Below are positions 1-64,000 of a DNA stretch of 64,000 nucleotides, in pieces (the first letter of the stretch is position 1; each line of letters opens with the position of its first letter). The translations under genes and the position numbers were made by a program. Origin of the DNA: Pararhodobacter sp. GTDB lineage: Bacteria; Pseudomonadota; Alphaproteobacteria; Rhodobacterales; Rhodobacteraceae. Under the pieces are notes generated by a model. It was given only the letters and a program-made list of their open reading frames with translations, ran no database searches and had not been told where the DNA came from. Where the stretch lies: the NCBI GenBank assembly GCA_020832545.1, contig JAFIEK010000005.1, forward strand, positions 62,001-126,000. Reading direction: 5' to 3'.

Positions 1-385
1 CCAGCAGCGTGCCTTCGGCATCATCGGCACCTTCCGCCACCATGGCTCCGTGCATGTCCAGCATGACCCCGTCAACGCTGTCATCGAGATCTGCCAGAAT
101 ACGGGCGCACATTGCCTGAAACGAGGCCGCGTCGCATGGGCCCGAGGGCAGGGCGGTGCCGCAGAATGGCAACACGATATCTGCCTCCGCCGCCTCGCAT
201 GCGGCAATGAAGGCCGATAGGGCCGTGTTGGTTCCGCGCATCCGTTCTATGACCGTCGCACCGTTTTGCCCATTGACCGAACCTGAGCCATCGAGCGTGA
301 AGCCGATGGTGAAATCGCGGATGTCACATCGGATCGGCGAGAAGGTATTTGTCTCATGAAAGATCGAAGCGATGAGGATCTTCAT
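1..385 (-). CDS. M81 family metallopeptidase (MlrC/microcystinase-like), N-terminal part only
   Basis: The reading frame begins at the ATG complementary to 383-385 and runs off the left edge, so about 128 residues are visible. The N-terminus reads MKILIASIFHETNTFSP, the hallmark start of the MlrC/M81 family, and a second family motif, GVMLDMHGAMV, lies near residue 110. The histidines in these motifs are the expected metal ligands. Family members are zinc-dependent hydrolases that act on peptides or amide-containing compounds; the natural substrate here is unknown. The gene lies 44 bp downstream of a TetR gene on the same strand and may be co-transcribed with it or controlled by it. Everything after the second motif is outside the window, so completeness cannot be judged. 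Confidence 0.85.
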   Translation of the reverse strand, partial: MKILIASIFHETNTFSPIRCDIRDFTIGFTLDGSGSVNGQNGATVIERMRGTNTALSAFIAACEAAEADIVLPFCGTALPSGPCDAASFQAMCARILADLDDSVDGVMLDMHGAMVAEGADDAEGTLL

Positions 386-429
386 GAGGTCTCCTGTTGC
401 GGGGCAATGCTGTACAATCGTGAACGGGA

Positions 430-1083
430 TCAGTCAGGTCGGTAGCAGGCGACGCCGCAGGCGGCGCGGGTAGCAATGTCCAGAAGCGGCGCGCGCTCAC
501 GCGGGAAAGCGGGGCCGGTGCCCAGGCGCACCTGCACCATGATCATCACCGCCACCTGTGCTGCGGCACGCAATGCACCAACCGGATCAGGGGCGGTGAT
601 CTGGGTGCTGTATTCGCTATAATGCACGGCGAGCCGGTCGCAGATACGCAGGGTCAGCCCGCTGAGAGCGCGCCGGATTTCTGGCAATTCGGTCTCAAGC
701 TCTTGCGCAGCGCGGTAGAAACCCAGGTTCTTTTGCACCACGTCATAGGTTTGCTCAGCGATCTGGCGAAGCAGGCCGGGCAGGTCGCCATTGGTCTGGC
801 GGCTCATGTCGAGCCGGTCAATCCGCGCGGTCGTTTCCTGCACATACTGCTGATGGATAGCGCAAAACACCGCGGCCTTGTCCGAAAAGCGATGATAGAA
901 AGACCCGTTCGACACACCGGAGCGTTCGATAATGTCGCTCACCCGGGTCTGCGCATAGCCGCGTTCACCAAACAGTACCTTTGCCGCTTCAAGCAATTTG
1001 CGTTCAGTGCGGATGCCGCGCCGCTGCTGTGCCGGAGCATAGAGGGTCTGAGGGGCGTCGATGGTATCGCTGGTTTCAGACAT
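430..1083 (-). CDS. TetR/AcrR family transcriptional regulator
   Basis: A 217-residue protein with a TetR-type helix-turn-helix at about residues 24-70: RTERKLLEAAKVLFGERGY followed by VSDIIERSGVSNGSFYHRF. The remainder is the helical ligand-binding and dimer domain, which does not reveal the ligand. The ATG at 1081-1083 has the Shine-Dalgarno AGGAGG 7 bases upstream. Both the start codon and the Shine-Dalgarno lie within a perfect 14-bp inverted repeat (see 1074-1109), which suggests autoregulation by DNA binding, by RNA structure, or both. The gene precedes the M81 peptidase gene on the same strand, so that gene is the simplest candidate target. Confidence 0.9.
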   Translation of the reverse strand: MSETSDTIDAPQTLYAPAQQRRGIRTERKLLEAAKVLFGERGYAQTRVSDIIERSGVSNGSFYHRFSDKAAVFCAIHQQYVQETTARIDRLDMSRQTNGDLPGLLRQIAEQTYDVVQKNLGFYRAAQELETELPEIRRALSGLTLRICDRLAVHYSEYSTQITAPDPVGALRAAAQVAVMIMVQVRLGTGPAFPRERAPLLDIATRAACGVACYRPD

Positions 1084-1109
1084 GAAGCCTCCTCACTTCA
1101 TGTCTGAAA
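1074..1109 (-). promoter_or_regulatory. Perfect 14-bp inverted repeat over the tetR start codon
   Basis: The arms TTTCAGACATGAAG (1074-1087) and CTTCATGTCTGAAA (1096-1109) are exact reverse complements separated by CCTCCTCA. On the mRNA strand the loop reads TGAGGAGG, so the ribosome binding site sits in the loop and the start codon in the 3' arm. The 5' arm also spells a two-codon frame, AUG AAG UGA. It could be the TetR dimer operator, an RNA hairpin that gates translation, or both. Confidence 0.7.
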
Positions 1110-1189
1110 GTAGAATATAAAGTCTAGAACTGTCAATCCAAAGCTGGCCTGACGGCGGGCCAGGACGCGGGAAGGCTTTGGCTTATCCC

Positions 1190-1218
1190 TTGCGTCACGG
1201 TGATTATAACTCTATATT
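1190..1218 (+). promoter_or_regulatory. Sigma-70-like promoter of the Xre/RES operon
   Basis: TTGCGT (1190-1195), a 17-base spacer and TATATT (1213-1218) form a good housekeeping promoter about 28 bases before the antitoxin start. The local base composition is AT-rich compared with the surrounding genes. No clear operator palindrome was seen in it. Confidence 0.5.
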
Positions 1219-1245
1219 GCGTTAAATTAGCTGATGGAGGGCCGC

Positions 1246-1596
1246 ATGGCACTTGCTCATTATGCCGAAGGCGGGGTGTTCGAGCCCCGCAAGATTGCTG
1301 CCGTCCTGCGCACCACAAGCGAAGAGGTCGCCGCAAGCGTCGGCCTTGCCAAGGACGCGCTGCAACGGCGCACGCGTATACACTCTGACAAGACCCAGCG
1401 CAGGCTGCGTGAACTGGTGGAGATACTGAACAAGGTCGAACCGCGTTTCGGATCAGAGCTGATGGCCTATGCGTGGTTTCGCTCTGAACCCCTGCCCGGG
1501 TTTGACGGCCGCACGGCAATGCAGCTTGTACAGGAGGGCAAGGCGCAACAGGTGCTGGAGTATATCGACGCGGTTGATGCGGGCGTCTACGCCTGA
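1246..1596 (+). CDS. Xre/MbcA/ParS-type antitoxin (DUF2384)
   Basis: A 116-residue protein with an N-terminal helix-turn-helix-like half (EEVAASVGLAKDALQRRTRI) and a C-terminal MbcA/ParS/Xre toxin-binding half that contains NKVEPRFGSELMAYAWFRSE and ends LEYIDAVDAGVYA. Members of this family pair with RES-domain toxins, bind and mask them, and repress their own promoter. The start at 1246 is preferred over the in-frame ATG at 1234 because TGGAGG (1235-1240) is well placed as its ribosome binding site. The stop overlaps the toxin start as TGATG, giving tight translational coupling. Confidence 0.85.
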   Translation: MALAHYAEGGVFEPRKIAAVLRTTSEEVAASVGLAKDALQRRTRIHSDKTQRRLRELVEILNKVEPRFGSELMAYAWFRSEPLPGFDGRTAMQLVQEGKAQQVLEYIDAVDAGVYA

Positions 1597-2111
1597 TGCC
1601 GCTTGTGGATGGGCGATACAAGGGGCGGCTCTACCGCGCCCTGAACCCGGTTTATGCCCGCACGCCGCTGTCCGGGCAGGGCGCGGCGCTCTATGGCGGG
1701 CGCTTCAATCGCAAGGGGGATGCAGCGCTTTATACCGCGCTGGACCCGGCCACCGCGCTGCGTGAGGCCAATCAGGTGGGTGATCTGCAACCCACAACCC
1801 TTGTCGCCTATCGCGCTGATCTGGGCCCGGTCTTTGACACCCGCGATGTGCAGGCGCTGGCCGCCCATGGCATGACCGCTGCGGGCCTTGCCGATGCCGG
1901 GTGGCGCGCAGACATGCTGGCGGGGCAGCCGGTGCCGACGCAAGCGTTCGCGCAGGTGCTGATCAAGGCGGGGTTCGCCGGGCTTTTGGTGCGCAGTTTT
2001 GCGCAGGGCACAACCGATGCGAACCTGAACCTTGTTCTATGGCGCTGGAACTACACAGCGAGCGACCGGCTGGATGTGATCGATGATGAAAACCGGCTGG
2101 GGCGGCTGTAG
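1596..2111 (+). CDS. RES-domain toxin
   Basis: A 171-residue protein with the RES signature, GGRFNRKGDAALYTALDP, at about residues 31-48, followed by the conserved ALRE helix. RES toxins have an ADP-ribosyltransferase-like fold; characterised members such as MbcT and Res consume NAD+. The Arg, Tyr and Glu positions expected in the active site (R in LYRAL, Y in ALYTA, E in ALREA) are present. The gene overlaps the upstream antitoxin gene by one base, the usual order for this type of toxin-antitoxin pair. It appears intact. Confidence 0.87.
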   Translation: MPLVDGRYKGRLYRALNPVYARTPLSGQGAALYGGRFNRKGDAALYTALDPATALREANQVGDLQPTTLVAYRADLGPVFDTRDVQALAAHGMTAAGLADAGWRADMLAGQPVPTQAFAQVLIKAGFAGLLVRSFAQGTTDANLNLVLWRWNYTASDRLDVIDDENRLGRL

Positions 2112-2116
2112 AGCGG

Positions 2117-2424
2117 TCAGCCCACTGATCGCTTTGCATCAATGGCAACCGCCGCAAGGCAGGTCAGTTCGAACAACAGGTTTGCGGCGTTGATGCAGGT
2201 GATTCCGGTTGGGTCCAGCCCGTCAATGTCGATGGTGATACAGACCGGCCCCTCACCGATCACCCGCCGCTGCGGTAGGTTGCGCCCAGATCCAGCGGCA
2301 CACCAACCAGCGCGATATCCAGATCATCGGCCACAGGGGCCTGTGCTGCGCGCATGAAACTGGGCACACCGGAGAAGCGGGGTATGACCGATGAATCAAG
2401 CGGTGCGTATTTGTCGCGGGTCAT
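2117..2424 (-). pseudogene. Degraded agmatinase/ureohydrolase (speB-like) remnant
   Basis: The minus strand starts like an agmatinase, with MTRDKYAPLDSSVIPRFSG, through GVPLDLGATYRSGG, and then meets a stop near 2260. In the next frame the sequence resumes at CITIDIDGLDPT, the metal-binding motif near the C-terminal third of the family, and jumps directly to the family's C-terminal end, INAANLLFELTCLAA, stopping at 2117-2119. Two internal deletions and a frameshift have therefore left roughly 100 of about 320 residues. The central metal-binding histidine and aspartates are gone, so no enzyme can be made. The stub lies beside the RES toxin gene. Confidence 0.8.
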
Positions 2425-2522
2425 GGGCTGCTCCTGCCGGGCCAAGGAAAGACCGTGCGATTGTGGCCCGGGGTGGCGATGGCAGGCAAGGCCTGCGGGT
2501 CTTCAGGTGCGTTTTCCCGCGT

Positions 2523-3383
2523 TCAGGTGACCTCGGCCAGCGCGATGGTCGTGCCCCATGGGTCGCGCAGCACGGTATGCGCGCCGTCCTGGATTGCGGA
2601 GATGCCGGATTGCGCCGCGCGGGCCTCGATCGCGGCCTTTGCCCCGGGGCCTTGCACACCGATCTCCAGCACCTCCAGCCCTGCCGCACCTTCGGGCCGT
2701 GGCCCGAAGGTGCGGCTGTTCCAGATGTTGCCTGCCAGTTGGTGATGATAGCCGCCGCTGCCGTAAAAACTTGCGCCCGGATACCGGCTGGCAATATCGA
2801 AGCCGAGGATGTCGCTGTAAAACTGATCGGCGGCACCGGTATCGCCGACCTGCAAATGGACATGGCCGATGACCCCGCCTTGCGGAAAGCCTGCCCACTG
2901 GCCGGAACCCACAGCCAACAAATCCGGGATATCCAGCGGATCGGTCGCCATGCGTATCTGCCCATCCGCACCGTACCAGTGCGAAACGGGCCGGTCAGTA
3001 TAGACCTCGATCCCGTTGCCCTCAGGGTCAGCAAGGTAGATCGCCTCGCTGACAATGTGATCAGAAGCACCTTGCAAGGTCACTTCGGTGTTGGTCACAT
3101 GGGCCAGCCAACGCGCCAGATCGGCGCGGGTGGGAAGCAGAAAGGCGGTGTGGAACAGTCCGGCGTCGCTGCGGTTTTGTTGCGTGGCGGCGGGGTCGGC
3201 GATCAGGTCCAGCAGCGCAACCTCGCCCACCCCCAGCGTGATCACTGGCGGGCTTTGGCGTATCACCGTCAGCCCGATCACCCGCTGGTAGAAATCTGCC
3301 ACCCTGTCCAGATCGCGCACGCGCAAACGCACCCGGCTGATCCGAAGGGGGGCGGCGGTGTGGTTGAAACGGTCGTCGGTCAT
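2523..3383 (-). CDS. VOC-family ring-cleavage dioxygenase (catechol 2,3-dioxygenase/CatE-like)
   Basis: A 286-residue protein with two vicinal-oxygen-chelate modules. The first runs from SRVRLRVRDLDRVADFYQ to about residue 130, with DPEGNGIEVY at its end; the second is about residues 165-286, with IGHVHLQVGDTGAADQFY and DPWGTTIAL at its end. The iron ligands of the family (His in HVHLQV, a His in the middle and Glu near the end) have plausible candidates. Relatives open hydroquinone or catechol rings. It follows a DoxX-family gene on the same strand, a pairing also known from the Bacillus mhq quinone-response genes, so a role in quinone or aromatic detoxification is inferred. Confidence 0.8.
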   Translation of the reverse strand: MTDDRFNHTAAPLRISRVRLRVRDLDRVADFYQRVIGLTVIRQSPPVITLGVGEVALLDLIADPAATQQNRSDAGLFHTAFLLPTRADLARWLAHVTNTEVTLQGASDHIVSEAIYLADPEGNGIEVYTDRPVSHWYGADGQIRMATDPLDIPDLLAVGSGQWAGFPQGGVIGHVHLQVGDTGAADQFYSDILGFDIASRYPGASFYGSGGYHHQLAGNIWNSRTFGPRPEGAAGLEVLEIGVQGPGAKAAIEARAAQSGISAIQDGAHTVLRDPWGTTIALAEVT

Positions 3384-3409
3384 GGTGGCACCTCTTGCAA
3401 AAGTGTCAG

Positions 3410-3436
3410 CAGCCGGTGCTTTTGCGGCACCGGCTG
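3410..3436 (-). terminator. Hairpin between the DoxX and dioxygenase genes
   Basis: The arms CAGCCGGTGC (3410-3419) and GCACCGGCTG (3427-3436) are perfect complements around a 7-base loop. On the minus strand the hairpin lies just after the DoxX stop and is followed by a short T-containing stretch. It may terminate or attenuate transcription before the dioxygenase gene. Confidence 0.4.
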
Positions 3437-3445
3437 TCAGTCAGT

Positions 3446-3883
3446 TCAGGCGCGGTTGCGGCCAAGCGCCCAGGCCCCGTTGCCGAGCAGCGCCTGCACG
3501 ATCAGCGCGACCGACCAGAAGGCGGGGAACTCCCAGCCGCCGCCTGGGTTGGAAAAGAAGAACCCGGCGCCCCAGTGCGGGTAAATCGAACCCAGCAGGA
3601 TCGGCAGCAGCGCCAGCGACACCCAGCGAGACCACAGGCCAAGGATCAGCGCGATACCACCCAGCAGTTCGGCCACGATGACGACATAGGCGAGAAAGCC
3701 CGGAAATCCGAGGCTCTGAAAGAAGGCGACGGTACCCGCCGGGGTGAAGAGCACCAGCTTCATCCAGACATGGGCGAGGAAGAACACGCCCATTGTCACC
3801 CGCAGGATGGTGGCGGCAAGATCGGCGTTACTGATACCGGCGAGCAGGTCTGCGCGGTCGGTGGTGGCGGTGGCATAGGTCAT
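3446..3883 (-). CDS. DoxX family membrane protein
   Basis: A 145-residue protein with four hydrophobic segments, at about residues 24-45, 60-82, 85-105 and 115-140, and the DoxX signature LRVTMGVFFLAHVWMKL early in the sequence. DoxX proteins are small inner-membrane proteins, several of which are linked to redox and quinone stress; no reaction is firmly assigned to this subgroup. The start ATG is preceded by AGGAG. The gene lies between a LysR regulator and a VOC dioxygenase, all on the minus strand, and a partial palindrome at 3979-4003 could be the control site. Confidence 0.8.
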   Translation of the reverse strand: MTYATATTDRADLLAGISNADLAATILRVTMGVFFLAHVWMKLVLFTPAGTVAFFQSLGFPGFLAYVVIVAELLGGIALILGLWSRWVSLALLPILLGSIYPHWGAGFFFSNPGGGWEFPAFWSVALIVQALLGNGAWALGRNRA

Positions 3884-3978
3884 TGTGTGATCTCCTGGGA
3901 TGCGATGGCATCGGATGTTTTCGATGTCCGCAACATGACCGCTGATCGCCGCGATGATAATCCACCTACTGGGAAGAT

Positions 3979-4003
3979 GATTGCATCCACTGTGGAAGCA
4001 ATC
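3979..4003. promoter_or_regulatory. Candidate LysR operator upstream of the DoxX gene
   Basis: GATTGCATCCA (3979-3989) and TGGAAGCAATC (3993-4003) are inverted repeats with one mismatch and a 3-base spacer. The site touches the stop codon of the LysR gene and lies about 95 bases before the DoxX start. A palindrome of this size, containing ATTGC and GCAAT, fits a LysR-type recognition site. Confidence 0.4.
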
Positions 4004-4912
4004 TTACCACCCATCCTCCCACGGCGGGGTGCCGCGATAGCGCTCTGCCAGAAAATCGACCAGCACCCGCACCTTGGCCGCCAGATGTCGGCTGTGCGGA
4101 TAAAGGGCAAGCACGCTGAAGGGCTCGGCCTCATACGCGCGCAACACCTGCTGTACCCGGCCCGCGCGCAAGGCCCCGGCGGCCACAAAGCTGGGCACGC
4201 AGGCCAGCCCCAGCCCCGCCTCGGCCGCGCTCAGGCAGGCCTCGGCGTTGGAATAGCGCACGCGGCCATGCACCGGCACCGTGACAGATGCGCCACCCTC
4301 GCGGAAGGGCCAGCGCCCGGGGTCGCGGAAATTGCTGTCCAGAATACAGGCGCAGCGGGCGACGTCTTGCGGCACCTGCGGCGCGCCATACTGCGCCAGC
4401 CAGTGCGGCGCAGCCACGATGACCAGACGCGCATCGCACAGCTTGCGCACGATCATGCTGGAATCCACGGGCCGCCCCACGCGGATGGCCATGTCGAACC
4501 CCTCATCCACCAGACTGACCACCCGGTCGGAAAAACTGACCTCCAGCTCGATCTCTGGCCAGCGCAAGGCAAAGTCATTCAGGATTGGCGTCAGCTCAAG
4601 CCCGCCGAAGGTCATGGGCGCAGTCAGCCGCAACCGGCCACGAGGGGCCTGCGTGACATCGCGCACAGCGGCATCAAGGCTGTCAAACTCGTCCAGCAAC
4701 GGGCGCAGCCGGTCATAATAGGCCTGCCCCGCCTCGGTTGGTGACACGGCGCGGGTGGTGCGGTTCAGCAGGCGCACGCCCAGCATTGCCTCAAGCCGCG
4801 ACACCAGCTTTGAGGCCTGACCTGAGGCCGTGCCCAGCCGGTCGGCGGCAGCGGTGAAGCTGCCGGTCTCCATCACGGCAGAAAACATCCGGTCACAAGT
4901 CAGGCGGTCCAT
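4004..4912 (-). CDS. LysR family transcriptional regulator
   Basis: A 302-residue protein of typical LysR length. The winged helix-turn-helix occupies about residues 1-60 (FSAVMETGSFTAAADRLG, then SRLEAMLGVRLLNRTTR), and the LysR substrate-binding fold starts near residue 88 with GRLRLTAPMTFG. It resembles the subgroup often found next to quinone- or aldehyde-responsive oxidoreductases. It lies directly upstream of the DoxX and dioxygenase genes in the same orientation, which is less usual than the divergent arrangement. Control of those two genes is inferred from position. Confidence 0.9.
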   Translation of the reverse strand: MDRLTCDRMFSAVMETGSFTAAADRLGTASGQASKLVSRLEAMLGVRLLNRTTRAVSPTEAGQAYYDRLRPLLDEFDSLDAAVRDVTQAPRGRLRLTAPMTFGGLELTPILNDFALRWPEIELEVSFSDRVVSLVDEGFDMAIRVGRPVDSSMIVRKLCDARLVIVAAPHWLAQYGAPQVPQDVARCACILDSNFRDPGRWPFREGGASVTVPVHGRVRYSNAEACLSAAEAGLGLACVPSFVAAGALRAGRVQQVLRAYEAEPFSVLALYPHSRHLAAKVRVLVDFLAERYRGTPPWEDGW

Positions 4913-5012
4913 AAAGGTCTTTCCGGTGCTACGGCATACAAGAAACCAATGCCGTTATTAGATCAGATCATGATCAAAGTGCACAGCGCCCGCCGCCATC
5001 TGATCATAACCC

Positions 5013-5037
5013 GGAACAACTGCGGGCCGGAAGCGTT
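5013..5037 (+). promoter_or_regulatory. EcfG-type (general stress) promoter
   Basis: GGAAC (5013-5017), 16 bases and CGTT (5034-5037) match the alphaproteobacterial EcfG consensus exactly. The -10 element ends 34 bases before the start of the KGG-type gene at 5072. It may also drive the sensor kinase and receiver genes downstream. Confidence 0.7.
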
Positions 5038-5071
5038 GAGAGACAGCGACATTACTGAACAGGAGCGCCTG

Positions 5072-5380
5072 ATGCCACGGGGCGACAAATCGAAATACAC
5101 CGACAAGCAGGAGCGCAAGGCCGAGCACATCGCCGAAAGCTATGAAGAACGCGGCGTCCCGGAAAAGGAAGCTGAGCGCCGTGCTTGGGCCACCGTCAAC
5201 AAGGACGATGGCGGCGGCAACAAGAGCGGCTCGGGGCGCGGCACGCATACCGGCAACCCCGCCGCAAGAAAGGGGGGCAAGAAGGGTGGTGCCGCATCGG
5301 CGGCGCGCCCGGCTGAAGAACGCTCGGAATCTGCCAGAAAGGCGGCGCAAACGCGCAAGCGTAACGAAGGTGCTGCATGA
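5072..5380 (+). CDS. Small basic KGG/'plasmid stabilization'-type stress protein
   Basis: A 102-residue, very hydrophilic protein starting MPRGDKSKYTDKQERKAEHI. It has a conserved first half that ends RRAWATVNKDDGG and a Lys/Gly/Ala-rich, probably disordered second half. Databases usually label this family 'plasmid stabilization protein', but nothing here ties it to plasmid partition, and that name should not be taken as function. The start at 5072 is chosen because the conserved family sequence begins there and AGGAG lies upstream. An exact EcfG-type promoter precedes it, which points to a stress-induced role. Its product is unlike the flanking enzymes. Confidence 0.75.
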   Translation: MPRGDKSKYTDKQERKAEHIAESYEERGVPEKEAERRAWATVNKDDGGGNKSGSGRGTHTGNPAARKGGKKGGAASAARPAEERSESARKAAQTRKRNEGAA

Positions 5381-5493
5381 TCGACACCCGGGCGGGGGCA
5401 CCGTCGCGCCTTGCCGCAAACCTTGCCCGTAAACAGACATCCCGGTATGGTCGCTGCGCATTCGAAGCGGCCAAAACCTTTCAGGGAGAGAGG

Positions 5494-8400
5494 ATGCACG
5501 ACACCGTGCAAGAAGGCGTTTTGGAGAAGGTTCCGGTCTGCGCTCTTGGGGCGTCGGCGGGTGGCTTGGCGGCGTTGCGCACGTTTTTCCAGAATGTGCC
5601 GGACGATCTGGGGCTGGCCTATGTGGTGATCACCCATCTGGCACCGGATCACCCCAGTGTTCTGAGCGATATCCTTGGCGGTTGCACCTCGATGCCGGTT
5701 CAGCAGGTGTTGAGCGATCTCGAACTGTTGCCAGACACTGTCTATGTCATCCCGCCTGATCGCGAGCTGGTGATTGACGGCAACAACATCACGGCACGCC
5801 CCTTCACCGAGCCGCGCGGGCAACGCGCGCCCATCGACATGTTCTTTCGCTCGGTGGCGGCGGGGCGTGGTGACGGCTGCGCGATTGTGCTGTCCGGTGC
5901 CGGATCAGACGGGGCGAAGGGGGTTGAGGCCATCAGGGCGCAAGGCGGAGTGGTTTTTGTGCAAGATCCGAAAGATGCCGAATACGCCATGATGCCGCGC
6001 AATGCGATTGCCTCGGGCGCGGCTGATTTCGTTGAGGCGATTCCGCAGATGGTCGATCGCCTGGTTGAGGTGGTGCACAGCAAATCGGCGCTGCGCTCGA
6101 TGCAGGGCGCGGACGCGCAGCAGGCCTTGCAGCGTGTTCTGGCCTTTCTCCACGCGCGCACCGGGCATGACTTTTCAAAATACAAACGCGCCACAGTTCT
6201 GCGACGGATCTATCGCCGGATGCAGGTCGCGCGGCTTCAGAACCTTGGCAGCTATTGCGACTACCTGACCGGCAATCCTGAAGAGGCGCAGGAGCTGCTC
6301 GGCGATATACTGATCTCGGTCACCTCTTTTTTCCGCGACCCCGAGGCCTATGCAGCGCTGGCAAAGAGCGCGATTCCGTCACTTTTCGAGAACACCACCG
6401 AAGAGGGCATTCGCATCTGGGTGGCGGGGTGCGCGACCGGCGAGGAGGCCTATAGCTTGGCCATCCTGTTGCTGGAGGAGGCGGAGCGGCGGCAAGTGTC
6501 GGTTCCTATCCAGATTTTTGCCACCGATCTGGACGAAGGCGCGCTGTCGACCGCGCGTGAGGGGCGCTACGGCGTGGCCATCGAGGCCGATGTGTCGGAA
6601 GAGCGGCTGGCGCGCTTTTTCGTGCGCGAAGGGGCGCACTACCGCATCCGACGGGAGGCGCGGGATACCGTGCTGTTTGCGTCGCACAGCGTGCTGAAGG
6701 ACCCACCCTTCCTGCGGCTTGACATGATCGCCTGCCGCAACCTGCTGATCTACCTTGACAGCGACCTGCAGCGCGAACTTTGCACGATGTACGGCTATGC
6801 GCTGAAACCGAACGGGGTGTTGTTTCTCGGCTCGGCTGAAACCCCTGACGCGGCGCCAGACAGCTTCACCGCGCTTGACCGCGAGCACCGGATCTACCGG
6901 GTCACGCAGCATCGGCTGAAAGACAAGCCGATGCAGTCAAAGTTCCCGCCCAAGTATCACACGACGGTTGCGATGCCGCAGCACCGTCCAGAGCCTGAAG
7001 ATCGTGACCGGCGCATCGGGGCGCTTCACCACCGGGCACTGGAAAAATCTGCGCCCCCCAGCGCCCTTGTCGACCGCGATTTTCGTGTGGTCCACCTGTC
7101 CGAGAATGCCGGGCGCTACCTGCTGCCCGCAGCCGGGCCTTATACTGCCGATTTTGCATCTCTGGTGCGCCCGGAACTGCGCATTGACGTCAGCACCGGG
7201 TTGCGCCGCGCATTGGAGCAAGGCGCAACCACGTTGTCACCGGCCATCGCTGTCGGCTTTAACGGGTCGCGGCACAAAGTGATGATGCGCATCTCGCCGG
7301 TCAGCGAGAATGCGGGAAACCCGGCATCGCAGGCGCTTGTCCTGTTCATCGATGCCGGCCCGGCACCGAGCGCTGATGACATCACGCCTGAGCAAAGCTC
7401 GGCTGATGACATCCGGCACCTGCGCGGCGAGCTTAACGCTGCGCGCGCGCAGCTTGTTGCGTCACGGGTGGAATATGAGACGGCAATACAGGAACTGCGG
7501 GTCGCCAACGAAGAGCTTCAGTCGATCAATGAAGAATACCAATCAACCTCAGAGGAACTGGAGACCTCAAAGGAAGAACTGCAATCGATGAACGAGGAGT
7601 TGCGGGCCGTCAACTCGGAGCTGAAGAGCAAGCTTGAAAGCATTTCGATCGCGCATAGCGACCTTGAAAACATGGTCAGTTCAACCGATGTGGGCACGCT
7701 GTTTCTGGACCCGCAACTACGCATCCGGATGTTCACGCCAGACGTGGCGCGCATCTTCAATGTGACGTCAGCCGATGTCGGCCGCGCGCTCACCGATTTC
7801 ACACACCGGCTGAACTATCAGGGGCTGGCGGATGACGCTGCGCAGGTGTTGCGCGATCTGTCGGCGAAGGAACAGGAGGTCGAAACCCAGGACGGTGAAT
7901 GGCTGCTGATACGGGTGCGGCCCTACCGCACCATCGATGACCGGATCGAAGGGGCGGTTGTCACCTTCATCGATGTGAGCGAGCGCCGCGCAGCGGTCAT
8001 CAACAAGAACGCCAGTGAAGCGCGCATGCGCGCGCTCATCAGCGCAACGTCAAATGTGATCTATTCCATGAGCGCGGACTGGAAAGAAATGAACCAGTTG
8101 AATGGTGGCGGCCTGCTTCGCGATACAACGACACCGAACCGCGAATGGATGGATGACTATATTCATGAGAACGATCAGGCGCAGGTTCAGAAACAGATCG
8201 ACGCGGCAATCGCATCCGGCGCCAATTTCGAGTTCGAGCACCGGGTACGGCTGGAGGACGGAAGCACTGGCTGGGTTCAGTCACGCGCGGTTCCTATCGT
8301 GGATGAGCATGGGGCGGTAACAGAGTGGTTTGGCTGCGCTACCGATGTCACAGAGCGACGGCGCAGCGAAGAGGCCCGCAGCCTGCTGATCAGAGAGCTG

Positions 8401-8976
8401 AACCACAGGGTCAAGAACATGCTTGCGGTGGTCCAGTCCATTGCCAGGCAAACCCGGCGTTCGAGCGCCACCATCGAAGAGTTCGTCGACTCATTCGAAC
8501 GTCGCATCCGCGCGCTTGCCGGAGCGCACAGACTGCTCACGCGCAGCGAATGGAGCGGGTCGCGGCTGGACGAGTTGGTGCATTCATCGGTGTCGTCCTT
8601 CCTGTCCAGCAAGGCCGACCGGGTGCATATTCAGGGCCCCTATGTGAAGTTGCGACCTGACGCCAGCATCGCCGTGGCGATGGCACTTCACGAACTGGGA
8701 ACAAATGCCCTGAAATATGGTTCGTTAAGTGCAGCGGCCGGAACATTGGATATTGTCTGGTCGTTGGAACAAGGCGCCGAGGGCGCACGCGTCATCCTCA
8801 ACTGGACTGAGCGCGAAGGCCCGGTGGTCAAGCCGCCAAAGAAAGAGGGATTTGGCACTCGGCTACTGAAGACCGGAATCGCGCGGGAACTTGATGGTCA
8901 TGTCGACCTCGACTTTCCGCCCGAAGGATTGCAATGCAGACTGGAGTTTCCACTTGAACACGCAGCTAAAGACTGA
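5494..8976 (+). CDS. CheB-CheR-PAS-HWE hybrid sensor histidine kinase
   Basis: The 1160-residue protein combines four parts. A CheB-type methylesterase domain (about 8-190) has GASAGG with the catalytic Ser, THLAPDH and GSDGAKG. A CheR methyltransferase domain (about 210-465) has VAGCATGEEAYSLA and CRNLLIYL. A coiled coil (about 640-725) is rich in EEL repeats. It is followed by two PAS-like domains (about 725-960) and an HWE kinase end (about 965-1160) with ELNHRVKNMLAVVQSIARQ as the phosphorylation helix, HELGTNALKYG as the ATP lid and LNWTEREGP as the W.E motif. The start at 5494 follows a strong GGAGAGAGG; an in-frame upstream start at 5377 is less likely. HWE kinases commonly feed the PhyR-NepR-EcfG system, and the neighbourhood supports that role. 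Confidence 0.9.
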   Translation: MHDTVQEGVLEKVPVCALGASAGGLAALRTFFQNVPDDLGLAYVVITHLAPDHPSVLSDILGGCTSMPVQQVLSDLELLPDTVYVIPPDRELVIDGNNITARPFTEPRGQRAPIDMFFRSVAAGRGDGCAIVLSGAGSDGAKGVEAIRAQGGVVFVQDPKDAEYAMMPRNAIASGAADFVEAIPQMVDRLVEVVHSKSALRSMQGADAQQALQRVLAFLHARTGHDFSKYKRATVLRRIYRRMQVARLQNLGSYCDYLTGNPEEAQELLGDILISVTSFFRDPEAYAALAKSAIPSLFENTTEEGIRIWVAGCATGEEAYSLAILLLEEAERRQVSVPIQIFATDLDEGALSTAREGRYGVAIEADVSEERLARFFVREGAHYRIRREARDTVLFASHSVLKDPPFLRLDMIACRNLLIYLDSDLQRELCTMYGYALKPNGVLFLGSAETPDAAPDSFTALDREHRIYRVTQHRLKDKPMQSKFPPKYHTTVAMPQHRPEPEDRDRRIGALHHRALEKSAPPSALVDRDFRVVHLSENAGRYLLPAAGPYTADFASLVRPELRIDVSTGLRRALEQGATTLSPAIAVGFNGSRHKVMMRISPVSENAGNPASQALVLFIDAGPAPSADDITPEQSSADDIRHLRGELNAARAQLVASRVEYETAIQELRVANEELQSINEEYQSTSEELETSKEELQSMNEELRAVNSELKSKLESISIAHSDLENMVSSTDVGTLFLDPQLRIRMFTPDVARIFNVTSADVGRALTDFTHRLNYQGLADDAAQVLRDLSAKEQEVETQDGEWLLIRVRPYRTIDDRIEGAVVTFIDVSERRAAVINKNASEARMRALISATSNVIYSMSADWKEMNQLNGGGLLRDTTTPNREWMDDYIHENDQAQVQKQIDAAIASGANFEFEHRVRLEDGSTGWVQSRAVPIVDEHGAVTEWFGCATDVTERRRSEEARSLLIRELNHRVKNMLAVVQSIARQTRRSSATIEEFVDSFERRIRALAGAHRLLTRSEWSGSRLDELVHSSVSSFLSSKADRVHIQGPYVKLRPDASIAVAMALHELGTNALKYGSLSAAAGTLDIVWSLEQGAEGARVILNWTEREGPVVKPPKKEGFGTRLLKTGIARELDGHVDLDFPPEGLQCRLEFPLEHAAKD

Positions 8977-9340
8977 ACTGACAAAGACTGAACTGAAGCT
9001 TCTAGTGGTCGAAGATGAGGCACTCATTTCCCTCGATCTTGAGTGCATACTCCAGGATCTTGGCCATCAGGTGCTTGGCGTGGCTGGGAATGTCGCAAAG
9101 GCACTCGCGCTGGTTGAGCAGTACGCGCAAGAGGCCGATGGGGCCGTTCTGGATGTCAATCTTGGGGGTCATTCCTCTGCGCCGGTCGCGGATGCCCTGC
9201 ACAGTCACGGCATTCCTTTTGTGGTCGCCTCTGGCTATGAACAGGGCGAGCTGGAGCGGCTTGGCTTCAAGGAAAAGGGTGTGAACAAGCCGTATTCGTC
9301 GCAGGAACTGGCGAACGCACTTCAAAAGCTCGAACGCTGA
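8954..9340 (+). CDS. Stand-alone receiver (single-domain response regulator)
   Basis: About 128 residues made of one receiver domain: LKLLVVEDEALISLDLE with the acidic pocket, GAVLDVNLGG with the likely phospho-acceptor Asp, and VNKPYSSQEL with the conserved Lys. VVASGY resembles the degenerate FATGY motif of single-domain regulators that work in the alphaproteobacterial general stress response (SdrG/MrrA type). There is no output domain. The TTG start at 8954 is preferred because homologous sequence begins just after it; ATGs at 8894 and 8900 are alternatives. The frame overlaps the 3' end of the kinase gene, so it is its probable partner. Confidence 0.8.
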   Translation: MNTQLKTELTKTELKLLVVEDEALISLDLECILQDLGHQVLGVAGNVAKALALVEQYAQEADGAVLDVNLGGHSSAPVADALHSHGIPFVVASGYEQGELERLGFKEKGVNKPYSSQELANALQKLER

Positions 9341-9431
9341 CACCGATCGCCCCGGCGTGATCAGATGCGACTTGCGAAAAGGTAAGCGACGCCCTGATAA
9401 AGATCATTCGCCGGAACTCAGACGCCTGCCC

Positions 9432-10964
9432 CTAAACCGGCAAGTCCCCTGTTTTCAACGGCATGGCATCCGGCGAGTGATCTTTCGTCAGGGCGGCAAG
9501 ATAGCTCTCCAGCCATGCTTGCGAGTCATGGGTAGTGATGCGTTCCAACAGCGCGGCATGGCGTTCGCGGCGCTCATCCAGCGGCATGCTCAATGCCCGG
9601 TAAAGCTGCGCTGCCATGTCGTCAGTATCATACGGGTTGACAATCAGCGCCTCTTGCATCTCTTCCGCTGCCCCGGCGAATTCTGACAAGACCAGAACCC
9701 CTGGGTCATCCGCGCTCTGTGCCGCCACATATTCCTTGGCAACCAGATTCATGCCATCGCGCAGCGGGGTCACAAAGCCCACATCACTGTTGCGCATCAA
9801 GGGTGCCAGCTGGCTTCGCGGCAGCGAACGGCAAAGAAACTGGATCGGCGTCCAATCCAGATCGGCAAAACGCCCGTTGACCGACCCGGCCAAACCCTCC
9901 AGTTCAGCGCGGATGTCGGCGTAGGCGTCCACCTCGGCGCGTGTCGGCGGGGCAATCTGCAAGTAACCAACCTTCTTTTTGAGTTGCGGATAGTTCGACA
10001 AAAGAGTGTCGAACGCCCTGAACCGCTGCGGCAATCCCTTGGAGTAATCCAGCCGGTCCACGGCAATGATGCGTTGCGGTTCTGGCTCGCCCTCGGGCTC
10101 TCCGGCAGCCGTCGGATCGCCGCCATCCTTGCGCGCCAGTTCGGCAAATGCACCGACATTGATCCCGATGGGGAACCGGTCGATCTGTACGGACCGATGA
10201 CCAGTGCCGGGCGTCCCGGCATCGGTTTCCTGTGTGCGAAGATAGGTTTTCAGATTGGCAACGTCGGTATGGGTCTGAAACCCCAGAAGATCATAATCCA
10301 GCATCGCATCAACCAACGCGCGATGATTGGGTGTGGCGGACAACAGATCAGGCGGGGGAAAGGGGATGTGCAGAAAATGCCCTATCCGCTGCTTGCATCC
10401 CAGTTTTCGCAGGTAGCAGGCCAGCGGAATCAAATGGTAGTCATGCACCCAGATAATATCATTGGGCTTCAACATCGGCATCAACCGCCGGGCAAAGGCC
10501 TCGTTCACGCGCATATAGGCTTCAAAACCGGCAGAATTGAAGTTCACCAGATCAAGGCGGTAATGAAACAATGGCCACAGCACGCTGTTGGCATAACCAA
10601 GATAATAGTCCGCGAAATCCTTGGGCGATACCGGCGCGCCAACGCAGGTGATGCGCCCGAATTGCCTGACCTCGACCGGGCCGCCGGTTTCGCCCTCGCG
10701 TTTGCCGTTCCAGCCGAACCAGATCCCGCCACGACGGCGCATGGCGTCTGACAGTCCGACGGCCAGACCACCAGACTGCGCCGAGGCGCGCAGATCGGCA
10801 ACCCGGTTGGACACGACGATCAACCTTTGCTGCCCCTCTTCGCCGCCAGAGTCTGAAGAGGGATCCTCGACACTGCCCTGCAAGCTAGACACGGGCACTT
10901 CAGCCCCGTCCCGTCGGACTGTGACGAAGGCGCCGCCGTGCAGTTGTGAGGATTGAACTGACAT
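9432..10964 (-). CDS. otsA: Alpha,alpha-trehalose-phosphate synthase (OtsA)
   Basis: A 510-residue GT20-family glycosyltransferase that joins a nucleotide-activated glucose to glucose-6-phosphate to make trehalose-6-phosphate. Family motifs are present: RLIVVSNRVADL at the start of the domain, WVHDYHLIPLACYLRKLG, and RLDYSKGLPQRFRAFD in the nucleotide-sugar pocket. About 45 residues precede the catalytic domain. The start at 10964 is the best available ATG. A good AAGGAG lies rather far upstream of it, and an in-frame ATG at 10997 overlaps that motif. It follows otsB by 40 bases on the same strand, forming otsBA under the promoter at 11815-11840. Confidence 0.92.
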   Translation of the reverse strand: MSVQSSQLHGGAFVTVRRDGAEVPVSSLQGSVEDPSSDSGGEEGQQRLIVVSNRVADLRASAQSGGLAVGLSDAMRRRGGIWFGWNGKREGETGGPVEVRQFGRITCVGAPVSPKDFADYYLGYANSVLWPLFHYRLDLVNFNSAGFEAYMRVNEAFARRLMPMLKPNDIIWVHDYHLIPLACYLRKLGCKQRIGHFLHIPFPPPDLLSATPNHRALVDAMLDYDLLGFQTHTDVANLKTYLRTQETDAGTPGTGHRSVQIDRFPIGINVGAFAELARKDGGDPTAAGEPEGEPEPQRIIAVDRLDYSKGLPQRFRAFDTLLSNYPQLKKKVGYLQIAPPTRAEVDAYADIRAELEGLAGSVNGRFADLDWTPIQFLCRSLPRSQLAPLMRNSDVGFVTPLRDGMNLVAKEYVAAQSADDPGVLVLSEFAGAAEEMQEALIVNPYDTDDMAAQLYRALSMPLDERRERHAALLERITTHDSQAWLESYLAALTKDHSPDAMPLKTGDLPV

Positions 10965-11004
10965 GGGATTGCGCCTGATGCTCCTTCTACCCATTGTCAA
11001 CGCA

Positions 11005-11778
11005 TCAGGGCATCGATTGTTCCGCGCTTCCTGGCCGGAAGTCTGTGAGTCCGGCAAGATATCTCGCCACCGCCGCAGGGTCTGCCAGCCGGAACTGCGC
11101 GCAGGTCTGGCCCGCACCCACCTTGACCGAGACCCCGTCCATCGCGTTCACTTTTGAAAAGCCCGCCTCGTCCGTCACATCATCCCCGGCAAAGAACGCG
11201 CGCCGACCCGCAAACGGCTTGCCAGTCATCAGCCCGGCTATCGCATCGCCCTTGTTTTGCGGGCCGCACTTCAGCTCAGTCACCATCTTGCCTGTGATCA
11301 GAAAAAAGTCCGGGTTGCGGGCAGCCTGCTTTTCCATGAAGTGCAGGCAGGCTGATGCCATTTGGGGCCGGTTGCGGAAGTGCAGCGCGACAGAGCCGGG
11401 CTTCACCTCTGCCAACAGCCCCGGCGTGGCCTCTGCAAACCGCCCGGTGGCCGTGGTCAGCCGGGCCAGCGCCATATCATCGACCGCCGCGCGTGTGATA
11501 CGTCCATCCGGGCCCCGCTGTTCCAGCCCATGCACGCCGACGCAGGGAAGCCTGAGGGGTGCAAGCATCTGATCCAGCTGCGCGATGCTACGCCCCGAAA
11601 TCAGCGCCACGGCCCCATCCGCCGCCGCGTCAAGCGCGTCAAGCACCGACAGCACCTCTGGTGACACCCGCGCTTGTCGGGGGTCAGAGACAATCTCGGC
11701 CAAGGTGCCATCGACATCCAGAAAGAACGCAGTTTTGGCAGGCGACAGCACGGGTGGTGAACGGTCAGGCGAGGGCAC
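11005..11778 (-). CDS. otsB: Trehalose-6-phosphate phosphatase (OtsB)
   Basis: A HAD-superfamily phosphatase of about 257 residues with AFFLDVDGTLAEI (nucleophile Asp) near residue 20, ALISGRS (motif II), and GDDVTDEAGF (motif IV) near residue 205. It dephosphorylates the product of OtsA to trehalose. No ATG is in a sensible place; the GTG at 11776-11778 fits both the length of the family and the position of the EcfG-type promoter, and another GTG at 11751 is possible. It is the first gene of otsBA. Confidence 0.88.
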   Translation of the reverse strand: MPSPDRSPPVLSPAKTAFFLDVDGTLAEIVSDPRQARVSPEVLSVLDALDAAADGAVALISGRSIAQLDQMLAPLRLPCVGVHGLEQRGPDGRITRAAVDDMALARLTTATGRFAEATPGLLAEVKPGSVALHFRNRPQMASACLHFMEKQAARNPDFFLITGKMVTELKCGPQNKGDAIAGLMTGKPFAGRRAFFAGDDVTDEAGFSKVNAMDGVSVKVGAGQTCAQFRLADPAAVARYLAGLTDFRPGSAEQSMP

Positions 11779-11814
11779 GGGCGAAACAATCTGAAAGTTG
11801 CGATGTGTTCTAGT

Positions 11815-11840
11815 AACCGGCGGCGGGGGTGGATGGTTCC
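11815..11840 (-). promoter_or_regulatory. EcfG-type promoter of otsBA
   Basis: On the minus strand GGAAC (11840-11836), 17 bases and GGTT (11818-11815) match the EcfG pattern with G in place of C at the first -10 base. The predicted transcript would start about 30 bases before the chosen otsB start codon. Its -35 element lies 40 bp from that of the divergent promoter at 11881. Confidence 0.65.
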
Positions 11841-11880
11841 GCGCATTACTGGTGCGGCGCAACTGTCGTGGCGAAGACGC

Positions 11881-11906
11881 GGAACTTTCCACATGCCCGG
11901 CGGGTT
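11881..11906 (+). promoter_or_regulatory. EcfG-type promoter of the AI-2E family gene
   Basis: GGAAC (11881-11885), 17 bases and GGTT (11903-11906) lie 46 bases before the ATG at 11953. Spacing and -10 sequence are the same as in the divergent otsB promoter. Confidence 0.65.
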
Positions 11907-11952
11907 GGGAACACGGGCCACAACCAGCCCTCAGGCAAGGAGGCCACCTTTC

Positions 11953-13008
11953 ATGACGCCACAACCGGCGCAGACCCCCCCTTCCAGCAGCCATGAACCC
12001 CAAGGGACCGGGCTGCGCACCGAATGGGTGCTGCTGGGCGTGGCGCTTGCCCTTTTTGCCTATTTCATCGCTCCGGTGCTGCTGCTGGTGTTCGCGGGCC
12101 TCGCGCTTGCGGTGGCGCTTGACGGGCTTGCCGCAATGACCGCGGCGCGCACGCCGCTGTCACGGGGCTGGGCTGTTCTGGTGATCGTGCTGGTTCTGAT
12201 CGGACTGCTGGCAGCTTTCATTGTGGCGATCCCCGGACAACTCGCCGCGCAGATGGACCAGATGTGGCAGGCCCTGGATGCGTTCATCAAGGACGCTGTC
12301 GAGTGGCTTGAGGGAATTGGTGTCACGCCCGAGCTGCTCGGACTTGGCGAAAACAGCGAGGATCTTGTCGGCACGGCAAGCACAGCAATGGGCCATGTGG
12401 CGCGCTGGGGCATGACGACCCTGGGTGCCCTTGCCAGCTTTGCGGTGATGCTGGCCGTCGCAGGCTTTGCCGTGGCCGATCCCGCGCTGTACCGGCGAGG
12501 GCTGGTGCGGCTGCTGCCGCACAGCAAACGGCCACTGATGGAGGACACGCTGTCAGCCGTGGCGCAGGCGCTGCGGTGGTGGTTTCTCAGTCAGCTTGTG
12601 TCGATGCTGATGCTCGGCATCACAGTGTCGGCAGGGCTTTGGGTGATCGGGGTGGATCTGTGGCTGGGTCTGGGTGTTCTGACCGCGCTGCTGACCTTCG
12701 TGCCCTACCTGGGGCCGGTGATCGCCGGCATTCCAATTCTGGTGATCGCCTTTGCCGACAGCGCCCAGACCGGGCTGATCGTGACCGTCTTTTACCTGAC
12801 GGTGCAAAATGTCGAATCCAACATCGTTGTGCCAATGATCCAGCAGAAAGTCGTGCACCTTGCCCCGGTGCTGGCAATTGCCGCGCAGGTGTTCTTTGGC
12901 CTTTTGTTCGGCTTGCCCGGCTTCATTCTGGCCGCACCGCTGGCGGTTGTGGGTATGGTGATGGTGCAGAAACTGTGGGTGGAGGCGGTGCTGGGTGACG
13001 AGGCCTGA
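11953..13008 (+). CDS. AI-2E family (PerM/YdiK-like) membrane transporter
   Basis: A 351-residue integral membrane protein with about eight hydrophobic segments, a soluble insertion after the third, and the conserved C-terminal block LGPVIAGIPILVIAF and ESNIVVPMIQQKVVHLAP typical of the AI-2E/PerM family. Some relatives export small solutes or Na+ in exchange for protons; the substrate of this one is unknown. The start is set by AAGGAGG 9 bases upstream. It shares a bidirectional stress promoter region with otsBA, so a role in osmotic or stress physiology is inferred. Confidence 0.87.
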   Translation: MTPQPAQTPPSSSHEPQGTGLRTEWVLLGVALALFAYFIAPVLLLVFAGLALAVALDGLAAMTAARTPLSRGWAVLVIVLVLIGLLAAFIVAIPGQLAAQMDQMWQALDAFIKDAVEWLEGIGVTPELLGLGENSEDLVGTASTAMGHVARWGMTTLGALASFAVMLAVAGFAVADPALYRRGLVRLLPHSKRPLMEDTLSAVAQALRWWFLSQLVSMLMLGITVSAGLWVIGVDLWLGLGVLTALLTFVPYLGPVIAGIPILVIAFADSAQTGLIVTVFYLTVQNVESNIVVPMIQQKVVHLAPVLAIAAQVFFGLLFGLPGFILAAPLAVVGMVMVQKLWVEAVLGDEA

Positions 13009-13276
13009 GCAACTGCCAGACGCGGCGGCAGCCGACCCATGGAAACACCATCAACCGAAGCGGGCGAGGCATGCCTGAATTCACGATGAAAGGTGAATTT
13101 TCCCATACAGTCACGGGAAATGCGGTGTGTGTAGTGGACTTCCCGGCACTTGATTGGCAAGGTCAGTTCGGAACGTCTTGCCCCCGGGAAGTACCAAAGA
13201 TGGGCTTGATCCATGATCATTTCCCGACCGTAAGAAAAAGAAACACAGGACGATTGAAACGCAAGGGGTTCCCGGA

Positions 13277-13444
13277 ATGTCGGGCGGACATGACAAGCAC
13301 GATACAGGTGATCATCTGGAGCAGGAACTCAGGCAGATCCTGAAAAGGATTGAAAGAGAGCCGGTTTCGGATGAGCTTCGCACACTGGCGAAACAGCTGG
13401 AAGATGCATTGAGAAAACGCGATCAGGACGGGAATACGGGTTAA
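13277..13444 (+). CDS. Very small NepR-like protein (putative anti-sigma factor)
   Basis: A 55-residue, highly charged helical protein. Its core, from LEQELRQILKRIEREPVSDE to LAKQLEDALRKR, resembles the two-helix NepR fold with the EPVxD turn. NepR proteins bind EcfG sigma factors and are released when PhyR-P binds them. The usual Tyr in the first helix is replaced by Ile and there is no PhyR beside it, so this is an orphan or divergent member at best. ecfG is about 3 kb away on the other strand. No exact EcfG promoter was found before it. A short unrelated helical protein is the alternative. Confidence 0.5.
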   Translation: MSGGHDKHDTGDHLEQELRQILKRIEREPVSDELRTLAKQLEDALRKRDQDGNTG

Positions 13445-13471
13445 CCGTTATCGCCGGGTGCGCGCGGGTGG

Positions 13472-13843
13472 CTAGTCATCGTCATGTCGGTTGCTTCGAC
13501 GGTGCCAGGGCCATCGGCCTTCTATCTCGACCTCCAGCGAGAAACTCAGGAATGTGCGGATCAGAACAATCGCCGCCAGCACACCCAGGCTCTCCATCGT
13601 TGGTTCGATGATGACCGTGCCCACAATATCGGCGGCAATCAGAAACTCCACGCCGATCAGAATGCTCTTGGCCAGCCGGGTGCGGAAAAGGTCATAGATT
13701 GTCTTGCCATCACGGCGCCGGACCAGATTGCGCAGGGCTTCACCAATGCCAATGACGCAACCCACCACAATCGCCAGAACGCCCATCACCTCAAGAAGCT
13801 GGGCGATGATTTCAAGGTAGCGATGCGTGAATTCCGGGGACAT
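13472..13843 (-). CDS. DUF1622 family membrane protein
   Basis: A 123-residue protein with three hydrophobic helices at about residues 14-34, 58-80 and 84-100 and the family's charged linker RRRDGKTIYDLFRTRLAKSI. DUF1622 proteins are small inner-membrane proteins of unknown function. It ends with a cluster of His and Asp. The gene lies between the NepR-like gene (convergent) and a small hypothetical gene on the same strand, 49 bp away. Confidence 0.75.
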   Translation of the reverse strand: MSPEFTHRYLEIIAQLLEVMGVLAIVVGCVIGIGEALRNLVRRRDGKTIYDLFRTRLAKSILIGVEFLIAADIVGTVIIEPTMESLGVLAAIVLIRTFLSFSLEVEIEGRWPWHRRSNRHDDD

Positions 13844-13892
13844 TGGGCCAACCTCTCAAGCGCCATCCCTTTGGCACACAGGGTGCATGGGT

Positions 13893-14147
13893 TCAGGGGG
13901 CATCGCGGATGGCCCGGGCCCGCGCCACCAGCAGTTGCCATTCCCGCGCGGTGGCAGCCTCGATGGCAAAGGCCTGATCAGGCAGCGCACCGGGGTCTTC
14001 CTGATGGTCCTGTACGGTCGCGCCCTCGTCGATACGCCGGGCGATGTCATTGCCCGGCTGGCGCATCACCGAGGCCAGAATCATCGCCAGAACCTCGCGG
14101 TGTGCGTTGAGGCGGCCCTCAAGTTCTTGTGGCGACGGAATTGACAT
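13893..14147 (-). CDS. Small hypothetical protein
   Basis: An 84-residue soluble protein beginning MSIPSPQELEGRLNAHREVL. It is predicted to be mainly helical, with a probable helix pair at residues 7-35 and a final basic helix EWQLLVARARAIRD. I do not recognise a family. The start at 14147 is preferred because it follows a plausible GAAAGG and the longer frame would run into the PRC-barrel gene. The gene lies 73 bp after the PRC-barrel gene on the same strand, so it could be expressed with it from the stress promoter at 14656. Confidence 0.6.
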   Translation of the reverse strand: MSIPSPQELEGRLNAHREVLAMILASVMRQPGNDIARRIDEGATVQDHQEDPGALPDQAFAIEAATAREWQLLVARARAIRDAP

Positions 14148-14220
14148 GACCGGCCTTTCCCTTCTGAAGGATTGCTCGGTGCTGTGGCGGCACAACGCTG
14201 CGCCGCCATAGCAGGGCGTG

Positions 14221-14625
14221 TCATACGCCGTAGGGCAGCCCGTAGTGGCCATGGATACGGCGACCGTATTGCGGGTCAGTCCAGGGCTCGTCATCGCGGG
14301 CATAGTGCGGCCCACCTTCGAGCTGCTCGCGCGAGACATTGACGACATAGCCGCCATAGCCGGTGTCGTATTTCAGCGTGTCCCACGGCAGCGGGTGATA
14401 CCGCTCTCCAATGCCGAGAAAGCCGCCAAACGACATCACGGCGTATGAGACCTTGCCGGTTACCTTGTCCACCATGAAGTTGTGGACGCTGCCGACATGC
14501 TCGCCCTCAAGGTTGTAGACATTGGTGCCTTCAACCTTGTCCGAGGCGATCAGGCGCAGCGTCTCGTCAATGGCCTCGCCCTGTCGGACACTGCCAGCGG
14601 GCGCATTCGTTGCGTTGTAGGTCAT
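14221..14625 (-). CDS. PRC-barrel domain protein
   Basis: A 134-residue protein with one PRC-barrel (about residues 25-100): NVYNLEGEHVGSVHNFMVDK followed by YAVMSFGGFLGIGERYHPLPW. The C-terminal tail is rich in Gly, Tyr and His. Such proteins are common, abundant stress proteins in alphaproteobacteria; their biochemical role is not established. The start is fixed by AAGGAG, spaced 6 bases upstream. An EcfG-type promoter lies 31 bases before the start. Confidence 0.85.
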   Translation of the reverse strand: MTYNATNAPAGSVRQGEAIDETLRLIASDKVEGTNVYNLEGEHVGSVHNFMVDKVTGKVSYAVMSFGGFLGIGERYHPLPWDTLKYDTGYGGYVVNVSREQLEGGPHYARDDEPWTDPQYGRRIHGHYGLPYGV

Positions 14626-14655
14626 GTCAGTTCTCCTTTGGTTGGTGTCTGACAT

Positions 14656-14680
14656 AACCTCCGGCAGGTGTTGACGTTCC
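14656..14680 (-). promoter_or_regulatory. EcfG-type promoter of the PRC-barrel gene
   Basis: On the minus strand GGAAC (14680-14676), 16 bases and GGTT (14659-14656) lie 31 bases before the ATG at 14625. PRC-barrel genes are frequent EcfG targets in related bacteria. Confidence 0.65.
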
Positions 14681-14740
14681 GCGCCGCCACATCACATCGT
14701 CGGGTTGCGTGCAGCTTTTCGCCGGGCCGCGCCCGCCCGG

Positions 14741-16234
14741 CTACCAAAGCCCGATCAGCGGCAGCACCACAAACCACGCCACATAAGTCAGCCCCAGCAT
14801 GAGCAGCAGGTCGATGCGCCCCTCAGAGGCACCTTTGCGCACATACCGGTCCAGCATCCAGACCTGTAATACGGCATGCGGAACAACGATCAGCGGTAGC
14901 AGCAGGCTGACCTGCGCCAGCACCAGCGCCAGCATCACGGCCACCAGCGCCGACGCAACGGTCAGCCCCTTCGCCAGCCGTGCTGAGCGGGCCGCCCCAA
15001 GGCGCACCACCATGGTGATCTTGCCTGCTGCGGCGTCGGCGGCGCGATCGGGGATGCCCGCCAGCAGGATCGCGGGCAGTACCGACAGCCCGATAGCCAG
15101 CCCCATCGCCCAGGCCTGCGTCGAGAGCGGGTCACCGCCCTGCACCACATAACCCAAGAGCAGCACACCCGGCCCATGGGTAAGGGCCACATCCAGCTCA
15201 CCCAGCCCGCGATGCGACAGCTTCAGCGGGGGCATCGTATATCCAAGTGCAAGCACCGCCAGCGCCCCCAGAACCACTGCCACCGCGCCGGGGGCGGGCA
15301 CCAGAAACAGCAGCACCAGTGTCGCCACCGCAGCAACCGCCAGCGCCACACTTACCCCGCGCCAGAGATCCGCCAGCGACAGCACCCCCTCGTGCAGGCT
15401 GCGCCCGCCACCATTGAACGGCCCCCAGTGCCGGTTCACCGCATCGCTGTCGCGATCATAGATATCGTTGGACAGCACCGTCGCGATCTTGAGCGCGACC
15501 ATCGCCACCAGACCTGCGACAAAGGCCAGCGGGTCTAGCGGGCGCATCAGCAACAGCGCGCCCAGCGTATAGGCCAGCACGCTCATCGGGTAGAACTGCG
15601 GGCGCACCGCCAGCAGCCATTGCCCGGCGCGGTGCAACCGTCTGCGCACCGGCCCACGCGGACCACCGGCCATCCGCTCGCCCAGCACCCGCGCCTGTGT
15701 CACCCAGCTTGCGCGGGTGGGCGCGTCGGTGTGGCTGGGCGGGGAAAAGACATGCACGCCCAGTGTCTTGATACCGCACAGGCCCAACGTCGCGCGGGTC
15801 ATGGCCCGCTGGCCGGGGGCGCCCTGCACCCAGCGATAGACCAGCGGCGGCACATCCATGGTAACCAGCAACTCAGCCGTGCGCGGTGCCAGCAGGCCAT
15901 AGTAATGCCCGCCCTCCTCGCGAAAGGCGAAGCCCGGGTAAAGCACCCGGTCCAGAAACCCCTTCAGCCGCGCGGGCATCATGCCCCACCAGTTCGGAAA
16001 GACGAACACCAGATGGTCGGCCCAATCGACCAGATCGCGTGCGTTCTCAAGATCAGGTTCCAGCGCCTGATCAGCGGGCGAGGGGGTTTCAACATCGGGG
16101 TTGAACGCCATCTCGCCCAGATCAAGGGTGCGCACCGTGCAGCCCGCGCTTTTCGCGCCTGCGGCATAGGCATCGGCCAGCGCGCCACAGAGGCTTGCTT
16201 TTCGGGGATGTCCAAGAATGACCAGCAGATTCAT
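14741..16234 (-). CDS. Fusion of NAD(P)H:quinone oxidoreductase (flavodoxin fold) with UbiA prenyltransferase
   Basis: A 497-residue protein in one uninterrupted frame. Residues 1-190 form a flavodoxin-like NQO domain (MNLLVILGHPRKASL, FPNWWGMMPARLKGFLDRVL). Residues 220-497 form a UbiA/MenA-like membrane domain with the first Asp motif, NDIYDRDSDAVN, the second Asp motif, DRAADAAAGK, and about eight helices. The first half would reduce a quinone with NAD(P)H. The second would transfer a prenyl chain to an aromatic acceptor in the membrane. The start at 16234 follows GGAGG and matches the start of stand-alone NQO proteins. I infer a role in quinone or prenyl-lipid chemistry; the substrate is unknown. 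It lies in the stress gene region. Confidence 0.85.
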   Translation of the reverse strand: MNLLVILGHPRKASLCGALADAYAAGAKSAGCTVRTLDLGEMAFNPDVETPSPADQALEPDLENARDLVDWADHLVFVFPNWWGMMPARLKGFLDRVLYPGFAFREEGGHYYGLLAPRTAELLVTMDVPPLVYRWVQGAPGQRAMTRATLGLCGIKTLGVHVFSPPSHTDAPTRASWVTQARVLGERMAGGPRGPVRRRLHRAGQWLLAVRPQFYPMSVLAYTLGALLLMRPLDPLAFVAGLVAMVALKIATVLSNDIYDRDSDAVNRHWGPFNGGGRSLHEGVLSLADLWRGVSVALAVAAVATLVLLFLVPAPGAVAVVLGALAVLALGYTMPPLKLSHRGLGELDVALTHGPGVLLLGYVVQGGDPLSTQAWAMGLAIGLSVLPAILLAGIPDRAADAAAGKITMVVRLGAARSARLAKGLTVASALVAVMLALVLAQVSLLLPLIVVPHAVLQVWMLDRYVRKGASEGRIDLLLMLGLTYVAWFVVLPLIGLW

Positions 16235-16337
16235 GCCTGCCTCCGCGTTTGATTGGCCCCAAGGCGCGGTGGTCCGTTCCGTTCTACCAGCGCAAAACCC
16301 GTTGAACATTGGCGCGTCCGTTGCGCGCCATTGATCC

Positions 16338-16904
16338 TCACGACAGCGGAATTTCGGCTGATACCGGCGCTGATACGCTCTCGGTGATGCCGCGCGGCGA
16401 CCCCTCACCCAGATCTTCCAGAAGCCGCAGCCGCGCCCGGTTGAGCCGGCTTTTCACCGTGCCGATTTCACATTCACAGATCTCGGCGGCTTCCTTGTAG
16501 CTCAGACCCAGCACACCGATCAGCATGATCACCTCACGCTGTGACCGGGGCAGCACACAGATCGCATTGCTCAGTTCCTGCTGGCGCATCGACCATTCCT
16601 GCCGGGGTATGCACCCAACCTGACTGGCAACGCAGTCGGCAGCGCCGGGCGACTCTCGCACGGCGATCTTGTATTGGGTGCAAAAGGTGTTCCGCATGAT
16701 CGTGAACAACCAGGACTTGAGGCTGGTGCCGGGCCGGAACTGGTGAATTTTGGTCAGGGCCTTGGTCAGGGTTTCCTGCACCAGATCATCCGCATCGGTG
16801 GGGTTGGTATGGAACGACCACGCAAACGCGCGAAGGGCGGGAATAAGCGCGACAATATCAGCCCGGGTTGTTACGTCGGTTTCGTCGAATGGAGCCAAGG
16901 GCAT
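16338..16904 (-). CDS. EcfG-like ECF sigma factor
   Basis: A 188-residue sigma factor. Region 2 lies at about residues 15-80 ([19 protein letters not shown], then [16 protein letters not shown]), and region 4 at about 110-165 ([20 protein letters not shown], then [20 protein letters not shown]). The wording around [13 protein letters not shown] is characteristic of the EcfG group, the master sigma factor of the alphaproteobacterial general stress response, which is held by NepR and released by phosphorylated PhyR. The start at 16904 follows GGGAGG. An exact EcfG promoter stands upstream, as expected for autoregulation. No phyR is visible in the window. Confidence 0.85.
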
Positions 16905-16959
16905 CGATCGTCCTCCCTTTCTGATGGGCTTGCAGAAATTGACCGCACCTGATCGTGAC

Positions 16960-16984
16960 AACGACTTCAGGCGCATGCCGTTCC
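16960..16984 (-). promoter_or_regulatory. EcfG-type promoter of ecfG (autoregulation)
   Basis: On the minus strand GGAAC (16984-16980), 16 bases and CGTT (16963-16960) match the consensus exactly. The -10 lies 55 bases before the ecfG start codon. Confidence 0.7.
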
Positions 16985-17698
16985 CTTCGGCGGGACAGAA
17001 ACCTGACAACTTGCGCGAGAAACTCTCGCCACCCGGCCGGGTGTCGGATCACGCGCCAATGACGGTCAGTTGCCGCATCCGACAAGAGGCACGAGAGTGG
17101 CTTGCGCGCACTGGTGCGAGGGCCCGCTCTACACATGGTTGTGCCGTAAAGGCACACATCCGCTCATGACGGGTCATCGCGGGCGCGTGGCGCGTGCATT
17201 GACGCGGGAACCGATTGCGCGGCCTTGGCGTTGAGGGTGTGACACTCCCTGCCCCGTTTGGGCGGGGCATTGCTTTTGAGGTAGTTGGGTATGAATGCAT
17301 ATGTCGCGCGCAGATCCCCTGCGCTGATGTTGCCGCCTTTCGCTGAACACCGGCGGTATATCGGGGAACAGCACTTGAAACCGATGTCGGTGTTTGCCGA
17401 CGACAGAGTTGGGAGCTGCATGTTCCACGGCTGACCGCAGGCGGTTTTCCCTCTCCTGCCGGGTTGCGCCGTTTGCGTGAACGCAGCACCCAATGCACCG
17501 GGCGGCCACACGGCCGTCCGGTGTTATTGTTTCTGCCAATTCGGGGGTTCACCGTGACGGGCTTGCTGGCCTGTAGCACCGGCTTCGTGCCGCTGGGGCA
17601 GTTGCGCAGCGCTTAATTCATGAGCAGCAGATGCACAACAATCTGCCCATCGCACCCTTTTCGCACGGATTTCGCTGTGCCTGCATCCGCCCAGTAAT
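16985..17698. other. 714-bp stretch with no recognisable gene
   Basis: It lies between the divergent ecfG and glgE promoters. Several open frames cross it on both strands, but none shows a known family or a well-placed ribosome binding site, and their compositions (rich in Arg, Ser, Pro) look like shadows. A hairpin with arms TGCCCCG (17250-17256) and CGGGGCA (17263-17269), followed by TTGCTTTT, resembles a plus-strand terminator, although no plus-strand gene precedes it. It may be the remains of a lost gene. Confidence 0.4.
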
Positions 17699-17723
17699 GG
17701 AACCTTGTTATGGCCGGGCCGTT
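17699..17723 (+). promoter_or_regulatory. EcfG-type promoter of the glgE-treS-glgB-treZ-treY operon
   Basis: GGAAC (17699-17703), 16 bases and CGTT (17720-17723) match the consensus exactly and lie 31 bases before the glgE start codon. It places the trehalose/alpha-glucan operon under general stress control. Confidence 0.72.
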
Positions 17724-17753
17724 TTGTTGGGGTAATACCAGTGCAGAAAGGCA

Positions 17754-19840
17754 ATGGACGTGGTCCGCGGGAAGTCAATTACAGAACCGACCAGACGCAC
17801 CGCTGCCTTGAGCGCGCCAGAGGCGCGCAAAACATCAGCCGATGCGGCACCCGCTGATCCGCGCCTTGCGGAACTGGCTGCGCAGCGCATCGCAATCGAA
17901 AGCATCAATATAGAGGTAAATGGCGGTCGGTTTCCGGCAAAGGTGGTGGCCCTTCAGACAGAGCGTGTGGTGGCCGACATATTTGCAGACGGTCATGACA
18001 CCATCGCGGCGGCCATCGTGGTCCGGCATGGCAAGGGTGCGGCGATTGAAACCCCGCTGGAGCATCTGGGCAACGACAGGTGGGAGGCACGGGTGACCTT
18101 TGCCGAGGTCGGACGCCATGACTGCACCATCATCGCCTGGCGCGACCTGTTTGCCACCTGGCGCAAGGATGTCGCGAAGAAGCATGCGGCGGGTCAGGCC
18201 ATCGGGCTGGAACTGGAAGAGGCGCGGCATCTGATTGAGGCGGCTCTTGGGCCCGACGGGCGCGCAAACGCAGATGACGAAACCGCGCTGCGCGATCTGC
18301 TCAAGGCCGATACCAGCGCGCAAAAATCCGGTGCGACAGATGCCGAGCGCCTGAGCCGTCTGACCGCAACCAGTATCGCCGAGCTGATGCAACGTGCCGC
18401 GCCGCGCACTGATCTGACCCGCTACAAGGTGCTGAGTGTGCATGCCGACCGGCGCGCGGCGGCGTTCAGTGCGTGGTATGAGATGATGCCGCGCTCGCAG
18501 TCCGGTGATGTCAATCGCCACGGCACCTTTGATGACGTGATCGACAGGCTTGGCTATGTTCGCGATCTGGGCTTTGACGTGCTGTATTTTCCACCGATCC
18601 ATCCTATCGGGCGCACCAACCGTAAGGGCAAGAACAACTCCCTCACCGCGCAGGAGGGTGACCCGGGCAGCCCCTATGCCATCGGCTCAAAGGACGGCGG
18701 GCATGATGCCATCCACCCCGAGCTTGGCAGTTTCGCTGATTTCAAGCGACTGGTGCAGGCCGCGCATGAACATGGCCTTGAAATCGCGCTGGACTTTGCC
18801 ATCCAATGCTCGCCCGATCATCCGTGGATCAGGGAACACCCCGAATGGTTCGACTGGCGGCCCGACGGCTCGATCAGGTTTGCCGAGAACCCGCCAAAGA
18901 AATACGAAGACATCGTCAATGTGCACTTCTACCGCGATGCCATCCCCGGTGTCTGGTATGCATTGCGCGACATCGTGCTGTTCTGGATCGACCACGGGGT
19001 CAAAATCTTCCGCGTAGACAACCCGCACACAAAGCCCTTTCCGTTCTGGGAATGGCTGATCTCAGATGTCCACACCCGCCATCCTGACACGATCTTTCTG
19101 GCCGAGGCCTTCACCCGGCCAAAGGTCATGAAGCGGCTGGCCAAGTTGGGGTTCAGCCAGTCATATTCCTATTTCACATGGCGCAATGAAAAGGCCGGGC
19201 TTCAGGACTATCTGACCGAGCTGACACAGTCCGCCTGCCGCCATTACATGCGGCCGAACTTCTTTGCCAATACGCCTGATATCAACCCCACCTACCTGCA
19301 AACCAGCGGCCGCCCCGGTTTTCAGGTCAGGCTGGTGCTGGCGGCAACGCTTGGCGGTAACTACGGCATCTATAACGGCTATGAAATCTGCGAATCCGAG
19401 CCGGTGCCGGGCAAGGAAGAGTATCTCAACTCCGAGAAATATGAGATCCGGGCCTGGGACATGGACCGGCCCGGCAACATCCAGAGCGACATCCGCCTGC
19501 TGAACCGCCTGCGCAACACGCACCCCGCCTTGCAGGATTTCACCAATCTGGCCTTCCACGAAGCCGAAGATGACCAGATTCTCGCGTATTCAAAACGCTC
19601 TGAAGATTTGCAGGATTTCATTTTGCTCCACGTCAATCTTGATCCCCACAATGCCCGCAATTTCCGGTTTGAAGTGCCGCTGTGGGAATTTGGCCTGCCC
19701 GATGATGCCTCGGTCGAGGTGCGCGACCTGCTGCACGGGAACCGCTTTACATGGCATGGAAAATGGCAGTGGCTGGAACTGGACCCGGCCACCAGACCCT
19801 ATGCGATCTGGCAGCTCTTTGCCCCGGGGGTGCCGCGCGC

Positions 19841-19844
<4 letters not shown>
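17754..19844 (+). CDS. glgE: Alpha-1,4-glucan:maltose-1-phosphate maltosyltransferase (GlgE)
   Basis: A 696-residue GH13 enzyme that transfers maltose from maltose-1-phosphate to the end of an alpha-1,4-glucan. An N-terminal beta domain (about 45-140) precedes the barrel. Catalytic signatures include KIFRVDNPHTKPFPFWEW (nucleophile Asp near residue 420) and IFLAEAFTRPKVM (acid Glu near 448). The GlgE-specific block PPIHPIGRTNRKGKNN is present. AAAGG is spaced correctly before the ATG. It is the first gene of a five-gene operon and overlaps treS by four bases (ATGA). The enzyme's donor is made by the maltokinase half of the next gene. Confidence 0.93.
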
Positions 19845-25374
<5,530 letters not shown>

Positions 25375-25381
25375 CCCCACC

Positions 25382-27184
25382 ATGACTGAAACCCGTTTTC
25401 ACCGCGCCTTCACCCGCAGCTGGGGCGCAGAGATGGACACTGACGGCGCGCGCTTCCGGATTTGGGCACCGGGACGGGATGGGGTGGCGCTGCGCCTTGA
25501 GGGCCGCGACCACCCGATGCAGCGCGAAGCACAGGGATGGTATTCTGTCCATGTCGCGGAGGCGCGGGCGGGGGCCGGATATGCCTTTGTGCTTGATGAC
25601 GGCATGTGCGTGCCTGACCCGGCGGCCCGCGCGCAGGCAGGCGACGTGCACGGCCCGTCGCTGCTGGTCGATCCGCACGCCTATCACTGGCGCCACCCTT
25701 GGAAGGGCCGCCCCTGGGCCAGCGCGGTCATCATGGAAATCCACATCGGCACCTTCACGCCTGCGGGCACCTTCCGTGCGGCCACCGAGCGTCTGCACCT
25801 GCTGGCCGAAACCGGGATCACGGCCATCGAGCTCATGCCGGTTGCCCAGTTCGCCGGCAACCGGGGCTGGGGGTATGACGGCGTGCTGCTCTATGCCCCC
25901 CATCCGGCATACGGCACGCCCGGTGACATGAAGGCGCTGATCGACACCGCGCATGGGCTGGGAATGATGGTGCTGCTGGATGTGGTCTATAATCACTTCG
26001 GCCCGGATGGAAACTACCTGCACACCTATGCGCCGCAGTTCTTCACCGACCGCCGCCAGACGCCTTGGGGCGCGGCAATTGACTATGCCAACCCGGCTGT
26101 GCGGCGTTTCTTCATCGAGAACGCGCTTTACTGGCTGGAAGAATACCATCTGGACGGCCTGCGGCTGGATGCGGTGGACAACATCCATGACCCCGGTTCA
26201 GACCCCGGAATACTTGAGGAACTTGCCGCCGAGGTCCACGCTGCACATCCGGGCGCGCATTTGCATCTGACGACTGAAGACAACCGCAACATCACCCATC
26301 TGCATGAACGCGGCGACGATGGCACGCAGCGCCTTTACACCGCCGAATGGAACGATGACTTTCACAATGCCGCCCATGTCATCGCCACGCATGAGGCCGA
26401 GGGGTATTACGTCGATTTCACGCAGGATCGCTGGCACAAACTCGCCCGGTCGCTGGCTGAGGGGTTTGTGTATCAGGGCGAAGCCTCGGATCATATGGGC
26501 GGCGCCGCGCGCGGCGTGCCTTCGGCCCATCTGCCGCCGCTGGCATTCGTGGATTTTCTGCAAAACCATGACCAGACCGGCAACCGGGCCTTTGGCGAGC
26601 GGCTGCTGACGCTGGCCCCCCCGGCAACCGTGCAGGCGCTGACCGAAATATTGCTGCTGTCGCCCCATGTGCCGCTGATGTTCATGGGCGAGGACTGGGG
26701 TGAAACCCGGCCATTCGCGTTTTTCACCGATTTCCACGGCACGCTTGCACAGGCCGTCCGCGAGGGCCGCCGCAAGGAGTTCAGCGCCTTTGGCGGGTTC
26801 ACCGACCCCGCCCGCCGCGCCATGATCCCGGACCCCAACAGCGAGGCGACCTTTCTTGCGTCAAAGATCGACTGGGCAAAGCGAGACAGCGCCGCGGGGC
26901 AGGACTGGCTACGCCTTGTCCGCACCTTGCTGAACATCCGCCAACGCCAGATCGTGCCGCATCTTGCGCACGCACCCGGGCATGGCGGGCTGGTCATCAC
27001 GGCGCAGGACGGGCAGATTGCCGTCGATTGGCAGCTGGACGGGGCTGTACTGCGGCTGCGGGCAAACCTGTTGGACCAGCCATGGCACCCGCCGGAAGCA
27101 CCGGGCACAGCCCTTCACGGCCCCGGCGGCGACGTCCTGCCGCCCTGCTCTGTCCGCGTCGTCAAGGACGAGGCCACGTCATGA
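25382..27184 (+). CDS. treZ: Malto-oligosyltrehalose trehalohydrolase (TreZ)
   Basis: A 600-residue GH13 enzyme. It has an N-terminal CBM48-like domain (RFRIWAPGRDGVALRLEG) and a barrel with GYDGVLLYAPHPAYGTP, LDGLRLDAVDNIHD (nucleophile Asp near 262), TTEDNRN (acid Glu near 298) and DFLQNHDQTGNRAFGE. It releases trehalose from the end of malto-oligosyl trehalose made by TreY. The stop overlaps the treY start as ATGA, so the two enzymes of the pathway are translationally coupled. Confidence 0.93.
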   Translation: MTETRFHRAFTRSWGAEMDTDGARFRIWAPGRDGVALRLEGRDHPMQREAQGWYSVHVAEARAGAGYAFVLDDGMCVPDPAARAQAGDVHGPSLLVDPHAYHWRHPWKGRPWASAVIMEIHIGTFTPAGTFRAATERLHLLAETGITAIELMPVAQFAGNRGWGYDGVLLYAPHPAYGTPGDMKALIDTAHGLGMMVLLDVVYNHFGPDGNYLHTYAPQFFTDRRQTPWGAAIDYANPAVRRFFIENALYWLEEYHLDGLRLDAVDNIHDPGSDPGILEELAAEVHAAHPGAHLHLTTEDNRNITHLHERGDDGTQRLYTAEWNDDFHNAAHVIATHEAEGYYVDFTQDRWHKLARSLAEGFVYQGEASDHMGGAARGVPSAHLPPLAFVDFLQNHDQTGNRAFGERLLTLAPPATVQALTEILLLSPHVPLMFMGEDWGETRPFAFFTDFHGTLAQAVREGRRKEFSAFGGFTDPARRAMIPDPNSEATFLASKIDWAKRDSAAGQDWLRLVRTLLNIRQRQIVPHLAHAPGHGGLVITAQDGQIAVDWQLDGAVLRLRANLLDQPWHPPEAPGTALHGPGGDVLPPCSVRVVKDEATS

Positions 27185-29901
27185 CCGATGCAAGAGGCGC
27201 ATCCAGCGTTCGTGCAACATATCGCATACAGTTCAGCGACAGCTTCCGCTTCACTGACGCCACGGCGCTGGTGCCCTACCTGGACAGGCTGGGCATCAGC
27301 CATCTCTATGCCTCGCCCCTCACTGCGGCGCGCAAGGGCAGTTCGCACGGCTATGATGTCGTGGATTTCAATGCCCTGAACCCCGCGCTGGGAACAGAAG
27401 ATGACCTGCGCGCCCTCGCACATGCGATGCACCAGCGCGACATGGGCCTGATCGTTGATTTTGTGCCCAATCACATGGGGATCGGTGGCAGCGAGAACCG
27501 CTACTGGCTGAGCGTGCTTGAAGGGGGGCCGCACAGTGCCTTTGCGCATTGGTTCGACATTGACTGGACCGCCAGCCTGCCCGGCCCGCCGCACCACCCG
27601 CGCACCGGCAAGGTGCTGGTGCCGTTTCTCGGCGATCACTACGGCAGCGCACTTGCGGACGGTGAGTTGCGCCTGAAGTGCGATGCCGACGGGTTTTCAG
27701 TCTGGGCGCATGAAACGCACCGGTTGCCGGTTCGCCTTGGTGATTACGCTGCAATTTTGCAGAACGCGCCGGGCCTTGCGGATCTGGCAAGCGCCTGTCA
27801 GGCCGCCGCCGGGGCCTGTCAGGCAGACCCGGTGTGGCAGGGCCTCAAGGACCGTCTTGGCGCGGCCAGTGACGCGGAACTCCGCCCCGCGCTGGAGGCC
27901 TTCACCGGCACCCCGGGCGAGGCCGACAGCTGGAACCCGCTTGACCGGCTGATCGCGCAGCAATACTGGCGGGCGTCGCGCTATACGCTGGACGGCGATG
28001 CCATCAACTATCGCCGTTTCTTCACCATCAGCGATCTTGCCGGTGTCCGGGTTGAAGACGCTGATGTGTTCGCGGCTACGCATGCACTGATCTTTCGCCT
28101 GATGCGCGACGGTGTGGTGGACGGGCTGCGCATTGACCATATCGACGGGCTGCTGGACCCGGTACAGTATCTTGAACGGCTGCGCGCCAGTATCGACCGA
28201 CCGTTCCCGCTCTATGTCGAAAAGATCCTTGGCCCTGGCGAGCAACTGCCCACGGACTGGCCCTGTGACGGCACCACCGGGTATGAGTTTGCCAATCAGG
28301 CCGCCACGCTGCTGGCCGATCCGCAGGGATCGCGCAGCCTGACCCGGTTTTACCCGGTTCTCAGCCGCCAGCGCCACCCGCCTGCGCGCGTCGTCAGGAT
28401 CGCCAAACAGGAGGTGATGGCCTATTCCATGGCGGCAGAGCTGGAGGCGCTGACCGCCCGGCTGCTGGATCTGGCCGCGCGCGCCCCGGCCACTGCCGAT
28501 ATCGGGCGCGCGCCGCTGCGGGCTGGGCTGTCCGCCGTGGTGCTTGGCCTTGATGTCTATCGCACCTATGCCAGCGCCCGCGGCATCTCGGCGCAGGACA
28601 GGCGCCGCGTTGGCGCAGCTGTCGAACGCGCCAGGCGCCACGCACCTGAGCTGGGGCCGGATGTGTTTGATTTCCTGTTCGGCGTGCTGACCCTCGATCT
28701 GGTGCATGATCCGGAACGCGGCCGCCCGCAGGACGGCGATGACATCCTCGACACCGCCATGCGCATTCAGCAGTTCACCGGGCCAGTGATGGCAAAGGGG
28801 CTGGAAGACAAGGCGCTTTATCGCTACGCCCGGCTGCTGGCGCTGAACGAGGTGGGCAGCGAACCGGGCCAGTTCGGGCTGTCTGTCACGGCCTTTCACC
28901 GGCTATCGGGCGCGCGACGGCGGCGCAGACCGGCGTCCATGCTGGCGACAACCACCCATGACACCAAACGCGGTGAGGATGCCCGCACCCGCATCCTTGC
29001 GATCAGCGGGCATGTGGACACATGGCACAAGGCGCTGGTGGAATGGCACGGGCTGCTGGCTGACCCCGCTGCCCCGATTGACCCTAACGAAGAGAGCTTT
29101 TTCTATCAGATGCTGCTGGGCGCATGGCCAGTGGCGTGGGGCGAAAACTTCCCTGAAACGCAAGCGCTGGCACAGTTACAAGGGCGCATCACTGCGGCGA
29201 TGGTGAAATCCGTGCGCGAAGCGGGCGTGAACACCCGATGGGTGTTTGGCAATCCGCGCTATGAGGCCAGCCTTGAGCGGTTCATCGCCCGGGCAATGAA
29301 CCCTGATCCGGACAATCCTTTTCTGCACTCGTTTCGCGTCTTTGAACGCATGATCGCTTCTGACGGTATTGCCAACTCGCTGATTCAGACCGCGCTCAAG
29401 TTCACGGTGCCCGGTGTGCCTGACATTTATCAGGGTGCCGAATTGTGGGATCAGAGCCTGGTTGACCCGGATAACCGCCGCCCGGTCGATTTTGCGCGAC
29501 GCAGCACGATGCTGGATGCGCTGCCCGCCGATGCCCCCCTCTGGACACCCGATATGCCCGCCGAGATGGCAAAGCTGGCGCTCACTGCCCGGCTGCTGGC
29601 AATTCGCCGGGCGCATCCCGGGCTGTTTGCCAAAGGCAGCTACCGTCCGATAGCGGCACAGGGGCCCGCCACACTCCGGTTCGTCGGTTTCGTGCGCGAG
29701 TGGCAGGGCCTGCGGCTGGCGCTCGCCGCCGCGCCTGATCCCGCGCAGGCACACATGCAGGACTGCCGCGACACGCAGCTTGTGCTGCCGCGGGGGGTTG
29801 CGGGGCCATGGCGCAATCTGGTGGATGGCGCGCACCATGACACAGTTCACGCCGCGCGGTTGTTCACGGCGGTGCCTCTGGCAGTGCTGACCAACTTCTG
29901 A
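27181..29901 (+). CDS. treY: Malto-oligosyltrehalose synthase (TreY)
   Basis: A 906-residue GH13 enzyme that converts the reducing end of an alpha-glucan to a terminal trehalose unit. Motifs: STYR-like opening VRATYRIQFSDSFRFTDA, SPLTAARKGSSHGYDVVD, VDGLRIDHIDGLLDP (nucleophile near 316), YVEKILGPGEQLP (acid near 346), TTTHDTKRGEDARTR and VPDIYQGAELWD. It is longer than many TreY proteins, but the frame is continuous. It is the last gene of the operon and converges on the Tm-1-like gene 20 bp away; weak complementary arms GCGGGCA (29902-29908) and TGCCCGC (29930-29936) span the junction. Confidence 0.93.
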   Translation: MTDARGASSVRATYRIQFSDSFRFTDATALVPYLDRLGISHLYASPLTAARKGSSHGYDVVDFNALNPALGTEDDLRALAHAMHQRDMGLIVDFVPNHMGIGGSENRYWLSVLEGGPHSAFAHWFDIDWTASLPGPPHHPRTGKVLVPFLGDHYGSALADGELRLKCDADGFSVWAHETHRLPVRLGDYAAILQNAPGLADLASACQAAAGACQADPVWQGLKDRLGAASDAELRPALEAFTGTPGEADSWNPLDRLIAQQYWRASRYTLDGDAINYRRFFTISDLAGVRVEDADVFAATHALIFRLMRDGVVDGLRIDHIDGLLDPVQYLERLRASIDRPFPLYVEKILGPGEQLPTDWPCDGTTGYEFANQAATLLADPQGSRSLTRFYPVLSRQRHPPARVVRIAKQEVMAYSMAAELEALTARLLDLAARAPATADIGRAPLRAGLSAVVLGLDVYRTYASARGISAQDRRRVGAAVERARRHAPELGPDVFDFLFGVLTLDLVHDPERGRPQDGDDILDTAMRIQQFTGPVMAKGLEDKALYRYARLLALNEVGSEPGQFGLSVTAFHRLSGARRRRRPASMLATTTHDTKRGEDARTRILAISGHVDTWHKALVEWHGLLADPAAPIDPNEESFFYQMLLGAWPVAWGENFPETQALAQLQGRITAAMVKSVREAGVNTRWVFGNPRYEASLERFIARAMNPDPDNPFLHSFRVFERMIASDGIANSLIQTALKFTVPGVPDIYQGAELWDQSLVDPDNRRPVDFARRSTMLDALPADAPLWTPDMPAEMAKLALTARLLAIRRAHPGLFAKGSYRPIAAQGPATLRFVGFVREWQGLRLALAAAPDPAQAHMQDCRDTQLVLPRGVAGPWRNLVDGAHHDTVHAARLFTAVPLAVLTNF

Positions 29902-29921
29902 GCGGGCAGTGTGAACGAAAC

Positions 29922-31160
29922 CTACGGCTTGCCCGCCGCAACAACCCCCGCCGCAACCCAGCCATCAAACAGCTCAAGCACAGCAGCGCAGAACGCCGCG
30001 TCGTTGATGTGAGCGTCCAGCGCGGTGACTGCCACGCGGCCCTCAAGCGCGGCCTCGGCCGCCGCGACAAAGGCCCCAAGCCCCTCGGGGTCATGCGCCG
30101 GCTCGCCCGGGCGGTCCCATTCCTCGATCCCGCCGCGCGGCAGAAAGAAATGCGTGGGCCCTGTTGCGGCGGCAAGTCGGTTGGCCATCTCGCCCGCCAG
30201 CGCCTGACGCTCACTGGCATTGAAACCGACGCTCTTGATCAGACGATTGTGCAGGTGAAAGGGCCGGTCAGAGAAGCGTGCCGGGATCTCCTGCCATCCG
30301 GCAAGGTCCAGAATATCCATCGCCCCGGGGGCGACCATCTGCGGGGTGCCGCTGCGCCCTGCCCCGGTCAGCCGGTCGACACCCGCGCTGACCAATGAGC
30401 CGTGCAGCATGTTGACCAGTTCCTGCAACGAGAAATCCATCACACAGGCAAACGCCCCCTCGCCCGCCAACCGCTCAAAGGCCATGCCGCCCATGCCGGT
30501 GGTGTGGAACACCGCCACATCATAGCCGCGCGCGACCAGTTCAGGATGCAGCCGCTTCATGTATTTCAGGCAGGACGAGCCCAGCGAGGTCATGCCGATC
30601 ACCGGCCGGTCAAAATGCGGCGGCTCAACCGCGCGAGCGGCCCCCAGCACAGCCCCCGCCGCCTGACTGAGCGATGATTTGCAAAGCGGGTTCAGCCCGT
30701 AAAGGCCCCCGGCCCACAGAATGAACTGCACATCCGCCGCCATCCTCTCAGCCGCGATCAGCGGCGATCCGGCAACGGTGGAGACGATGTATTTTGGCAC
30801 GCCGATCGGCAGCGCCTGCGCGCAATCCAGCGCAAGGTCGGTGCCCATCGTGCCCCCCAGCGCGATCATGCCGTCAAACCGGCCCTCACTGAACAGCCGC
30901 CGGGTCAGCACCGCCGCACCTGCGCTCATCTTCTCGAATGCCTCGCCTTCCTCGCCAAGTGCGATCAGCGCATCGATGGTTTCACCCGCCGCTGCCGCCA
31001 CCTCATGCTTGGACACATCGACAGCCCCCGGCGGATCGCCCAGCACGCTGACATCCATGCTCAGCACATCCCCGCCCTGCGCGCGGATGCGACCGATCAG
31101 ATAGGCAAGTTCATCGGCCTTGGTATCAAAGGTTCCGATCACAAGGATGGTCTTGTTCAT
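29922..31160 (-). CDS. Tm-1-like ATP-binding domain protein (UPF0261)
   Basis: A 412-residue protein beginning TILVIGTFDTKADELAYL, with GGTMGTDLALD, MTSLGSSCLKYM and FHTTGMGGMAFERLA, all characteristic of the Tm-1/UPF0261 family. The plant member Tm-1 inhibits a viral replicase, but bacterial members are of unknown function and may be metabolic ligases or hydrolases. The start follows GGAGGAAG. The coding sequence overlaps the end of the tctA-like gene by 35 bases, so it is translated as part of that transporter operon. Association with a carboxylate transporter suggests a role in breakdown of the imported compound; this is inference. Confidence 0.85.
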   Translation of the reverse strand: MNKTILVIGTFDTKADELAYLIGRIRAQGGDVLSMDVSVLGDPPGAVDVSKHEVAAAAGETIDALIALGEEGEAFEKMSAGAAVLTRRLFSEGRFDGMIALGGTMGTDLALDCAQALPIGVPKYIVSTVAGSPLIAAERMAADVQFILWAGGLYGLNPLCKSSLSQAAGAVLGAARAVEPPHFDRPVIGMTSLGSSCLKYMKRLHPELVARGYDVAVFHTTGMGGMAFERLAGEGAFACVMDFSLQELVNMLHGSLVSAGVDRLTGAGRSGTPQMVAPGAMDILDLAGWQEIPARFSDRPFHLHNRLIKSVGFNASERQALAGEMANRLAAATGPTHFFLPRGGIEEWDRPGEPAHDPEGLGAFVAAAEAALEGRVAVTALDAHINDAAFCAAVLELFDGWVAAGVVAAGKP

Positions 31161-32640
31161 CTTTCTTCCTCCGGCGGTCACGCAGCACGGTCCAGGCCTG
31201 CACCGATACAGCGATGACAATCATGCAAAACAGAATGAACGCGATGGGCCGGTCGATGAAATCCCACGGCTCACGCACCCGCGCCATGGCGGTGCGCAGC
31301 CGGTCCTCCATCAGTTTGCCCAGCACGATGCCCAGAATGATGGGCGAAGTGGGATATTCGAGCCGTTTCAGAATGAACCCAAACACCCCAAAACCCGAGG
31401 CAATGGCCACATCGGTCAGCGAATTGCGCAAGGAGTAGACGCCGATCAGGCTGAAAGTCAGGATCATCATGCCCAGAAACCGGCTGGGGATCAGCATGAC
31501 CTTCATCAATGTGCCCGAGGCGAAGAACAAAAACCCCACCACGATGATGTTCAGAAAGAACAGGCACAGATAAAGCGCCATCACAAAATCCATCTGCCCG
31601 GCAAACAGCTGCGGCCCCGGCACGACGTTGTGCACATAAAACACCGCCAGCATCATCGCCGTCAGCTCTTCCCCCGGGATGCCAAGCGCCAGAAGCGGGA
31701 TCATCGCGGCAGGCGGGACCGAGTTGTTGGCGGCCTCGGACGCGACGATGCCCTCAGGGTTGCCCTTGCCGAACATCTCGGGCGTTTTTGAGGTGCGCTG
31801 CGCATAGGAATAGGACATGAACTGCGACATGAACTCGCCCACACCGGGGATCATGCCGCAGAACACACCAAAGCTTGACCCAACGGCAGCGATGCGCCGG
31901 TAGATCCACAGGTCACGGATCTGCGACAGAAAGCTGACCTTTTCAATACGCGGCAGTGTGTAGGTCTTGTCCTTGTCCATCAGCAGGATCAGCGCCTGAC
32001 TGATCGCAAAGAGGCCCAGCACCACCACGATCAGATCAATGCCGGACTGCAACCACCCCGCGCCAAATGTGTAGCGCTGGGTATAAGCGGTGGCCTCGAT
32101 GCCGATGGTTTGCAAAAAGATGCCCAGACAGGCCAGCATCGCCGCCGCCAGCACCTGCCCGCGATGGGTGATGACAACCAGCAGGATACCCAGCAATGCC
32201 GCCAGAAAGATCTCGCGCGCTCCGAACATCGGCGCGATACGCGCCAGCACGGGGGCCAGCAGCATCAAGGCGCAGATCGAGAACATCGCACCGAAGAACG
32301 AGGCCGAATAGGCCAGGCTCAGCGCACGGCGTGCCTCGCCCCGCCGGGTCATTGGATAGCCGTCATAGGTGGTCAGCGCATTGACCGGCGTGCCTGGCGT
32401 GTTGACCAGAATCGCCGGAATCGCGCCGCCATACATCGACGAACCATAGATCCCCAGCAGCGCGGTCAGCCCCACAATCGGCTCCAGTGCGAATGTCACC
32501 GGCAGGACGATGGCGATAGCCACAGCAGCCCCCACGCCGGGCAGCCCGCCGACAATCACCCCGCCGATCGCGCCCAGCATCAGGGCGGCGAACACGTCCC
32601 AGCGGGCAATGATCTGGAAGCTTGCAAACAGAAGGTCCAT
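31126..32640 (-). CDS. Tripartite tricarboxylate transporter, large permease (TctA family)
   Basis: A 504-residue membrane protein with about 11-12 helices and TctA signatures: GGLPGVGAAVAIAIVLPVTF, YGGAIPAILVNTPGTP, GVFCGMIPGVGEFMSQFMSY and LALGIPGEELTAMML. It forms the inner-membrane channel with the TctB subunit and is fed by the periplasmic TctC protein. It starts 6 bases after the tctB stop. The substrate is not revealed by sequence; family members carry citrate or other carboxylates. Confidence 0.92.
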   Translation of the reverse strand: MDLLFASFQIIARWDVFAALMLGAIGGVIVGGLPGVGAAVAIAIVLPVTFALEPIVGLTALLGIYGSSMYGGAIPAILVNTPGTPVNALTTYDGYPMTRRGEARRALSLAYSASFFGAMFSICALMLLAPVLARIAPMFGAREIFLAALLGILLVVITHRGQVLAAAMLACLGIFLQTIGIEATAYTQRYTFGAGWLQSGIDLIVVVLGLFAISQALILLMDKDKTYTLPRIEKVSFLSQIRDLWIYRRIAAVGSSFGVFCGMIPGVGEFMSQFMSYSYAQRTSKTPEMFGKGNPEGIVASEAANNSVPPAAMIPLLALGIPGEELTAMMLAVFYVHNVVPGPQLFAGQMDFVMALYLCLFFLNIIVVGFLFFASGTLMKVMLIPSRFLGMMILTFSLIGVYSLRNSLTDVAIASGFGVFGFILKRLEYPTSPIILGIVLGKLMEDRLRTAMARVREPWDFIDRPIAFILFCMIVIAVSVQAWTVLRDRRRKKDEQDHPCDRNL

Positions 32641-32646
32641 GGCCCC

Positions 32647-33186
32647 TCAGAAATACCGATAAAGGATGTAGCGGATGGAATCCGGCGCATAAGCGTAGAT
32701 CGCCCCTGCCGGGATGCGGACATTGAACCCCGTCTTGAACATCAGAACCACCGCCAGCCCGAACAGCGCGGCAATGACCAGCGCCCGGCCCCGATAACCA
32801 ATGCGCAGGCACAACAGCACGCAGAACGACAGCGTTGCCAGCAGATAGCCGATCACCGGGATCGCCCAGACATAGACCATGTACCAGCCGATATACTCGA
32901 CCGCGAGAACCCAGCTCAACGCCTCGCGCCAGCGTCCGGGCGTCCGTTTCACGCCTGCGCGCGCGGCGAAGTTCAGCAGGCCAAAAAGGACAATTCCGCC
33001 CAGTGACACCGCAGGCCAGAAGCGCGGCTGCGCCGCCAGCCCCCGCCCCGGCAACCAGGCGGTCTGCCAGGTGATGGCGGCCAGCAACAGCCCGCCCGAC
33101 AGAACCATGAGACCGGCGAAAAGGATCTCGCCCGGCTTACGGCCCTCAGGAAAAACATGCGGGTGGTCATCGGCGCTGTCGTTCAT
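32647..33186 (-). CDS. Tripartite tricarboxylate transporter, small permease (TctB family)
   Basis: A 179-residue protein with four hydrophobic helices, at about residues 22-42, 58-78, 100-140 (split) and 145-165. Length, topology and position between tctC- and tctA-like genes identify it. The start at 33186 follows GAGGTGAGG; a longer in-frame start would enter the intergenic region. It pairs with the large permease in the inner membrane. Confidence 0.87.
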   Translation of the reverse strand: MNDSADDHPHVFPEGRKPGEILFAGLMVLSGGLLLAAITWQTAWLPGRGLAAQPRFWPAVSLGGIVLFGLLNFAARAGVKRTPGRWREALSWVLAVEYIGWYMVYVWAIPVIGYLLATLSFCVLLCLRIGYRGRALVIAALFGLAVVLMFKTGFNVRIPAGAIYAYAPDSIRYILYRYF

Positions 33187-33246
33187 GAACCTCACCTCTG
33201 GCGGGGTCGGCACCGGACAGGCGCAAAACTGCCCGGTGCCAGAGGA

Positions 33247-34182
33247 TCATTCCTCGATCATCGCGTTGATGCGGCCGGACACCTCGATATCCGAGGCAAT
33301 GCGCGCACTCGCCTCTTCGGCGCCCATCCAGTAGGTGATGGCGCCGGTCTGCTCGGACAATTCGCGCACGCGGTCGGTTTCCATGGTTGCGCGGGCCGAT
33401 TCGGCGATGCGGTCGCGCACGTCCTGCGGGGTGTCCTTGTGCACAAAGAGGCCATTCCACAACGAAATGTTCAGATCCGGCGTGATCGAGGCCAGCGTCG
33501 GCGCATCCGGCACCACCGAGATCGGCGATTCTGTGATTGCGGCCAGAATGGTCACCTGGTCCAGGCAGGGCAGCAGAAGCTGGATCGTGGTGTTGATCAC
33601 ATCGAAATCGCCTGATGCGAGCGAGTTGCAGTCCAGCGCGCCCGATGACGCCTCACCGCCCCATTCAAAGCCAAGCGTCGTCGCCGCCGCAAAAGTGGCC
33701 TGCGTCGGCAGCAGGAATGAGCCGAAATGGCCCAGAATCTGCGGGTTTTCCTGCGAATGATCGGCGAGTTCCTCCATCGTCTGGAACGGCGCGTCAGCGC
33801 TGGTGGCGATCACGAACGGGTAGGTCAGAAAGATGCCAATCGGATCGAACGGGTCAGGGTTGAGGCCCGGCACACCCACCTCGGGGCCGACGACGGGCAC
33901 ATCCACCACGAATGATCCGATGGTGTAGCCATCGGCGGGCGCAGCCGCGACCGTGGCCGCACCGGGGAACGGCCCGCCCTCGGACGGGCGGTTCACAATG
34001 GCGGTGGACACGCCATACATCGCCTCGAAATCCTCGGCGATCATCCGGGTCAGAATATCCTCCAGATCGCCGGGCGGGAACGGCACCACAAAACTGACCG
34101 GGCGGTCGGGGTAATCGGCCAGCGCGGGCGCGGCAAAGGCCAGCGCCGTGAGGCCGGAAAGCATGATCTTGAAGCTACGCAT
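33247..34182 (-). CDS. Tripartite tricarboxylate transporter, periplasmic binding protein (TctC family)
   Basis: A 311-residue exported protein. The signal peptide is residues 1-22 (basic start, ALTAL..APALA cleavage region), followed by YPDRPVSFVVPFPPGD, the family's ligand-loop region. It captures a carboxylate in the periplasm for the TctAB channel. A pair of cysteines (in LDCNS and LPCLD) is unusual and could form a disulphide in the periplasm. It is the first gene of the operon and is divergent from an IclR regulator, the likely controller. Confidence 0.9.
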   Translation of the reverse strand: MRSFKIMLSGLTALAFAAPALADYPDRPVSFVVPFPPGDLEDILTRMIAEDFEAMYGVSTAIVNRPSEGGPFPGAATVAAAPADGYTIGSFVVDVPVVGPEVGVPGLNPDPFDPIGIFLTYPFVIATSADAPFQTMEELADHSQENPQILGHFGSFLLPTQATFAAATTLGFEWGGEASSGALDCNSLASGDFDVINTTIQLLLPCLDQVTILAAITESPISVVPDAPTLASITPDLNISLWNGLFVHKDTPQDVRDRIAESARATMETDRVRELSEQTGAITYWMGAEEASARIASDIEVSGRINAMIEE

Positions 34183-34306
34183 TGACAGTCTCCCTGCGGT
34201 TTATTATTATCACCATTGTTTCAAAGTTAAGCAAGGCTGCGACGGGCTGTCAATAAAAACCCGTATTGATGGGGCGCAGCAGCCGGTGTGCGGACAAAAA
34301 AGCAGC

Positions 34307-35116
34307 ATGTCATCAACCGTCGCAAAAGCCCTCTCGCTTCTCAATCACTTCACCGAAGATGCGCCCGAAATCGGCCTGTCTGACCTTGCGCGCCGGGCCG
34401 GTGTCGACAAGGCCACCGTCCACCGGATGCTGGCAGTCATGGCGGATGCCGGGCTGGTCGAACAACGCGGAAGTGCCCGGCTTTACCGTCTGGGCGCGGG
34501 GGTGTTGCGGCTTGCCCGCGTGCGTGAGACGTCATTTCCCGTCACCTCTGTCTATCAACCGGCGCTTGAGGTGCTGACCGCGCTCAGTGGTGAAACCGCC
34601 CACGCCGCGCTGATATCCGGGCTGGCGCTGGCTACAATCGGGGTGTGTGAAAGCAACCGGGGCAGCCGCGTGTCACTGGTGGCCGGTGAGATATTGCCGT
34701 TCCACTGCACGGCTTCCGGCGTCGTGGCGCTGGCTTTTGTGGGGCAGGATCTGCGTGAACGTGTTCTTGCCGGACCACTGAGCAAGCGAACCGATCACAC
34801 AGTCACCGACCCCGGCATGCTGCGTGAACGGCTGGAATTCGCACGCAACGCTGGGTTTGCCGAGGGCGATCAGACATATGAAGACGATGTCTATGGTCTT
34901 GCCGTGCCGGTCTTCGATACCGAGGGTCTGGCGGTTGGCACGCTGGCGGTTGCGACACCGGCACATCGCATGACCGCGGACCTGCGACGCACGATCATTC
35001 GTGCGCTGATCGCGCAGGCAGAAAAGGTCACATTCGACACTGGCGGCAAATGCCCGCCCGCCTACACCAGAGCCACGGCCCGCACCCTTGACGCGTTGGG
35101 TGGCGCGGCGGGCTGA
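34307..35116 (+). CDS. IclR family transcriptional regulator
   Basis: A 269-residue regulator. The winged helix-turn-helix is at about residues 1-65 (SSTVAKALSLLNHF, LSDLARRAGVDKATVHRML), and the IclR effector domain follows (residues 75-250, ILPFHCTASGVVALAF, YGLAVPVFDTEGLAVGTLAV). The ATG at 34307 fits the family; an in-frame GTG at 34286 is an alternative. It is transcribed away from the TctCBA operon, whose inducer it probably senses. The intergenic region of 124 bp has AT-rich sequence around 34200-34225 that could hold both promoters. Confidence 0.9.
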   Translation: MSSTVAKALSLLNHFTEDAPEIGLSDLARRAGVDKATVHRMLAVMADAGLVEQRGSARLYRLGAGVLRLARVRETSFPVTSVYQPALEVLTALSGETAHAALISGLALATIGVCESNRGSRVSLVAGEILPFHCTASGVVALAFVGQDLRERVLAGPLSKRTDHTVTDPGMLRERLEFARNAGFAEGDQTYEDDVYGLAVPVFDTEGLAVGTLAVATPAHRMTADLRRTIIRALIAQAEKVTFDTGGKCPPAYTRATARTLDALGGAAG

Positions 35117-35130
35117 GCGGCACCGGTTGA

Positions 35131-35149
35131 CAGGGTCGCACCGACCCTG
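35131..35149 (+). terminator. Hairpin terminator after the IclR gene
   Basis: CAGGGTCG (35131-35138) and CGACCCTG (35142-35149) are perfect arms with a 3-base loop, followed by an AT-rich stretch. It lies 15 bases after the IclR stop and before the promoter of the aldehyde dehydrogenase gene. Confidence 0.5.
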
Positions 35150-35152
35150 CAT

Positions 35153-35175
35153 TATTTAAACCGTCGGTGTAAATA
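35153..35175. promoter_or_regulatory. Operator-like palindrome before the aldehyde dehydrogenase gene
   Basis: TATTTAAAC (35153-35161) and GTGTAAATA (35167-35175) are inverted repeats with one mismatch around CGTCG. The site ends 11 bases before the start codon and is much more AT-rich than its surroundings. It probably binds a dimeric repressor, whose gene is not obvious. Confidence 0.45.
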
Positions 35176-35186
35176 TAGAACCAGTG

Positions 35187-36671
35187 ATGGACGCCCAGAA
35201 AATCGCTCAACTCCGCGCCGCCCCGGTAGCGCCCGCCCGCCACCTGATCGATGGCACGCAATGCGCCGCATCGGATGGCGCGGTGATGGATGTCATTTCG
35301 CCGCTTGACGGTCAGATACTGACCACCATGGCGCGCGGCACGCAGGCCGATGCGCTGGCCGCCGTCACCGCCGCCCGCCGCGCCTTTGACGATGGCCGCT
35401 GGTCTGGCATGACCCCTGCTGCGCGCAAGAAGATCCTGTTGAAATGGGCCGGGCTGATTGAGGCTGAGGCGCTGGAGATCGCAGTTCTGGGGGTGCGTGA
35501 GAACGGCACCGAAATCGGCATGGCCTTCAAGGCAGAGCCGATGTCTGCCGCTGCAACCCTGCGCTATTACGCCGAGGCAATCGACAAGCTTCACGGCGAG
35601 ATCGCTTCTACCGGCGACGACACACTGGGGCTGGTTCACCGCGAACCGGTCGGCGTGGTTGGCGCGATTGTGCCGTGGAACTTCCCGCTGATGATCGGCG
35701 CGTGGAAGCTGGGGCCCGCGCTGGCCGCAGGCTGCACGGTGGTGCTCAAACCCGCCGAGACCGCCTCGCTGACGCTGTTGCGCATTGCCGAACTGGCGCT
35801 GGAGGCCGGGTTGCCGCCCGGCGTGCTGAACGTGGTCACCGGCGAAGGCCCGGTGGTCGGCGCAGCGATTGCCGAATCGATGGATGTGGATGCGCTGGTC
35901 TTTACCGGCTCGGGCACAACAGGGCGGCGGTTGATGGAAGCCTCCGCACGTTCAAACCTCAAGCGGGTGTATCTGGAGCTTGGCGGCAAATCCCCCAACA
36001 TCGTTTTCGCCGATGCGCCGGATCTGGATGAAGCGGCAAAGGTGTCCGCCCACGGGATTTTCCGCAATTCAGGGCAGGTCTGCATCGCGGGTTCGCGCCT
36101 GCTGGTGGAGCGCAGCATCCATGACGCTTTCGTCAGCAAGCTGGCAGCGGTGGCGGAAGCGATGACGCTGGGCGACCCGCTGGACCCCGCCACCATGGCC
36201 GGTGCCGTCAACTCTGAACACCAGCTTGAGCAGATCCTGAGCGCCGTCGATGACGCGCGCGCGGCGGGGCGCACCATTGTCACCGGGGGCACGCGGATCT
36301 TGCCTGAAACCGGCGGCTACTTCATGGCCCCCACCATCGTGACCGGCGTGCAGCGCGATGACGCGCTCGCCCGCAACGAGGTGTTTGGCCCGGTGCTTGC
36401 GGTCATCCCCTTTGATACCGAGGAGGAGGCGATCACCATCGCCAACGGCACCGATTACGGCCTCGCCGCTGCGGTCTGGACATCGAACCTGTCGCGCGCG
36501 CACCGCATGGTGCGCCGGATCAGGGCCGGGATCGTCCATGTAAACACCTACGGCGGCTCTGACCTGACGGTGCCGCTGGGCGGCGTCAAACAATCGGGCA
36601 ACGGGCATGACAAGTCGCTTCATGCGTTCGACAAGTATCTTGACCTCAAGACGGCGTGGATAAAGCTGTGA
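35187..36671 (+). CDS. NAD-dependent aldehyde dehydrogenase (PuuC/betaine-aldehyde type)
   Basis: A 494-residue enzyme with complete active-site motifs: VPWNFPLMIGAWKLGPALAA, LELGGKSPNIVF (general-base Glu) and NSGQVCIAGSRLLV (nucleophile Cys near residue 298). It oxidises aldehydes to carboxylates with NAD(P)+. Similarity is closest in feel to gamma-glutamyl-aminobutyraldehyde or aminoaldehyde dehydrogenases. ATG at 35187 is preferred to the GTG directly before it. It overlaps the HAD gene as GTGA and is followed by an aminotransferase, a set that suits breakdown of an amine or omega-amino acid. Confidence 0.9.
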   Translation: MDAQKIAQLRAAPVAPARHLIDGTQCAASDGAVMDVISPLDGQILTTMARGTQADALAAVTAARRAFDDGRWSGMTPAARKKILLKWAGLIEAEALEIAVLGVRENGTEIGMAFKAEPMSAAATLRYYAEAIDKLHGEIASTGDDTLGLVHREPVGVVGAIVPWNFPLMIGAWKLGPALAAGCTVVLKPAETASLTLLRIAELALEAGLPPGVLNVVTGEGPVVGAAIAESMDVDALVFTGSGTTGRRLMEASARSNLKRVYLELGGKSPNIVFADAPDLDEAAKVSAHGIFRNSGQVCIAGSRLLVERSIHDAFVSKLAAVAEAMTLGDPLDPATMAGAVNSEHQLEQILSAVDDARAAGRTIVTGGTRILPETGGYFMAPTIVTGVQRDDALARNEVFGPVLAVIPFDTEEEAITIANGTDYGLAAAVWTSNLSRAHRMVRRIRAGIVHVNTYGGSDLTVPLGGVKQSGNGHDKSLHAFDKYLDLKTAWIKL

Positions 36672-37327
36672 CCCGCGCGCTGGTGCTTGATTTCGGCGGC
36701 GTCATCTCGAAAACCCTGTTCGAGACGCATGATCTGTCGGAACGCGCGCTGGGGCTTGCGCCCGGCACTCTCAACTGGCGCGGGCCGTTTGCGCCTGAAA
36801 GCGATGATGCGTGGCGCGCGATGCAGGCGGGCGACATTTCAGAACGTGACTACTGGGCGCTGCGGATGCGCGAAACGGGCGCGCTGATCGGCGAGACCTG
36901 GACCGCATTTCCTGACTTTGTCGGCCGCGTGCGTGGCACCGACCCTGCCGCCGTCATCCGGCCCGAGGCTTTGGCCGCCATTCAGAAAGCCAGAGAGGCC
37001 GGTTGCAGACTGGCGATCCTGTCCAATGAACTGGATCTGTTTTATGGTGCTGGGTTTCGCGAAAAGCTGCCGTTTCTGGTTGATTTCGACCTGATCATTG
37101 ACGCGACCCATACACAGATCCTCAAGCCTGATCTGCGCGCCTATGCGCTTGTTACCGACGGCCTGATGATCGCCCCGGGGGACTGTGTGTTTGTGGATGA
37201 TCAGATGAAAAACATCCGTGGGGCCGAACGCGCCGGAATGCAGGCCGTGCATTTTGATGTCACTCGCCCCGGCGAAAGCTATGACCGGGCGCTTGGCCTG
37301 CTTCTCATGCAAAAGGTGAGATCATGA
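36668..37327 (+). CDS. HAD-family hydrolase (subfamily IA)
   Basis: A 219-residue protein with LVLDFGGVISKT (motif I), LAILSNELDLFY (motif II) and FVDDQMKNIRGAERAGMQAV (motif IV). The second Asp of the usual DxD motif I is replaced by Gly (DFGG), as in dehalogenase- and epoxide-hydrolase-type HAD members, so phosphatase activity is uncertain. It starts with GTG overlapping the aldehyde dehydrogenase stop and ends overlapping the aminotransferase start as ATGA. It is the central gene of a three-gene operon. Confidence 0.82.
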   Translation: MTRALVLDFGGVISKTLFETHDLSERALGLAPGTLNWRGPFAPESDDAWRAMQAGDISERDYWALRMRETGALIGETWTAFPDFVGRVRGTDPAAVIRPEALAAIQKAREAGCRLAILSNELDLFYGAGFREKLPFLVDFDLIIDATHTQILKPDLRAYALVTDGLMIAPGDCVFVDDQMKNIRGAERAGMQAVHFDVTRPGESYDRALGLLLMQKVRS

Positions 37328-38679
37328 AGGACCAGAACTTTCTCAAGGAAAACAACGCCCGTCACCTGTGGCATCCCATGGCGCACCCGGCTGACAGCCT
37401 TGCAAATCCGCCCGAGATCATCACTGGCGGCGACGGCGTGGAAATCACCGATGTTGACGGCCACCGCATGATCGACGCGGTGGGCGGGCTTTGGAACGTC
37501 AATTTGGGATACTCCTGCACACCGGTGAAAGAGGCCATCACCCGGCAGCTTGATGCCCTGCCCTATTACTCCACCTTTCGCGGCACCACCAATGATGCGG
37601 TCATTGAACTGAGCTGGATGTTGCAGCAGTTCTTCGCGCCTGACGGCATGTCGCGCGCCTTCTTCACCTCGGGCGGGTCCGACAGCGTGGAGGTGGCGCT
37701 GCGCCTTGCGCGCCAGTATCACAAGATCCGCGGCGAGGGCGGTCGGGTGAAGTTTCTCAGCCTCAAGAAGGGCTATCACGGCACGCATACGCTGGGCGCA
37801 TCGGTCAACGGCAACGCCAATTTCCGCACCCAGTATGAGCCGCTGATGCCCGGCTGCTACCATATCCCGGCCCCCTACACCTATCGCAACCCGTTCAATG
37901 AAGCCGACCCCGCACGCCTTAGCCAGCTGTGCCTTGCCGCGCTGGAGGATGAGATAAAGTTTCAGGACCCCTCCACCATCGCGGCTTTCATCATGGAGCC
38001 GGTTCTGGGCGCGGGCGGTGTGATCGTGCCGCATGAAAGCTTCATGCCGGGGGTGCGTGATCTGTGCACCAGACACGGCATCCTGCTGATCTCGGATGAG
38101 GTTATCACCGCCTTTGGCCGCACCGGTGCATGGTCAGGCGCGCGGCTCTGGGGGGTGCAGCCGGACATGATGTGCACCGCAAAGGCCATCACCAATGGCT
38201 ACTTCCCGTTTGGTGCGGTGATGATCTCAGGCGCGGTTGCCGGGGCGTTCGAGGATGATACCTCGGGCAAAGGTGCCATCGGCTCAGGCTACACCTATTC
38301 CGGCCATCCGGTCGGCGCGGCGGCGGCGATTGCCTGCCTGCGAGAAACCGAGCGGTTGAACATCACCGACAATGCAGGCAAGCGCGGCGCGCAACTGTTC
38401 GCGGGGCTTGAGGCGCTGAAGGAAAAACACCCGGTGGTCGGCGACGTGCGCGGCGGGCGCGGGCTGATGAGCGCGCTGGAGCTGGTGGCAGACCGGGGCA
38501 CCAAAGCGCCCATCGACAAGGCCACCATCGCCCGGATCTACCGCAAGACGCTTGAAGCCGGGGTGATGGTGCGGGTGTCAGGCGCCAATATCATCCTGTC
38601 GCCACCGCTTGTCATCGACGCATCCCATGTCGATCAGATCCTTGCGGCGCTTGATCAGGGCCTCGGATCGCTCGGTTGA
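37324..38679 (+). CDS. Class III (omega-amino acid:pyruvate-type) aminotransferase
   Basis: A 451-residue PLP enzyme. The PLP-phosphate loop is TSGGSDSVEVALRLARQYH; the cofactor-binding Asp lies in LLISDEVITAFGRTG; and the Schiff-base Lys lies in CTAKAITNGYFPFGAV near residue 287. The class transfers amino groups from terminal amines or omega-amino acids such as beta-alanine to pyruvate or a keto acid. The gene is translationally coupled to HAD and aldehyde dehydrogenase genes, consistent with amine to aldehyde to acid catabolism. Confidence 0.9.
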   Translation: MKDQNFLKENNARHLWHPMAHPADSLANPPEIITGGDGVEITDVDGHRMIDAVGGLWNVNLGYSCTPVKEAITRQLDALPYYSTFRGTTNDAVIELSWMLQQFFAPDGMSRAFFTSGGSDSVEVALRLARQYHKIRGEGGRVKFLSLKKGYHGTHTLGASVNGNANFRTQYEPLMPGCYHIPAPYTYRNPFNEADPARLSQLCLAALEDEIKFQDPSTIAAFIMEPVLGAGGVIVPHESFMPGVRDLCTRHGILLISDEVITAFGRTGAWSGARLWGVQPDMMCTAKAITNGYFPFGAVMISGAVAGAFEDDTSGKGAIGSGYTYSGHPVGAAAAIACLRETERLNITDNAGKRGAQLFAGLEALKEKHPVVGDVRGGRGLMSALELVADRGTKAPIDKATIARIYRKTLEAGVMVRVSGANIILSPPLVIDASHVDQILAALDQGLGSLG

Positions 38680-38731
38680 CGCCGATTTCGCGCGACCGGG
38701 CTGGCTTGCAGGCAGGCGGCCGGGCGGACTG

Positions 38732-40564
38732 TCATTCTTGGGGTGTCGCGCGCGCCCAGTCTGCCAGCAGCCCCCCGTCGGTCAGCCATTCAGCCGGCAC
38801 CGTGACCTTTGTGTCCAGCAGCATTTGCGCATAGGTCTTTGCCTGCGGATCGTAGCGCAGCGAGGCAGAGCCGCCACCGCCCAGAACGTCCCGCAGGTGA
38901 AAGTTCAGCGCGTGAATGCCCGGAAGGGCATATCGCACCACCGGGCCTTGCAGGTAATGCGCGAAGAAATCCGTGACACATGCCTCGGTCATCTGTTCGC
39001 AAATTAGGGGAAAGAACGCGGCCTTGCGGGCAATCAGCCCGATATTGGCATCGTTACCCTTGTCGCCGCTGCGCCCCAACGCCAGCGCCCTCAGCGGCAC
39101 GCGCGCCACATCACCCGCCACCGGCGCGGCCTGCGGCAGCCGGGGTGGCGCCGGTGCCGGGGCGGCTGCAACCGGAGCCGGAGCGTTCACCACAGCCGGG
39201 CCGGCGCCAAGATCCAGCGTGATTGGCACCTTTGCCTTTGGCCAGAGAAAAGAGAAAACACGCACCACCGGCGCGGGCTTGGGCCTGCCATGAAACACAC
39301 CCGTCAGCCCCTGCGCCATGCTGACACCGGGATGGGCGAATTCGCGCGCAAAGACCTCCAGCGCTTTGGGGTCGTCATGCCGCAGGCCGATCTTGACCAC
39401 CACCTCGCGCGCACCGTCGCGCAAATCCATGCGGGCCTGTCCGCCCCATGTGTCCTCGGCGCCGATCACCTCGATCGAGACTTCGCCATAATCGGCAAAT
39501 CCGCGTGCGGCCATGATGCGCTGCGTCCGGCGGACCAGCGCCTGAGCGGTCGCGCGCCCCTTTGCGGCAGCTTCGAACCCGGCGATCATGTAGGTTGTCA
39601 GCACCCGGAACCCATCAGCCCAGGTGGCGCAGACCTTGAAGTCAGACCCCGGCGCGCGACCACGTGCACCGCTTACGCGCACCCGGTCCGGCCCGGTCTG
39701 CGCCAGTGTGACGGCGGAAAAATCGCAGGCCACATCGGGCAGGAGGTAAGATTGCGGATCGCCGATCTCGTAGACAATCTGCTCGGCCACGGTGCCGCAG
39801 GTCACCATGCCGCCGGTGCCCGCGGGTTTGGTCACGGTAAAACTGCCGTCGGCATCACACTCGATCACCGGGAAGCCCATATCGTCCCAGCCATCCGCAA
39901 CAGCACGCCAGTCGGTGAACAACCCCCCCGTTGCCTGCGCGCCACATTCAATGACATGGCCCGCCAGACACCCGGCGGCCAGCAGATCATGGTCATCCGC
40001 GCGCCATCCGAATTCATGCATCAGGGGCCCAAGCACCAGCGCACTGTCCACGCTGCGCCCGGTGATCACCACCTCGGCACCGGCCTCCAGCGCAGCCGCG
40101 ACAGGGCCCGCCCCAAGATAGGCGTTGCACGAAGCCAGCTTAGGCGGCAGTTCCGCGCCGCTGAACATGTCGCGCACACCCGCCGCGCGCAGGGCCTCCT
40201 GATCAGCGCTCAGGTCATCCCCTTCGATCACAGCCACGCGGAAACTGAGCCCGGCATCAGCCGCCGCAACCTCAAAGGCCGCGCGCAATCCGGCCGGGTT
40301 CATGCCCCCGGCATTTGTGATCAGCCGGATGCCCTTGCTCTTGATCTCGGGCAGAAGCGGCGTGATTGAGGCCAGCCAGTCCGCAATGAACCCCGCTTGC
40401 GGGTCTTTGGCTCGCATCCGGGCCAGAATGGCCATAGTGACCTCGGCCAGATAGTCGCCGACCAGATAATCAACCGCACCCTGCCGCACCAGTTGTTGCG
40501 CCCCGAGCAGGGTATCCCCCCATGCCGCCGAAGCGCCGCCAATCCGGATGACCCGGCGGCTCAT
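38732..40564 (-). CDS. AtuA-family acyl-CoA degradation protein (DUF1446 plus C-terminal domain)
   Basis: A 610-residue protein. The N-terminal AtuA domain (about 1-450) begins VIRIGGASAAWGDTLLGA and contains LITNAGGMNPAGL and GRSVDSALVLGPLMHEF. A separate C-terminal AtuA-like domain (about 500-600) begins LALGRSGDKGNDANIGLIA. AtuA is required for citronellol/acyclic terpene catabolism in Pseudomonas, though its reaction is unresolved. Here the gene ends a run of acyl-CoA genes on the same strand, 174 bp after a TetR gene, so degradation of a branched acid or terpene-like carbon source is inferred. Confidence 0.87.
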   Translation of the reverse strand: MSRRVIRIGGASAAWGDTLLGAQQLVRQGAVDYLVGDYLAEVTMAILARMRAKDPQAGFIADWLASITPLLPEIKSKGIRLITNAGGMNPAGLRAAFEVAAADAGLSFRVAVIEGDDLSADQEALRAAGVRDMFSGAELPPKLASCNAYLGAGPVAAALEAGAEVVITGRSVDSALVLGPLMHEFGWRADDHDLLAAGCLAGHVIECGAQATGGLFTDWRAVADGWDDMGFPVIECDADGSFTVTKPAGTGGMVTCGTVAEQIVYEIGDPQSYLLPDVACDFSAVTLAQTGPDRVRVSGARGRAPGSDFKVCATWADGFRVLTTYMIAGFEAAAKGRATAQALVRRTQRIMAARGFADYGEVSIEVIGAEDTWGGQARMDLRDGAREVVVKIGLRHDDPKALEVFAREFAHPGVSMAQGLTGVFHGRPKPAPVVRVFSFLWPKAKVPITLDLGAGPAVVNAPAPVAAAPAPAPPRLPQAAPVAGDVARVPLRALALGRSGDKGNDANIGLIARKAAFFPLICEQMTEACVTDFFAHYLQGPVVRYALPGIHALNFHLRDVLGGGGSASLRYDPQAKTYAQMLLDTKVTVPAEWLTDGGLLADWARATPQE

Positions 40565-40738
40565 GCGATGTTCCCGGCGCCAGCCTGCGCACGGACGGAT
40601 CTGCGTTTCTCGGGCAGTTCAAGCATGTTCAGACCTGTTGTGGATTTCATTCCTGACCCGGCGTACTGCTGACAGGCTCGCTTCGCCCGGGCTATCGCCA
40701 TCATGCAGGTGCGGGAAGACACATAGTAACGCGCCGGT

Positions 40739-41371
40739 TTATGCCTTTGGCTGGGTCGGCGTGTTCTCTGCGCGCACCCCGTTGATCATGAGATCGACAA
40801 AGTTTGCGGCAATCACGTCCGGGCTGTTCCCGTCCTTGTCCGGATACCAGCGCAGAATCCAGTTCACCGCCCCAAGAAAATAGTTCGAGGTGATGCGGAC
40901 ATCGAGCGGCCTGACTGACCCTTCATCGATGCAGCGTTGCAGCAGGTCGCGCGAAAAGCGATCAAGCTGGCGGCGACGCTCCATCAGCGTGGCGCGCACA
41001 TCTTCGGGCAGCGCATGCATGTTCGCGCGCGATGTATAGGCCCCGCGTTCCAGCATCAGCAACTCGGCGAAACGCCGGTAAAGGTACTGAAGCTTTTCAA
41101 ACGCGCTCCCCTCCAGCGCCTGCGTTTCCTGACGAGCCCGCGCCCCGCATTCATATGAGACTGTCATGCAGTCAAAAAGAAGCTGCTCCTTGTTCTTGAA
41201 GTAATAGTAAAGGGCTGCCTTGGTCACTCCGACTTCTTCGGCAATCTCGTCCAACGAGGTGCCGTGGTAGCCTTTTTCATTGAAGATCCGCGATGCCACC
41301 AGAAGAACCGCGCGCATTTTCTGCTGCCTGATTTCGTCCTTTGACGCGACCGCGCCGTTCCAAACTGCCAT
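40739..41371 (-). CDS. TetR/AcrR family transcriptional regulator
   Basis: A 210-residue regulator with the DNA-binding domain at residues 15-62 (LLVASRIFNEKGYHGTSLDE, VGVTKAALYYYFKNKEQLLF). The C-terminal ligand domain resembles acyl-CoA-sensing members of the family (TetR C33/FadR-like). It lies between the nitronate monooxygenase and AtuA genes within the acyl-CoA set on the same strand, so a repressor of that set, relieved by an acyl-CoA, is inferred. Confidence 0.88.
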   Translation of the reverse strand: MAVWNGAVASKDEIRQQKMRAVLLVASRIFNEKGYHGTSLDEIAEEVGVTKAALYYYFKNKEQLLFDCMTVSYECGARARQETQALEGSAFEKLQYLYRRFAELLMLERGAYTSRANMHALPEDVRATLMERRRQLDRFSRDLLQRCIDEGSVRPLDVRITSNYFLGAVNWILRWYPDKDGNSPDVIAANFVDLMINGVRAENTPTQPKA

Positions 41372-41435
41372 GTACTCGCCTTCTCCACCCGTTCAGGACC
41401 GGAGCCTTTTGCTTAACGATTGTTCTGCCGGACGG

Positions 41436-42446
41436 TCAAGAGGTGCCCGCCACCTGCCCGTCCAACACGCGCGAACGCAGTGTCTGCATAGCCTGTTGCG
41501 CGTCAGCCATGAGCCTGTCCAGAATGACGCCCACCGGCTCAACGCGATTTGCGAAACCGGCAGCCGCAGAGCATGACAACATGCCTGTGTTCCAGTCCCC
41601 GCGAATATAGGCATTGTCGCGCCCGTAGCGCCCGCTGACCTTCTCGCCGAAATCAGAAAATGTCACGCCGGGCCGCGCCTCCAGTTCACGCACCTCCTGC
41701 GCGGTTCTGTTCGCCAGAACGCGCCATGTCACGCCGAACCCGGTCAGCGCCGTTGTGGTGTCATCAATCCCGGCCTGAACCAGCCGCGCCTTGTAGGCGT
41801 CATGCGCCCAGATTTCGTGCGCGGTCAGCAGGCGCGAGCCCAGGACCACACCTTCTGCCCCCTGCGCCAGCGCGCTTAGGATCTGCCCGCCGGTGCCGAT
41901 GGCGCCGCCAAGGGCAAGCGGCACGGTCAGGTGTGGCAGGGTCTCGGCGGCGAGAACATGCGCCGGGTGAGGGTTGGTGCCCGGATGCCCGCCCGCCTCC
42001 ATCCCCACCAGCGCGACAGCATCGGCACCGTCGCGCGCGGCGGCGAGGGCGTGGCGGGGGCGCGTGCATTTATGGATGACACGCCCGCCGCCGCTTTTGA
42101 TGGCGTCTATCAGCGGGCCGGGCTGGCTGCCTGCGGTTTCAAAGGCACGCACCCCCAGCTTCTGCGCGATCTCCAGATACTCTTGCGTGGGAATCCCCGA
42201 TGTGTGCCGGGGGATGGTCAGGTTCACCCCAACGCTCGCGCCGGCGGCCATATCGATCGCCTGCCCCAACCCATCGCGAAAGTCACCGGGCGTGGGATAG
42301 CTGCGCGGGGTCATGAAGGCCATCACCCCCGCGCGCGCGCAGGCCGCCACAAAACCCGCCGTCGACAACCACATCATGCCACCCACAAGAACCGGGTGCT
42401 TAATGCCAAACAGCTCGGTCAGACGGGTACGGAAAACCTGCTCCAC
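41436..42446 (-). CDS. Nitronate monooxygenase family (2-nitropropane dioxygenase-like) flavoprotein
   Basis: A 336-residue FMN TIM-barrel protein: LFGIKHPVLVGGMMWLSTAG at the start, VALVGMEAGGHPG in the middle, and LALGGAIGTGGQILSALAQG with AEGVVLGSRLL at the phosphate site. Members oxidise alkyl nitronates, but relatives located in acyl-CoA operons probably act as enoyl reductases or related flavin enzymes. The GTG at 42446 is 1 base after the stop of the enoyl-CoA hydratase gene, so the two are coupled. Confidence 0.87.
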   Translation of the reverse strand: MEQVFRTRLTELFGIKHPVLVGGMMWLSTAGFVAACARAGVMAFMTPRSYPTPGDFRDGLGQAIDMAAGASVGVNLTIPRHTSGIPTQEYLEIAQKLGVRAFETAGSQPGPLIDAIKSGGGRVIHKCTRPRHALAAARDGADAVALVGMEAGGHPGTNPHPAHVLAAETLPHLTVPLALGGAIGTGGQILSALAQGAEGVVLGSRLLTAHEIWAHDAYKARLVQAGIDDTTTALTGFGVTWRVLANRTAQEVRELEARPGVTFSDFGEKVSGRYGRDNAYIRGDWNTGMLSCSAAAGFANRVEPVGVILDRLMADAQQAMQTLRSRVLDGQVAGTS

Positions 42447-42447
42447 C

Positions 42448-43248
42448 TTACCCCCCCCGGAACACCGGTTTTCGCTTCTCGGCGAAGGCCTGAAACCCTT
42501 CCTTGCGATCCTCCGAATTGGCGAGGATGGCAGCGGCGTAGCGCTCATAGATCAGGCCTTCGTCAATACCGACCTGAAGCCCGCTGTTCATGGTCTGCTT
42601 GGCGAACGCGACAGCCAGCGGCGGCTGTCCGGCGATCTGGCGAGCCAGCTCCATGGCCGTGTCGCGCAGGGTCTGCGCGGTGGTCACACGGTTCACCAGC
42701 CGGATCGCTTTGGCCTCATCCGCCGACAGCATGGCAGAGGTGAAGACCATCTCCTTGGCGATGCCCTCGCCCACCAGCCGGGTCAGGCGTTGGGTGCCGC
42801 CTGCGGCCGGTATAGCGCCCAGCCTAACCTCGGTCAGACCAAGGCGCGCATGATCTGCCGCAATGCGGATATCGGCACACATGGCCAGTTCCAGCCCGCC
42901 GCCGAGGGCCACGCCGTTGATGGCGCAGATCACCGGGCGCTCAAAGGTCTCAATCCGCCGGAACAGGGTGTGGGTATATTCCTGCGCCACAAAGTAATCG
43001 AATGTAGAGGCACTGCGCGTCGCGCGCTCCTTGATGTCAGCGCCCGCGCAGAACGCCTTGTCGCCCACCGCCGTCAACACCACCGCGCGCACCCGCGGAT
43101 CCGCACGGGCATGGGTGAAGAATGCCGCCTCCAGATCCTGTTTCAGGGTGCCGCCAAGCGTGTTCATGCGGTCCGGGCGGTTGATCTCGATAATCGCGAC
43201 ATCATCGTCAACGGAATAATTCACGGTTTCCAGCGAGGGAATGCTCAT
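42448..43248 (-). CDS. Enoyl-CoA hydratase/isomerase family protein
   Basis: A 266-residue crotonase-fold enzyme with the oxyanion-hole blocks KAFCAGADIKE and CAINGVALGGGLELAMCADI. The active-site Glu pair expected in hydratases has good candidates in GGLELAM and EVRLGAIPAAGGTQRL. It would hydrate an enoyl-CoA in beta-oxidation. AAGG-type ribosome binding sequence precedes the ATG. It lies in an operon after the thiolase-like gene (15-bp gap) and before the nitronate monooxygenase gene. Confidence 0.92.
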   Translation of the reverse strand: MSIPSLETVNYSVDDDVAIIEINRPDRMNTLGGTLKQDLEAAFFTHARADPRVRAVVLTAVGDKAFCAGADIKERATRSASTFDYFVAQEYTHTLFRRIETFERPVICAINGVALGGGLELAMCADIRIAADHARLGLTEVRLGAIPAAGGTQRLTRLVGEGIAKEMVFTSAMLSADEAKAIRLVNRVTTAQTLRDTAMELARQIAGQPPLAVAFAKQTMNSGLQVGIDEGLIYERYAAAILANSEDRKEGFQAFAEKRKPVFRGG

Positions 43249-43263
43249 CTCAAGGCTCCTGTC

Positions 43264-44412
43264 TCAGTCTTTTCGCAGCACATGCGCAATCGCAACCGAG
43301 CCAAGCCCGATCATATGCGCCATGCCGATGCGCGCGTTGGCCTGCTGCCTGTCGCCATTCTCACCACGAAGCTGGCGAACGATTTCATGGATCTGGCCAA
43401 CACCTGTCGGCCCCAGCGGATGCCCCTGCGCGATCAGGCCGCCAGAGGAATTGACGGCACATTCGCCGCCAATGGCAGAGCGGCCTTCACGTAGGTAGTG
43501 ATGCCCATGCCCCTCAGGGCACAGGCCAAAGGCTTCTGTGTAGAGGATTTCCTCGATGGAAAAGGCGTCATGCAGTTCCACCACATCCAGATCCTGCGCG
43601 GTGATCCCGGCTTCGCGGTAAGTGCGCAGCGCAACATCGCGCGCCGCGATCACGCTACCGGGCTCGCGCCCCTGCGGCAGCGTTTCTGATCCGGCGGTTG
43701 ATGACAGCACCCTGACCGCGCGCGCCGCATTCAGCCCAAAGCTGCGCATCGCGTCATCAGACACCACAATCGCGGCGGCGGCCCCTTCGCCGCGCGGCGT
43801 GCATTGCAACGAGGTCAGATCACCGGCCACGCGGGTGGAGTTCAGTACCTGTTCCAGTGTCCGGGGCTTCTGGAACTGGGCAAAAGGGTTCGTCGATGCG
43901 TTGTTGTGGTTCTTCCACCCCACACGCGCCAGATCTTCAGCCGAGAGACCCTTTTCGCGCGCAAGCGTCCGGCACAAAAGCGCGTATTTTACCAGCGGAA
44001 CCGATGCCGTGTCAGACAGGCGGTTGATGCCCTCCTTAGTGACAGCGCGCTTCTGGTCACCATACTTGTCAACGCCGATTGCCAGCGCAACGTCACGCAC
44101 ACCTGACGCCACCTCAAGGCAGGCATTGGCAAAGGCGAAAGAGCCAGAGGCCGAGGCATTCTCGATCTGCTGGACCGCAAGGCCGGTAGAGCCGATATGG
44201 CGAAACATCACCCGGCCAGCCGCCATGCCACAGCCAGTAGTGCCGACATGCGCGGATTCAATGGCCTGAAACTCCAGCCCGGCATCCGTCAGCGCTGCGC
44301 GCAACGCGGTCAGACCCATGTGGATATAGGGCGTTTCCGAGGGGAACTGATAGCGGTGCATTCCCACACCGATCACATGGACGGGGCGCAGCTCACGCAG
44401 GGTGACGGGCAT
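43264..44412 (-). CDS. Thiolase-fold (acetyl-CoA acyltransferase/SCP2-like) protein
   Basis: A 382-residue thiolase-like enzyme of the SCP-x type. The family regions are IENASASGSFAFANACLEVA, VELHDAFSIEEILYTEAFGL, NSSGGLIAQGHPLGPTGVGQ and a HMIGLGS end. The usual nucleophile Cys in the first block is replaced by Ser-Ala around ASASGS, so its reaction may differ from classical thiolysis. The start follows AAAGGAG. It overlaps the DUF35 OB-fold gene as ATGA; such pairs form stable complexes in related systems. Confidence 0.88.
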   Translation of the reverse strand: MPVTLRELRPVHVIGVGMHRYQFPSETPYIHMGLTALRAALTDAGLEFQAIESAHVGTTGCGMAAGRVMFRHIGSTGLAVQQIENASASGSFAFANACLEVASGVRDVALAIGVDKYGDQKRAVTKEGINRLSDTASVPLVKYALLCRTLAREKGLSAEDLARVGWKNHNNASTNPFAQFQKPRTLEQVLNSTRVAGDLTSLQCTPRGEGAAAAIVVSDDAMRSFGLNAARAVRVLSSTAGSETLPQGREPGSVIAARDVALRTYREAGITAQDLDVVELHDAFSIEEILYTEAFGLCPEGHGHHYLREGRSAIGGECAVNSSGGLIAQGHPLGPTGVGQIHEIVRQLRGENGDRQQANARIGMAHMIGLGSVAIAHVLRKD

Positions 44413-44816
44413 CAGAGCGCTCCTTTCGGGATGAACCTGCATGCGAGAACGCTCTCTTCGTCACGCTCAATGGGGATGGGGACGGCCTGCACAATCATGT
44501 CGAGGGTCAGCGCCTCTTCAGGAACAGCCAGTTCGATTTCCTCGATGATGCCGGGCGCAAGCTCGGCCTCGCCGACGACAATCGGCGGGGTGATGCCGGG
44601 GGCCACCTTGCCGTGGATGGTGATGAACTCCAGCAGCCGGGCCTCGCCGCTCAGGGCTTCCTCACTACAACATTCAGGCCCCGCTCCGCAGAGCGGGCAA
44701 CCGTAGTTGGCGGCGGGAAAGCTCAGCCCGCCGCAGCGCGAACAGCGCGCGGCGCGCAACAGCATGGTCCGGCCATCATCGGACAGTTTGTAGAGATCAG
44801 GTTTACAGAGTTTCAA
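44412..44816 (-). CDS. Zn-ribbon/OB-fold protein (DUF35), partner of the thiolase
   Basis: A 134-residue protein with a rubredoxin-like zinc ribbon at about residues 24-45 (CSRCGGLSFP..YGCPLCG) and an OB-fold at residues 60-130. DUF35 proteins bind acyl-CoA and assist a neighbouring thiolase. The neighbouring gene overlaps it by four bases. It is the first gene of the acyl-CoA operon; the 131-bp divergent region to the short-chain dehydrogenase gene should contain the operon promoter. Confidence 0.88.
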   Translation of the reverse strand: MKLCKPDLYKLSDDGRTMLLRAARCSRCGGLSFPAANYGCPLCGAGPECCSEEALSGEARLLEFITIHGKVAPGITPPIVVGEAELAPGIIEEIELAVPEEALTLDMIVQAVPIPIERDEESVLACRFIPKGAL

Positions 44817-44947
44817 CGGCCACTCCCTTCGCGGACCTCGGGCCCGGCTTGCTCAGAACCTTTGGCAAGCGAACAAAAATCTGTATCGCCTACCATTTGG
44901 ATGATGTATTAAATCATGAGTAAGTTAATTAACCGAGAGGAGGAATC

Positions 44948-45640
44948 ATGGATCTCGGAATTTCCGGTAAGGTGGTGTTGATCACCGGCGGCGGGGGCGC
45001 GCTTGGCACGGCGATGGCCTCGATTTTTGCAGCTGAAGGCGCAAAGATCGCCGTGGTGGATGTCAATGCCGAGAACGCGGCCACCGTGGCAGCGACGCTG
45101 ACCGACGGCGGCGCGGCGGCCTGCGCGATTGGCGCGGACATCACCGACAAGGCCCAGATAGATCAGGCCTTTTCTCAGGCAGAGCAAAGACTTGGCCCCA
45201 TTGACATTCTGGTCAACAACGCGGGCTTCTCGCGCGATAGCTACCTGACCAAAATGGATGAGGCAGATTGGGATCTGGTGCACTACACCGTTCTGAAGGG
45301 CACCTTTCACTGCTGCCGGGCAGCGCTTCCGGGCATGATGGAGCGCCGGTTCGGACGCATCGTCAACATCAGTTCGATGTCGTATCTGGGCAATGCAGGA
45401 CAGACGAATTACTCCTCGGCCAAAGCGGGCCTGATCGGCATGACGAATGCGCTGGCGCGCGAGGCCGGGCGGTTCAACATCACGGTGAACGCTATCGCGC
45501 CGGGGCTGATCGTGACGCCAAGATTGCGCGCGCGTAAGGATTTCGATGTGCTGGAACAACGCTCCAATGCGACAACCCCGATGCCCAGGCTTGGACTGCC
45601 GGAAGACTGTCCGTCGTCGATCAATCAACCTCTCCAGTAG
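44948..45640 (+). pseudogene. 3'-truncated short-chain dehydrogenase/reductase gene
   Basis: The first 218 or so residues are a normal SDR: TGGGGALGTAMAS (NAD-binding), NNAGFS, NISSMSYLG (catalytic Ser), TNYSSAKAGLIGM (Tyr and Lys) and TVNAIAPGLIVTPR. After LGLPED the frame runs into unrelated sequence, CPSSINQPLQ, and stops; the final 25-30 residues that complete the fold are missing. GAGAGGAGG gives a strong ribosome binding site. All catalytic residues remain, so partial activity is possible, but truncation makes it likely non-functional. The breakpoint lies at about 45606-45612. Confidence 0.75.
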
Positions 45641-46215
45641 ATCTGACTCGCGCTCTGGCCGCCGAGGCGCAGGCGAATGGCATGCAGTTTGCCGATGCGC
45701 CGGTCGCCCGGACCCGGCAAGCGGCCATCGATGGCACGCTGGCCATCATGGCCGGGGCAAGCGCGCCGGTGTTCAATACCATCCGGCCGCTTCTTGACCA
45801 TGTTGCAACCGATGTAACGCACTGCGGTGATGTCGGATGCGGTCAGGTGGTGAAGATCCTGAACAACATGGTGTTGTTCCAGACCGTTGTCGCCTTGTCG
45901 GAAGCGCTGGCGCTTGGCACGGCCGCGGGTGTTGATGGCGAGCTTTTGTTTCAGACGCTCTCAACGGGGTCTGCCGACAGCTTCGCGTTGCGCAATCATG
46001 GGATGAAGGCAATGCTGCCCGGCACCTTCCCCAAAGGCGCTTTTCCGACAGACTATGCTCTGAAGGATGTCGAATATGCGCTCAGGCTTGCCAGCTATAC
46101 GGGCCATCATGTCCCCGGTGCTGAACTTGCAAAGGCCCGGATGGAGAAAGCACGGGATGCCGGTTTCTCTGCCGAGTATTTTCCGGTTCTTTCCCGCGTT
46201 ATCGACACGCGCTGA
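45613..46215 (+). pseudogene. 5'-truncated 3-hydroxyisobutyrate dehydrogenase-like gene
   Basis: In a different frame from the SDR gene, the sequence from VVDQSTSPVDLTRALAAEA onward matches the second half of the NAD-binding domain and the full C-terminal domain of 3-hydroxyisobutyrate dehydrogenase-type enzymes: APVARTRQ..DGTLAIMAG, CGQVVKILNNMV (catalytic Lys) and YALKDVEYALRLA. The first 90 or so residues, including the GxGxxG motif, are absent. A start at the ATG at 45682 would yield a protein without an NAD site. It appears to be the second half of a deletion that fused two genes. Confidence 0.8.
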
Positions 46216-46238
46216 CGGCACGTGAATTCCGGCAGGGT

Positions 46239-47294
46239 TTATTTTCGCTGCCGCACCAGCCAGGCAACCCAGCGGGTGAACAAGGGCGCGGTGGGCAGGA
46301 TGATGAAGATCCGGACCAGATGAAATGCTGTGACCAGCGCGATATCAGCCTGAAGTATCTTGGCGGTCAGCGCCATTTCGGTCACGCTGCCCGGCGCAAA
46401 GGCCAGGACCATCGTGGCCCATGAATGCCCGGTCGCCGCCGTCATGGCCAGTGCCATGGCAATGCACAAGGCGATCATCAACAGCGTGGAGATCAGCGCC
46501 GCCGATACAAACCCCCCGGCGCGGCGAAACAGCGAGCGGTCCATCGCCGCGCCCAGCCAGACCCCCAGCAGCACCTGCGCGCCCGCCAGCATCCAGTACG
46601 GAACCGCCGTCACCGGCAGCCCCGCCGCCGAGGCGATGGCCGAGGCCGCCAGCGGACCCAGAAAGAACGGGTTGGACAGCCGCACCGCCTTTGTCAGATA
46701 CGCCCCCGCCACCGCAAGCACCAGCAGCAGCGCCGCGCCCGGAAAGGTCCAGTGCACCGCGCGCAGCACACTGTCGGCCGCGCCCATTCCGCCGTTGAAA
46801 AACAGAACCGCTGGCGGGATCAGCACCACCAGCGTCATGATCCGCAGCGTCTGCGAGAAGATCACCGGCCCCGGCGCCACCCCGTATTGCCGCGCCAGAT
46901 TGGCAGATTCCACCGGGCCCATGGGGATTGAGGCCAGGCTGGCTGTCACCGCATCAACCTGCGCCAGACGGGTCAGCACCCACGCCACGGCAAAGCCTGC
47001 AATAAGCGTCGCAATCGCGGCCAGCACCATCGGCACGAACATCTGTGCAACGCTTTCCAGCGCCGCCGCCGTGAAGGCCAGCCCCACCGAACCCGCAATC
47101 ACGATCTGCCCCACCGGGCGCGTCACCTGCGGCACCCGCACCGCCACACCGGAAAGGCTCAGCCCCGTGGCAAAGACCAGCGCGCCGATCATCCACGGCA
47201 GCGGCAGATTGATCAGGCTGCCGATCCAGCCGCAGCCCACCGCCCCGGCATAAATCAGTGCCGGTCTTGTCAGCCGGTCCACCGGCAATCGCAT
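46239..47294 (-). CDS. AbrB-type membrane protein (AmoA/AbrB duplication family)
   Basis: A 351-residue integral membrane protein with about ten helices arranged as two repeats: WIGSLINLPLPWMIGALVF in the first and FLGPLAASAIASAAGLPVTA in the second, plus FAPGSVTEMALTAKIL. Databases often call it 'AbrB family transcriptional regulator' because of a domain name, but the sequence is a permease-like membrane protein of unknown substrate. It is transcribed after the ABC exporter gene but is separated from it by a strong terminator. Confidence 0.83.
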   Translation of the reverse strand: MRLPVDRLTRPALIYAGAVGCGWIGSLINLPLPWMIGALVFATGLSLSGVAVRVPQVTRPVGQIVIAGSVGLAFTAAALESVAQMFVPMVLAAIATLIAGFAVAWVLTRLAQVDAVTASLASIPMGPVESANLARQYGVAPGPVIFSQTLRIMTLVVLIPPAVLFFNGGMGAADSVLRAVHWTFPGAALLLVLAVAGAYLTKAVRLSNPFFLGPLAASAIASAAGLPVTAVPYWMLAGAQVLLGVWLGAAMDRSLFRRAGGFVSAALISTLLMIALCIAMALAMTAATGHSWATMVLAFAPGSVTEMALTAKILQADIALVTAFHLVRIFIILPTAPLFTRWVAWLVRQRK

Positions 47295-47364
47295 CCTGCG
47301 CCCCCTTAGCTACCGGGCCATCATAGCTTCTTGGCGGGCGCGCACCAGAAAAAGTTACACCTGT

Positions 47365-47406
47365 GAAGAAAATTTGCCCGGCATGCTGTCCGCCATGCCG
47401 GGCAAA
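47365..47406 (-). terminator. Rho-independent terminator after the ABC exporter gene
   Basis: Perfect 13-bp arms TTTGCCCGGCATG (47373-47385) and CATGCCGGGCAAA (47394-47406) surround an 8-base loop. On the minus strand the stem is followed by TTTTCTTC. It lies 21 bases after the stop of the exporter gene. Confidence 0.85.
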
Positions 47407-47427
47407 ACGCGACCGGAATCCGGTCAA

Positions 47428-49317
47428 TCAGGCAATCGCCGCCGTTTCCGGCCCGGTGCTGAGAAAGCCGCCGGACTGACGATGCCACAGATCTGCATAG
47501 AGGCCGCCTTGCTGCAAAAGCGCGTCATGGGTACCCTCTTCGACAATCCGCCCCTCGTCCATCACCACCAGCCGGTCAAGCGCGGCAATGGTGGACAGCC
47601 GGTGCGCGATGGCGAAGACGGTCTTGCCCGCCATCAGCCCGCTGAGCTGCTCCTGAATTGCGGCCTCGACCTCGGAATCCAGCGCCGATGTGGCCTCATC
47701 CAGCACCAGAATCGGGGCATTCTTCAGAAGCGCGCGGGCAATCGCAATCCGCTGTCGCTGGCCGCCGGACAGTTTGACGCCGCGCTCACCGGCATGGGCG
47801 TTCAGGCCAGTGCGGCCCTGTGCGTCGGTGATATCGCGCACGAAATCCCACGCCTGCGCGCGCTCCAGTGCGGCGATCACCTCGGCATCGCTGGCCTCGG
47901 GCCGCCCATAGGCAACGTTATCGCGGATTGAGCGGTGCAACAGCGCGGTGTCCTGCGTGACCACGGCAATGGCGCGGCGCAGGCTTTCCTGGGTCACGCC
48001 CGCGATATCCTGCCCGTCGATGGAGATCTTGCCAGCTTCGATATCATGGAACCGCAAAAGCAGGTTGACGAGGGTCGATTTGCCCGCACCTGATCGCCCG
48101 ATGATACCGATCCGCTCGCCGGGCCGGACATGCAACGACAGATCGCCGATCACGCCCCCGGTGCGGCCATAGTGAAAGGCGACACGGTCAAAGGCGACCG
48201 CTCCGCGCGACACCTCCAGCGGCTGGGCGTCCGGCGTGTCATTCACCGTCTGCGGCAGCGCGATGGTGTTCATGCCATCCTGCACGGTGCCGATGTTTTC
48301 AAACAGCCCCGCAATCTCCCACAGCACCCATTCCGACATCGCCCTGATCCGCGTGACCAGCGCGATCGCCACGGCGATGGCACCCAGCGAGATCGTTCCG
48401 ACATACCAACCATAGATCGCCAGCCCGGCTGTTCCGGCCAGAAGCAGCGCGTTCATGGTCTGCAACGCGACCGTCAGTTTGGTGACAAGACGCATCTGCC
48501 GGTGCACGGTGACCATGAAGCCGTCCATGGCATCGCGGGCATAATCCTGTTCGCGCCGGGTATGGGCAAAGAGCTTGATGGTCTGGATGTTGGTATAGCT
48601 GTCAACGATCCGCCCGGTCATCTGCGCGCGCGCGTCGGCCTGCTGCATCGAGATCAGGCGCAGTTGTGGCACGAAATGCCGGGCAATGGCGATATAGCCC
48701 ACCAGCCAGAGGACAAGCGGCAGCGTCAGGCGCGGGTCAGCCGCGCCCACCAGCACCACCGCGCCAATGAAATAGACGACCATGAAGACCATCACATCGG
48801 TCAGCTTCATCACCGTCTCACGGATGGCGAGCGCGGTCTGCATGACCTTCTGGCTGACCCGCCCGGCGAACTCATCCTGAAAAAAGCTCATGCTCTGCCC
48901 AAGGATGTAGCGATGCGCCAGCCAGCGCGCGATCATCGGGTAATTGCCGAAGATCGTCTGATGCGTGACCAGCGACTGAACAAACACAAGCAGCGGATAG
49001 CCGATGATGAACAGCGCGCCGATCCCCACCAGTTGCCACAGGTTATCATCCAGAAAACCCGCGCGCTCAGCCCCCGAAAGCCAGTCAACCAACTGGCCCA
49101 TCATGGCGATGATTGCGATTTCGACCACCGAGATCGCCGCCGTCAAAACCGACATCAGCGCCAGCCAAGGCAACATGGGCCGTGAGTAATGCAAAAGGAA
49201 AGGCAGCAACCGCGCGGGCGGGCGCTGCGGCTCTTCCTTCGGAAAGGGGTCTATCCGGCGCTCAAAATAGGCGAAAAGCCCCTTTTTCCGGTCTTCATGG
49301 TCCGCGTGCAAAGCCAT
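47428..49317 (-). CDS. ABC-type exporter (fused permease and ATPase)
   Basis: A 629-residue half-transporter. The membrane domain of six helices covers about residues 45-350, and the ATPase about 370-615: Walker A IGRSGAGKSTLVNLLL, ABC signature VKLSGGQRQRIAIARALL, Walker B PILVLDEATSALD and the H-loop AHRLSTI. It resembles the MsbA/multidrug class and works as a dimer to export lipids, drugs or redox-active compounds. It is divergent from soxR, and the promoter has the long spacer and inverted repeat of a SoxR target, so induction by redox-cycling compounds is inferred. Confidence 0.92.
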   Translation of the reverse strand: MALHADHEDRKKGLFAYFERRIDPFPKEEPQRPPARLLPFLLHYSRPMLPWLALMSVLTAAISVVEIAIIAMMGQLVDWLSGAERAGFLDDNLWQLVGIGALFIIGYPLLVFVQSLVTHQTIFGNYPMIARWLAHRYILGQSMSFFQDEFAGRVSQKVMQTALAIRETVMKLTDVMVFMVVYFIGAVVLVGAADPRLTLPLVLWLVGYIAIARHFVPQLRLISMQQADARAQMTGRIVDSYTNIQTIKLFAHTRREQDYARDAMDGFMVTVHRQMRLVTKLTVALQTMNALLLAGTAGLAIYGWYVGTISLGAIAVAIALVTRIRAMSEWVLWEIAGLFENIGTVQDGMNTIALPQTVNDTPDAQPLEVSRGAVAFDRVAFHYGRTGGVIGDLSLHVRPGERIGIIGRSGAGKSTLVNLLLRFHDIEAGKISIDGQDIAGVTQESLRRAIAVVTQDTALLHRSIRDNVAYGRPEASDAEVIAALERAQAWDFVRDITDAQGRTGLNAHAGERGVKLSGGQRQRIAIARALLKNAPILVLDEATSALDSEVEAAIQEQLSGLMAGKTVFAIAHRLSTIAALDRLVVMDEGRIVEEGTHDALLQQGGLYADLWHRQSGGFLSTGPETAAIA

Positions 49318-49355
49318 CCGTTCCTCCTGTTGTCACATCCGGCTTTGCACTGCTA

Positions 49356-49380
49356 CAACCTCAAGCATGGTTGAGGTCAA
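49356..49380 (-). promoter_or_regulatory. SoxR box in the ABC exporter promoter
   Basis: ACCTCAA (49358-49364) and TTGAGGT (49371-49377) form a perfect inverted repeat with a 6-base spacer. On the minus strand TTGACC (49380-49375), 19 bases and TAGCAG (49355-49350) form a promoter with the unusually long spacer used by SoxR-activated genes, and the repeat lies within the spacer. Confidence 0.78.
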
Positions 49381-49390
49381 GGGGAAAAGC

Positions 49391-49825
49391 ATGCAATCGG
49401 AACTCAGTGTCGGACAGGTCGCCGAGCGGAGCGGTGTCTCCGTCTCAACCCTGCATTTCTATGAGGCAAAGGGCCTGATCCGCAGTTGGCGCAGCGACGG
49501 CAACCAGCGCCGCTACGGACGCGATGTATTGCGGCGGGTGGCGATCATCAAGGTCGCCCAAAGAACCGGACTGTCGCTGAGCGCGATTCGCGACGCACTT
49601 GCCACCCTGCCGCCCGACCGGGTGGCAAGCACCGATGACTGGCGGCGGCTGTCGGAAAGCTGGCGCGATGAGCTGGACGCGCGGATCGCCCGGCTGACAC
49701 GGCTGCGCGATGGTCTTGACGGCTGCATCGGCTGCGGCTGCCTGTCGCTGAAACTCTGCCCCCTGCGCAACGCCGATGACCACCTTGCCCAACAGGGCCC
49801 CGGCGCCGCCATGCTGGAGCGCTGA
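49391..49825 (+). CDS. soxR: Redox-sensitive transcriptional activator SoxR
   Basis: A 144-residue MerR-family regulator. The winged helix is at residues 6-75 (LSVGQVAERSGVSVSTLHFY, NQRRYGRDVLRRVAII), followed by the dimerisation helix and CIGCGCLSLKLCPL at about 115-130, whose four cysteines bind the [2Fe-2S] cluster that senses redox-active compounds. The start at 49391 follows AAGGGG; the longer frame from 49367 would place the start within the SoxR box. The gene is divergent from the ABC exporter, its likely target. No soxS gene is expected in alphaproteobacteria. Confidence 0.92.
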   Translation: MQSELSVGQVAERSGVSVSTLHFYEAKGLIRSWRSDGNQRRYGRDVLRRVAIIKVAQRTGLSLSAIRDALATLPPDRVASTDDWRRLSESWRDELDARIARLTRLRDGLDGCIGCGCLSLKLCPLRNADDHLAQQGPGAAMLER

Positions 49826-49837
49826 ACGGCGCGCGGG

Positions 49838-50707
49838 CTACTTTGCCAGCGTGCGCAGATATGTTCCGTATGCCGTCTTGGCAAAGAGCGTGGCGCGTTC
49901 GTCAAGGGCGGCGGCATCGATCCAGCCCTGACGAAAGGCGATCTCGTCAAGTGAACCGACCTGAAGCCCCTGCCGGTCAGTCAGGGTGCGCACGAAATTT
50001 CCGGCATCCAGCAGGCTGGCATGGGTGCCGGTGTCAAGCCAGGCATAGCCGCGCCCCATCTGTTGCACATGCAAACTGCCTTCGGCCAGATAGAGCTCCA
50101 GAAGCGAGGTGATCTCCAGCTCACCCCGCGCCGAGGGCTTGACCTGCGCCGCCTTTTCCGGGGCCTGACCGTCAAGGAAATACAGCCCGGTCACTGCATA
50201 GTTCGACGGTGGGCTGGCCGGTTTTTCGACAATCGCCCGGACCGCGCCCTGTTCGTCAAAATCGACCACACCGTACCGTTCAGGATCGTTGACATGATAG
50301 CCAAAGACCGTGCCGCCGTTGTGGCGGGCATCGGCGGCGGCAAGAACTTCAGGCAGGCCGTGACCAAAGAATATATTGTCGCCCAGAACCATGGCCGAGG
50401 GTGCGCCAGCAAGAAAATCCGCGGCCAGCAGATAGGCCTGCGCCAACCCCTCGGGGGCGGGTTGCTCTATCCATTCGAACCGCAGCCCCCAGGCGCTGCC
50501 GTCGCCCAGCAGCCGCTGGAACTGCGCCTGATCCTCGGGCGTGGTGATGATGGCGATCTCTCGGATGCCGGACAGCATCAGAACCGAGAGCGGGTAATAG
50601 ATCATCGGCTTGTCATAAATCGGCAAAAGCTGCTTGGACACCGCAAGCGTGACGGGCCAGAGCCGTGAGCCGGTGCCACCGGCCAGAATGATGCCCTTGC
50701 GTTTCAT
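49838..50707 (-). CDS. rfbA: Glucose-1-phosphate thymidylyltransferase (RmlA)
   Basis: A 289-residue nucleotidyltransferase that makes dTDP-glucose. It has the signature GIILAGGTGSRLWPVTLAVS, YYPLSVLMLSGIREI, VLGDNIFFGHGL, and ITSLLELYLAEG with AWLDTGTHASLLDA. It is the last gene of rfbC-B-D-A on the minus strand; it starts 10 bases after the rfbD stop. The pathway yields dTDP-L-rhamnose for surface polysaccharide. Confidence 0.95.
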   Translation of the reverse strand: MKRKGIILAGGTGSRLWPVTLAVSKQLLPIYDKPMIYYPLSVLMLSGIREIAIITTPEDQAQFQRLLGDGSAWGLRFEWIEQPAPEGLAQAYLLAADFLAGAPSAMVLGDNIFFGHGLPEVLAAADARHNGGTVFGYHVNDPERYGVVDFDEQGAVRAIVEKPASPPSNYAVTGLYFLDGQAPEKAAQVKPSARGELEITSLLELYLAEGSLHVQQMGRGYAWLDTGTHASLLDAGNFVRTLTDRQGLQVGSLDEIAFRQGWIDAAALDERATLFAKTAYGTYLRTLAK

Positions 50708-50717
50708 GTGGTGTCCC

Positions 50718-51572
50718 TCATTTCCGGCCATTCAGTTCCTGTAAAACCTGCTCAAGCCCCGCGCGCCAGTCAGGCCGGGAAAGACCGAACGCGGCTGACA
50801 GGCTACGGCAATCCAGCCGCGAATTCAGCGGGCGTTGCGCCGGGGTGGGATAGTCGGCGGTCGTGATGTCATGCACGGTGCAGGACAGCCCCGCCTGCGC
50901 AAAGATTTCACGCGCGAAACCCGCCCAGCTGACGTCTGGAGCGCCGGTGAAATGATAGCTGCCGGTCAGTTCAGGCTGGTCGCGCAGGCGCTGCGCGATG
51001 CGCAGGCAGGCGCGCGCGATATCCGCAGCCGGGGTCGGCCCGCCGGTCTGATCGGCCACCACATTGAGTGCATCGCGCTCGGCCCCCAGCCGCAGCATGG
51101 TGCGCACAAAGTTTGCCCCATGCGCCGAGAACACCCAGCTGACCCGCAAGATCGCATGCACCCCGCCCGCGGCCCGCACCCCCGCCTCGCCAGCCAGCTT
51201 TGAGCGGCCATAGGCATTGAGCGGGGCGGCGGGGTGATCAGGGCCGAAGGGCGCTTGACCCGCGCCGTCAAACACATAATCGGTGGAGGGCTGGATCATC
51301 ACGGCGCCGACATCGGCAGCCGCGCGCGCCATGGCCGCAGGGCTGTCGCCATTCACCACCGTCGCCAAGGCCTCATCGCTCTCTGCACGGTCAACGGCCG
51401 TATAGGCGGCAGCATTGATCACCGCGTCTGGCCGGTGCTGGCGGATGGCCGTGGCACAGGCTTCGGGGTTGGCAAGATCGGCTGTGGCGCGGCCCAGATA
51501 GCGCGCCTCGGGGGCCAAGCGCCGCAGCTCGGTGGCCAGTTGCCCGCTTTCGCCAAAGACCAGCAGCCTCAT
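50718..51572 (-). CDS. rfbD: dTDP-4-dehydrorhamnose reductase (RmlD)
   Basis: A 284-residue extended SDR that performs the last step to dTDP-L-rhamnose. Motifs: [17 protein letters not shown] (with the Gly-rich loop GESGQLA), [33 protein letters not shown] (Tyr and Lys) and [12 protein letters not shown]. The start overlaps the rfbB stop as ATGT/TGA within four bases. It lies between rfbB and rfbA. Confidence 0.95.
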
Positions 51573-52609
51573 GTTGTCACCCCCAGCCGCTGGCCCACGC
51601 CCTGGCGCGCCTGCAATGGCTGCCACCACGCTTCATTGGCCAGATACCAGTCAACCGTCAGCGCCAGCCCCTCATCCAGCGTGACCGAGGGACGCCAACC
51701 CAGCTCGTCACGGATGCGGCTGGCGTCAATGGCGTAGCGCAGATCATGGCCCGGGCGATCAGTCACAAATTCGATCAGCCGGTCATGCGGCGCGGCACCG
51801 GGGCGGCGCTGATCAAGAATGGCGCAGATCTTGCGCACAAGGTCGATATTGCGGGCCTCATTCTCGCCACCGATATTGTAGCTGCGCCCCACCGCACCCT
51901 TTTGCAGAACCATAAGCAGCGCCCCGGCGTGATCTTCGACATACAGCCAGTCGCGCACGTTCAGCCCCTGCCCGTAAACCGGGATCGCCCGCCCGGCCAG
52001 CGCATTCAGAATCACCACCGGGATCAGCTTTTCCGGAAAGTGGAACGGCCCGTAATTGTTGGAGCAATTGCTCAGCACCACCGGCAGGCCATAAGTGTGG
52101 TGCCATGCGCGCACCAGATGATCGCTGGCCGCCTTTGAGGCTGAATAGGGCGAGCGCGGGTCATAGGGCGTGGTCTCAGAAAACTGCCCCTCAGCGCCAA
52201 GACTGCCGAACACCTCATCGGTAGAGATATGGTGAAAGCGGAACGCGTCAGGGCGGCCCTGATCCTGCCAGTAGGCGCGCGCGGCCTCCAGCAGGGTATA
52301 GGTGCCGCGTACATTGGTGTCGATGAATGCGCCCGGCCCGTCAATGGAGCGGTCGACATGGCTTTCAGCCGCCAGATGCATCACCGCATCCGGGCGATGC
52401 TGGCTGAACACCTGCGCCAAGGCCGCGCTGTCGCGGATATCGACCTGCGCGAACGTATAAAGCGGGCTGTTTGCCACGCTGGCGACGTTCTCAAGGCAGG
52501 CGGCATAGGTCAGGCAATCGACGTTGACCACCGCATGGCCCGCCGCGACGGCCTGACGTACCACCGCCGAGCCGATAAACCCCGCACCGCCCGTAACCAG
52601 AAGTTTCAT
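51569..52609 (-). CDS. rfbB: dTDP-glucose 4,6-dehydratase (RmlB)
   Basis: A 346-residue extended SDR. Motifs: [63 protein letters not shown] (Tyr and Lys) and [14 protein letters not shown]. It converts dTDP-glucose to dTDP-4-keto-6-deoxyglucose with bound NAD+. ATGA overlaps the rfbC stop and the gene overlaps rfbD by four bases, so the set is co-translated. Confidence 0.95.
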
Positions 52610-53163
52610 GCGCTCTCCCATACGAAGGGGCTGTCAAAATCAGCGAAGGCGGGGGCGTTGGCGTCCTTGTCAGACAGGATCGGCGCGCTGACACCCCAGT
52701 CGATGCCCAGACTGTCCCAGCGCACCGCGCCATCGCATTCCGGCGCGTAATGATCGGTGCATTTGTAGATGATTTCGGTATCCGGCTCGCGGGTGACAAA
52801 GCCATGCAGAAAACCCGCAGGAACCCAAAGCTGGCGCGCGTTCTCAAACGAAAGCTCTGCACCCACCCATTGGCCATAGAAGGGGCTGCCCTTGCGGATA
52901 TCGACCGCGACATCATAAAGCCGCCCGCGCCCGCAACGCACCAGCTTGCCCTGTGCATGCGGGGGCGACTGAAAGTGCAGCCCGCGCAGCGTGCCCGCCT
53001 GCGCCGACAGCGAGTGGTTGTCCTGCACGAACTCCGGCAGCGTCACTCCCGCCTGTTCAAGCGTACGCCGGTTCCAGCTTTCGCTGAAAAAGCCGCGTGC
53101 ATCGCCAAACCGGCGCGGCGTCAGGATCAATACGCCGGGAAGCGCGGTCTGCTCGATATTCAC
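52606..53163 (-). CDS. rfbC: dTDP-4-dehydrorhamnose 3,5-epimerase (RmlC)
   Basis: A 185-residue cupin of the normal RmlC length: [40 protein letters not shown] (with the catalytic His in RGLHF), [13 protein letters not shown] and [12 protein letters not shown]. It inverts C3 and C5 of the keto sugar. GTG at 53163 is chosen because it matches family N-termini and follows GGAG. It is the first gene of the rfb operon. The upstream 241 bp to the divergent gene at 53405 should hold the promoter, which I could not define. Confidence 0.93.
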
Positions 53164-53404
53164 GCTGCCAACTCCGATCAGGTCTGAGGCTCCGGCGACA
53201 CGCGCCTGTGCAAAGCCAAGGCTGCGCCAGATTGTTAGGGAAAGCCACAAAGTTTGGCAACCGTCATACCCAAACGCCATAGGGTGTCTGTCATGGCTGC
53301 GCCGCTTTGCATGTATTGGCAATCGGCCGCGAATGGGTGCAGTATAAGTGCAAAGATGATTGGTCAGTCCCTTTGCCGGCCTCAGATCCCAGACGGACAA
53401 GAGC

Positions 53405-54031
53405 ATGAAACCCAAAAACACCCTGTCAGATTTTGTCCGCGACGGCCTGCGCGAGGGCCACAGCCCTGATGAACTCCGCGATGCGCTTGCCCGCGCCGGG
53501 TGGCAGGGCGCCGATATCGACGCGGCTATGGCGGTATGGGTGGCCGATGGCCTGCGCCTTCCCGTTCCGCGCCCGCAGCCCTCGGTCATGGGCCGGGCGC
53601 TGGTGATGTTCGGCCTTTTTGCGATTACGCTGGTGGTGGTGATCTGGCACGTCGTGCAGCTTTCGTTCGCGCTGATCGACATCTGGCTGCCTGAGCCGGA
53701 CAGGCATGCCGGCGGATGGGCGCAGACCAGAATCCGCTGGTCGATGGCCACGCTGTTTGTTGTGCTGCCGCTGTTCGCCTGGCTGACCTGGCGGGTTGAA
53801 CTCACGGCCCGGCAGCACTCAGAATCACACCGCGCGCCGATTGAGCTGCGCTTCGGCGCGATGGCGGTGCTGGTGTCGATTCTGGTGCTTATCAGCAATG
53901 CGGTGGCCGTGGTGTATGCCGCTCTCAGCGGCAATCTGACAGCACAGTTTCTGGCCAAGGCCGGAGTGGTTTCGGTGGTCGCCGTGCTGCTGATCGCATG
54001 GTTCCGCACCCCCGTGCGCAAGGCGCCGTGA
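53405..54031 (+). CDS. Membrane protein with N-terminal helical domain (DUF5671-like)
   Basis: A 208-residue protein. The first 55 residues form a helical domain, FVRDGLREGHSPDELRDALA, similar to the short domain found in bacterial DUF5671-type proteins. Four hydrophobic helices follow at about 65-90, 118-135, 155-180 and 185-202. Function is unknown. The stop overlaps the next start as TGATG, so the two small genes form an operon divergent from rfbC. Confidence 0.65.
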   Translation: MKPKNTLSDFVRDGLREGHSPDELRDALARAGWQGADIDAAMAVWVADGLRLPVPRPQPSVMGRALVMFGLFAITLVVVIWHVVQLSFALIDIWLPEPDRHAGGWAQTRIRWSMATLFVVLPLFAWLTWRVELTARQHSESHRAPIELRFGAMAVLVSILVLISNAVAVVYAALSGNLTAQFLAKAGVVSVVAVLLIAWFRTPVRKAP

Positions 54032-54420
54032 TGCGTCTGGCAAGCATTGCACTGATCGTGCTGGCTGTCGCGGCGATTGCCCTTGCCTTGTGGACTGTTG
54101 GCGGCCCCGGGCAGGCACGCGCCGAACGCCGCGATCAGACGCGGATGAACGACCTGCGAAACCACGCCAGCCATCTCGCCTGCCTGCATCGGCAGGGATT
54201 GGGGCCAGCCGGGAAAGCTGACGCCTGCCCGCAAGGCGAGCACCGTTCGGACCCGCTGACCGGCGCGCCCTACCGGGTGGACGTGGTTTCAGATGAGGTG
54301 GTGCGGATCTGCGCCGTGTTCGAAACCCGGATGACCAGTATGCGGTGGGCCAATCGCAACGATTTCGACATTGAGACCGGGTGCCTCACAGTGCGGACAC
54401 GCGAGGCAGCGCGCTGGTGA
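54031..54420 (+). CDS. Small exported or membrane-anchored hypothetical protein
   Basis: A 129-residue protein with one N-terminal hydrophobic helix (residues 4-24) and a soluble, Arg-rich remainder expected to face the periplasm, with four cysteines (in LACLHR, DACPQG, RICAVF and ETGCLTV). I do not recognise a family. Its start overlaps the stop of the upstream membrane protein gene by one base, suggesting a joint function. Confidence 0.6.
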   Translation: MRLASIALIVLAVAAIALALWTVGGPGQARAERRDQTRMNDLRNHASHLACLHRQGLGPAGKADACPQGEHRSDPLTGAPYRVDVVSDEVVRICAVFETRMTSMRWANRNDFDIETGCLTVRTREAARW

Positions 54421-54442
54421 CGCGCGCTGCCCGCATGGCGTG

Positions 54443-54712
54443 TTACCCGCAGTAGACCCGGTCAATCTGGCCGTCTGCATCCATTTCAAAATTCAGCCGA
54501 TCCGCGACAAAATCCATGGTGACCGCTTCGCCGGGGTTGATCATGCGCACGTCGCCCGGCGCTGAGACACCTTCGGCCTCGGACGCGGGCGCGCCGACGA
54601 GGTGCTGAAGGGCCATGGCACCGCAAGCATCTTCGGGCGGCGCCGGGGCCTCGGCCACCTGGGTTTCACAGGCTGCAAGGAACAGCGCGGCAACAATCAG
54701 GGTGGTTCTCAT
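54443..54712 (-). CDS. Peptidase inhibitor I78 family lipoprotein
   Basis: An 89-residue protein with a lipoprotein signal (ALFLAAC, lipidation Cys near residue 15). Mature sequence matches the I78 family: CGAMALQHLVG, VRMINPGEAVTMDFVADRLN, and the end QIDRVYCG, with a likely disulphide between the two cysteines. I78 members inhibit serine proteases. The start follows GGAGG. It is a single gene between convergent neighbours. Confidence 0.83.
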   Translation of the reverse strand: MRTTLIVAALFLAACETQVAEAPAPPEDACGAMALQHLVGAPASEAEGVSAPGDVRMINPGEAVTMDFVADRLNFEMDADGQIDRVYCG

Positions 54713-54882
54713 CGGTCTATCCTCCATCTTTCACTCGTCACCAAATTGTGCGCGACGGTGATCAGGCGGTCAACCTGCGCGGCGGCGGCGCAGAAGGACT
54801 CGGCAAAAACCAGCGCAAATGCTGTGGTTTTTGCAGTATGTCGCCGTTTTCTGCGCGGCAGATCGCCGGGCGTGCGCTGGCT

Positions 54883-55176
54883 TTAGATGCCGTCGATCAG
54901 AATATCCAGCGCCCGTTTCAGCGCGTCACGATGCGCGGCCAACGTGCCGACGCGGGTGCCCAGTTCAGCCCCGGGTACGGCGGCCAGCTCAGGTATCCGC
55001 ACGATCCAGAGGGTGCCCGCAAAAGACACTTCGGGCGTCAGGCCGGGAAACTGTGCATAGCGCCCGGCCTCGCGCAAAGGCGCCACGATGCGCGAGGCAT
55101 CGATACCGATCAGATCGGTTTGCAGGTCCACGACCAGCATGCCGGAGGACAGGCGATAGAGGTCAAACCGGGCCAA
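54883..55176 (-). CDS. ccdB: CcdB-type toxin
   Basis: A 97-residue protein matching CcdB: FDLYRLSSGMLVVDLQTDLI at the start, TRVGTLAAHRDALKRALDIL at the end. CcdB poisons DNA gyrase. The usual C-terminal Trp-Gly-Ile is replaced by DGI, ending IDGI, so the gyrase-contacting end is partly changed. It follows the CcdA antitoxin gene by 12 bases on the same strand. Confidence 0.87.
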   Translation of the reverse strand: MARFDLYRLSSGMLVVDLQTDLIGIDASRIVAPLREAGRYAQFPGLTPEVSFAGTLWIVRIPELAAVPGAELGTRVGTLAAHRDALKRALDILIDGI

Positions 55177-55188
55177 GGGGCGCTACGC

Positions 55189-55410
55189 TTAGAAACTGCG
55201 GAACCGGGCCAGCGCCAGCCCCTCGCGCGCCAGCTCGTCGCCATAGGCCGCATGCGCCATGCGGGTTTCTTCGCGCCATATCCTGTTGCGCTCGGCCTTC
55301 GCGGCCTCGGCAATCGCAGCTTCAGCGAGGCGTGACATGTTCAGGCCCAGGGCGCGCGCCGCCCCGGCGACCTCGGAATCAAGGGTCAGATTGACCTTGA
55401 TCTTGCCCAT
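55189..55410 (-). CDS. ccdA: CcdA-type antitoxin
   Basis: A 73-residue antitoxin. The N-terminal ribbon-helix-helix KIKVNLTLDSEVAGAARALG binds operator DNA, and the C-terminal part WREETRMAHAAYGDELAREG would wrap the CcdB toxin. The start follows AGGAGGG. An imperfect inverted repeat with arms TATAC (55428-55432) and GTATA (55446-55450) lies about 18 bases before the start and may be its operator. Confidence 0.87.
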   Translation of the reverse strand: MGKIKVNLTLDSEVAGAARALGLNMSRLAEAAIAEAAKAERNRIWREETRMAHAAYGDELAREGLALARFRSF

Positions 55411-55538
55411 GCAGAACCCTCCTGAAATATACGCATAATAAAGGAGTATAACTCGCACCCCCAGAACCCGCAAGCCTGCGTATCCTGCCCTGTGGTCTGG
55501 CCGGACAGGGAACGCCCGGGCTTTTGTTGCGCTTAACC

Positions 55539-55563
55539 GGAACCCTCTGATGTGGAAGGCGTT
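55539..55563 (+). promoter_or_regulatory. Possible EcfG-type promoter before the cytochrome-amine oxidase operon
   Basis: GGAAC (55539-55543), 16 bases and CGTT (55560-55563) match the consensus exactly and face the operon, but the -10 lies 128 bases before the first start codon, giving a long leader. It could be a chance match. Confidence 0.4.
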
Positions 55564-55691
55564 GTTTTCAAACGCAAGCCTGCGCCACGCTGCGGCTGCG
55601 AGCCTGAGTTGCGTGTTGACCGGGGGTAACTGGAAACCGATCGCACACAGGGTGGCATTTTGTCAGCGCAGCGCCAGAAAGGAACTGTCTT

Positions 55692-57143
55692 ATGCCGTCA
55701 GCGCCACGGCCCGGGGGGTTGGATATTTGGCATCGCGCCACCTTGAGCGCGCAGATCGCAGCCCTGATGCTGGTTGGTGCCGCTTTCGCAGAGGCCACCG
55801 AAAACGACAGGTCCCAAAGCGAGCGCGGCGAATATGTGGCCCGAGCCGCAGGTTGCATGTCATGTCACCGCGAGGACCTGTCAGGCGGGTATGAGGTGGA
55901 AACCCCGATGGGCACCATTGTCGCCAGCAATATCAGCCCGTCGCTGGCCTATGGCATCGGCACATATAGCCGGAATGATCTGGCCCGAGTGCTGCACCAT
56001 GGCATCGCCCCGGACCGCAGGCTGTATCCGGCCATGCCCTATACCTCTTACCGGGGCATGACCGATGCGGATATCGATGATCTCTATGTTTGGCTGCAAG
56101 CGCAGGAGCCGGTCGATGAACCCCCTGAGAACGTGACCGACCTGCCCTTTCCCTTCAACATCCGCGCCGGGATGATGGTGTGGAACTGGCTTTACCTGAC
56201 TGAGCGCGATCTGCCGCCCATCGAGGATCCGGTTTTGTATCGCGGGGCCTATCTGGTCAATCATCTGGGCCATTGCGGCGAGTGTCACACCCCGCGCAAT
56301 GACTTTTTCGCCATGCGCGATGACCAGTATCTGGCGGGTGAGGTGCTGGATGGATGGCTGTCGCCGAACCTGACCTCAGATCTGGTCATGGGGATCGGCG
56401 CATGGTCAGAGCGTGATATCGTCGATTATCTGCGCACCGGGCATGCGGGCAATGTGGTGCAGGCCGCCGGGCCAATGGCCGAGTTCGTGCGCCACAGCAC
56501 CCGCCATCTGGATGATGATGACCTTGCGGCGATGGCGGGCTATCTGAAAACCCTGCCCCCCGTCTGGGAGGGGGTGCAGGACATTCCCGCCGTTCTGCCA
56601 GAGTTGGCGCGCGCTGAGCCGGAGCACCGCTATGGCCAGATCCGCGAAGAAATGGCGCGCGCGCTGGCGCGCCCCGATCTGTCAGAGCCGGAGGGGCTTT
56701 ATATTACCCATTGCGCGGCCTGCCACGGGGTCACCGGGCAAGGCCAGCCGCAGGCCTATTATCCGCCCCTGATCCAGAACGCCGCGCTGCGCCGGGCGGA
56801 TGCGAACAACCTGTTGCAGGTGTTGCTGCACGGGGTGCCCGCAGGCAAGCTGGACCGCGCCCCGGCAATGCCCGGCTTTGCGGGGGAACTGGACGCTGAT
56901 CAGATCGCCACGCTTGCCAACTACACCCGCACCACCTTTGGCGAGCGCGAGGACAGCGCGCTGACCGCCGCAGATGTCCAGCGCGTCCTTGCTTCGGAAG
57001 AAGAGATGCCCGCGCCCCTGCGCACTCTTCAGGTGCTGGCATGGGTGGGGCTGATTGGCGCGCTGGCAATTCTGGCCCTGATCGGCTGGTGGGTCACGCG
57101 GCGGCGGCGGCGGGCGCAGCCCGGCAACCGGCAGGAGGTCTGA
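55692..57143 (+). CDS. Membrane-anchored triheme cytochrome c subunit
   Basis: A 483-residue protein with a signal sequence (residues about 15-33, IAALMLVGAAFA), three heme-binding motifs (CMSCH near residue 55, CGECH near 196 and CAACH near 340) and a C-terminal anchor helix at about 450-470, followed by a basic stretch. This is the architecture of the AdhB/GadC-type cytochrome subunits that pass electrons from periplasmic dehydrogenases to ubiquinone. It lies 4 bases before the amine oxidase gene, so the two should form one electron-transfer system. Confidence 0.9.
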   Translation: MPSAPRPGGLDIWHRATLSAQIAALMLVGAAFAEATENDRSQSERGEYVARAAGCMSCHREDLSGGYEVETPMGTIVASNISPSLAYGIGTYSRNDLARVLHHGIAPDRRLYPAMPYTSYRGMTDADIDDLYVWLQAQEPVDEPPENVTDLPFPFNIRAGMMVWNWLYLTERDLPPIEDPVLYRGAYLVNHLGHCGECHTPRNDFFAMRDDQYLAGEVLDGWLSPNLTSDLVMGIGAWSERDIVDYLRTGHAGNVVQAAGPMAEFVRHSTRHLDDDDLAAMAGYLKTLPPVWEGVQDIPAVLPELARAEPEHRYGQIREEMARALARPDLSEPEGLYITHCAACHGVTGQGQPQAYYPPLIQNAALRRADANNLLQVLLHGVPAGKLDRAPAMPGFAGELDADQIATLANYTRTTFGEREDSALTAADVQRVLASEEEMPAPLRTLQVLAWVGLIGALAILALIGWWVTRRRRRAQPGNRQEV

Positions 57144-57147
57144 CATC

Positions 57148-58749
57148 ATGACAAGCACCCGTTTCAACCCCAGCCGACGGCAGTTGCTGGCGATGATCGG
57201 CAAGGTCGCCGGTGGGGCGGCGATGTATCAGGCCATGACCAGCCTCGGCTTCGCGCAAACCTCTGGCTACAGCGGCGCGGTGTCGCTGCAAGGCCCGCGT
57301 GAGGGGCGACGTGTGCTGATCCTTGGCGCTGGCATCGCCGGTATGGCCGCCGCCTATGAAATGCGCCGCGCGGGCTATGAGGTCAGGATCCTTGAGTATC
57401 AGGCCCGTCAGGGCGGGCGCTGCCTGACCCTGCGCGGCGGCGACCGCTATACCGAGATGGGCGGGCATGAGATTGCTTGCGATTTTCAGGGCGATGGCTA
57501 TTTCAACCCCGGCCCGTGGCGCCTGCCAGTCCATCACCGCGCGGTGTTCGACTATTGCCGCAGGCTGGGCGTGCCCTTGCAGCCGTTCATCAACAAGAAC
57601 AACAAGGCCTATCTGCATTCCGCCAGCGCCTTCGACGGCCAGCCGCAGCGCATCGGCCATGTTGAGACAGACATGCGCGGCCATGTCTCGGAACTGCTGG
57701 CCAAATCGCTGAATCAGGGTGATCTGGACAATGCCGTCAGCGCTGAAGATCGCGAAAAGCTGCTGGAGGGGCTGAAGGAATGGGGCGTTCTGGACAGCGA
57801 CTACCGCTACAGTGTCAGCGATGATCTGGGCGAGGTGCGTGGCTGGGATATCCGGCCCGGCGGCGGGCTGATGGCGGAAAAGTCGCCCTCGCAACCCAAT
57901 GATCTGTCACCACTGCTGCAATCAGGACTGTGGGAACAGCTGTTCAATTTCAACGACTATCTGTTCGAACCACCGATGTTCGAGCCAGTGGGCGGTATGG
58001 ACGCGATCACCGACGCCTTTGCGCGCGATGTGTCTGACCTGATCCGGTTCAACGCCCGCGTCACCCGCATTGCGCAGAATGAGAACGGTGTGAGCATAAC
58101 CTATGAGGATGGCGGGCGCGGTGGCGAGATGCGCGAGGAAACCGCCGACTGGTGCCTCTGCACGATCCCGCTGTCGGTGCTGGTTCAGCTGGATGTCGAT
58201 TGCTCGGACGCCATGCGCCGGGCGATCGCGGCGGTGCCCTATGCCTCGGCCTTCAAGGTCGCGCTGGAGTTCCGCCGCCGCTTCTGGGAGCAGGATGACT
58301 GGATCATGGGCGGGATCAGCTATACCGATCTGCCGCTGGTGCAGATCGCCTATCCCAACTACGGGTTCCTGTCCGACGGCCCGGCGGTCTTGCAGGCCGC
58401 TTACGACACGGCGACGGCGGGGCGCACCTTCACCTATTCCTGGTCTTCGATGACGCCACAGGAACGCATCGAGGCGGCGCTGGAACTGGGCCGCCAGATC
58501 CATCCGCAATACGATGCCGAGTTCATGTCCGGCACCTCATGGGTATGGCACCGGGTGGACTGGTCGCTTGGCTGTTACGGGCAATGGACCGACGATCTGC
58601 GCGACGAGCATTACGAGACCCTGTGCGAGATCGACAACCGGCTGGTGCTGGCGGGCGAGCATTGCTCACATATCCCGGCATGGCTGGAGGGTTCGCTGCT
58701 GTCGGCGCTGGATGCGATTAAGCGCCTTGATCAGAGGGAGAATGCCTGA
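57148..58749 (+). CDS. Tat-exported flavin amine oxidase/dehydrogenase
   Basis: A 533-residue FAD enzyme of the monoamine oxidase family. The N-terminus has a twin-arginine signal, SRRQLLAMIG, which sends it folded to the periplasm. The FAD-binding motif is LILGAGIAGMAAAYEMRRAG near residue 55, and the C-terminal FAD block is LAGEHCSHIPAWLEGSLLSA. Flanking genes encode periplasmic cytochromes c, so electrons probably go to the respiratory chain rather than to oxygen, as shown for Pseudomonas nicotine oxidoreductase NicA2. Substrate is unknown. Confidence 0.88.
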   Translation: MTSTRFNPSRRQLLAMIGKVAGGAAMYQAMTSLGFAQTSGYSGAVSLQGPREGRRVLILGAGIAGMAAAYEMRRAGYEVRILEYQARQGGRCLTLRGGDRYTEMGGHEIACDFQGDGYFNPGPWRLPVHHRAVFDYCRRLGVPLQPFINKNNKAYLHSASAFDGQPQRIGHVETDMRGHVSELLAKSLNQGDLDNAVSAEDREKLLEGLKEWGVLDSDYRYSVSDDLGEVRGWDIRPGGGLMAEKSPSQPNDLSPLLQSGLWEQLFNFNDYLFEPPMFEPVGGMDAITDAFARDVSDLIRFNARVTRIAQNENGVSITYEDGGRGGEMREETADWCLCTIPLSVLVQLDVDCSDAMRRAIAAVPYASAFKVALEFRRRFWEQDDWIMGGISYTDLPLVQIAYPNYGFLSDGPAVLQAAYDTATAGRTFTYSWSSMTPQERIEAALELGRQIHPQYDAEFMSGTSWVWHRVDWSLGCYGQWTDDLRDEHYETLCEIDNRLVLAGEHCSHIPAWLEGSLLSALDAIKRLDQRENA

Positions 58750-58750
58750 G

Positions 58751-59215
58751 ATGCCCCGGCGACCCCTCTATACATACCTCATGCTGGCCCTGCTGGCCGC
58801 CCTGCTTGCCGTTGCCGCCCTTGCGCAGGAGGCACCGGAACCCACCGTAGAGGACGACGCCATGCAAAGGCTTCTGGCGCGCTTCTCCGACCATCCTGAC
58901 CATTTCACGCAGACCAGTGGTGAAGCGCTTTACCGCGCCACCTGTCAGGCCTGCCATATGGAGGACGGGCAGGGCGACATGGGGGCCGGGGCCCACCCGC
59001 CCCTGACCGATAACCCCAAGATGAACTCACGCCACTTCGTCGCGGGTGTCATCCTGACCGGCTATCACGGCATGCCGGGTTTTGCAGACGTGATGTCAGA
59101 TGAACAGGTCGCTGCGGTGACAGATTATGTGCGCAGCCATTTCGGCAATGACTACCCTGACATGATCACCCCCGATGAGGTCGCAAACCTGCGCCCGCCT
59201 GACAACGCGGACTGA
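58751..59215 (+). CDS. Small monoheme cytochrome c
   Basis: A 154-residue protein with an N-terminal signal/anchor helix (residues 8-28), a single CQACH heme site at about residue 67, and a downstream Met ligand candidate in GYHGMPGF. It is a likely soluble or anchored electron carrier for the amine oxidase. The start at 58751 is preferred because GAGGGAG lies at proper distance; an in-frame ATG at 58742 overlaps the stop of the oxidase gene. It closes the three-gene operon. Confidence 0.85.
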   Translation: MPRRPLYTYLMLALLAALLAVAALAQEAPEPTVEDDAMQRLLARFSDHPDHFTQTSGEALYRATCQACHMEDGQGDMGAGAHPPLTDNPKMNSRHFVAGVILTGYHGMPGFADVMSDEQVAAVTDYVRSHFGNDYPDMITPDEVANLRPPDNAD

Positions 59216-59241
59216 CCGCCCCTGATCATCTGTAGGGGCGG
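59216..59241 (+). terminator. Hairpin after the cytochrome gene
   Basis: CCGCCCCT (59216-59223) and AGGGGCGG (59234-59241) are perfect arms with a 10-base loop directly after the stop. No T-run follows, so it may be a weak terminator or a transcript-end stabiliser. Confidence 0.4.
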
Positions 59242-59348
59242 GAACATTGGGGTTGGTGCCTATTGGGGTTGTGCCTGGCGCGGATCCTGGTTCAACTGGT
59301 GGCTGTTTCACCAAGCTCAGACCGTTGAAAAGGACCGATGTCTTGACC

Positions 59349-60389
59349 ATGACCCCTGACGCCTCGCCCCTCGCCACCCTGCCCCGTGCGCAGCTGTCCG
59401 CAAATGGCCCGCAGGTGGCGCGGTTGTGTCTGGGTACGATGATGTTCGGCGCGCGCACCGATAAGGCCGAGGCCGCGCGCATACTGGCGCGTTACCGCGC
59501 CGCAGGAGGCGATTTCATCGATACCGCCGACACATATGCCGGGGGCGCATCCGAGGCGATGCTGGGCGATCTGACCGGCGGCGACTGGGCCGGGCTGACA
59601 CTGGCCAGCAAAGTGGGTAACCCGGTTGACGGGGTGGCGGGCTCTGGCGGGCTGGCGCCGGACTGGGTGGCGCAGGCGGCGGCGATGTCGCTGGAGCGGT
59701 TGAACGCGGACAGGATGGACCTTTACTGGCTGCACAAACCAGACCCGCAAACGCCCCTGCCCGAGACACTGGGCGCGCTGGCAGAGCTGTTGCGGCAGGG
59801 CATGATCACCCACTGGGGCCTGTCAAACTTTCGCGGCTGGCAGGTGGCCGAGGCGGTGCGGCTGGCCGATACCATGGGCCTGCCCCGCCCGGTCGCGGTG
59901 CAGCCCTACTATCACCTTCTCAACCGCGAGGCCGAGGCTGATCTGATCCCCGCCGCGCGGCATTACGGCATGGGGATCGTGCCCTATTCGCCACTGGCGC
60001 GCGGGGTGTTGACCGGCAAATACCGCACCGGCACGCCGGAAGATTCGCGCGCCGGTCGCTCTGACACCCGGATGATGGAGGTGGAGTTCCGCCCCGAGAC
60101 ACTGGCCGCCGCTGCCCGTGCCGCCGATCATGCCGAGGGCACGGGGCGCAGCCCGGCGGGCCTTGCGTTGAACTGGGTGCTGGCCTGCGACGGGGTCACC
60201 AGCCTGCTGGCCGGGCCGCGCACGCTGGCGCAGCTTCAGGGCTATCTGGATGCAATTGCCGAGCCCTTTGCCGCCGCGGATGAGGCTGTTCTGTCGGCGC
60301 TCTGCCCGGCGGGTGAGACACCGGGCGGTCACCGCGACCCGCGCTATCCGCTGCAAGGGCGCGCAACCACGGGGCTGGCGACGCGATGA
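59349..60389 (+). CDS. Aldo/keto reductase family oxidoreductase
   Basis: A 346-residue (alpha/beta)8 enzyme. LCLGTMMFGARTDKAEAARI starts the barrel; FIDTADTYAGGASE carries the catalytic Asp and Tyr; ASKVGN carries the Lys; and MDLYWLHKPDP carries the His. The family reduces carbonyls with NADPH. The start at 59349 is the first family-like position; a TTG 6 bases before it is an alternative and lies at better distance from AAAAGGA. The gene is separated by 133 bp from the cytochrome operon, and its relation to it is unknown. Confidence 0.88.
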   Translation: MTPDASPLATLPRAQLSANGPQVARLCLGTMMFGARTDKAEAARILARYRAAGGDFIDTADTYAGGASEAMLGDLTGGDWAGLTLASKVGNPVDGVAGSGGLAPDWVAQAAAMSLERLNADRMDLYWLHKPDPQTPLPETLGALAELLRQGMITHWGLSNFRGWQVAEAVRLADTMGLPRPVAVQPYYHLLNREAEADLIPAARHYGMGIVPYSPLARGVLTGKYRTGTPEDSRAGRSDTRMMEVEFRPETLAAAARAADHAEGTGRSPAGLALNWVLACDGVTSLLAGPRTLAQLQGYLDAIAEPFAAADEAVLSALCPAGETPGGHRDPRYPLQGRATTGLATR

Positions 60390-60426
60390 CCCGGCTTTGG
60401 CAGGCCGCGCAAATCTGCGCTGTGTG

Positions 60427-61575
60427 TCAGGCCACCCGGCGCTTCAGCTGAGCCGCCATCACGTCGAACAGACCCTCGATGGCGTCAACCCGGGTGACAA
60501 CACCGGGTGAAAGCCGCAACAACGCGCTGCGGCAATCCACCGAGAACCCCTCAGCCCCCAGCGCGGTCACCATCGCCGCCGCCTGTTCCGCATCGGCAAG
60601 GCGCAAGATCACCGTGCCGCCGCGCGCGCCCGCGTCTCGCGGCGAATGCAGCGGCAGATCCAGCGCATCGGCGCGGGCGATGATGCGCTCAACCATTTGC
60701 CGGTTCCTGTCCAGCATCTGCGGCCGGTCCTGTGTGGCCTGCCATTTCAACGCCGGAACCGAGGCCAGAGCGGCCAGCGCCGAGGGTGTCCCACCATCGA
60801 AGCGGCGGATATCCGGGGCATAGTCGAAGGCATCCAGATCCCACGAAAAGGGGTTGTCCTGCGAGAACCAGCCCCGCCCCTCAGGGTTCAGCGACGGGAT
60901 CAGCGGCGCGTCGATATAAAGTATCCCCGCACCTGATGTGCCGCATATCCATTTCAGGCTGGTGGACAGCACAAAATCCACCTTCGGTTCCTGCGCGTCG
61001 AATGGAAGCAGCCCGGCGGCCTGCGTGATATCCACGCCGATCAGGCTGCCCATCTCGCGCCCATGCGCGACCAGCGGTGCCAGATCCACCCGCGCCGAGG
61101 CGGTCGATGTCACCAGCGTGATCAGCGCCAGCGCCACGTCACGGCCCCAATGGGCGATGAAATCCTCAGCCTCAACCCACGCCTTGCCTTCGCTCAAAGG
61201 CACCGTGTGCAAGGTAAAGCCCAGCTTGGGGGCCAGCCCGGCCAGCAGGAAATGCAGCGAAGGAAAGCAATCGGCGGCCACCAGAACCCGCTTGTCGCGC
61301 AGCATCCCCTCGGGCAGCGCGCGGATCAGCCGGTGCAGCCCGTCGGTGACGCTTTCGCAGGTGGTCAGCGTGCCCTCGGGCGCGTTGATCTCATGGCGCC
61401 ACAGGTCAATGAATTCCTGCCGTCGGCCCAGCACATACCCCCATTGCCCGTCATTGGGCGCGGACCATGCGGCGGCGTATTCAGCCATGGCGGCGCTCAG
61501 CCCCTCTTCCTTTCCCGGATACATACCGATGGAATGATAGAGGAAATAGCCGCCGTGGTTGGTATTGCTCAGCAT
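60427..61575 (-). CDS. Kynureninase-like/class V aminotransferase-fold PLP enzyme
   Basis: A 382-residue PLP enzyme. ITLVTSTASARVDLAPLV, IGVDITQAAGLLPFD and STSLKWICGTSGAGILYI contain the PLP aspartate and the Schiff-base Lys (in SLKW near residue 212), and FDGGTPSALAALASVPAL is a family block. The sequence resembles kynureninases, but I cannot confirm the substrate specificity. It follows the TRAP transporter genes by 15 bases on the same strand, so it probably acts on the imported compound. Confidence 0.8.
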   Translation of the reverse strand: MLSNTNHGGYFLYHSIGMYPGKEEGLSAAMAEYAAAWSAPNDGQWGYVLGRRQEFIDLWRHEINAPEGTLTTCESVTDGLHRLIRALPEGMLRDKRVLVAADCFPSLHFLLAGLAPKLGFTLHTVPLSEGKAWVEAEDFIAHWGRDVALALITLVTSTASARVDLAPLVAHGREMGSLIGVDITQAAGLLPFDAQEPKVDFVLSTSLKWICGTSGAGILYIDAPLIPSLNPEGRGWFSQDNPFSWDLDAFDYAPDIRRFDGGTPSALAALASVPALKWQATQDRPQMLDRNRQMVERIIARADALDLPLHSPRDAGARGGTVILRLADAEQAAAMVTALGAEGFSVDCRSALLRLSPGVVTRVDAIEGLFDVMAAQLKRRVA

Positions 61576-61589
61576 TCTTTATCCTTACG

Positions 61590-62882
61590 TCAGAAACCCA
61601 GAACGGTGGGTAGCCACAGGCTGAAGCCCGGCACCGCCGCAATCAGAAGCAGCCCCGCCATATTGACCAGCAGGAAGGGAAGTGAGGCACGGATCAGGGG
61701 CACCAACCCGCAACCCGCGATCCGCTCAGCCGCAAACAGGCACACGCCCAAGGGCGGTGTCAACAGCCCGATGTTCAGGTTCAGAATTGCGATCACGCCG
61801 AAATGCAGCGGGTCAATCCCGGCCAGCACCGCCGCCGCTGACAGAAGCGGGCCAAAGAGGATGATCACCGTGGTGGGGTCAATGAACATGCCCAGAACCA
61901 GCAGCACGGCATTGAACACCAAAAGCGTGCCCAGATAGCCCAGCTCCCAGCCGCCGACATGGGCAGCGATCATGCGCGGCACGTTCTCCATGCCCATGAC
62001 CCATGAAAACGCGGCACCACAGCCAACGATGATCAAGAGCTGACCGGAAAAAAGCGCCGAACGCTGAAACACGCCGCCCAGATCGGCCCATCCCATCGAG
62101 CGGTAGAGCACCACTGACACAATCAGCGCATAGGCCGCCGCCACGCCACCGGCCTCGGTCGGGGTCATGAACCCGCCCAGAAGGCCCGCCAGAATGATCA
62201 CCGGGATCATCAGCGGCACCAGCGCCGCGCCCGTGGCGCGCGCCACTACCGGCATCGAGCGGTCCATGTCAACGCGCGGATAGTTGTGAACCCGCGCCTG
62301 CACCGCCACCAGCCCCATCTGCACCAGCCCGATCACCAGCCCCGGTATCAGCGTGGCCGCCATCAGCGCGCCGATGGACAGCCCGGTCATCGAGCCGTAG
62401 ATCACCGCCACCAGCGAGGGCGGCACCATCGGCCCGATGATGGAGGATGACGCCGTGACCGCCGCCGCATAGGCCGCCGTATAGCCCTGCTTCACCATTG
62501 CCGGAATGAACACCCGGCCAAGTGCGGCAATGTCGCCCAGTGCCACGCCGGTGATGCCGGAAAACAGGATCGATGCCCCGATATTGACCTGCGCCAGACC
62601 GCCGCGCATCCAGCCGAACAGGACATTGGCGAAATGGATCAGCCGGTCGGTGATGCGGCCTGCGTTGATCAGCTCTCCGGCCAGAATGAACAGCGGAATG
62701 GCCATCAGCACAAACGAGTCCATCCCCTGATAGACCCGCTCAGCCGCCACCGGCAGAAAGCGCCACTTGTCGGCGTAGACCACCCAGACCAGCATAGCGG
62801 CCATCATCGACCATGCCACCGGCAGGCCGATCAGCAAGAGCCCCAGAAAGCTGGCAAGCAGCATCAGAAGTGTGTCGGTCAT
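61590..62882 (-). CDS. TRAP transporter large permease (DctM family)
   Basis: A 430-residue membrane protein with about 12 helices. Family signatures are AIPLFILAGELINAGRITDR, GMMVPPSL-like IGPMVPPSLVAVIYG, and TPTEAGGVAAAYALIV. With DctQ it forms the Na+-driven channel. The start overlaps the DctQ stop by four bases. Confidence 0.93.
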   Translation of the reverse strand: MTDTLLMLLASFLGLLLIGLPVAWSMMAAMLVWVVYADKWRFLPVAAERVYQGMDSFVLMAIPLFILAGELINAGRITDRLIHFANVLFGWMRGGLAQVNIGASILFSGITGVALGDIAALGRVFIPAMVKQGYTAAYAAAVTASSSIIGPMVPPSLVAVIYGSMTGLSIGALMAATLIPGLVIGLVQMGLVAVQARVHNYPRVDMDRSMPVVARATGAALVPLMIPVIILAGLLGGFMTPTEAGGVAAAYALIVSVVLYRSMGWADLGGVFQRSALFSGQLLIIVGCGAAFSWVMGMENVPRMIAAHVGGWELGYLGTLLVFNAVLLVLGMFIDPTTVIILFGPLLSAAAVLAGIDPLHFGVIAILNLNIGLLTPPLGVCLFAAERIAGCGLVPLIRASLPFLLVNMAGLLLIAAVPGFSLWLPTVLGF

Positions 62883-63361
62883 GTCAGACGGTCCCGCAAC
62901 AAAAGCCGCGCCAGCGCGAACATGCTGGCGAGCGCGAAGGCGATGGGCACCGCTGCATAGGGCCAGGCCAGGCTGATCCGCAGCCCCTCGCTGCGTTGCA
63001 TGGCGGCGAACTGCACCATGTCGAGGCCTTGCCAGAACAGCACCAGAAAGACGCCCAGCGAGATGGTATCGAGCACAAACTCCAGCGCCCGGCCCAAAGG
63101 CCGCGCCAATGTGTGCAGCACCACCGGCAGCAGGTCGATGCGGATATGGCTGCCCTCGCGCACCGCCACGGCGGTGGCCAGCAGCGCCATCCAGATCATC
63201 GCATAGCGCGCCACCTCTTCAGTGAACACCGGGACCCCGCCGCCGGAATAGCGCAGGATCACCTGCGCCACCACCAGCGCGAACATGCCCATCAGGCACA
63301 GGGCTGCGGCAATGCGCAGCCCTGCCTCGATAGCGCGGATCAGGCTGACCAGCGCCGTCAC
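62879..63361 (-). CDS. TRAP transporter small permease (DctQ family)
   Basis: A 160-residue protein with four helices and the DctQ-type motif PVFTEEVARYAMIWMALL. The GTG at 63361 is chosen because it is 1 base after the stop of the binding-protein gene; an ATG at 63400 would overlap that gene by 38 bases. It links the periplasmic binding protein to the large permease. Confidence 0.88.
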   Translation of the reverse strand: MTALVSLIRAIEAGLRIAAALCLMGMFALVVAQVILRYSGGGVPVFTEEVARYAMIWMALLATAVAVREGSHIRIDLLPVVLHTLARPLGRALEFVLDTISLGVFLVLFWQGLDMVQFAAMQRSEGLRISLAWPYAAVPIAFALASMFALARLLLRDRLT

Positions 63362-63362
63362 C

Positions 63363-64000
63363 TCAGCGCGCGGCCTCGACCGCGGCGATGGCCTCATCAA
63401 TCAGGGCGGGGTTGTCGATATTGGCGGCCAGCCAGTCATTGGCCACCGGCTGCATCACGTCGCGGAAGGCAGCGCGCTGTTCGTCCGTCAGCTCCACCAC
63501 CGTGACGCCCTGTTCGCGGGCGAAATCGATGGCCGAGGCCTCGACCGCGCGCGAGGTTTCGCGGTTGAAGGCAATCGCGGATTCGGCGGCGTCCAGCACC
63601 ACCTGCTGATACTCTTCGCTCAGGCTGTCAAAGAACATGTCCGAGATCCCCAGCGGGCCAAAGGCATAGGTATGGCCAGACAGAATCAGGTGGCTCTGCA
63701 CCTCATAAAGGTTGACCAGATTGAAGACCGAGACCGAGTTGTCCTGCCCGTCCACAACGCCGGTGCGCAGCGCGGTATACAATTCGCCAAACGCCACCGG
63801 GCTGGCCGAGGCACCCATCGCCTCAACCGGGATGGTGGCCAAGGGGCCAAGGACACGCAGTTTCAGCCCGGCCATATCTTCCGGGGTCTCAACGGCGCGG
63901 TCAGCGCTGAAATGCTTGAACCCGCCGGATTCCCACCAGCCCAGCACGCGGATGCCGGTGCTTTCGCGGATGTCCTCAGCCATGGCCTGGCCAAAGGGGC
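63363..64000 (-). CDS. TRAP transporter periplasmic binding protein (DctP family), C-terminal part
   Basis: The frame enters from the right edge and gives 212 residues, the C-terminal two thirds. The DctP signatures are LKLRVLGPLATIPVEAMGAS, PVAFGELYTALRTGVVDGQD and SGHTYAFGPLGISDMFFDSL. The conserved Arg of LKLRV binds the carboxylate of the ligand. The N-terminus and signal peptide are outside the window. It is the first gene of the TRAP operon visible here. Confidence 0.9.
   Translation of the reverse strand, partial: PFGQAMAEDIRESTGIRVLGWWESGGFKHFSADRAVETPEDMAGLKLRVLGPLATIPVEAMGASASPVAFGELYTALRTGVVDGQDNSVSVFNLVNLYEVQSHLILSGHTYAFGPLGISDMFFDSLSEEYQQVVLDAAESAIAFNRETSRAVEASAIDFAREQGVTVVELTDEQRAAFRDVMQPVANDWLAANIDNPALIDEAIAAVEAAR

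Follow-up and report, generated by a model that had tools for sequence, protein, structure and literature searches.

Within the window, the whole 64-kb stretch of DNA analysed here, regulatory genes and genes for trehalose and glycogen synthesis lie among a cluster of EcfG-type promoter sites, GGAAC-N16/17-SGTT. A site of the form GGAAC-N16-CGTT (5013-5037, +), with a plausible ATG 33 bp further on, stands 5' of a unit made up of three genes. The first encodes a small basic protein (5072-5380, +; no Pfam or NCBIfam match for the frame scanned, 5021-5380). The second encodes a CheB-CheR-PAS-HWE histidine kinase (5494-8976, +; Pfam CheB 1.8e-47, CheR 5e-46, HWE_HK 2.2e-28), its start at 5494 being our choice within a frame open from 5377. 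The third encodes a stand-alone, PhyR-receiver-like receiver without an output domain (8900-9340, +), whose matches fall below the cut-offs of both libraries (Pfam Response_reg 3.1e-05; NCBIfam NF006623 PhyR 1.6e-13, over the receiver part). Kinase and receiver had both been predicted for this region; their genes overlap and may share one promoter. Two further sites lie within the kinase gene, 178 bp (8698-8722, +) and 135 bp (8740-8765, +) ahead of the receiver.

On the opposite strand follow otsA, for trehalose-6-phosphate synthase (9432-10964, -; TIGR02400 1.7e-161, slightly below cut-off), and otsB, for trehalose-phosphatase (11005-11778, -; TIGR00685 3e-41, above cut-off; start picked by eye), with one site at their junction, 35 bp ahead of otsA (10999-11023, -), and another 5' of otsB (11815-11840, -). 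The next site (11881-11906, +) precedes a gene for an AI-2E family transporter (11953-13008, +; Pfam AI-2E_transport 5.4e-44). Beyond it are encoded a 55-aa NepR-like anti-sigma candidate, NepR2 (13277-13444, +), a DUF1622 protein (13472-13843, -; 4.9e-23), an 84-aa protein of unassigned family (13893-14147, -; no Pfam or NCBIfam match) whose homologues are found close to other EcfG2 genes, and a PRC-barrel protein (14221-14625, -; Pfam PRC 1.9e-13) with a site 5' of its gene (14656-14680, -). A flavodoxin_2-UbiA fusion gene, recognised by domain search (14741-16234, -), is probably co-transcribed with the sigma factor gene ecfG2 (16338-16904, -), which has its own upstream site (16960-16984, -). 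The last site (17699-17723, +) lies 5' of glgE (17754-19844, +; GlgE_dom_N_S 1.3e-45), which is followed by a treS-maltokinase fusion (19838-23170, +; Alpha-amylase and Mak_N_cap, the treS name coming from plasmid relatives), glgB (23167-25374, +; GlgB_N 1.3e-25) and two alpha-amylase-family genes (25382-29901, +; Pfam Alpha-amylase), which we take to be treZ and treY. The pattern also matches inside genes, in antisense, at 3152 and 3526 (+), and at an intergenic position with terminator-like hairpins downstream (17207-17232, +). The latter is a possible small RNA promoter; the case for such an RNA consists of just the site and the hairpins, its fold was not above shuffles (z -0.88), and we set the candidate aside. 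Rfam and tRNA scans of the 64-kb window gave no match.

The six sites of the original prediction, those 5' of the kinase unit, otsB, the transporter gene, the PRC-barrel gene, ecfG2 and glgE, were all found where they had been placed and on the same strands, while the total of six proved too low. Overall, the pattern scan gave 13 matches in the window, 12 of them within 3152-17723, and the six island sites beyond the original list are those at 10999 (-), 8698 (+), 8740 (+), 17207 (+), 3152 (+) and 3526 (+). The earlier expectation of about two chance matches per 64 kb was sound: 100 dinucleotide shuffles of the window averaged 1.47 matches, with a maximum of 5, and none of the 100 reached at least 13. 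Across the 4.37-Mb genome the pattern matched 144 times (individual positions are listed for 100 of these matches) and its reversal 167 times, so that by itself the pattern shows no genome-wide excess. Scanning the genome with the consensus pattern nevertheless bore out the predicted local density, with 12 sites in 3152-17723 against 0.48 expected at the genome's own rate (Poisson P(≥12) = 2e-13, for bounds picked after the matches were known). Nine of the 12 island sites lie at most 250 bp upstream of a gene start and face the gene, compared with 13.8% of random placements; the binomial P of 2.7e-6 is optimistic, because some gene starts were chosen by eye with the sites known. The other three face no gene start.

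In the original reading, the sensor, the sigma factor and the effectors form one unit, and phyR lies at another place in the genome. Its site cluster is real, and the genome's single above-cut-off PhyR match does sit on another contig, C20; the sigma factor, however, is not the canonical EcfG, and C20 carries a canonical phyR-nepR-ecfG locus, beyond which lies a kinase with an HWE_HK match. That locus has 12 EcfG-type sites in 20 kb and, between phyR and nepR, a divergent pair that overlaps. The window sigma factor is EcfG-like, as predicted: Pfam Sigma70_r2, Sigma70_r4_2 and PhyR_sigma2 all match it, and its best solved-structure match in the PDB is 5uxx_A, the sigma factor of the RpoE-NepR complex (E 2.9e-47). 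It falls in a separate ECF15 clade in two trees, with split supports of 100/98 and 100/100. The first tree covered 38 of 80 named loci recovered by the EcfG2 search (L128 was excluded because of a stop close to its end, and the other 41 were left out); the second took in all sigma-search matches down to E 4.6e-22, leaving out weaker ones. The named loci do not all belong to the EcfG2 clade, since L135 and L137, among the 38 in the tree, group with canonical sigmas. Because phyR and the canonical nepR are on C20, we refer to the window protein as a non-canonical EcfG, EcfG2. The separate clade, a NepR-like protein that Pfam does not recognise and the genome's own C20 locus therefore point to a second module rather than to a sole general stress response whose phyR has been displaced.

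The predicted NepR-like protein, NepR2, was recovered with a family profile; its similarity to canonical NepR in hhalign is weak (probability 60, E 8.7e-05). It has no Pfam or NCBIfam match, and as the Pfam NepR model fails to recognise it, we call it NepR-like only. The same model matches 5 of 17 rows of alignment A4; it also matches the canonical NepR of C20, which is presumably among those five. A PDB search with the window protein alone gave 13 weak matches, none of them to NepR; in another PDB comparison, the weak matches did include the NepR chains 3t0y_B, 5uxx_B and 4qic_B (E 0.31 to 2), ranked beneath unrelated ones. Across 60 sampled genomes, the family profile matches exactly the seven with a placed EcfG2-clade sigma factor and none of the 53 others; four of the seven contributed training rows, and G016, G017 and G050 are independent. 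The profile matches in 47 of the 80 named loci, a count that is partly circular because the profile was built from matches in the same loci, and finds no NepR2 in the remaining 33, or in 15 of 31 at one locus per genus, where the gene may sit elsewhere in the genome. In the window the reading frames of EcfG2 and NepR2 are both intact, and no perfect EcfG-type site serves the NepR2 gene, so that NepR2 looks like a standing rather than a feedback brake.

A release factor is suggested by the relatives. Five of the seven EcfG2/NepR2 genomes, the window's genome not among them, encode a regulator with the parts of PhyR reversed, a receiver followed by a sigma-2 mimic. In alignment A7 of these proteins, PhyR_sigma2 matches five of six and Response_reg five of six (E up to 1). 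Neither the PhyR order nor a sigma-4 part was found in them, and we did not file them as PhyR because the receiver leads and only the sigma-2 part is present; in the solved RT-PhyR chains, by contrast, the sigma-like part precedes the receiver. Since a fold search with the whole model filled with receiver matches and barely tested the C-terminal part, that part was predicted alone, and the top fold matches of the predicted structure were 5uxx and other ECF sigma-2 domains. An EcfG-type site precedes the reversed-order gene in one of eight cases. Judged by its sequence, the protein looks like a so far undescribed releaser for the NepR2 brake in several relatives; the available portions of the open-licence literature, PMC8103513 included, yielded no description of a reversed-order PhyR. 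The window receiver lacks the sigma-2 mimic, and a full-length profile found none elsewhere in its genome. In having no output domain it resembles MrrA, SdrG and Sma0114, from which the protein of the five relatives differs by its C-terminal mimic; for MrrA, the accessible part of PMC5964349 reports phosphorylation by kinases of the HWE and HisKA2 types.

The clustering of sites extends to the 80 named loci, which hold 423 sites against 62 for a reversed-pattern control, and to 31 loci taken at one per genus or MAG, with 265 against 32 when any base is allowed at the first -10 position. Under the same relaxation, orthologues outside the window often had a site near their start: glgE in all three checked (G007, G011 and Phyllobacterium L128, three weaker matches being left out), otsB upstream in three of four other loci (one, L135, with a canonical-group sigma), otsA in three of five and PRC in three of five distinct loci, and in G008 a site lies near the equivalent otsB/otsA junction. 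Kinase orthologues had no upstream site in any of six other loci inspected, so EcfG control of the kinase is not conserved. The parts recur in differing order, which rules out a fixed gene order as the explanation: G008 has PRC, ecfG2, NepR2, kinase, receiver protein, otsB and otsA, in G011 NepR2-ecfG2 adjoins a treY...glgE block, and Mesorhizobium L103 has a kinase-receiver-ecfG2 arrangement.

When the two kinds of locus are compared inside the same six genomes, sites of EcfG2 islands tend towards GGAACA..GGTT and those of canonical loci towards GGAACC..CGTT. GGAAC is followed by C in 42 of 48 sites at canonical loci but in 12 of 57 island sites (P 4e-12), and the -10 element is GGTT in 5 of 48 and 29 of 57, respectively (P 8e-6), with L158 trimmed against double counting and the window restricted to 3001-17800. 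We claim the difference for islands only, because counting the two site types genome-wide in 60 genomes did not separate EcfG2 genomes from others. Sites ahead of ecfG2 lean canonical: C..CGTT accounts for 18 of 37 against 56 of 597 in the named loci, where pooled P values are too small because the loci are related, and for 6 of 17 against 24 of 248 (P 0.006) at one locus per genus, picked by hand. The window's own site ahead of ecfG2 is G..CGTT, neither type, and an EcfG-type site of any kind lies at most 300 bp upstream of ecfG2 in only 33 of 79 named loci. A scan for clade-specific residues between EcfG1 and EcfG2 (without L065, L067, L075, L076, L135 and L137) passed 15 columns, all in sigma-2 or the linker and none in sigma-4; none of them was linked to the promoter difference, and we set the approach aside.

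We consider it probable that the window is a second general-stress-response module built around EcfG2. Gene identities, site clusters, sites ahead of several orthologues, the clade, EcfG2/NepR2 co-occurrence and the same-genome difference in island site type are given by the sequence itself; every step of the following regulatory scheme is one that we infer. Stress would activate the canonical PhyR-NepR-EcfG switch on C20, and EcfG1 would help to initiate ecfG2 transcription. NepR2 would hold EcfG2 as its own, standing brake, and the local kinase and stand-alone receiver would signal into its release, for which this genome probably relies on the single canonical PhyR. Freed EcfG2, together with EcfG1, would then act on the island promoters, driving trehalose and glycogen synthesis, the PRC-barrel protein, the transporter, the sensor and ecfG2.

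An unlikely but serious alternative is that the island belongs to the canonical EcfG1 regulon and nothing more. EcfG2 and NepR2 would then be paralogues that are redundant or in decay, and the site cluster would mark a place at which stress genes had been collected or taken up. The genome does have canonical EcfG1 and PhyR, canonical loci are likewise site-dense (149 sites against 23 for the control in 20 loci), the window's sites are of mixed type (GGTT in 6 of 12, A..GGTT in 2 of 12), and the glgE site of G007 occurs in a genome (82% complete) in which no EcfG2-clade sigma was placed. Against it stand the intact, co-occurring EcfG2 and NepR2 frames and the finding that, within a genome, islands differ in site type. 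We hold it improbable that the locally phosphorylated receiver releases NepR2 itself, without PhyR: the overlap of kinase and receiver genes, possibly under one promoter, and the mimic on the relatives' receiver protein near ecfG2 are consistent with such an insulated switch, but the window's genome yielded no mimic, and the receiver MrrA, as the consulted part of PMC5964349 has it, acts on PhyK and through PhyK on PhyR. That the sites reflect chance or composition and are not promoters is scarcely credible, since the missing genome-wide excess and the three matches facing no gene start are outweighed by the 12 sites against 0.48 expected, the sites ahead of several orthologues and the excess over control in the named loci.

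A second module around EcfG2 can be set beside known systems. The C20 locus likewise combines partner-switch parts, dense EcfG-type sites and PRC-like and AI-2E-like neighbours, but its nepR-ecfG is divergent from phyR and its sites are mostly GGAACC..CGTT, whereas in the window PhyR is missing and the brake is unlinked. Rubellimicrobium thermophilum, as far as PMC12148442 was available, also has two loci, GSR and GSR', one with an HWE kinase, but with PhyR at each. In R. etli, EcfG2 is similarly a non-canonical second EcfG apart from phyR-nepR (its protein lies outside our tree); the portion of PMC3892343 at hand describes no nearby anti-sigma gene, no motif for EcfG2 promoters, and action in parallel instead of in series, which counts against our scheme. 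S. meliloti RpoE5 belongs to the EcfG2 clade if the L119 sigma is read as RpoE5 from the description in the accessible part of PMC6180224. There, the canonical sigma RpoE2 activates rpoE5 and an unannotated RsiA-like (RsiA1-like) ORF adjoins rpoE5, both of which favour the scheme; RpoE5 overexpression gave one putative target, which we also count against it; a standing brake could account for just one target when RpoE5 alone is overexpressed. In L119 a NepR2-like frame (10510-10755, -) adjoins the sigma gene, whereas the window brake lies about 3 kb off, in one site-dense island with kinase, receiver and trehalose/glycogen genes.

On a wider reading, whose chances we judge to be even, Alphaproteobacteria would possess an unrecognised second, parallel stress switch, comprising EcfG2, a dedicated NepR2 brake outside the sigma factor's control, a reversed-order PhyR as its dedicated releaser and a GGAACA..GGTT dialect, with ecfG2 under the canonical switch. 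If so, the window would represent a version of the switch in which the mimic has disappeared from the receiver or was absent from the outset, with canonical PhyR or the bare receiver as its substitute. At least two EcfG copies occur in about half of the completed genomes of Alphaproteobacteria, and the extras have "not satisfactorily been explained", as the abstract of PMC3892343 puts it; with candidates for the brake and the releaser, and with a distinct type of promoter, this question becomes directly testable. On the wider reading, the second switch may in G050 run without canonical PhyR or NepR.

We investigated the number and placement of EcfG-type sites (GGAAC-N16/17-SGTT) by a pattern search of the window, which recovered all six sites of the original prediction at their exact positions. 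Overall, 12 matches fall within the site-dense island at 3152-17723 and one more elsewhere in the window, compared with a mean of 1.47 over the whole window after shuffling. The proposed comparison of density with the rest of the genome also holds, as only 0.48 matches would be expected in the island at the genome's own rate. The genome as a whole is not enriched (144 matches versus 167 for the reversed pattern); among the 100 matches listed, two clusters were conspicuous by eye, the window island and contig C20 at 25-39 kb. Nine of the 12 island sites point towards a gene start no more than 250 bp away, versus 13.8% of random placements, with starts partly chosen by eye.

As predicted, phyR lies elsewhere: the only PhyR above the cut-off in this genome is on C20, adjoining a Pfam-recognized NepR, an EcfG and an HWE_HK-positive kinase. 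This canonical locus carries 12 sites in 20 kb and has an overlapping divergent site pair in the phyR-nepR gap. The window sigma factor (EcfG2, 16338-16904, minus strand) is 43% identical to the C20 EcfG and belongs to a clade apart from it, together with sigma factors of S. meliloti (locus L119), Stappia, Nitratireductor and Mesorhizobium. Hence, the site cluster of the proposed general-stress-response island is real, but its sigma factor is non-canonical and the master locus is the one on C20. Given this separate canonical locus and the different clade of the window sigma, the window module is a second, non-canonical one; extra EcfG copies are of a known kind, as described in passages of PMC3892343 and PMC7083833.

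Sites near orthologue starts outside the window, scored with extrapolated starts and any base allowed at the first -10 position, were present for glgE in all three loci checked, otsB in 3/4, otsA in 3/5 and the PRC-barrel gene in 3/5. For the kinase, none of six orthologues had a site near its start. A second module working on EcfG2 is, in our judgment, a reasonably probable explanation, held with slightly lower confidence given the lack of conservation of the kinase's site.

Judging by strand and spacing, the island probably comprises six transcription units. The first contains a small gene (5072-5380), a CheB-CheR-PAS-HWE kinase and a receiver, with a site at 5013 and two more, 8698 and 8740, before the receiver. 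The others are otsB and otsA (sites 11840 and 10999); an AI-2E transporter, perhaps with NepR2 (11881); a PRC-barrel gene, an 84-aa protein and DUF1622 (14680); ecfG2 and a flavodoxin-UbiA fusion (16984); and glgE, treS-maltokinase, glgB and two more alpha-amylase-family genes (17699). Control of trehalose genes by EcfG is already known. The fusion (14741-16234) joins a UbiA prenyltransferase to a Flavodoxin_2 domain in one protein, and the 84-aa protein (13893-14147), of no recognized family, has homologues in 11 of 85 loci tested. Between ecfG2 and glgE, at 17207-17530, an EcfG-type site is followed by terminator-like hairpins (17247-17269 and 17495-17524), a layout that could possibly encode a small RNA. 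The glgE-treS-glgB block (17754-29901) has DNA matches of 78-79% identity on Paracoccus plasmids and is patchy among near genomes, with high identity in three of 36 (G000, G007 and G011). A gene pair at 1234-2111 resembles, by eye, an Xre-RES toxin-antitoxin module.

The NepR-like anti-sigma candidate, NepR2 (13277-13444, plus strand), is weakly similar to canonical NepR. A profile of 16 rows, built from small proteins near EcfG2, matched seven of 60 sampled genomes, including the window's own (G000, G008, G011, G016, G017, G035 and G050); training rows came from four of these, leaving G016, G017 and G050 independent. The same seven genomes carry a sigma factor placed in the EcfG2 clade, where matches down to E 4.6e-22 were placed. 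By our own arithmetic, which ignores shared ancestry, such an exact coincidence has a chance of about 3e-9. The distance between NepR2 and ecfG2 ranges from 0.2 to 2.9 kb across the seven (2.9 kb in the window), and G008 encodes another copy roughly 16 kb away, at C11:317114. In the surrounding G008 locus (L158, C11:305000-324000), seven further sites of the form GGAAC..SGTT lie at a distance of 13-22 kb from ecfG2; A..GGTT accounts for six. Among the 80 named loci, which are matches of the EcfG2 search, a profile search did not find NepR2 in 33. An EcfG-type site stands upstream of NepR2 in 2/47 named loci, versus 10/173 shifted controls, and the pattern search found no perfect one upstream of the window copy; for these reasons, NepR2 looks independent of the sigma factor it would hold. 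In S. meliloti 4H41, a NepR2-like frame (L119:10510-10755) adjoins the EcfG2-clade sigma and is probably the unannotated ORF of PMC6180224, a single RsiA-like ORF that adjoins rpoE5. Beyond this ORF, we met no NepR family dedicated to the EcfG2 clade in the open-licence literature.

The two systems also differ in their sites, as seen in six genomes of the window's family that have both (48 canonical-locus and 57 EcfG2-island sites). GGAAC is followed by C in 42/48 canonical-locus sites versus 12/57 EcfG2-island sites, GGTT occurs in 5/48 versus 29/57, and the combination A..GGTT in 0/48 versus 22/57. Across the 80 named loci, no form is more frequent or more strongly enriched than A..GGTT (116 versus 3 in reversed sequence), and it still ranks first in frequency with one locus per genus. 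The split was not seen in whole-genome counts, and the window's own 12 sites are of mixed types. Sites before ecfG2 itself, present in only 33 of 79 named loci, lean canonical in form, which fits the activation of rpoE5 by RpoE2 described in part of PMC6180224. The consensus C/GGTT, as given in sections of PMC12148442 and PMC4814048, may be a blend of the two types; we met no distinct EcfG2 site type in the open-licence literature.

Several genomes encode a longer receiver protein near EcfG2, in which the receiver is followed by about 65 residues resembling the sigma-2 region of EcfG. A profile of six such C-termini, including no sigma factor, next matched EcfG sigma factors among the frames of the studied loci (best E 9e-14); profile comparison of the mimic with EcfG2 gave probability 96 and E 1.9e-9 over 64 columns, and Pfam PhyR_sigma2 matches five of the six. 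The predicted model of the C-terminal part alone (pLDDT 86.8) first matched, by Foldseek, the sigma of the RpoE-NepR complex 5uxx (TM 0.79, rmsd 1.5, E 0.009, with no match below 0.001), followed by other ECF sigma-2 domains and, further down, PhyR. A second structure comparison gave a best Z of 11.4 and 10.6 for 5uxx, scores that helical bundles can reach by chance. In the eight mimics the core is retained, but the DDLVQ and I(M/L)RN residues common to all ten aligned sigma factors are absent. We met no PhyR of this reversed order in the open-licence literature.

Full-length members occur in five of the seven EcfG2 genomes (G008, G016, G017, G035 and G050; profile training rows from G008, G035 and G050) and in none of the 53 others, while the window genome and G011 gave receiver-only matches. 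Among all loci studied, PhyR-like proteins of this reversed order are encoded in or near EcfG2 islands at L163:10631-11308, L162:9930-10514, L157:13843-14505, L212:6556-7149, L161:13059-13637, L142:18178-18786, L148:9248-9862 and L133:3879-4490. The protein is uncommon within 10 kb of named-locus EcfG2 genes, being found in L133, L142 and L148, with a separate short mimic in L153.

Since a sigma-2 mimic is missing from the window, release of its NepR2 most likely falls to the single canonical PhyR, although this is the least certain step of the model. The window's own kinase and receiver would provide the input to PhyR, in much the same way as MrrA does in PMC5964349. In G050, neither a PhyR nor a NepR above the cut-off was found, and on these sequence grounds the reversed-order protein and NepR2 may form the whole switch. 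Away from its EcfG2 locus, G050 also has two near-alike long open frames (L210:2466-4115 and L211:1444-2961), each with a sigma-2 mimic at its end.
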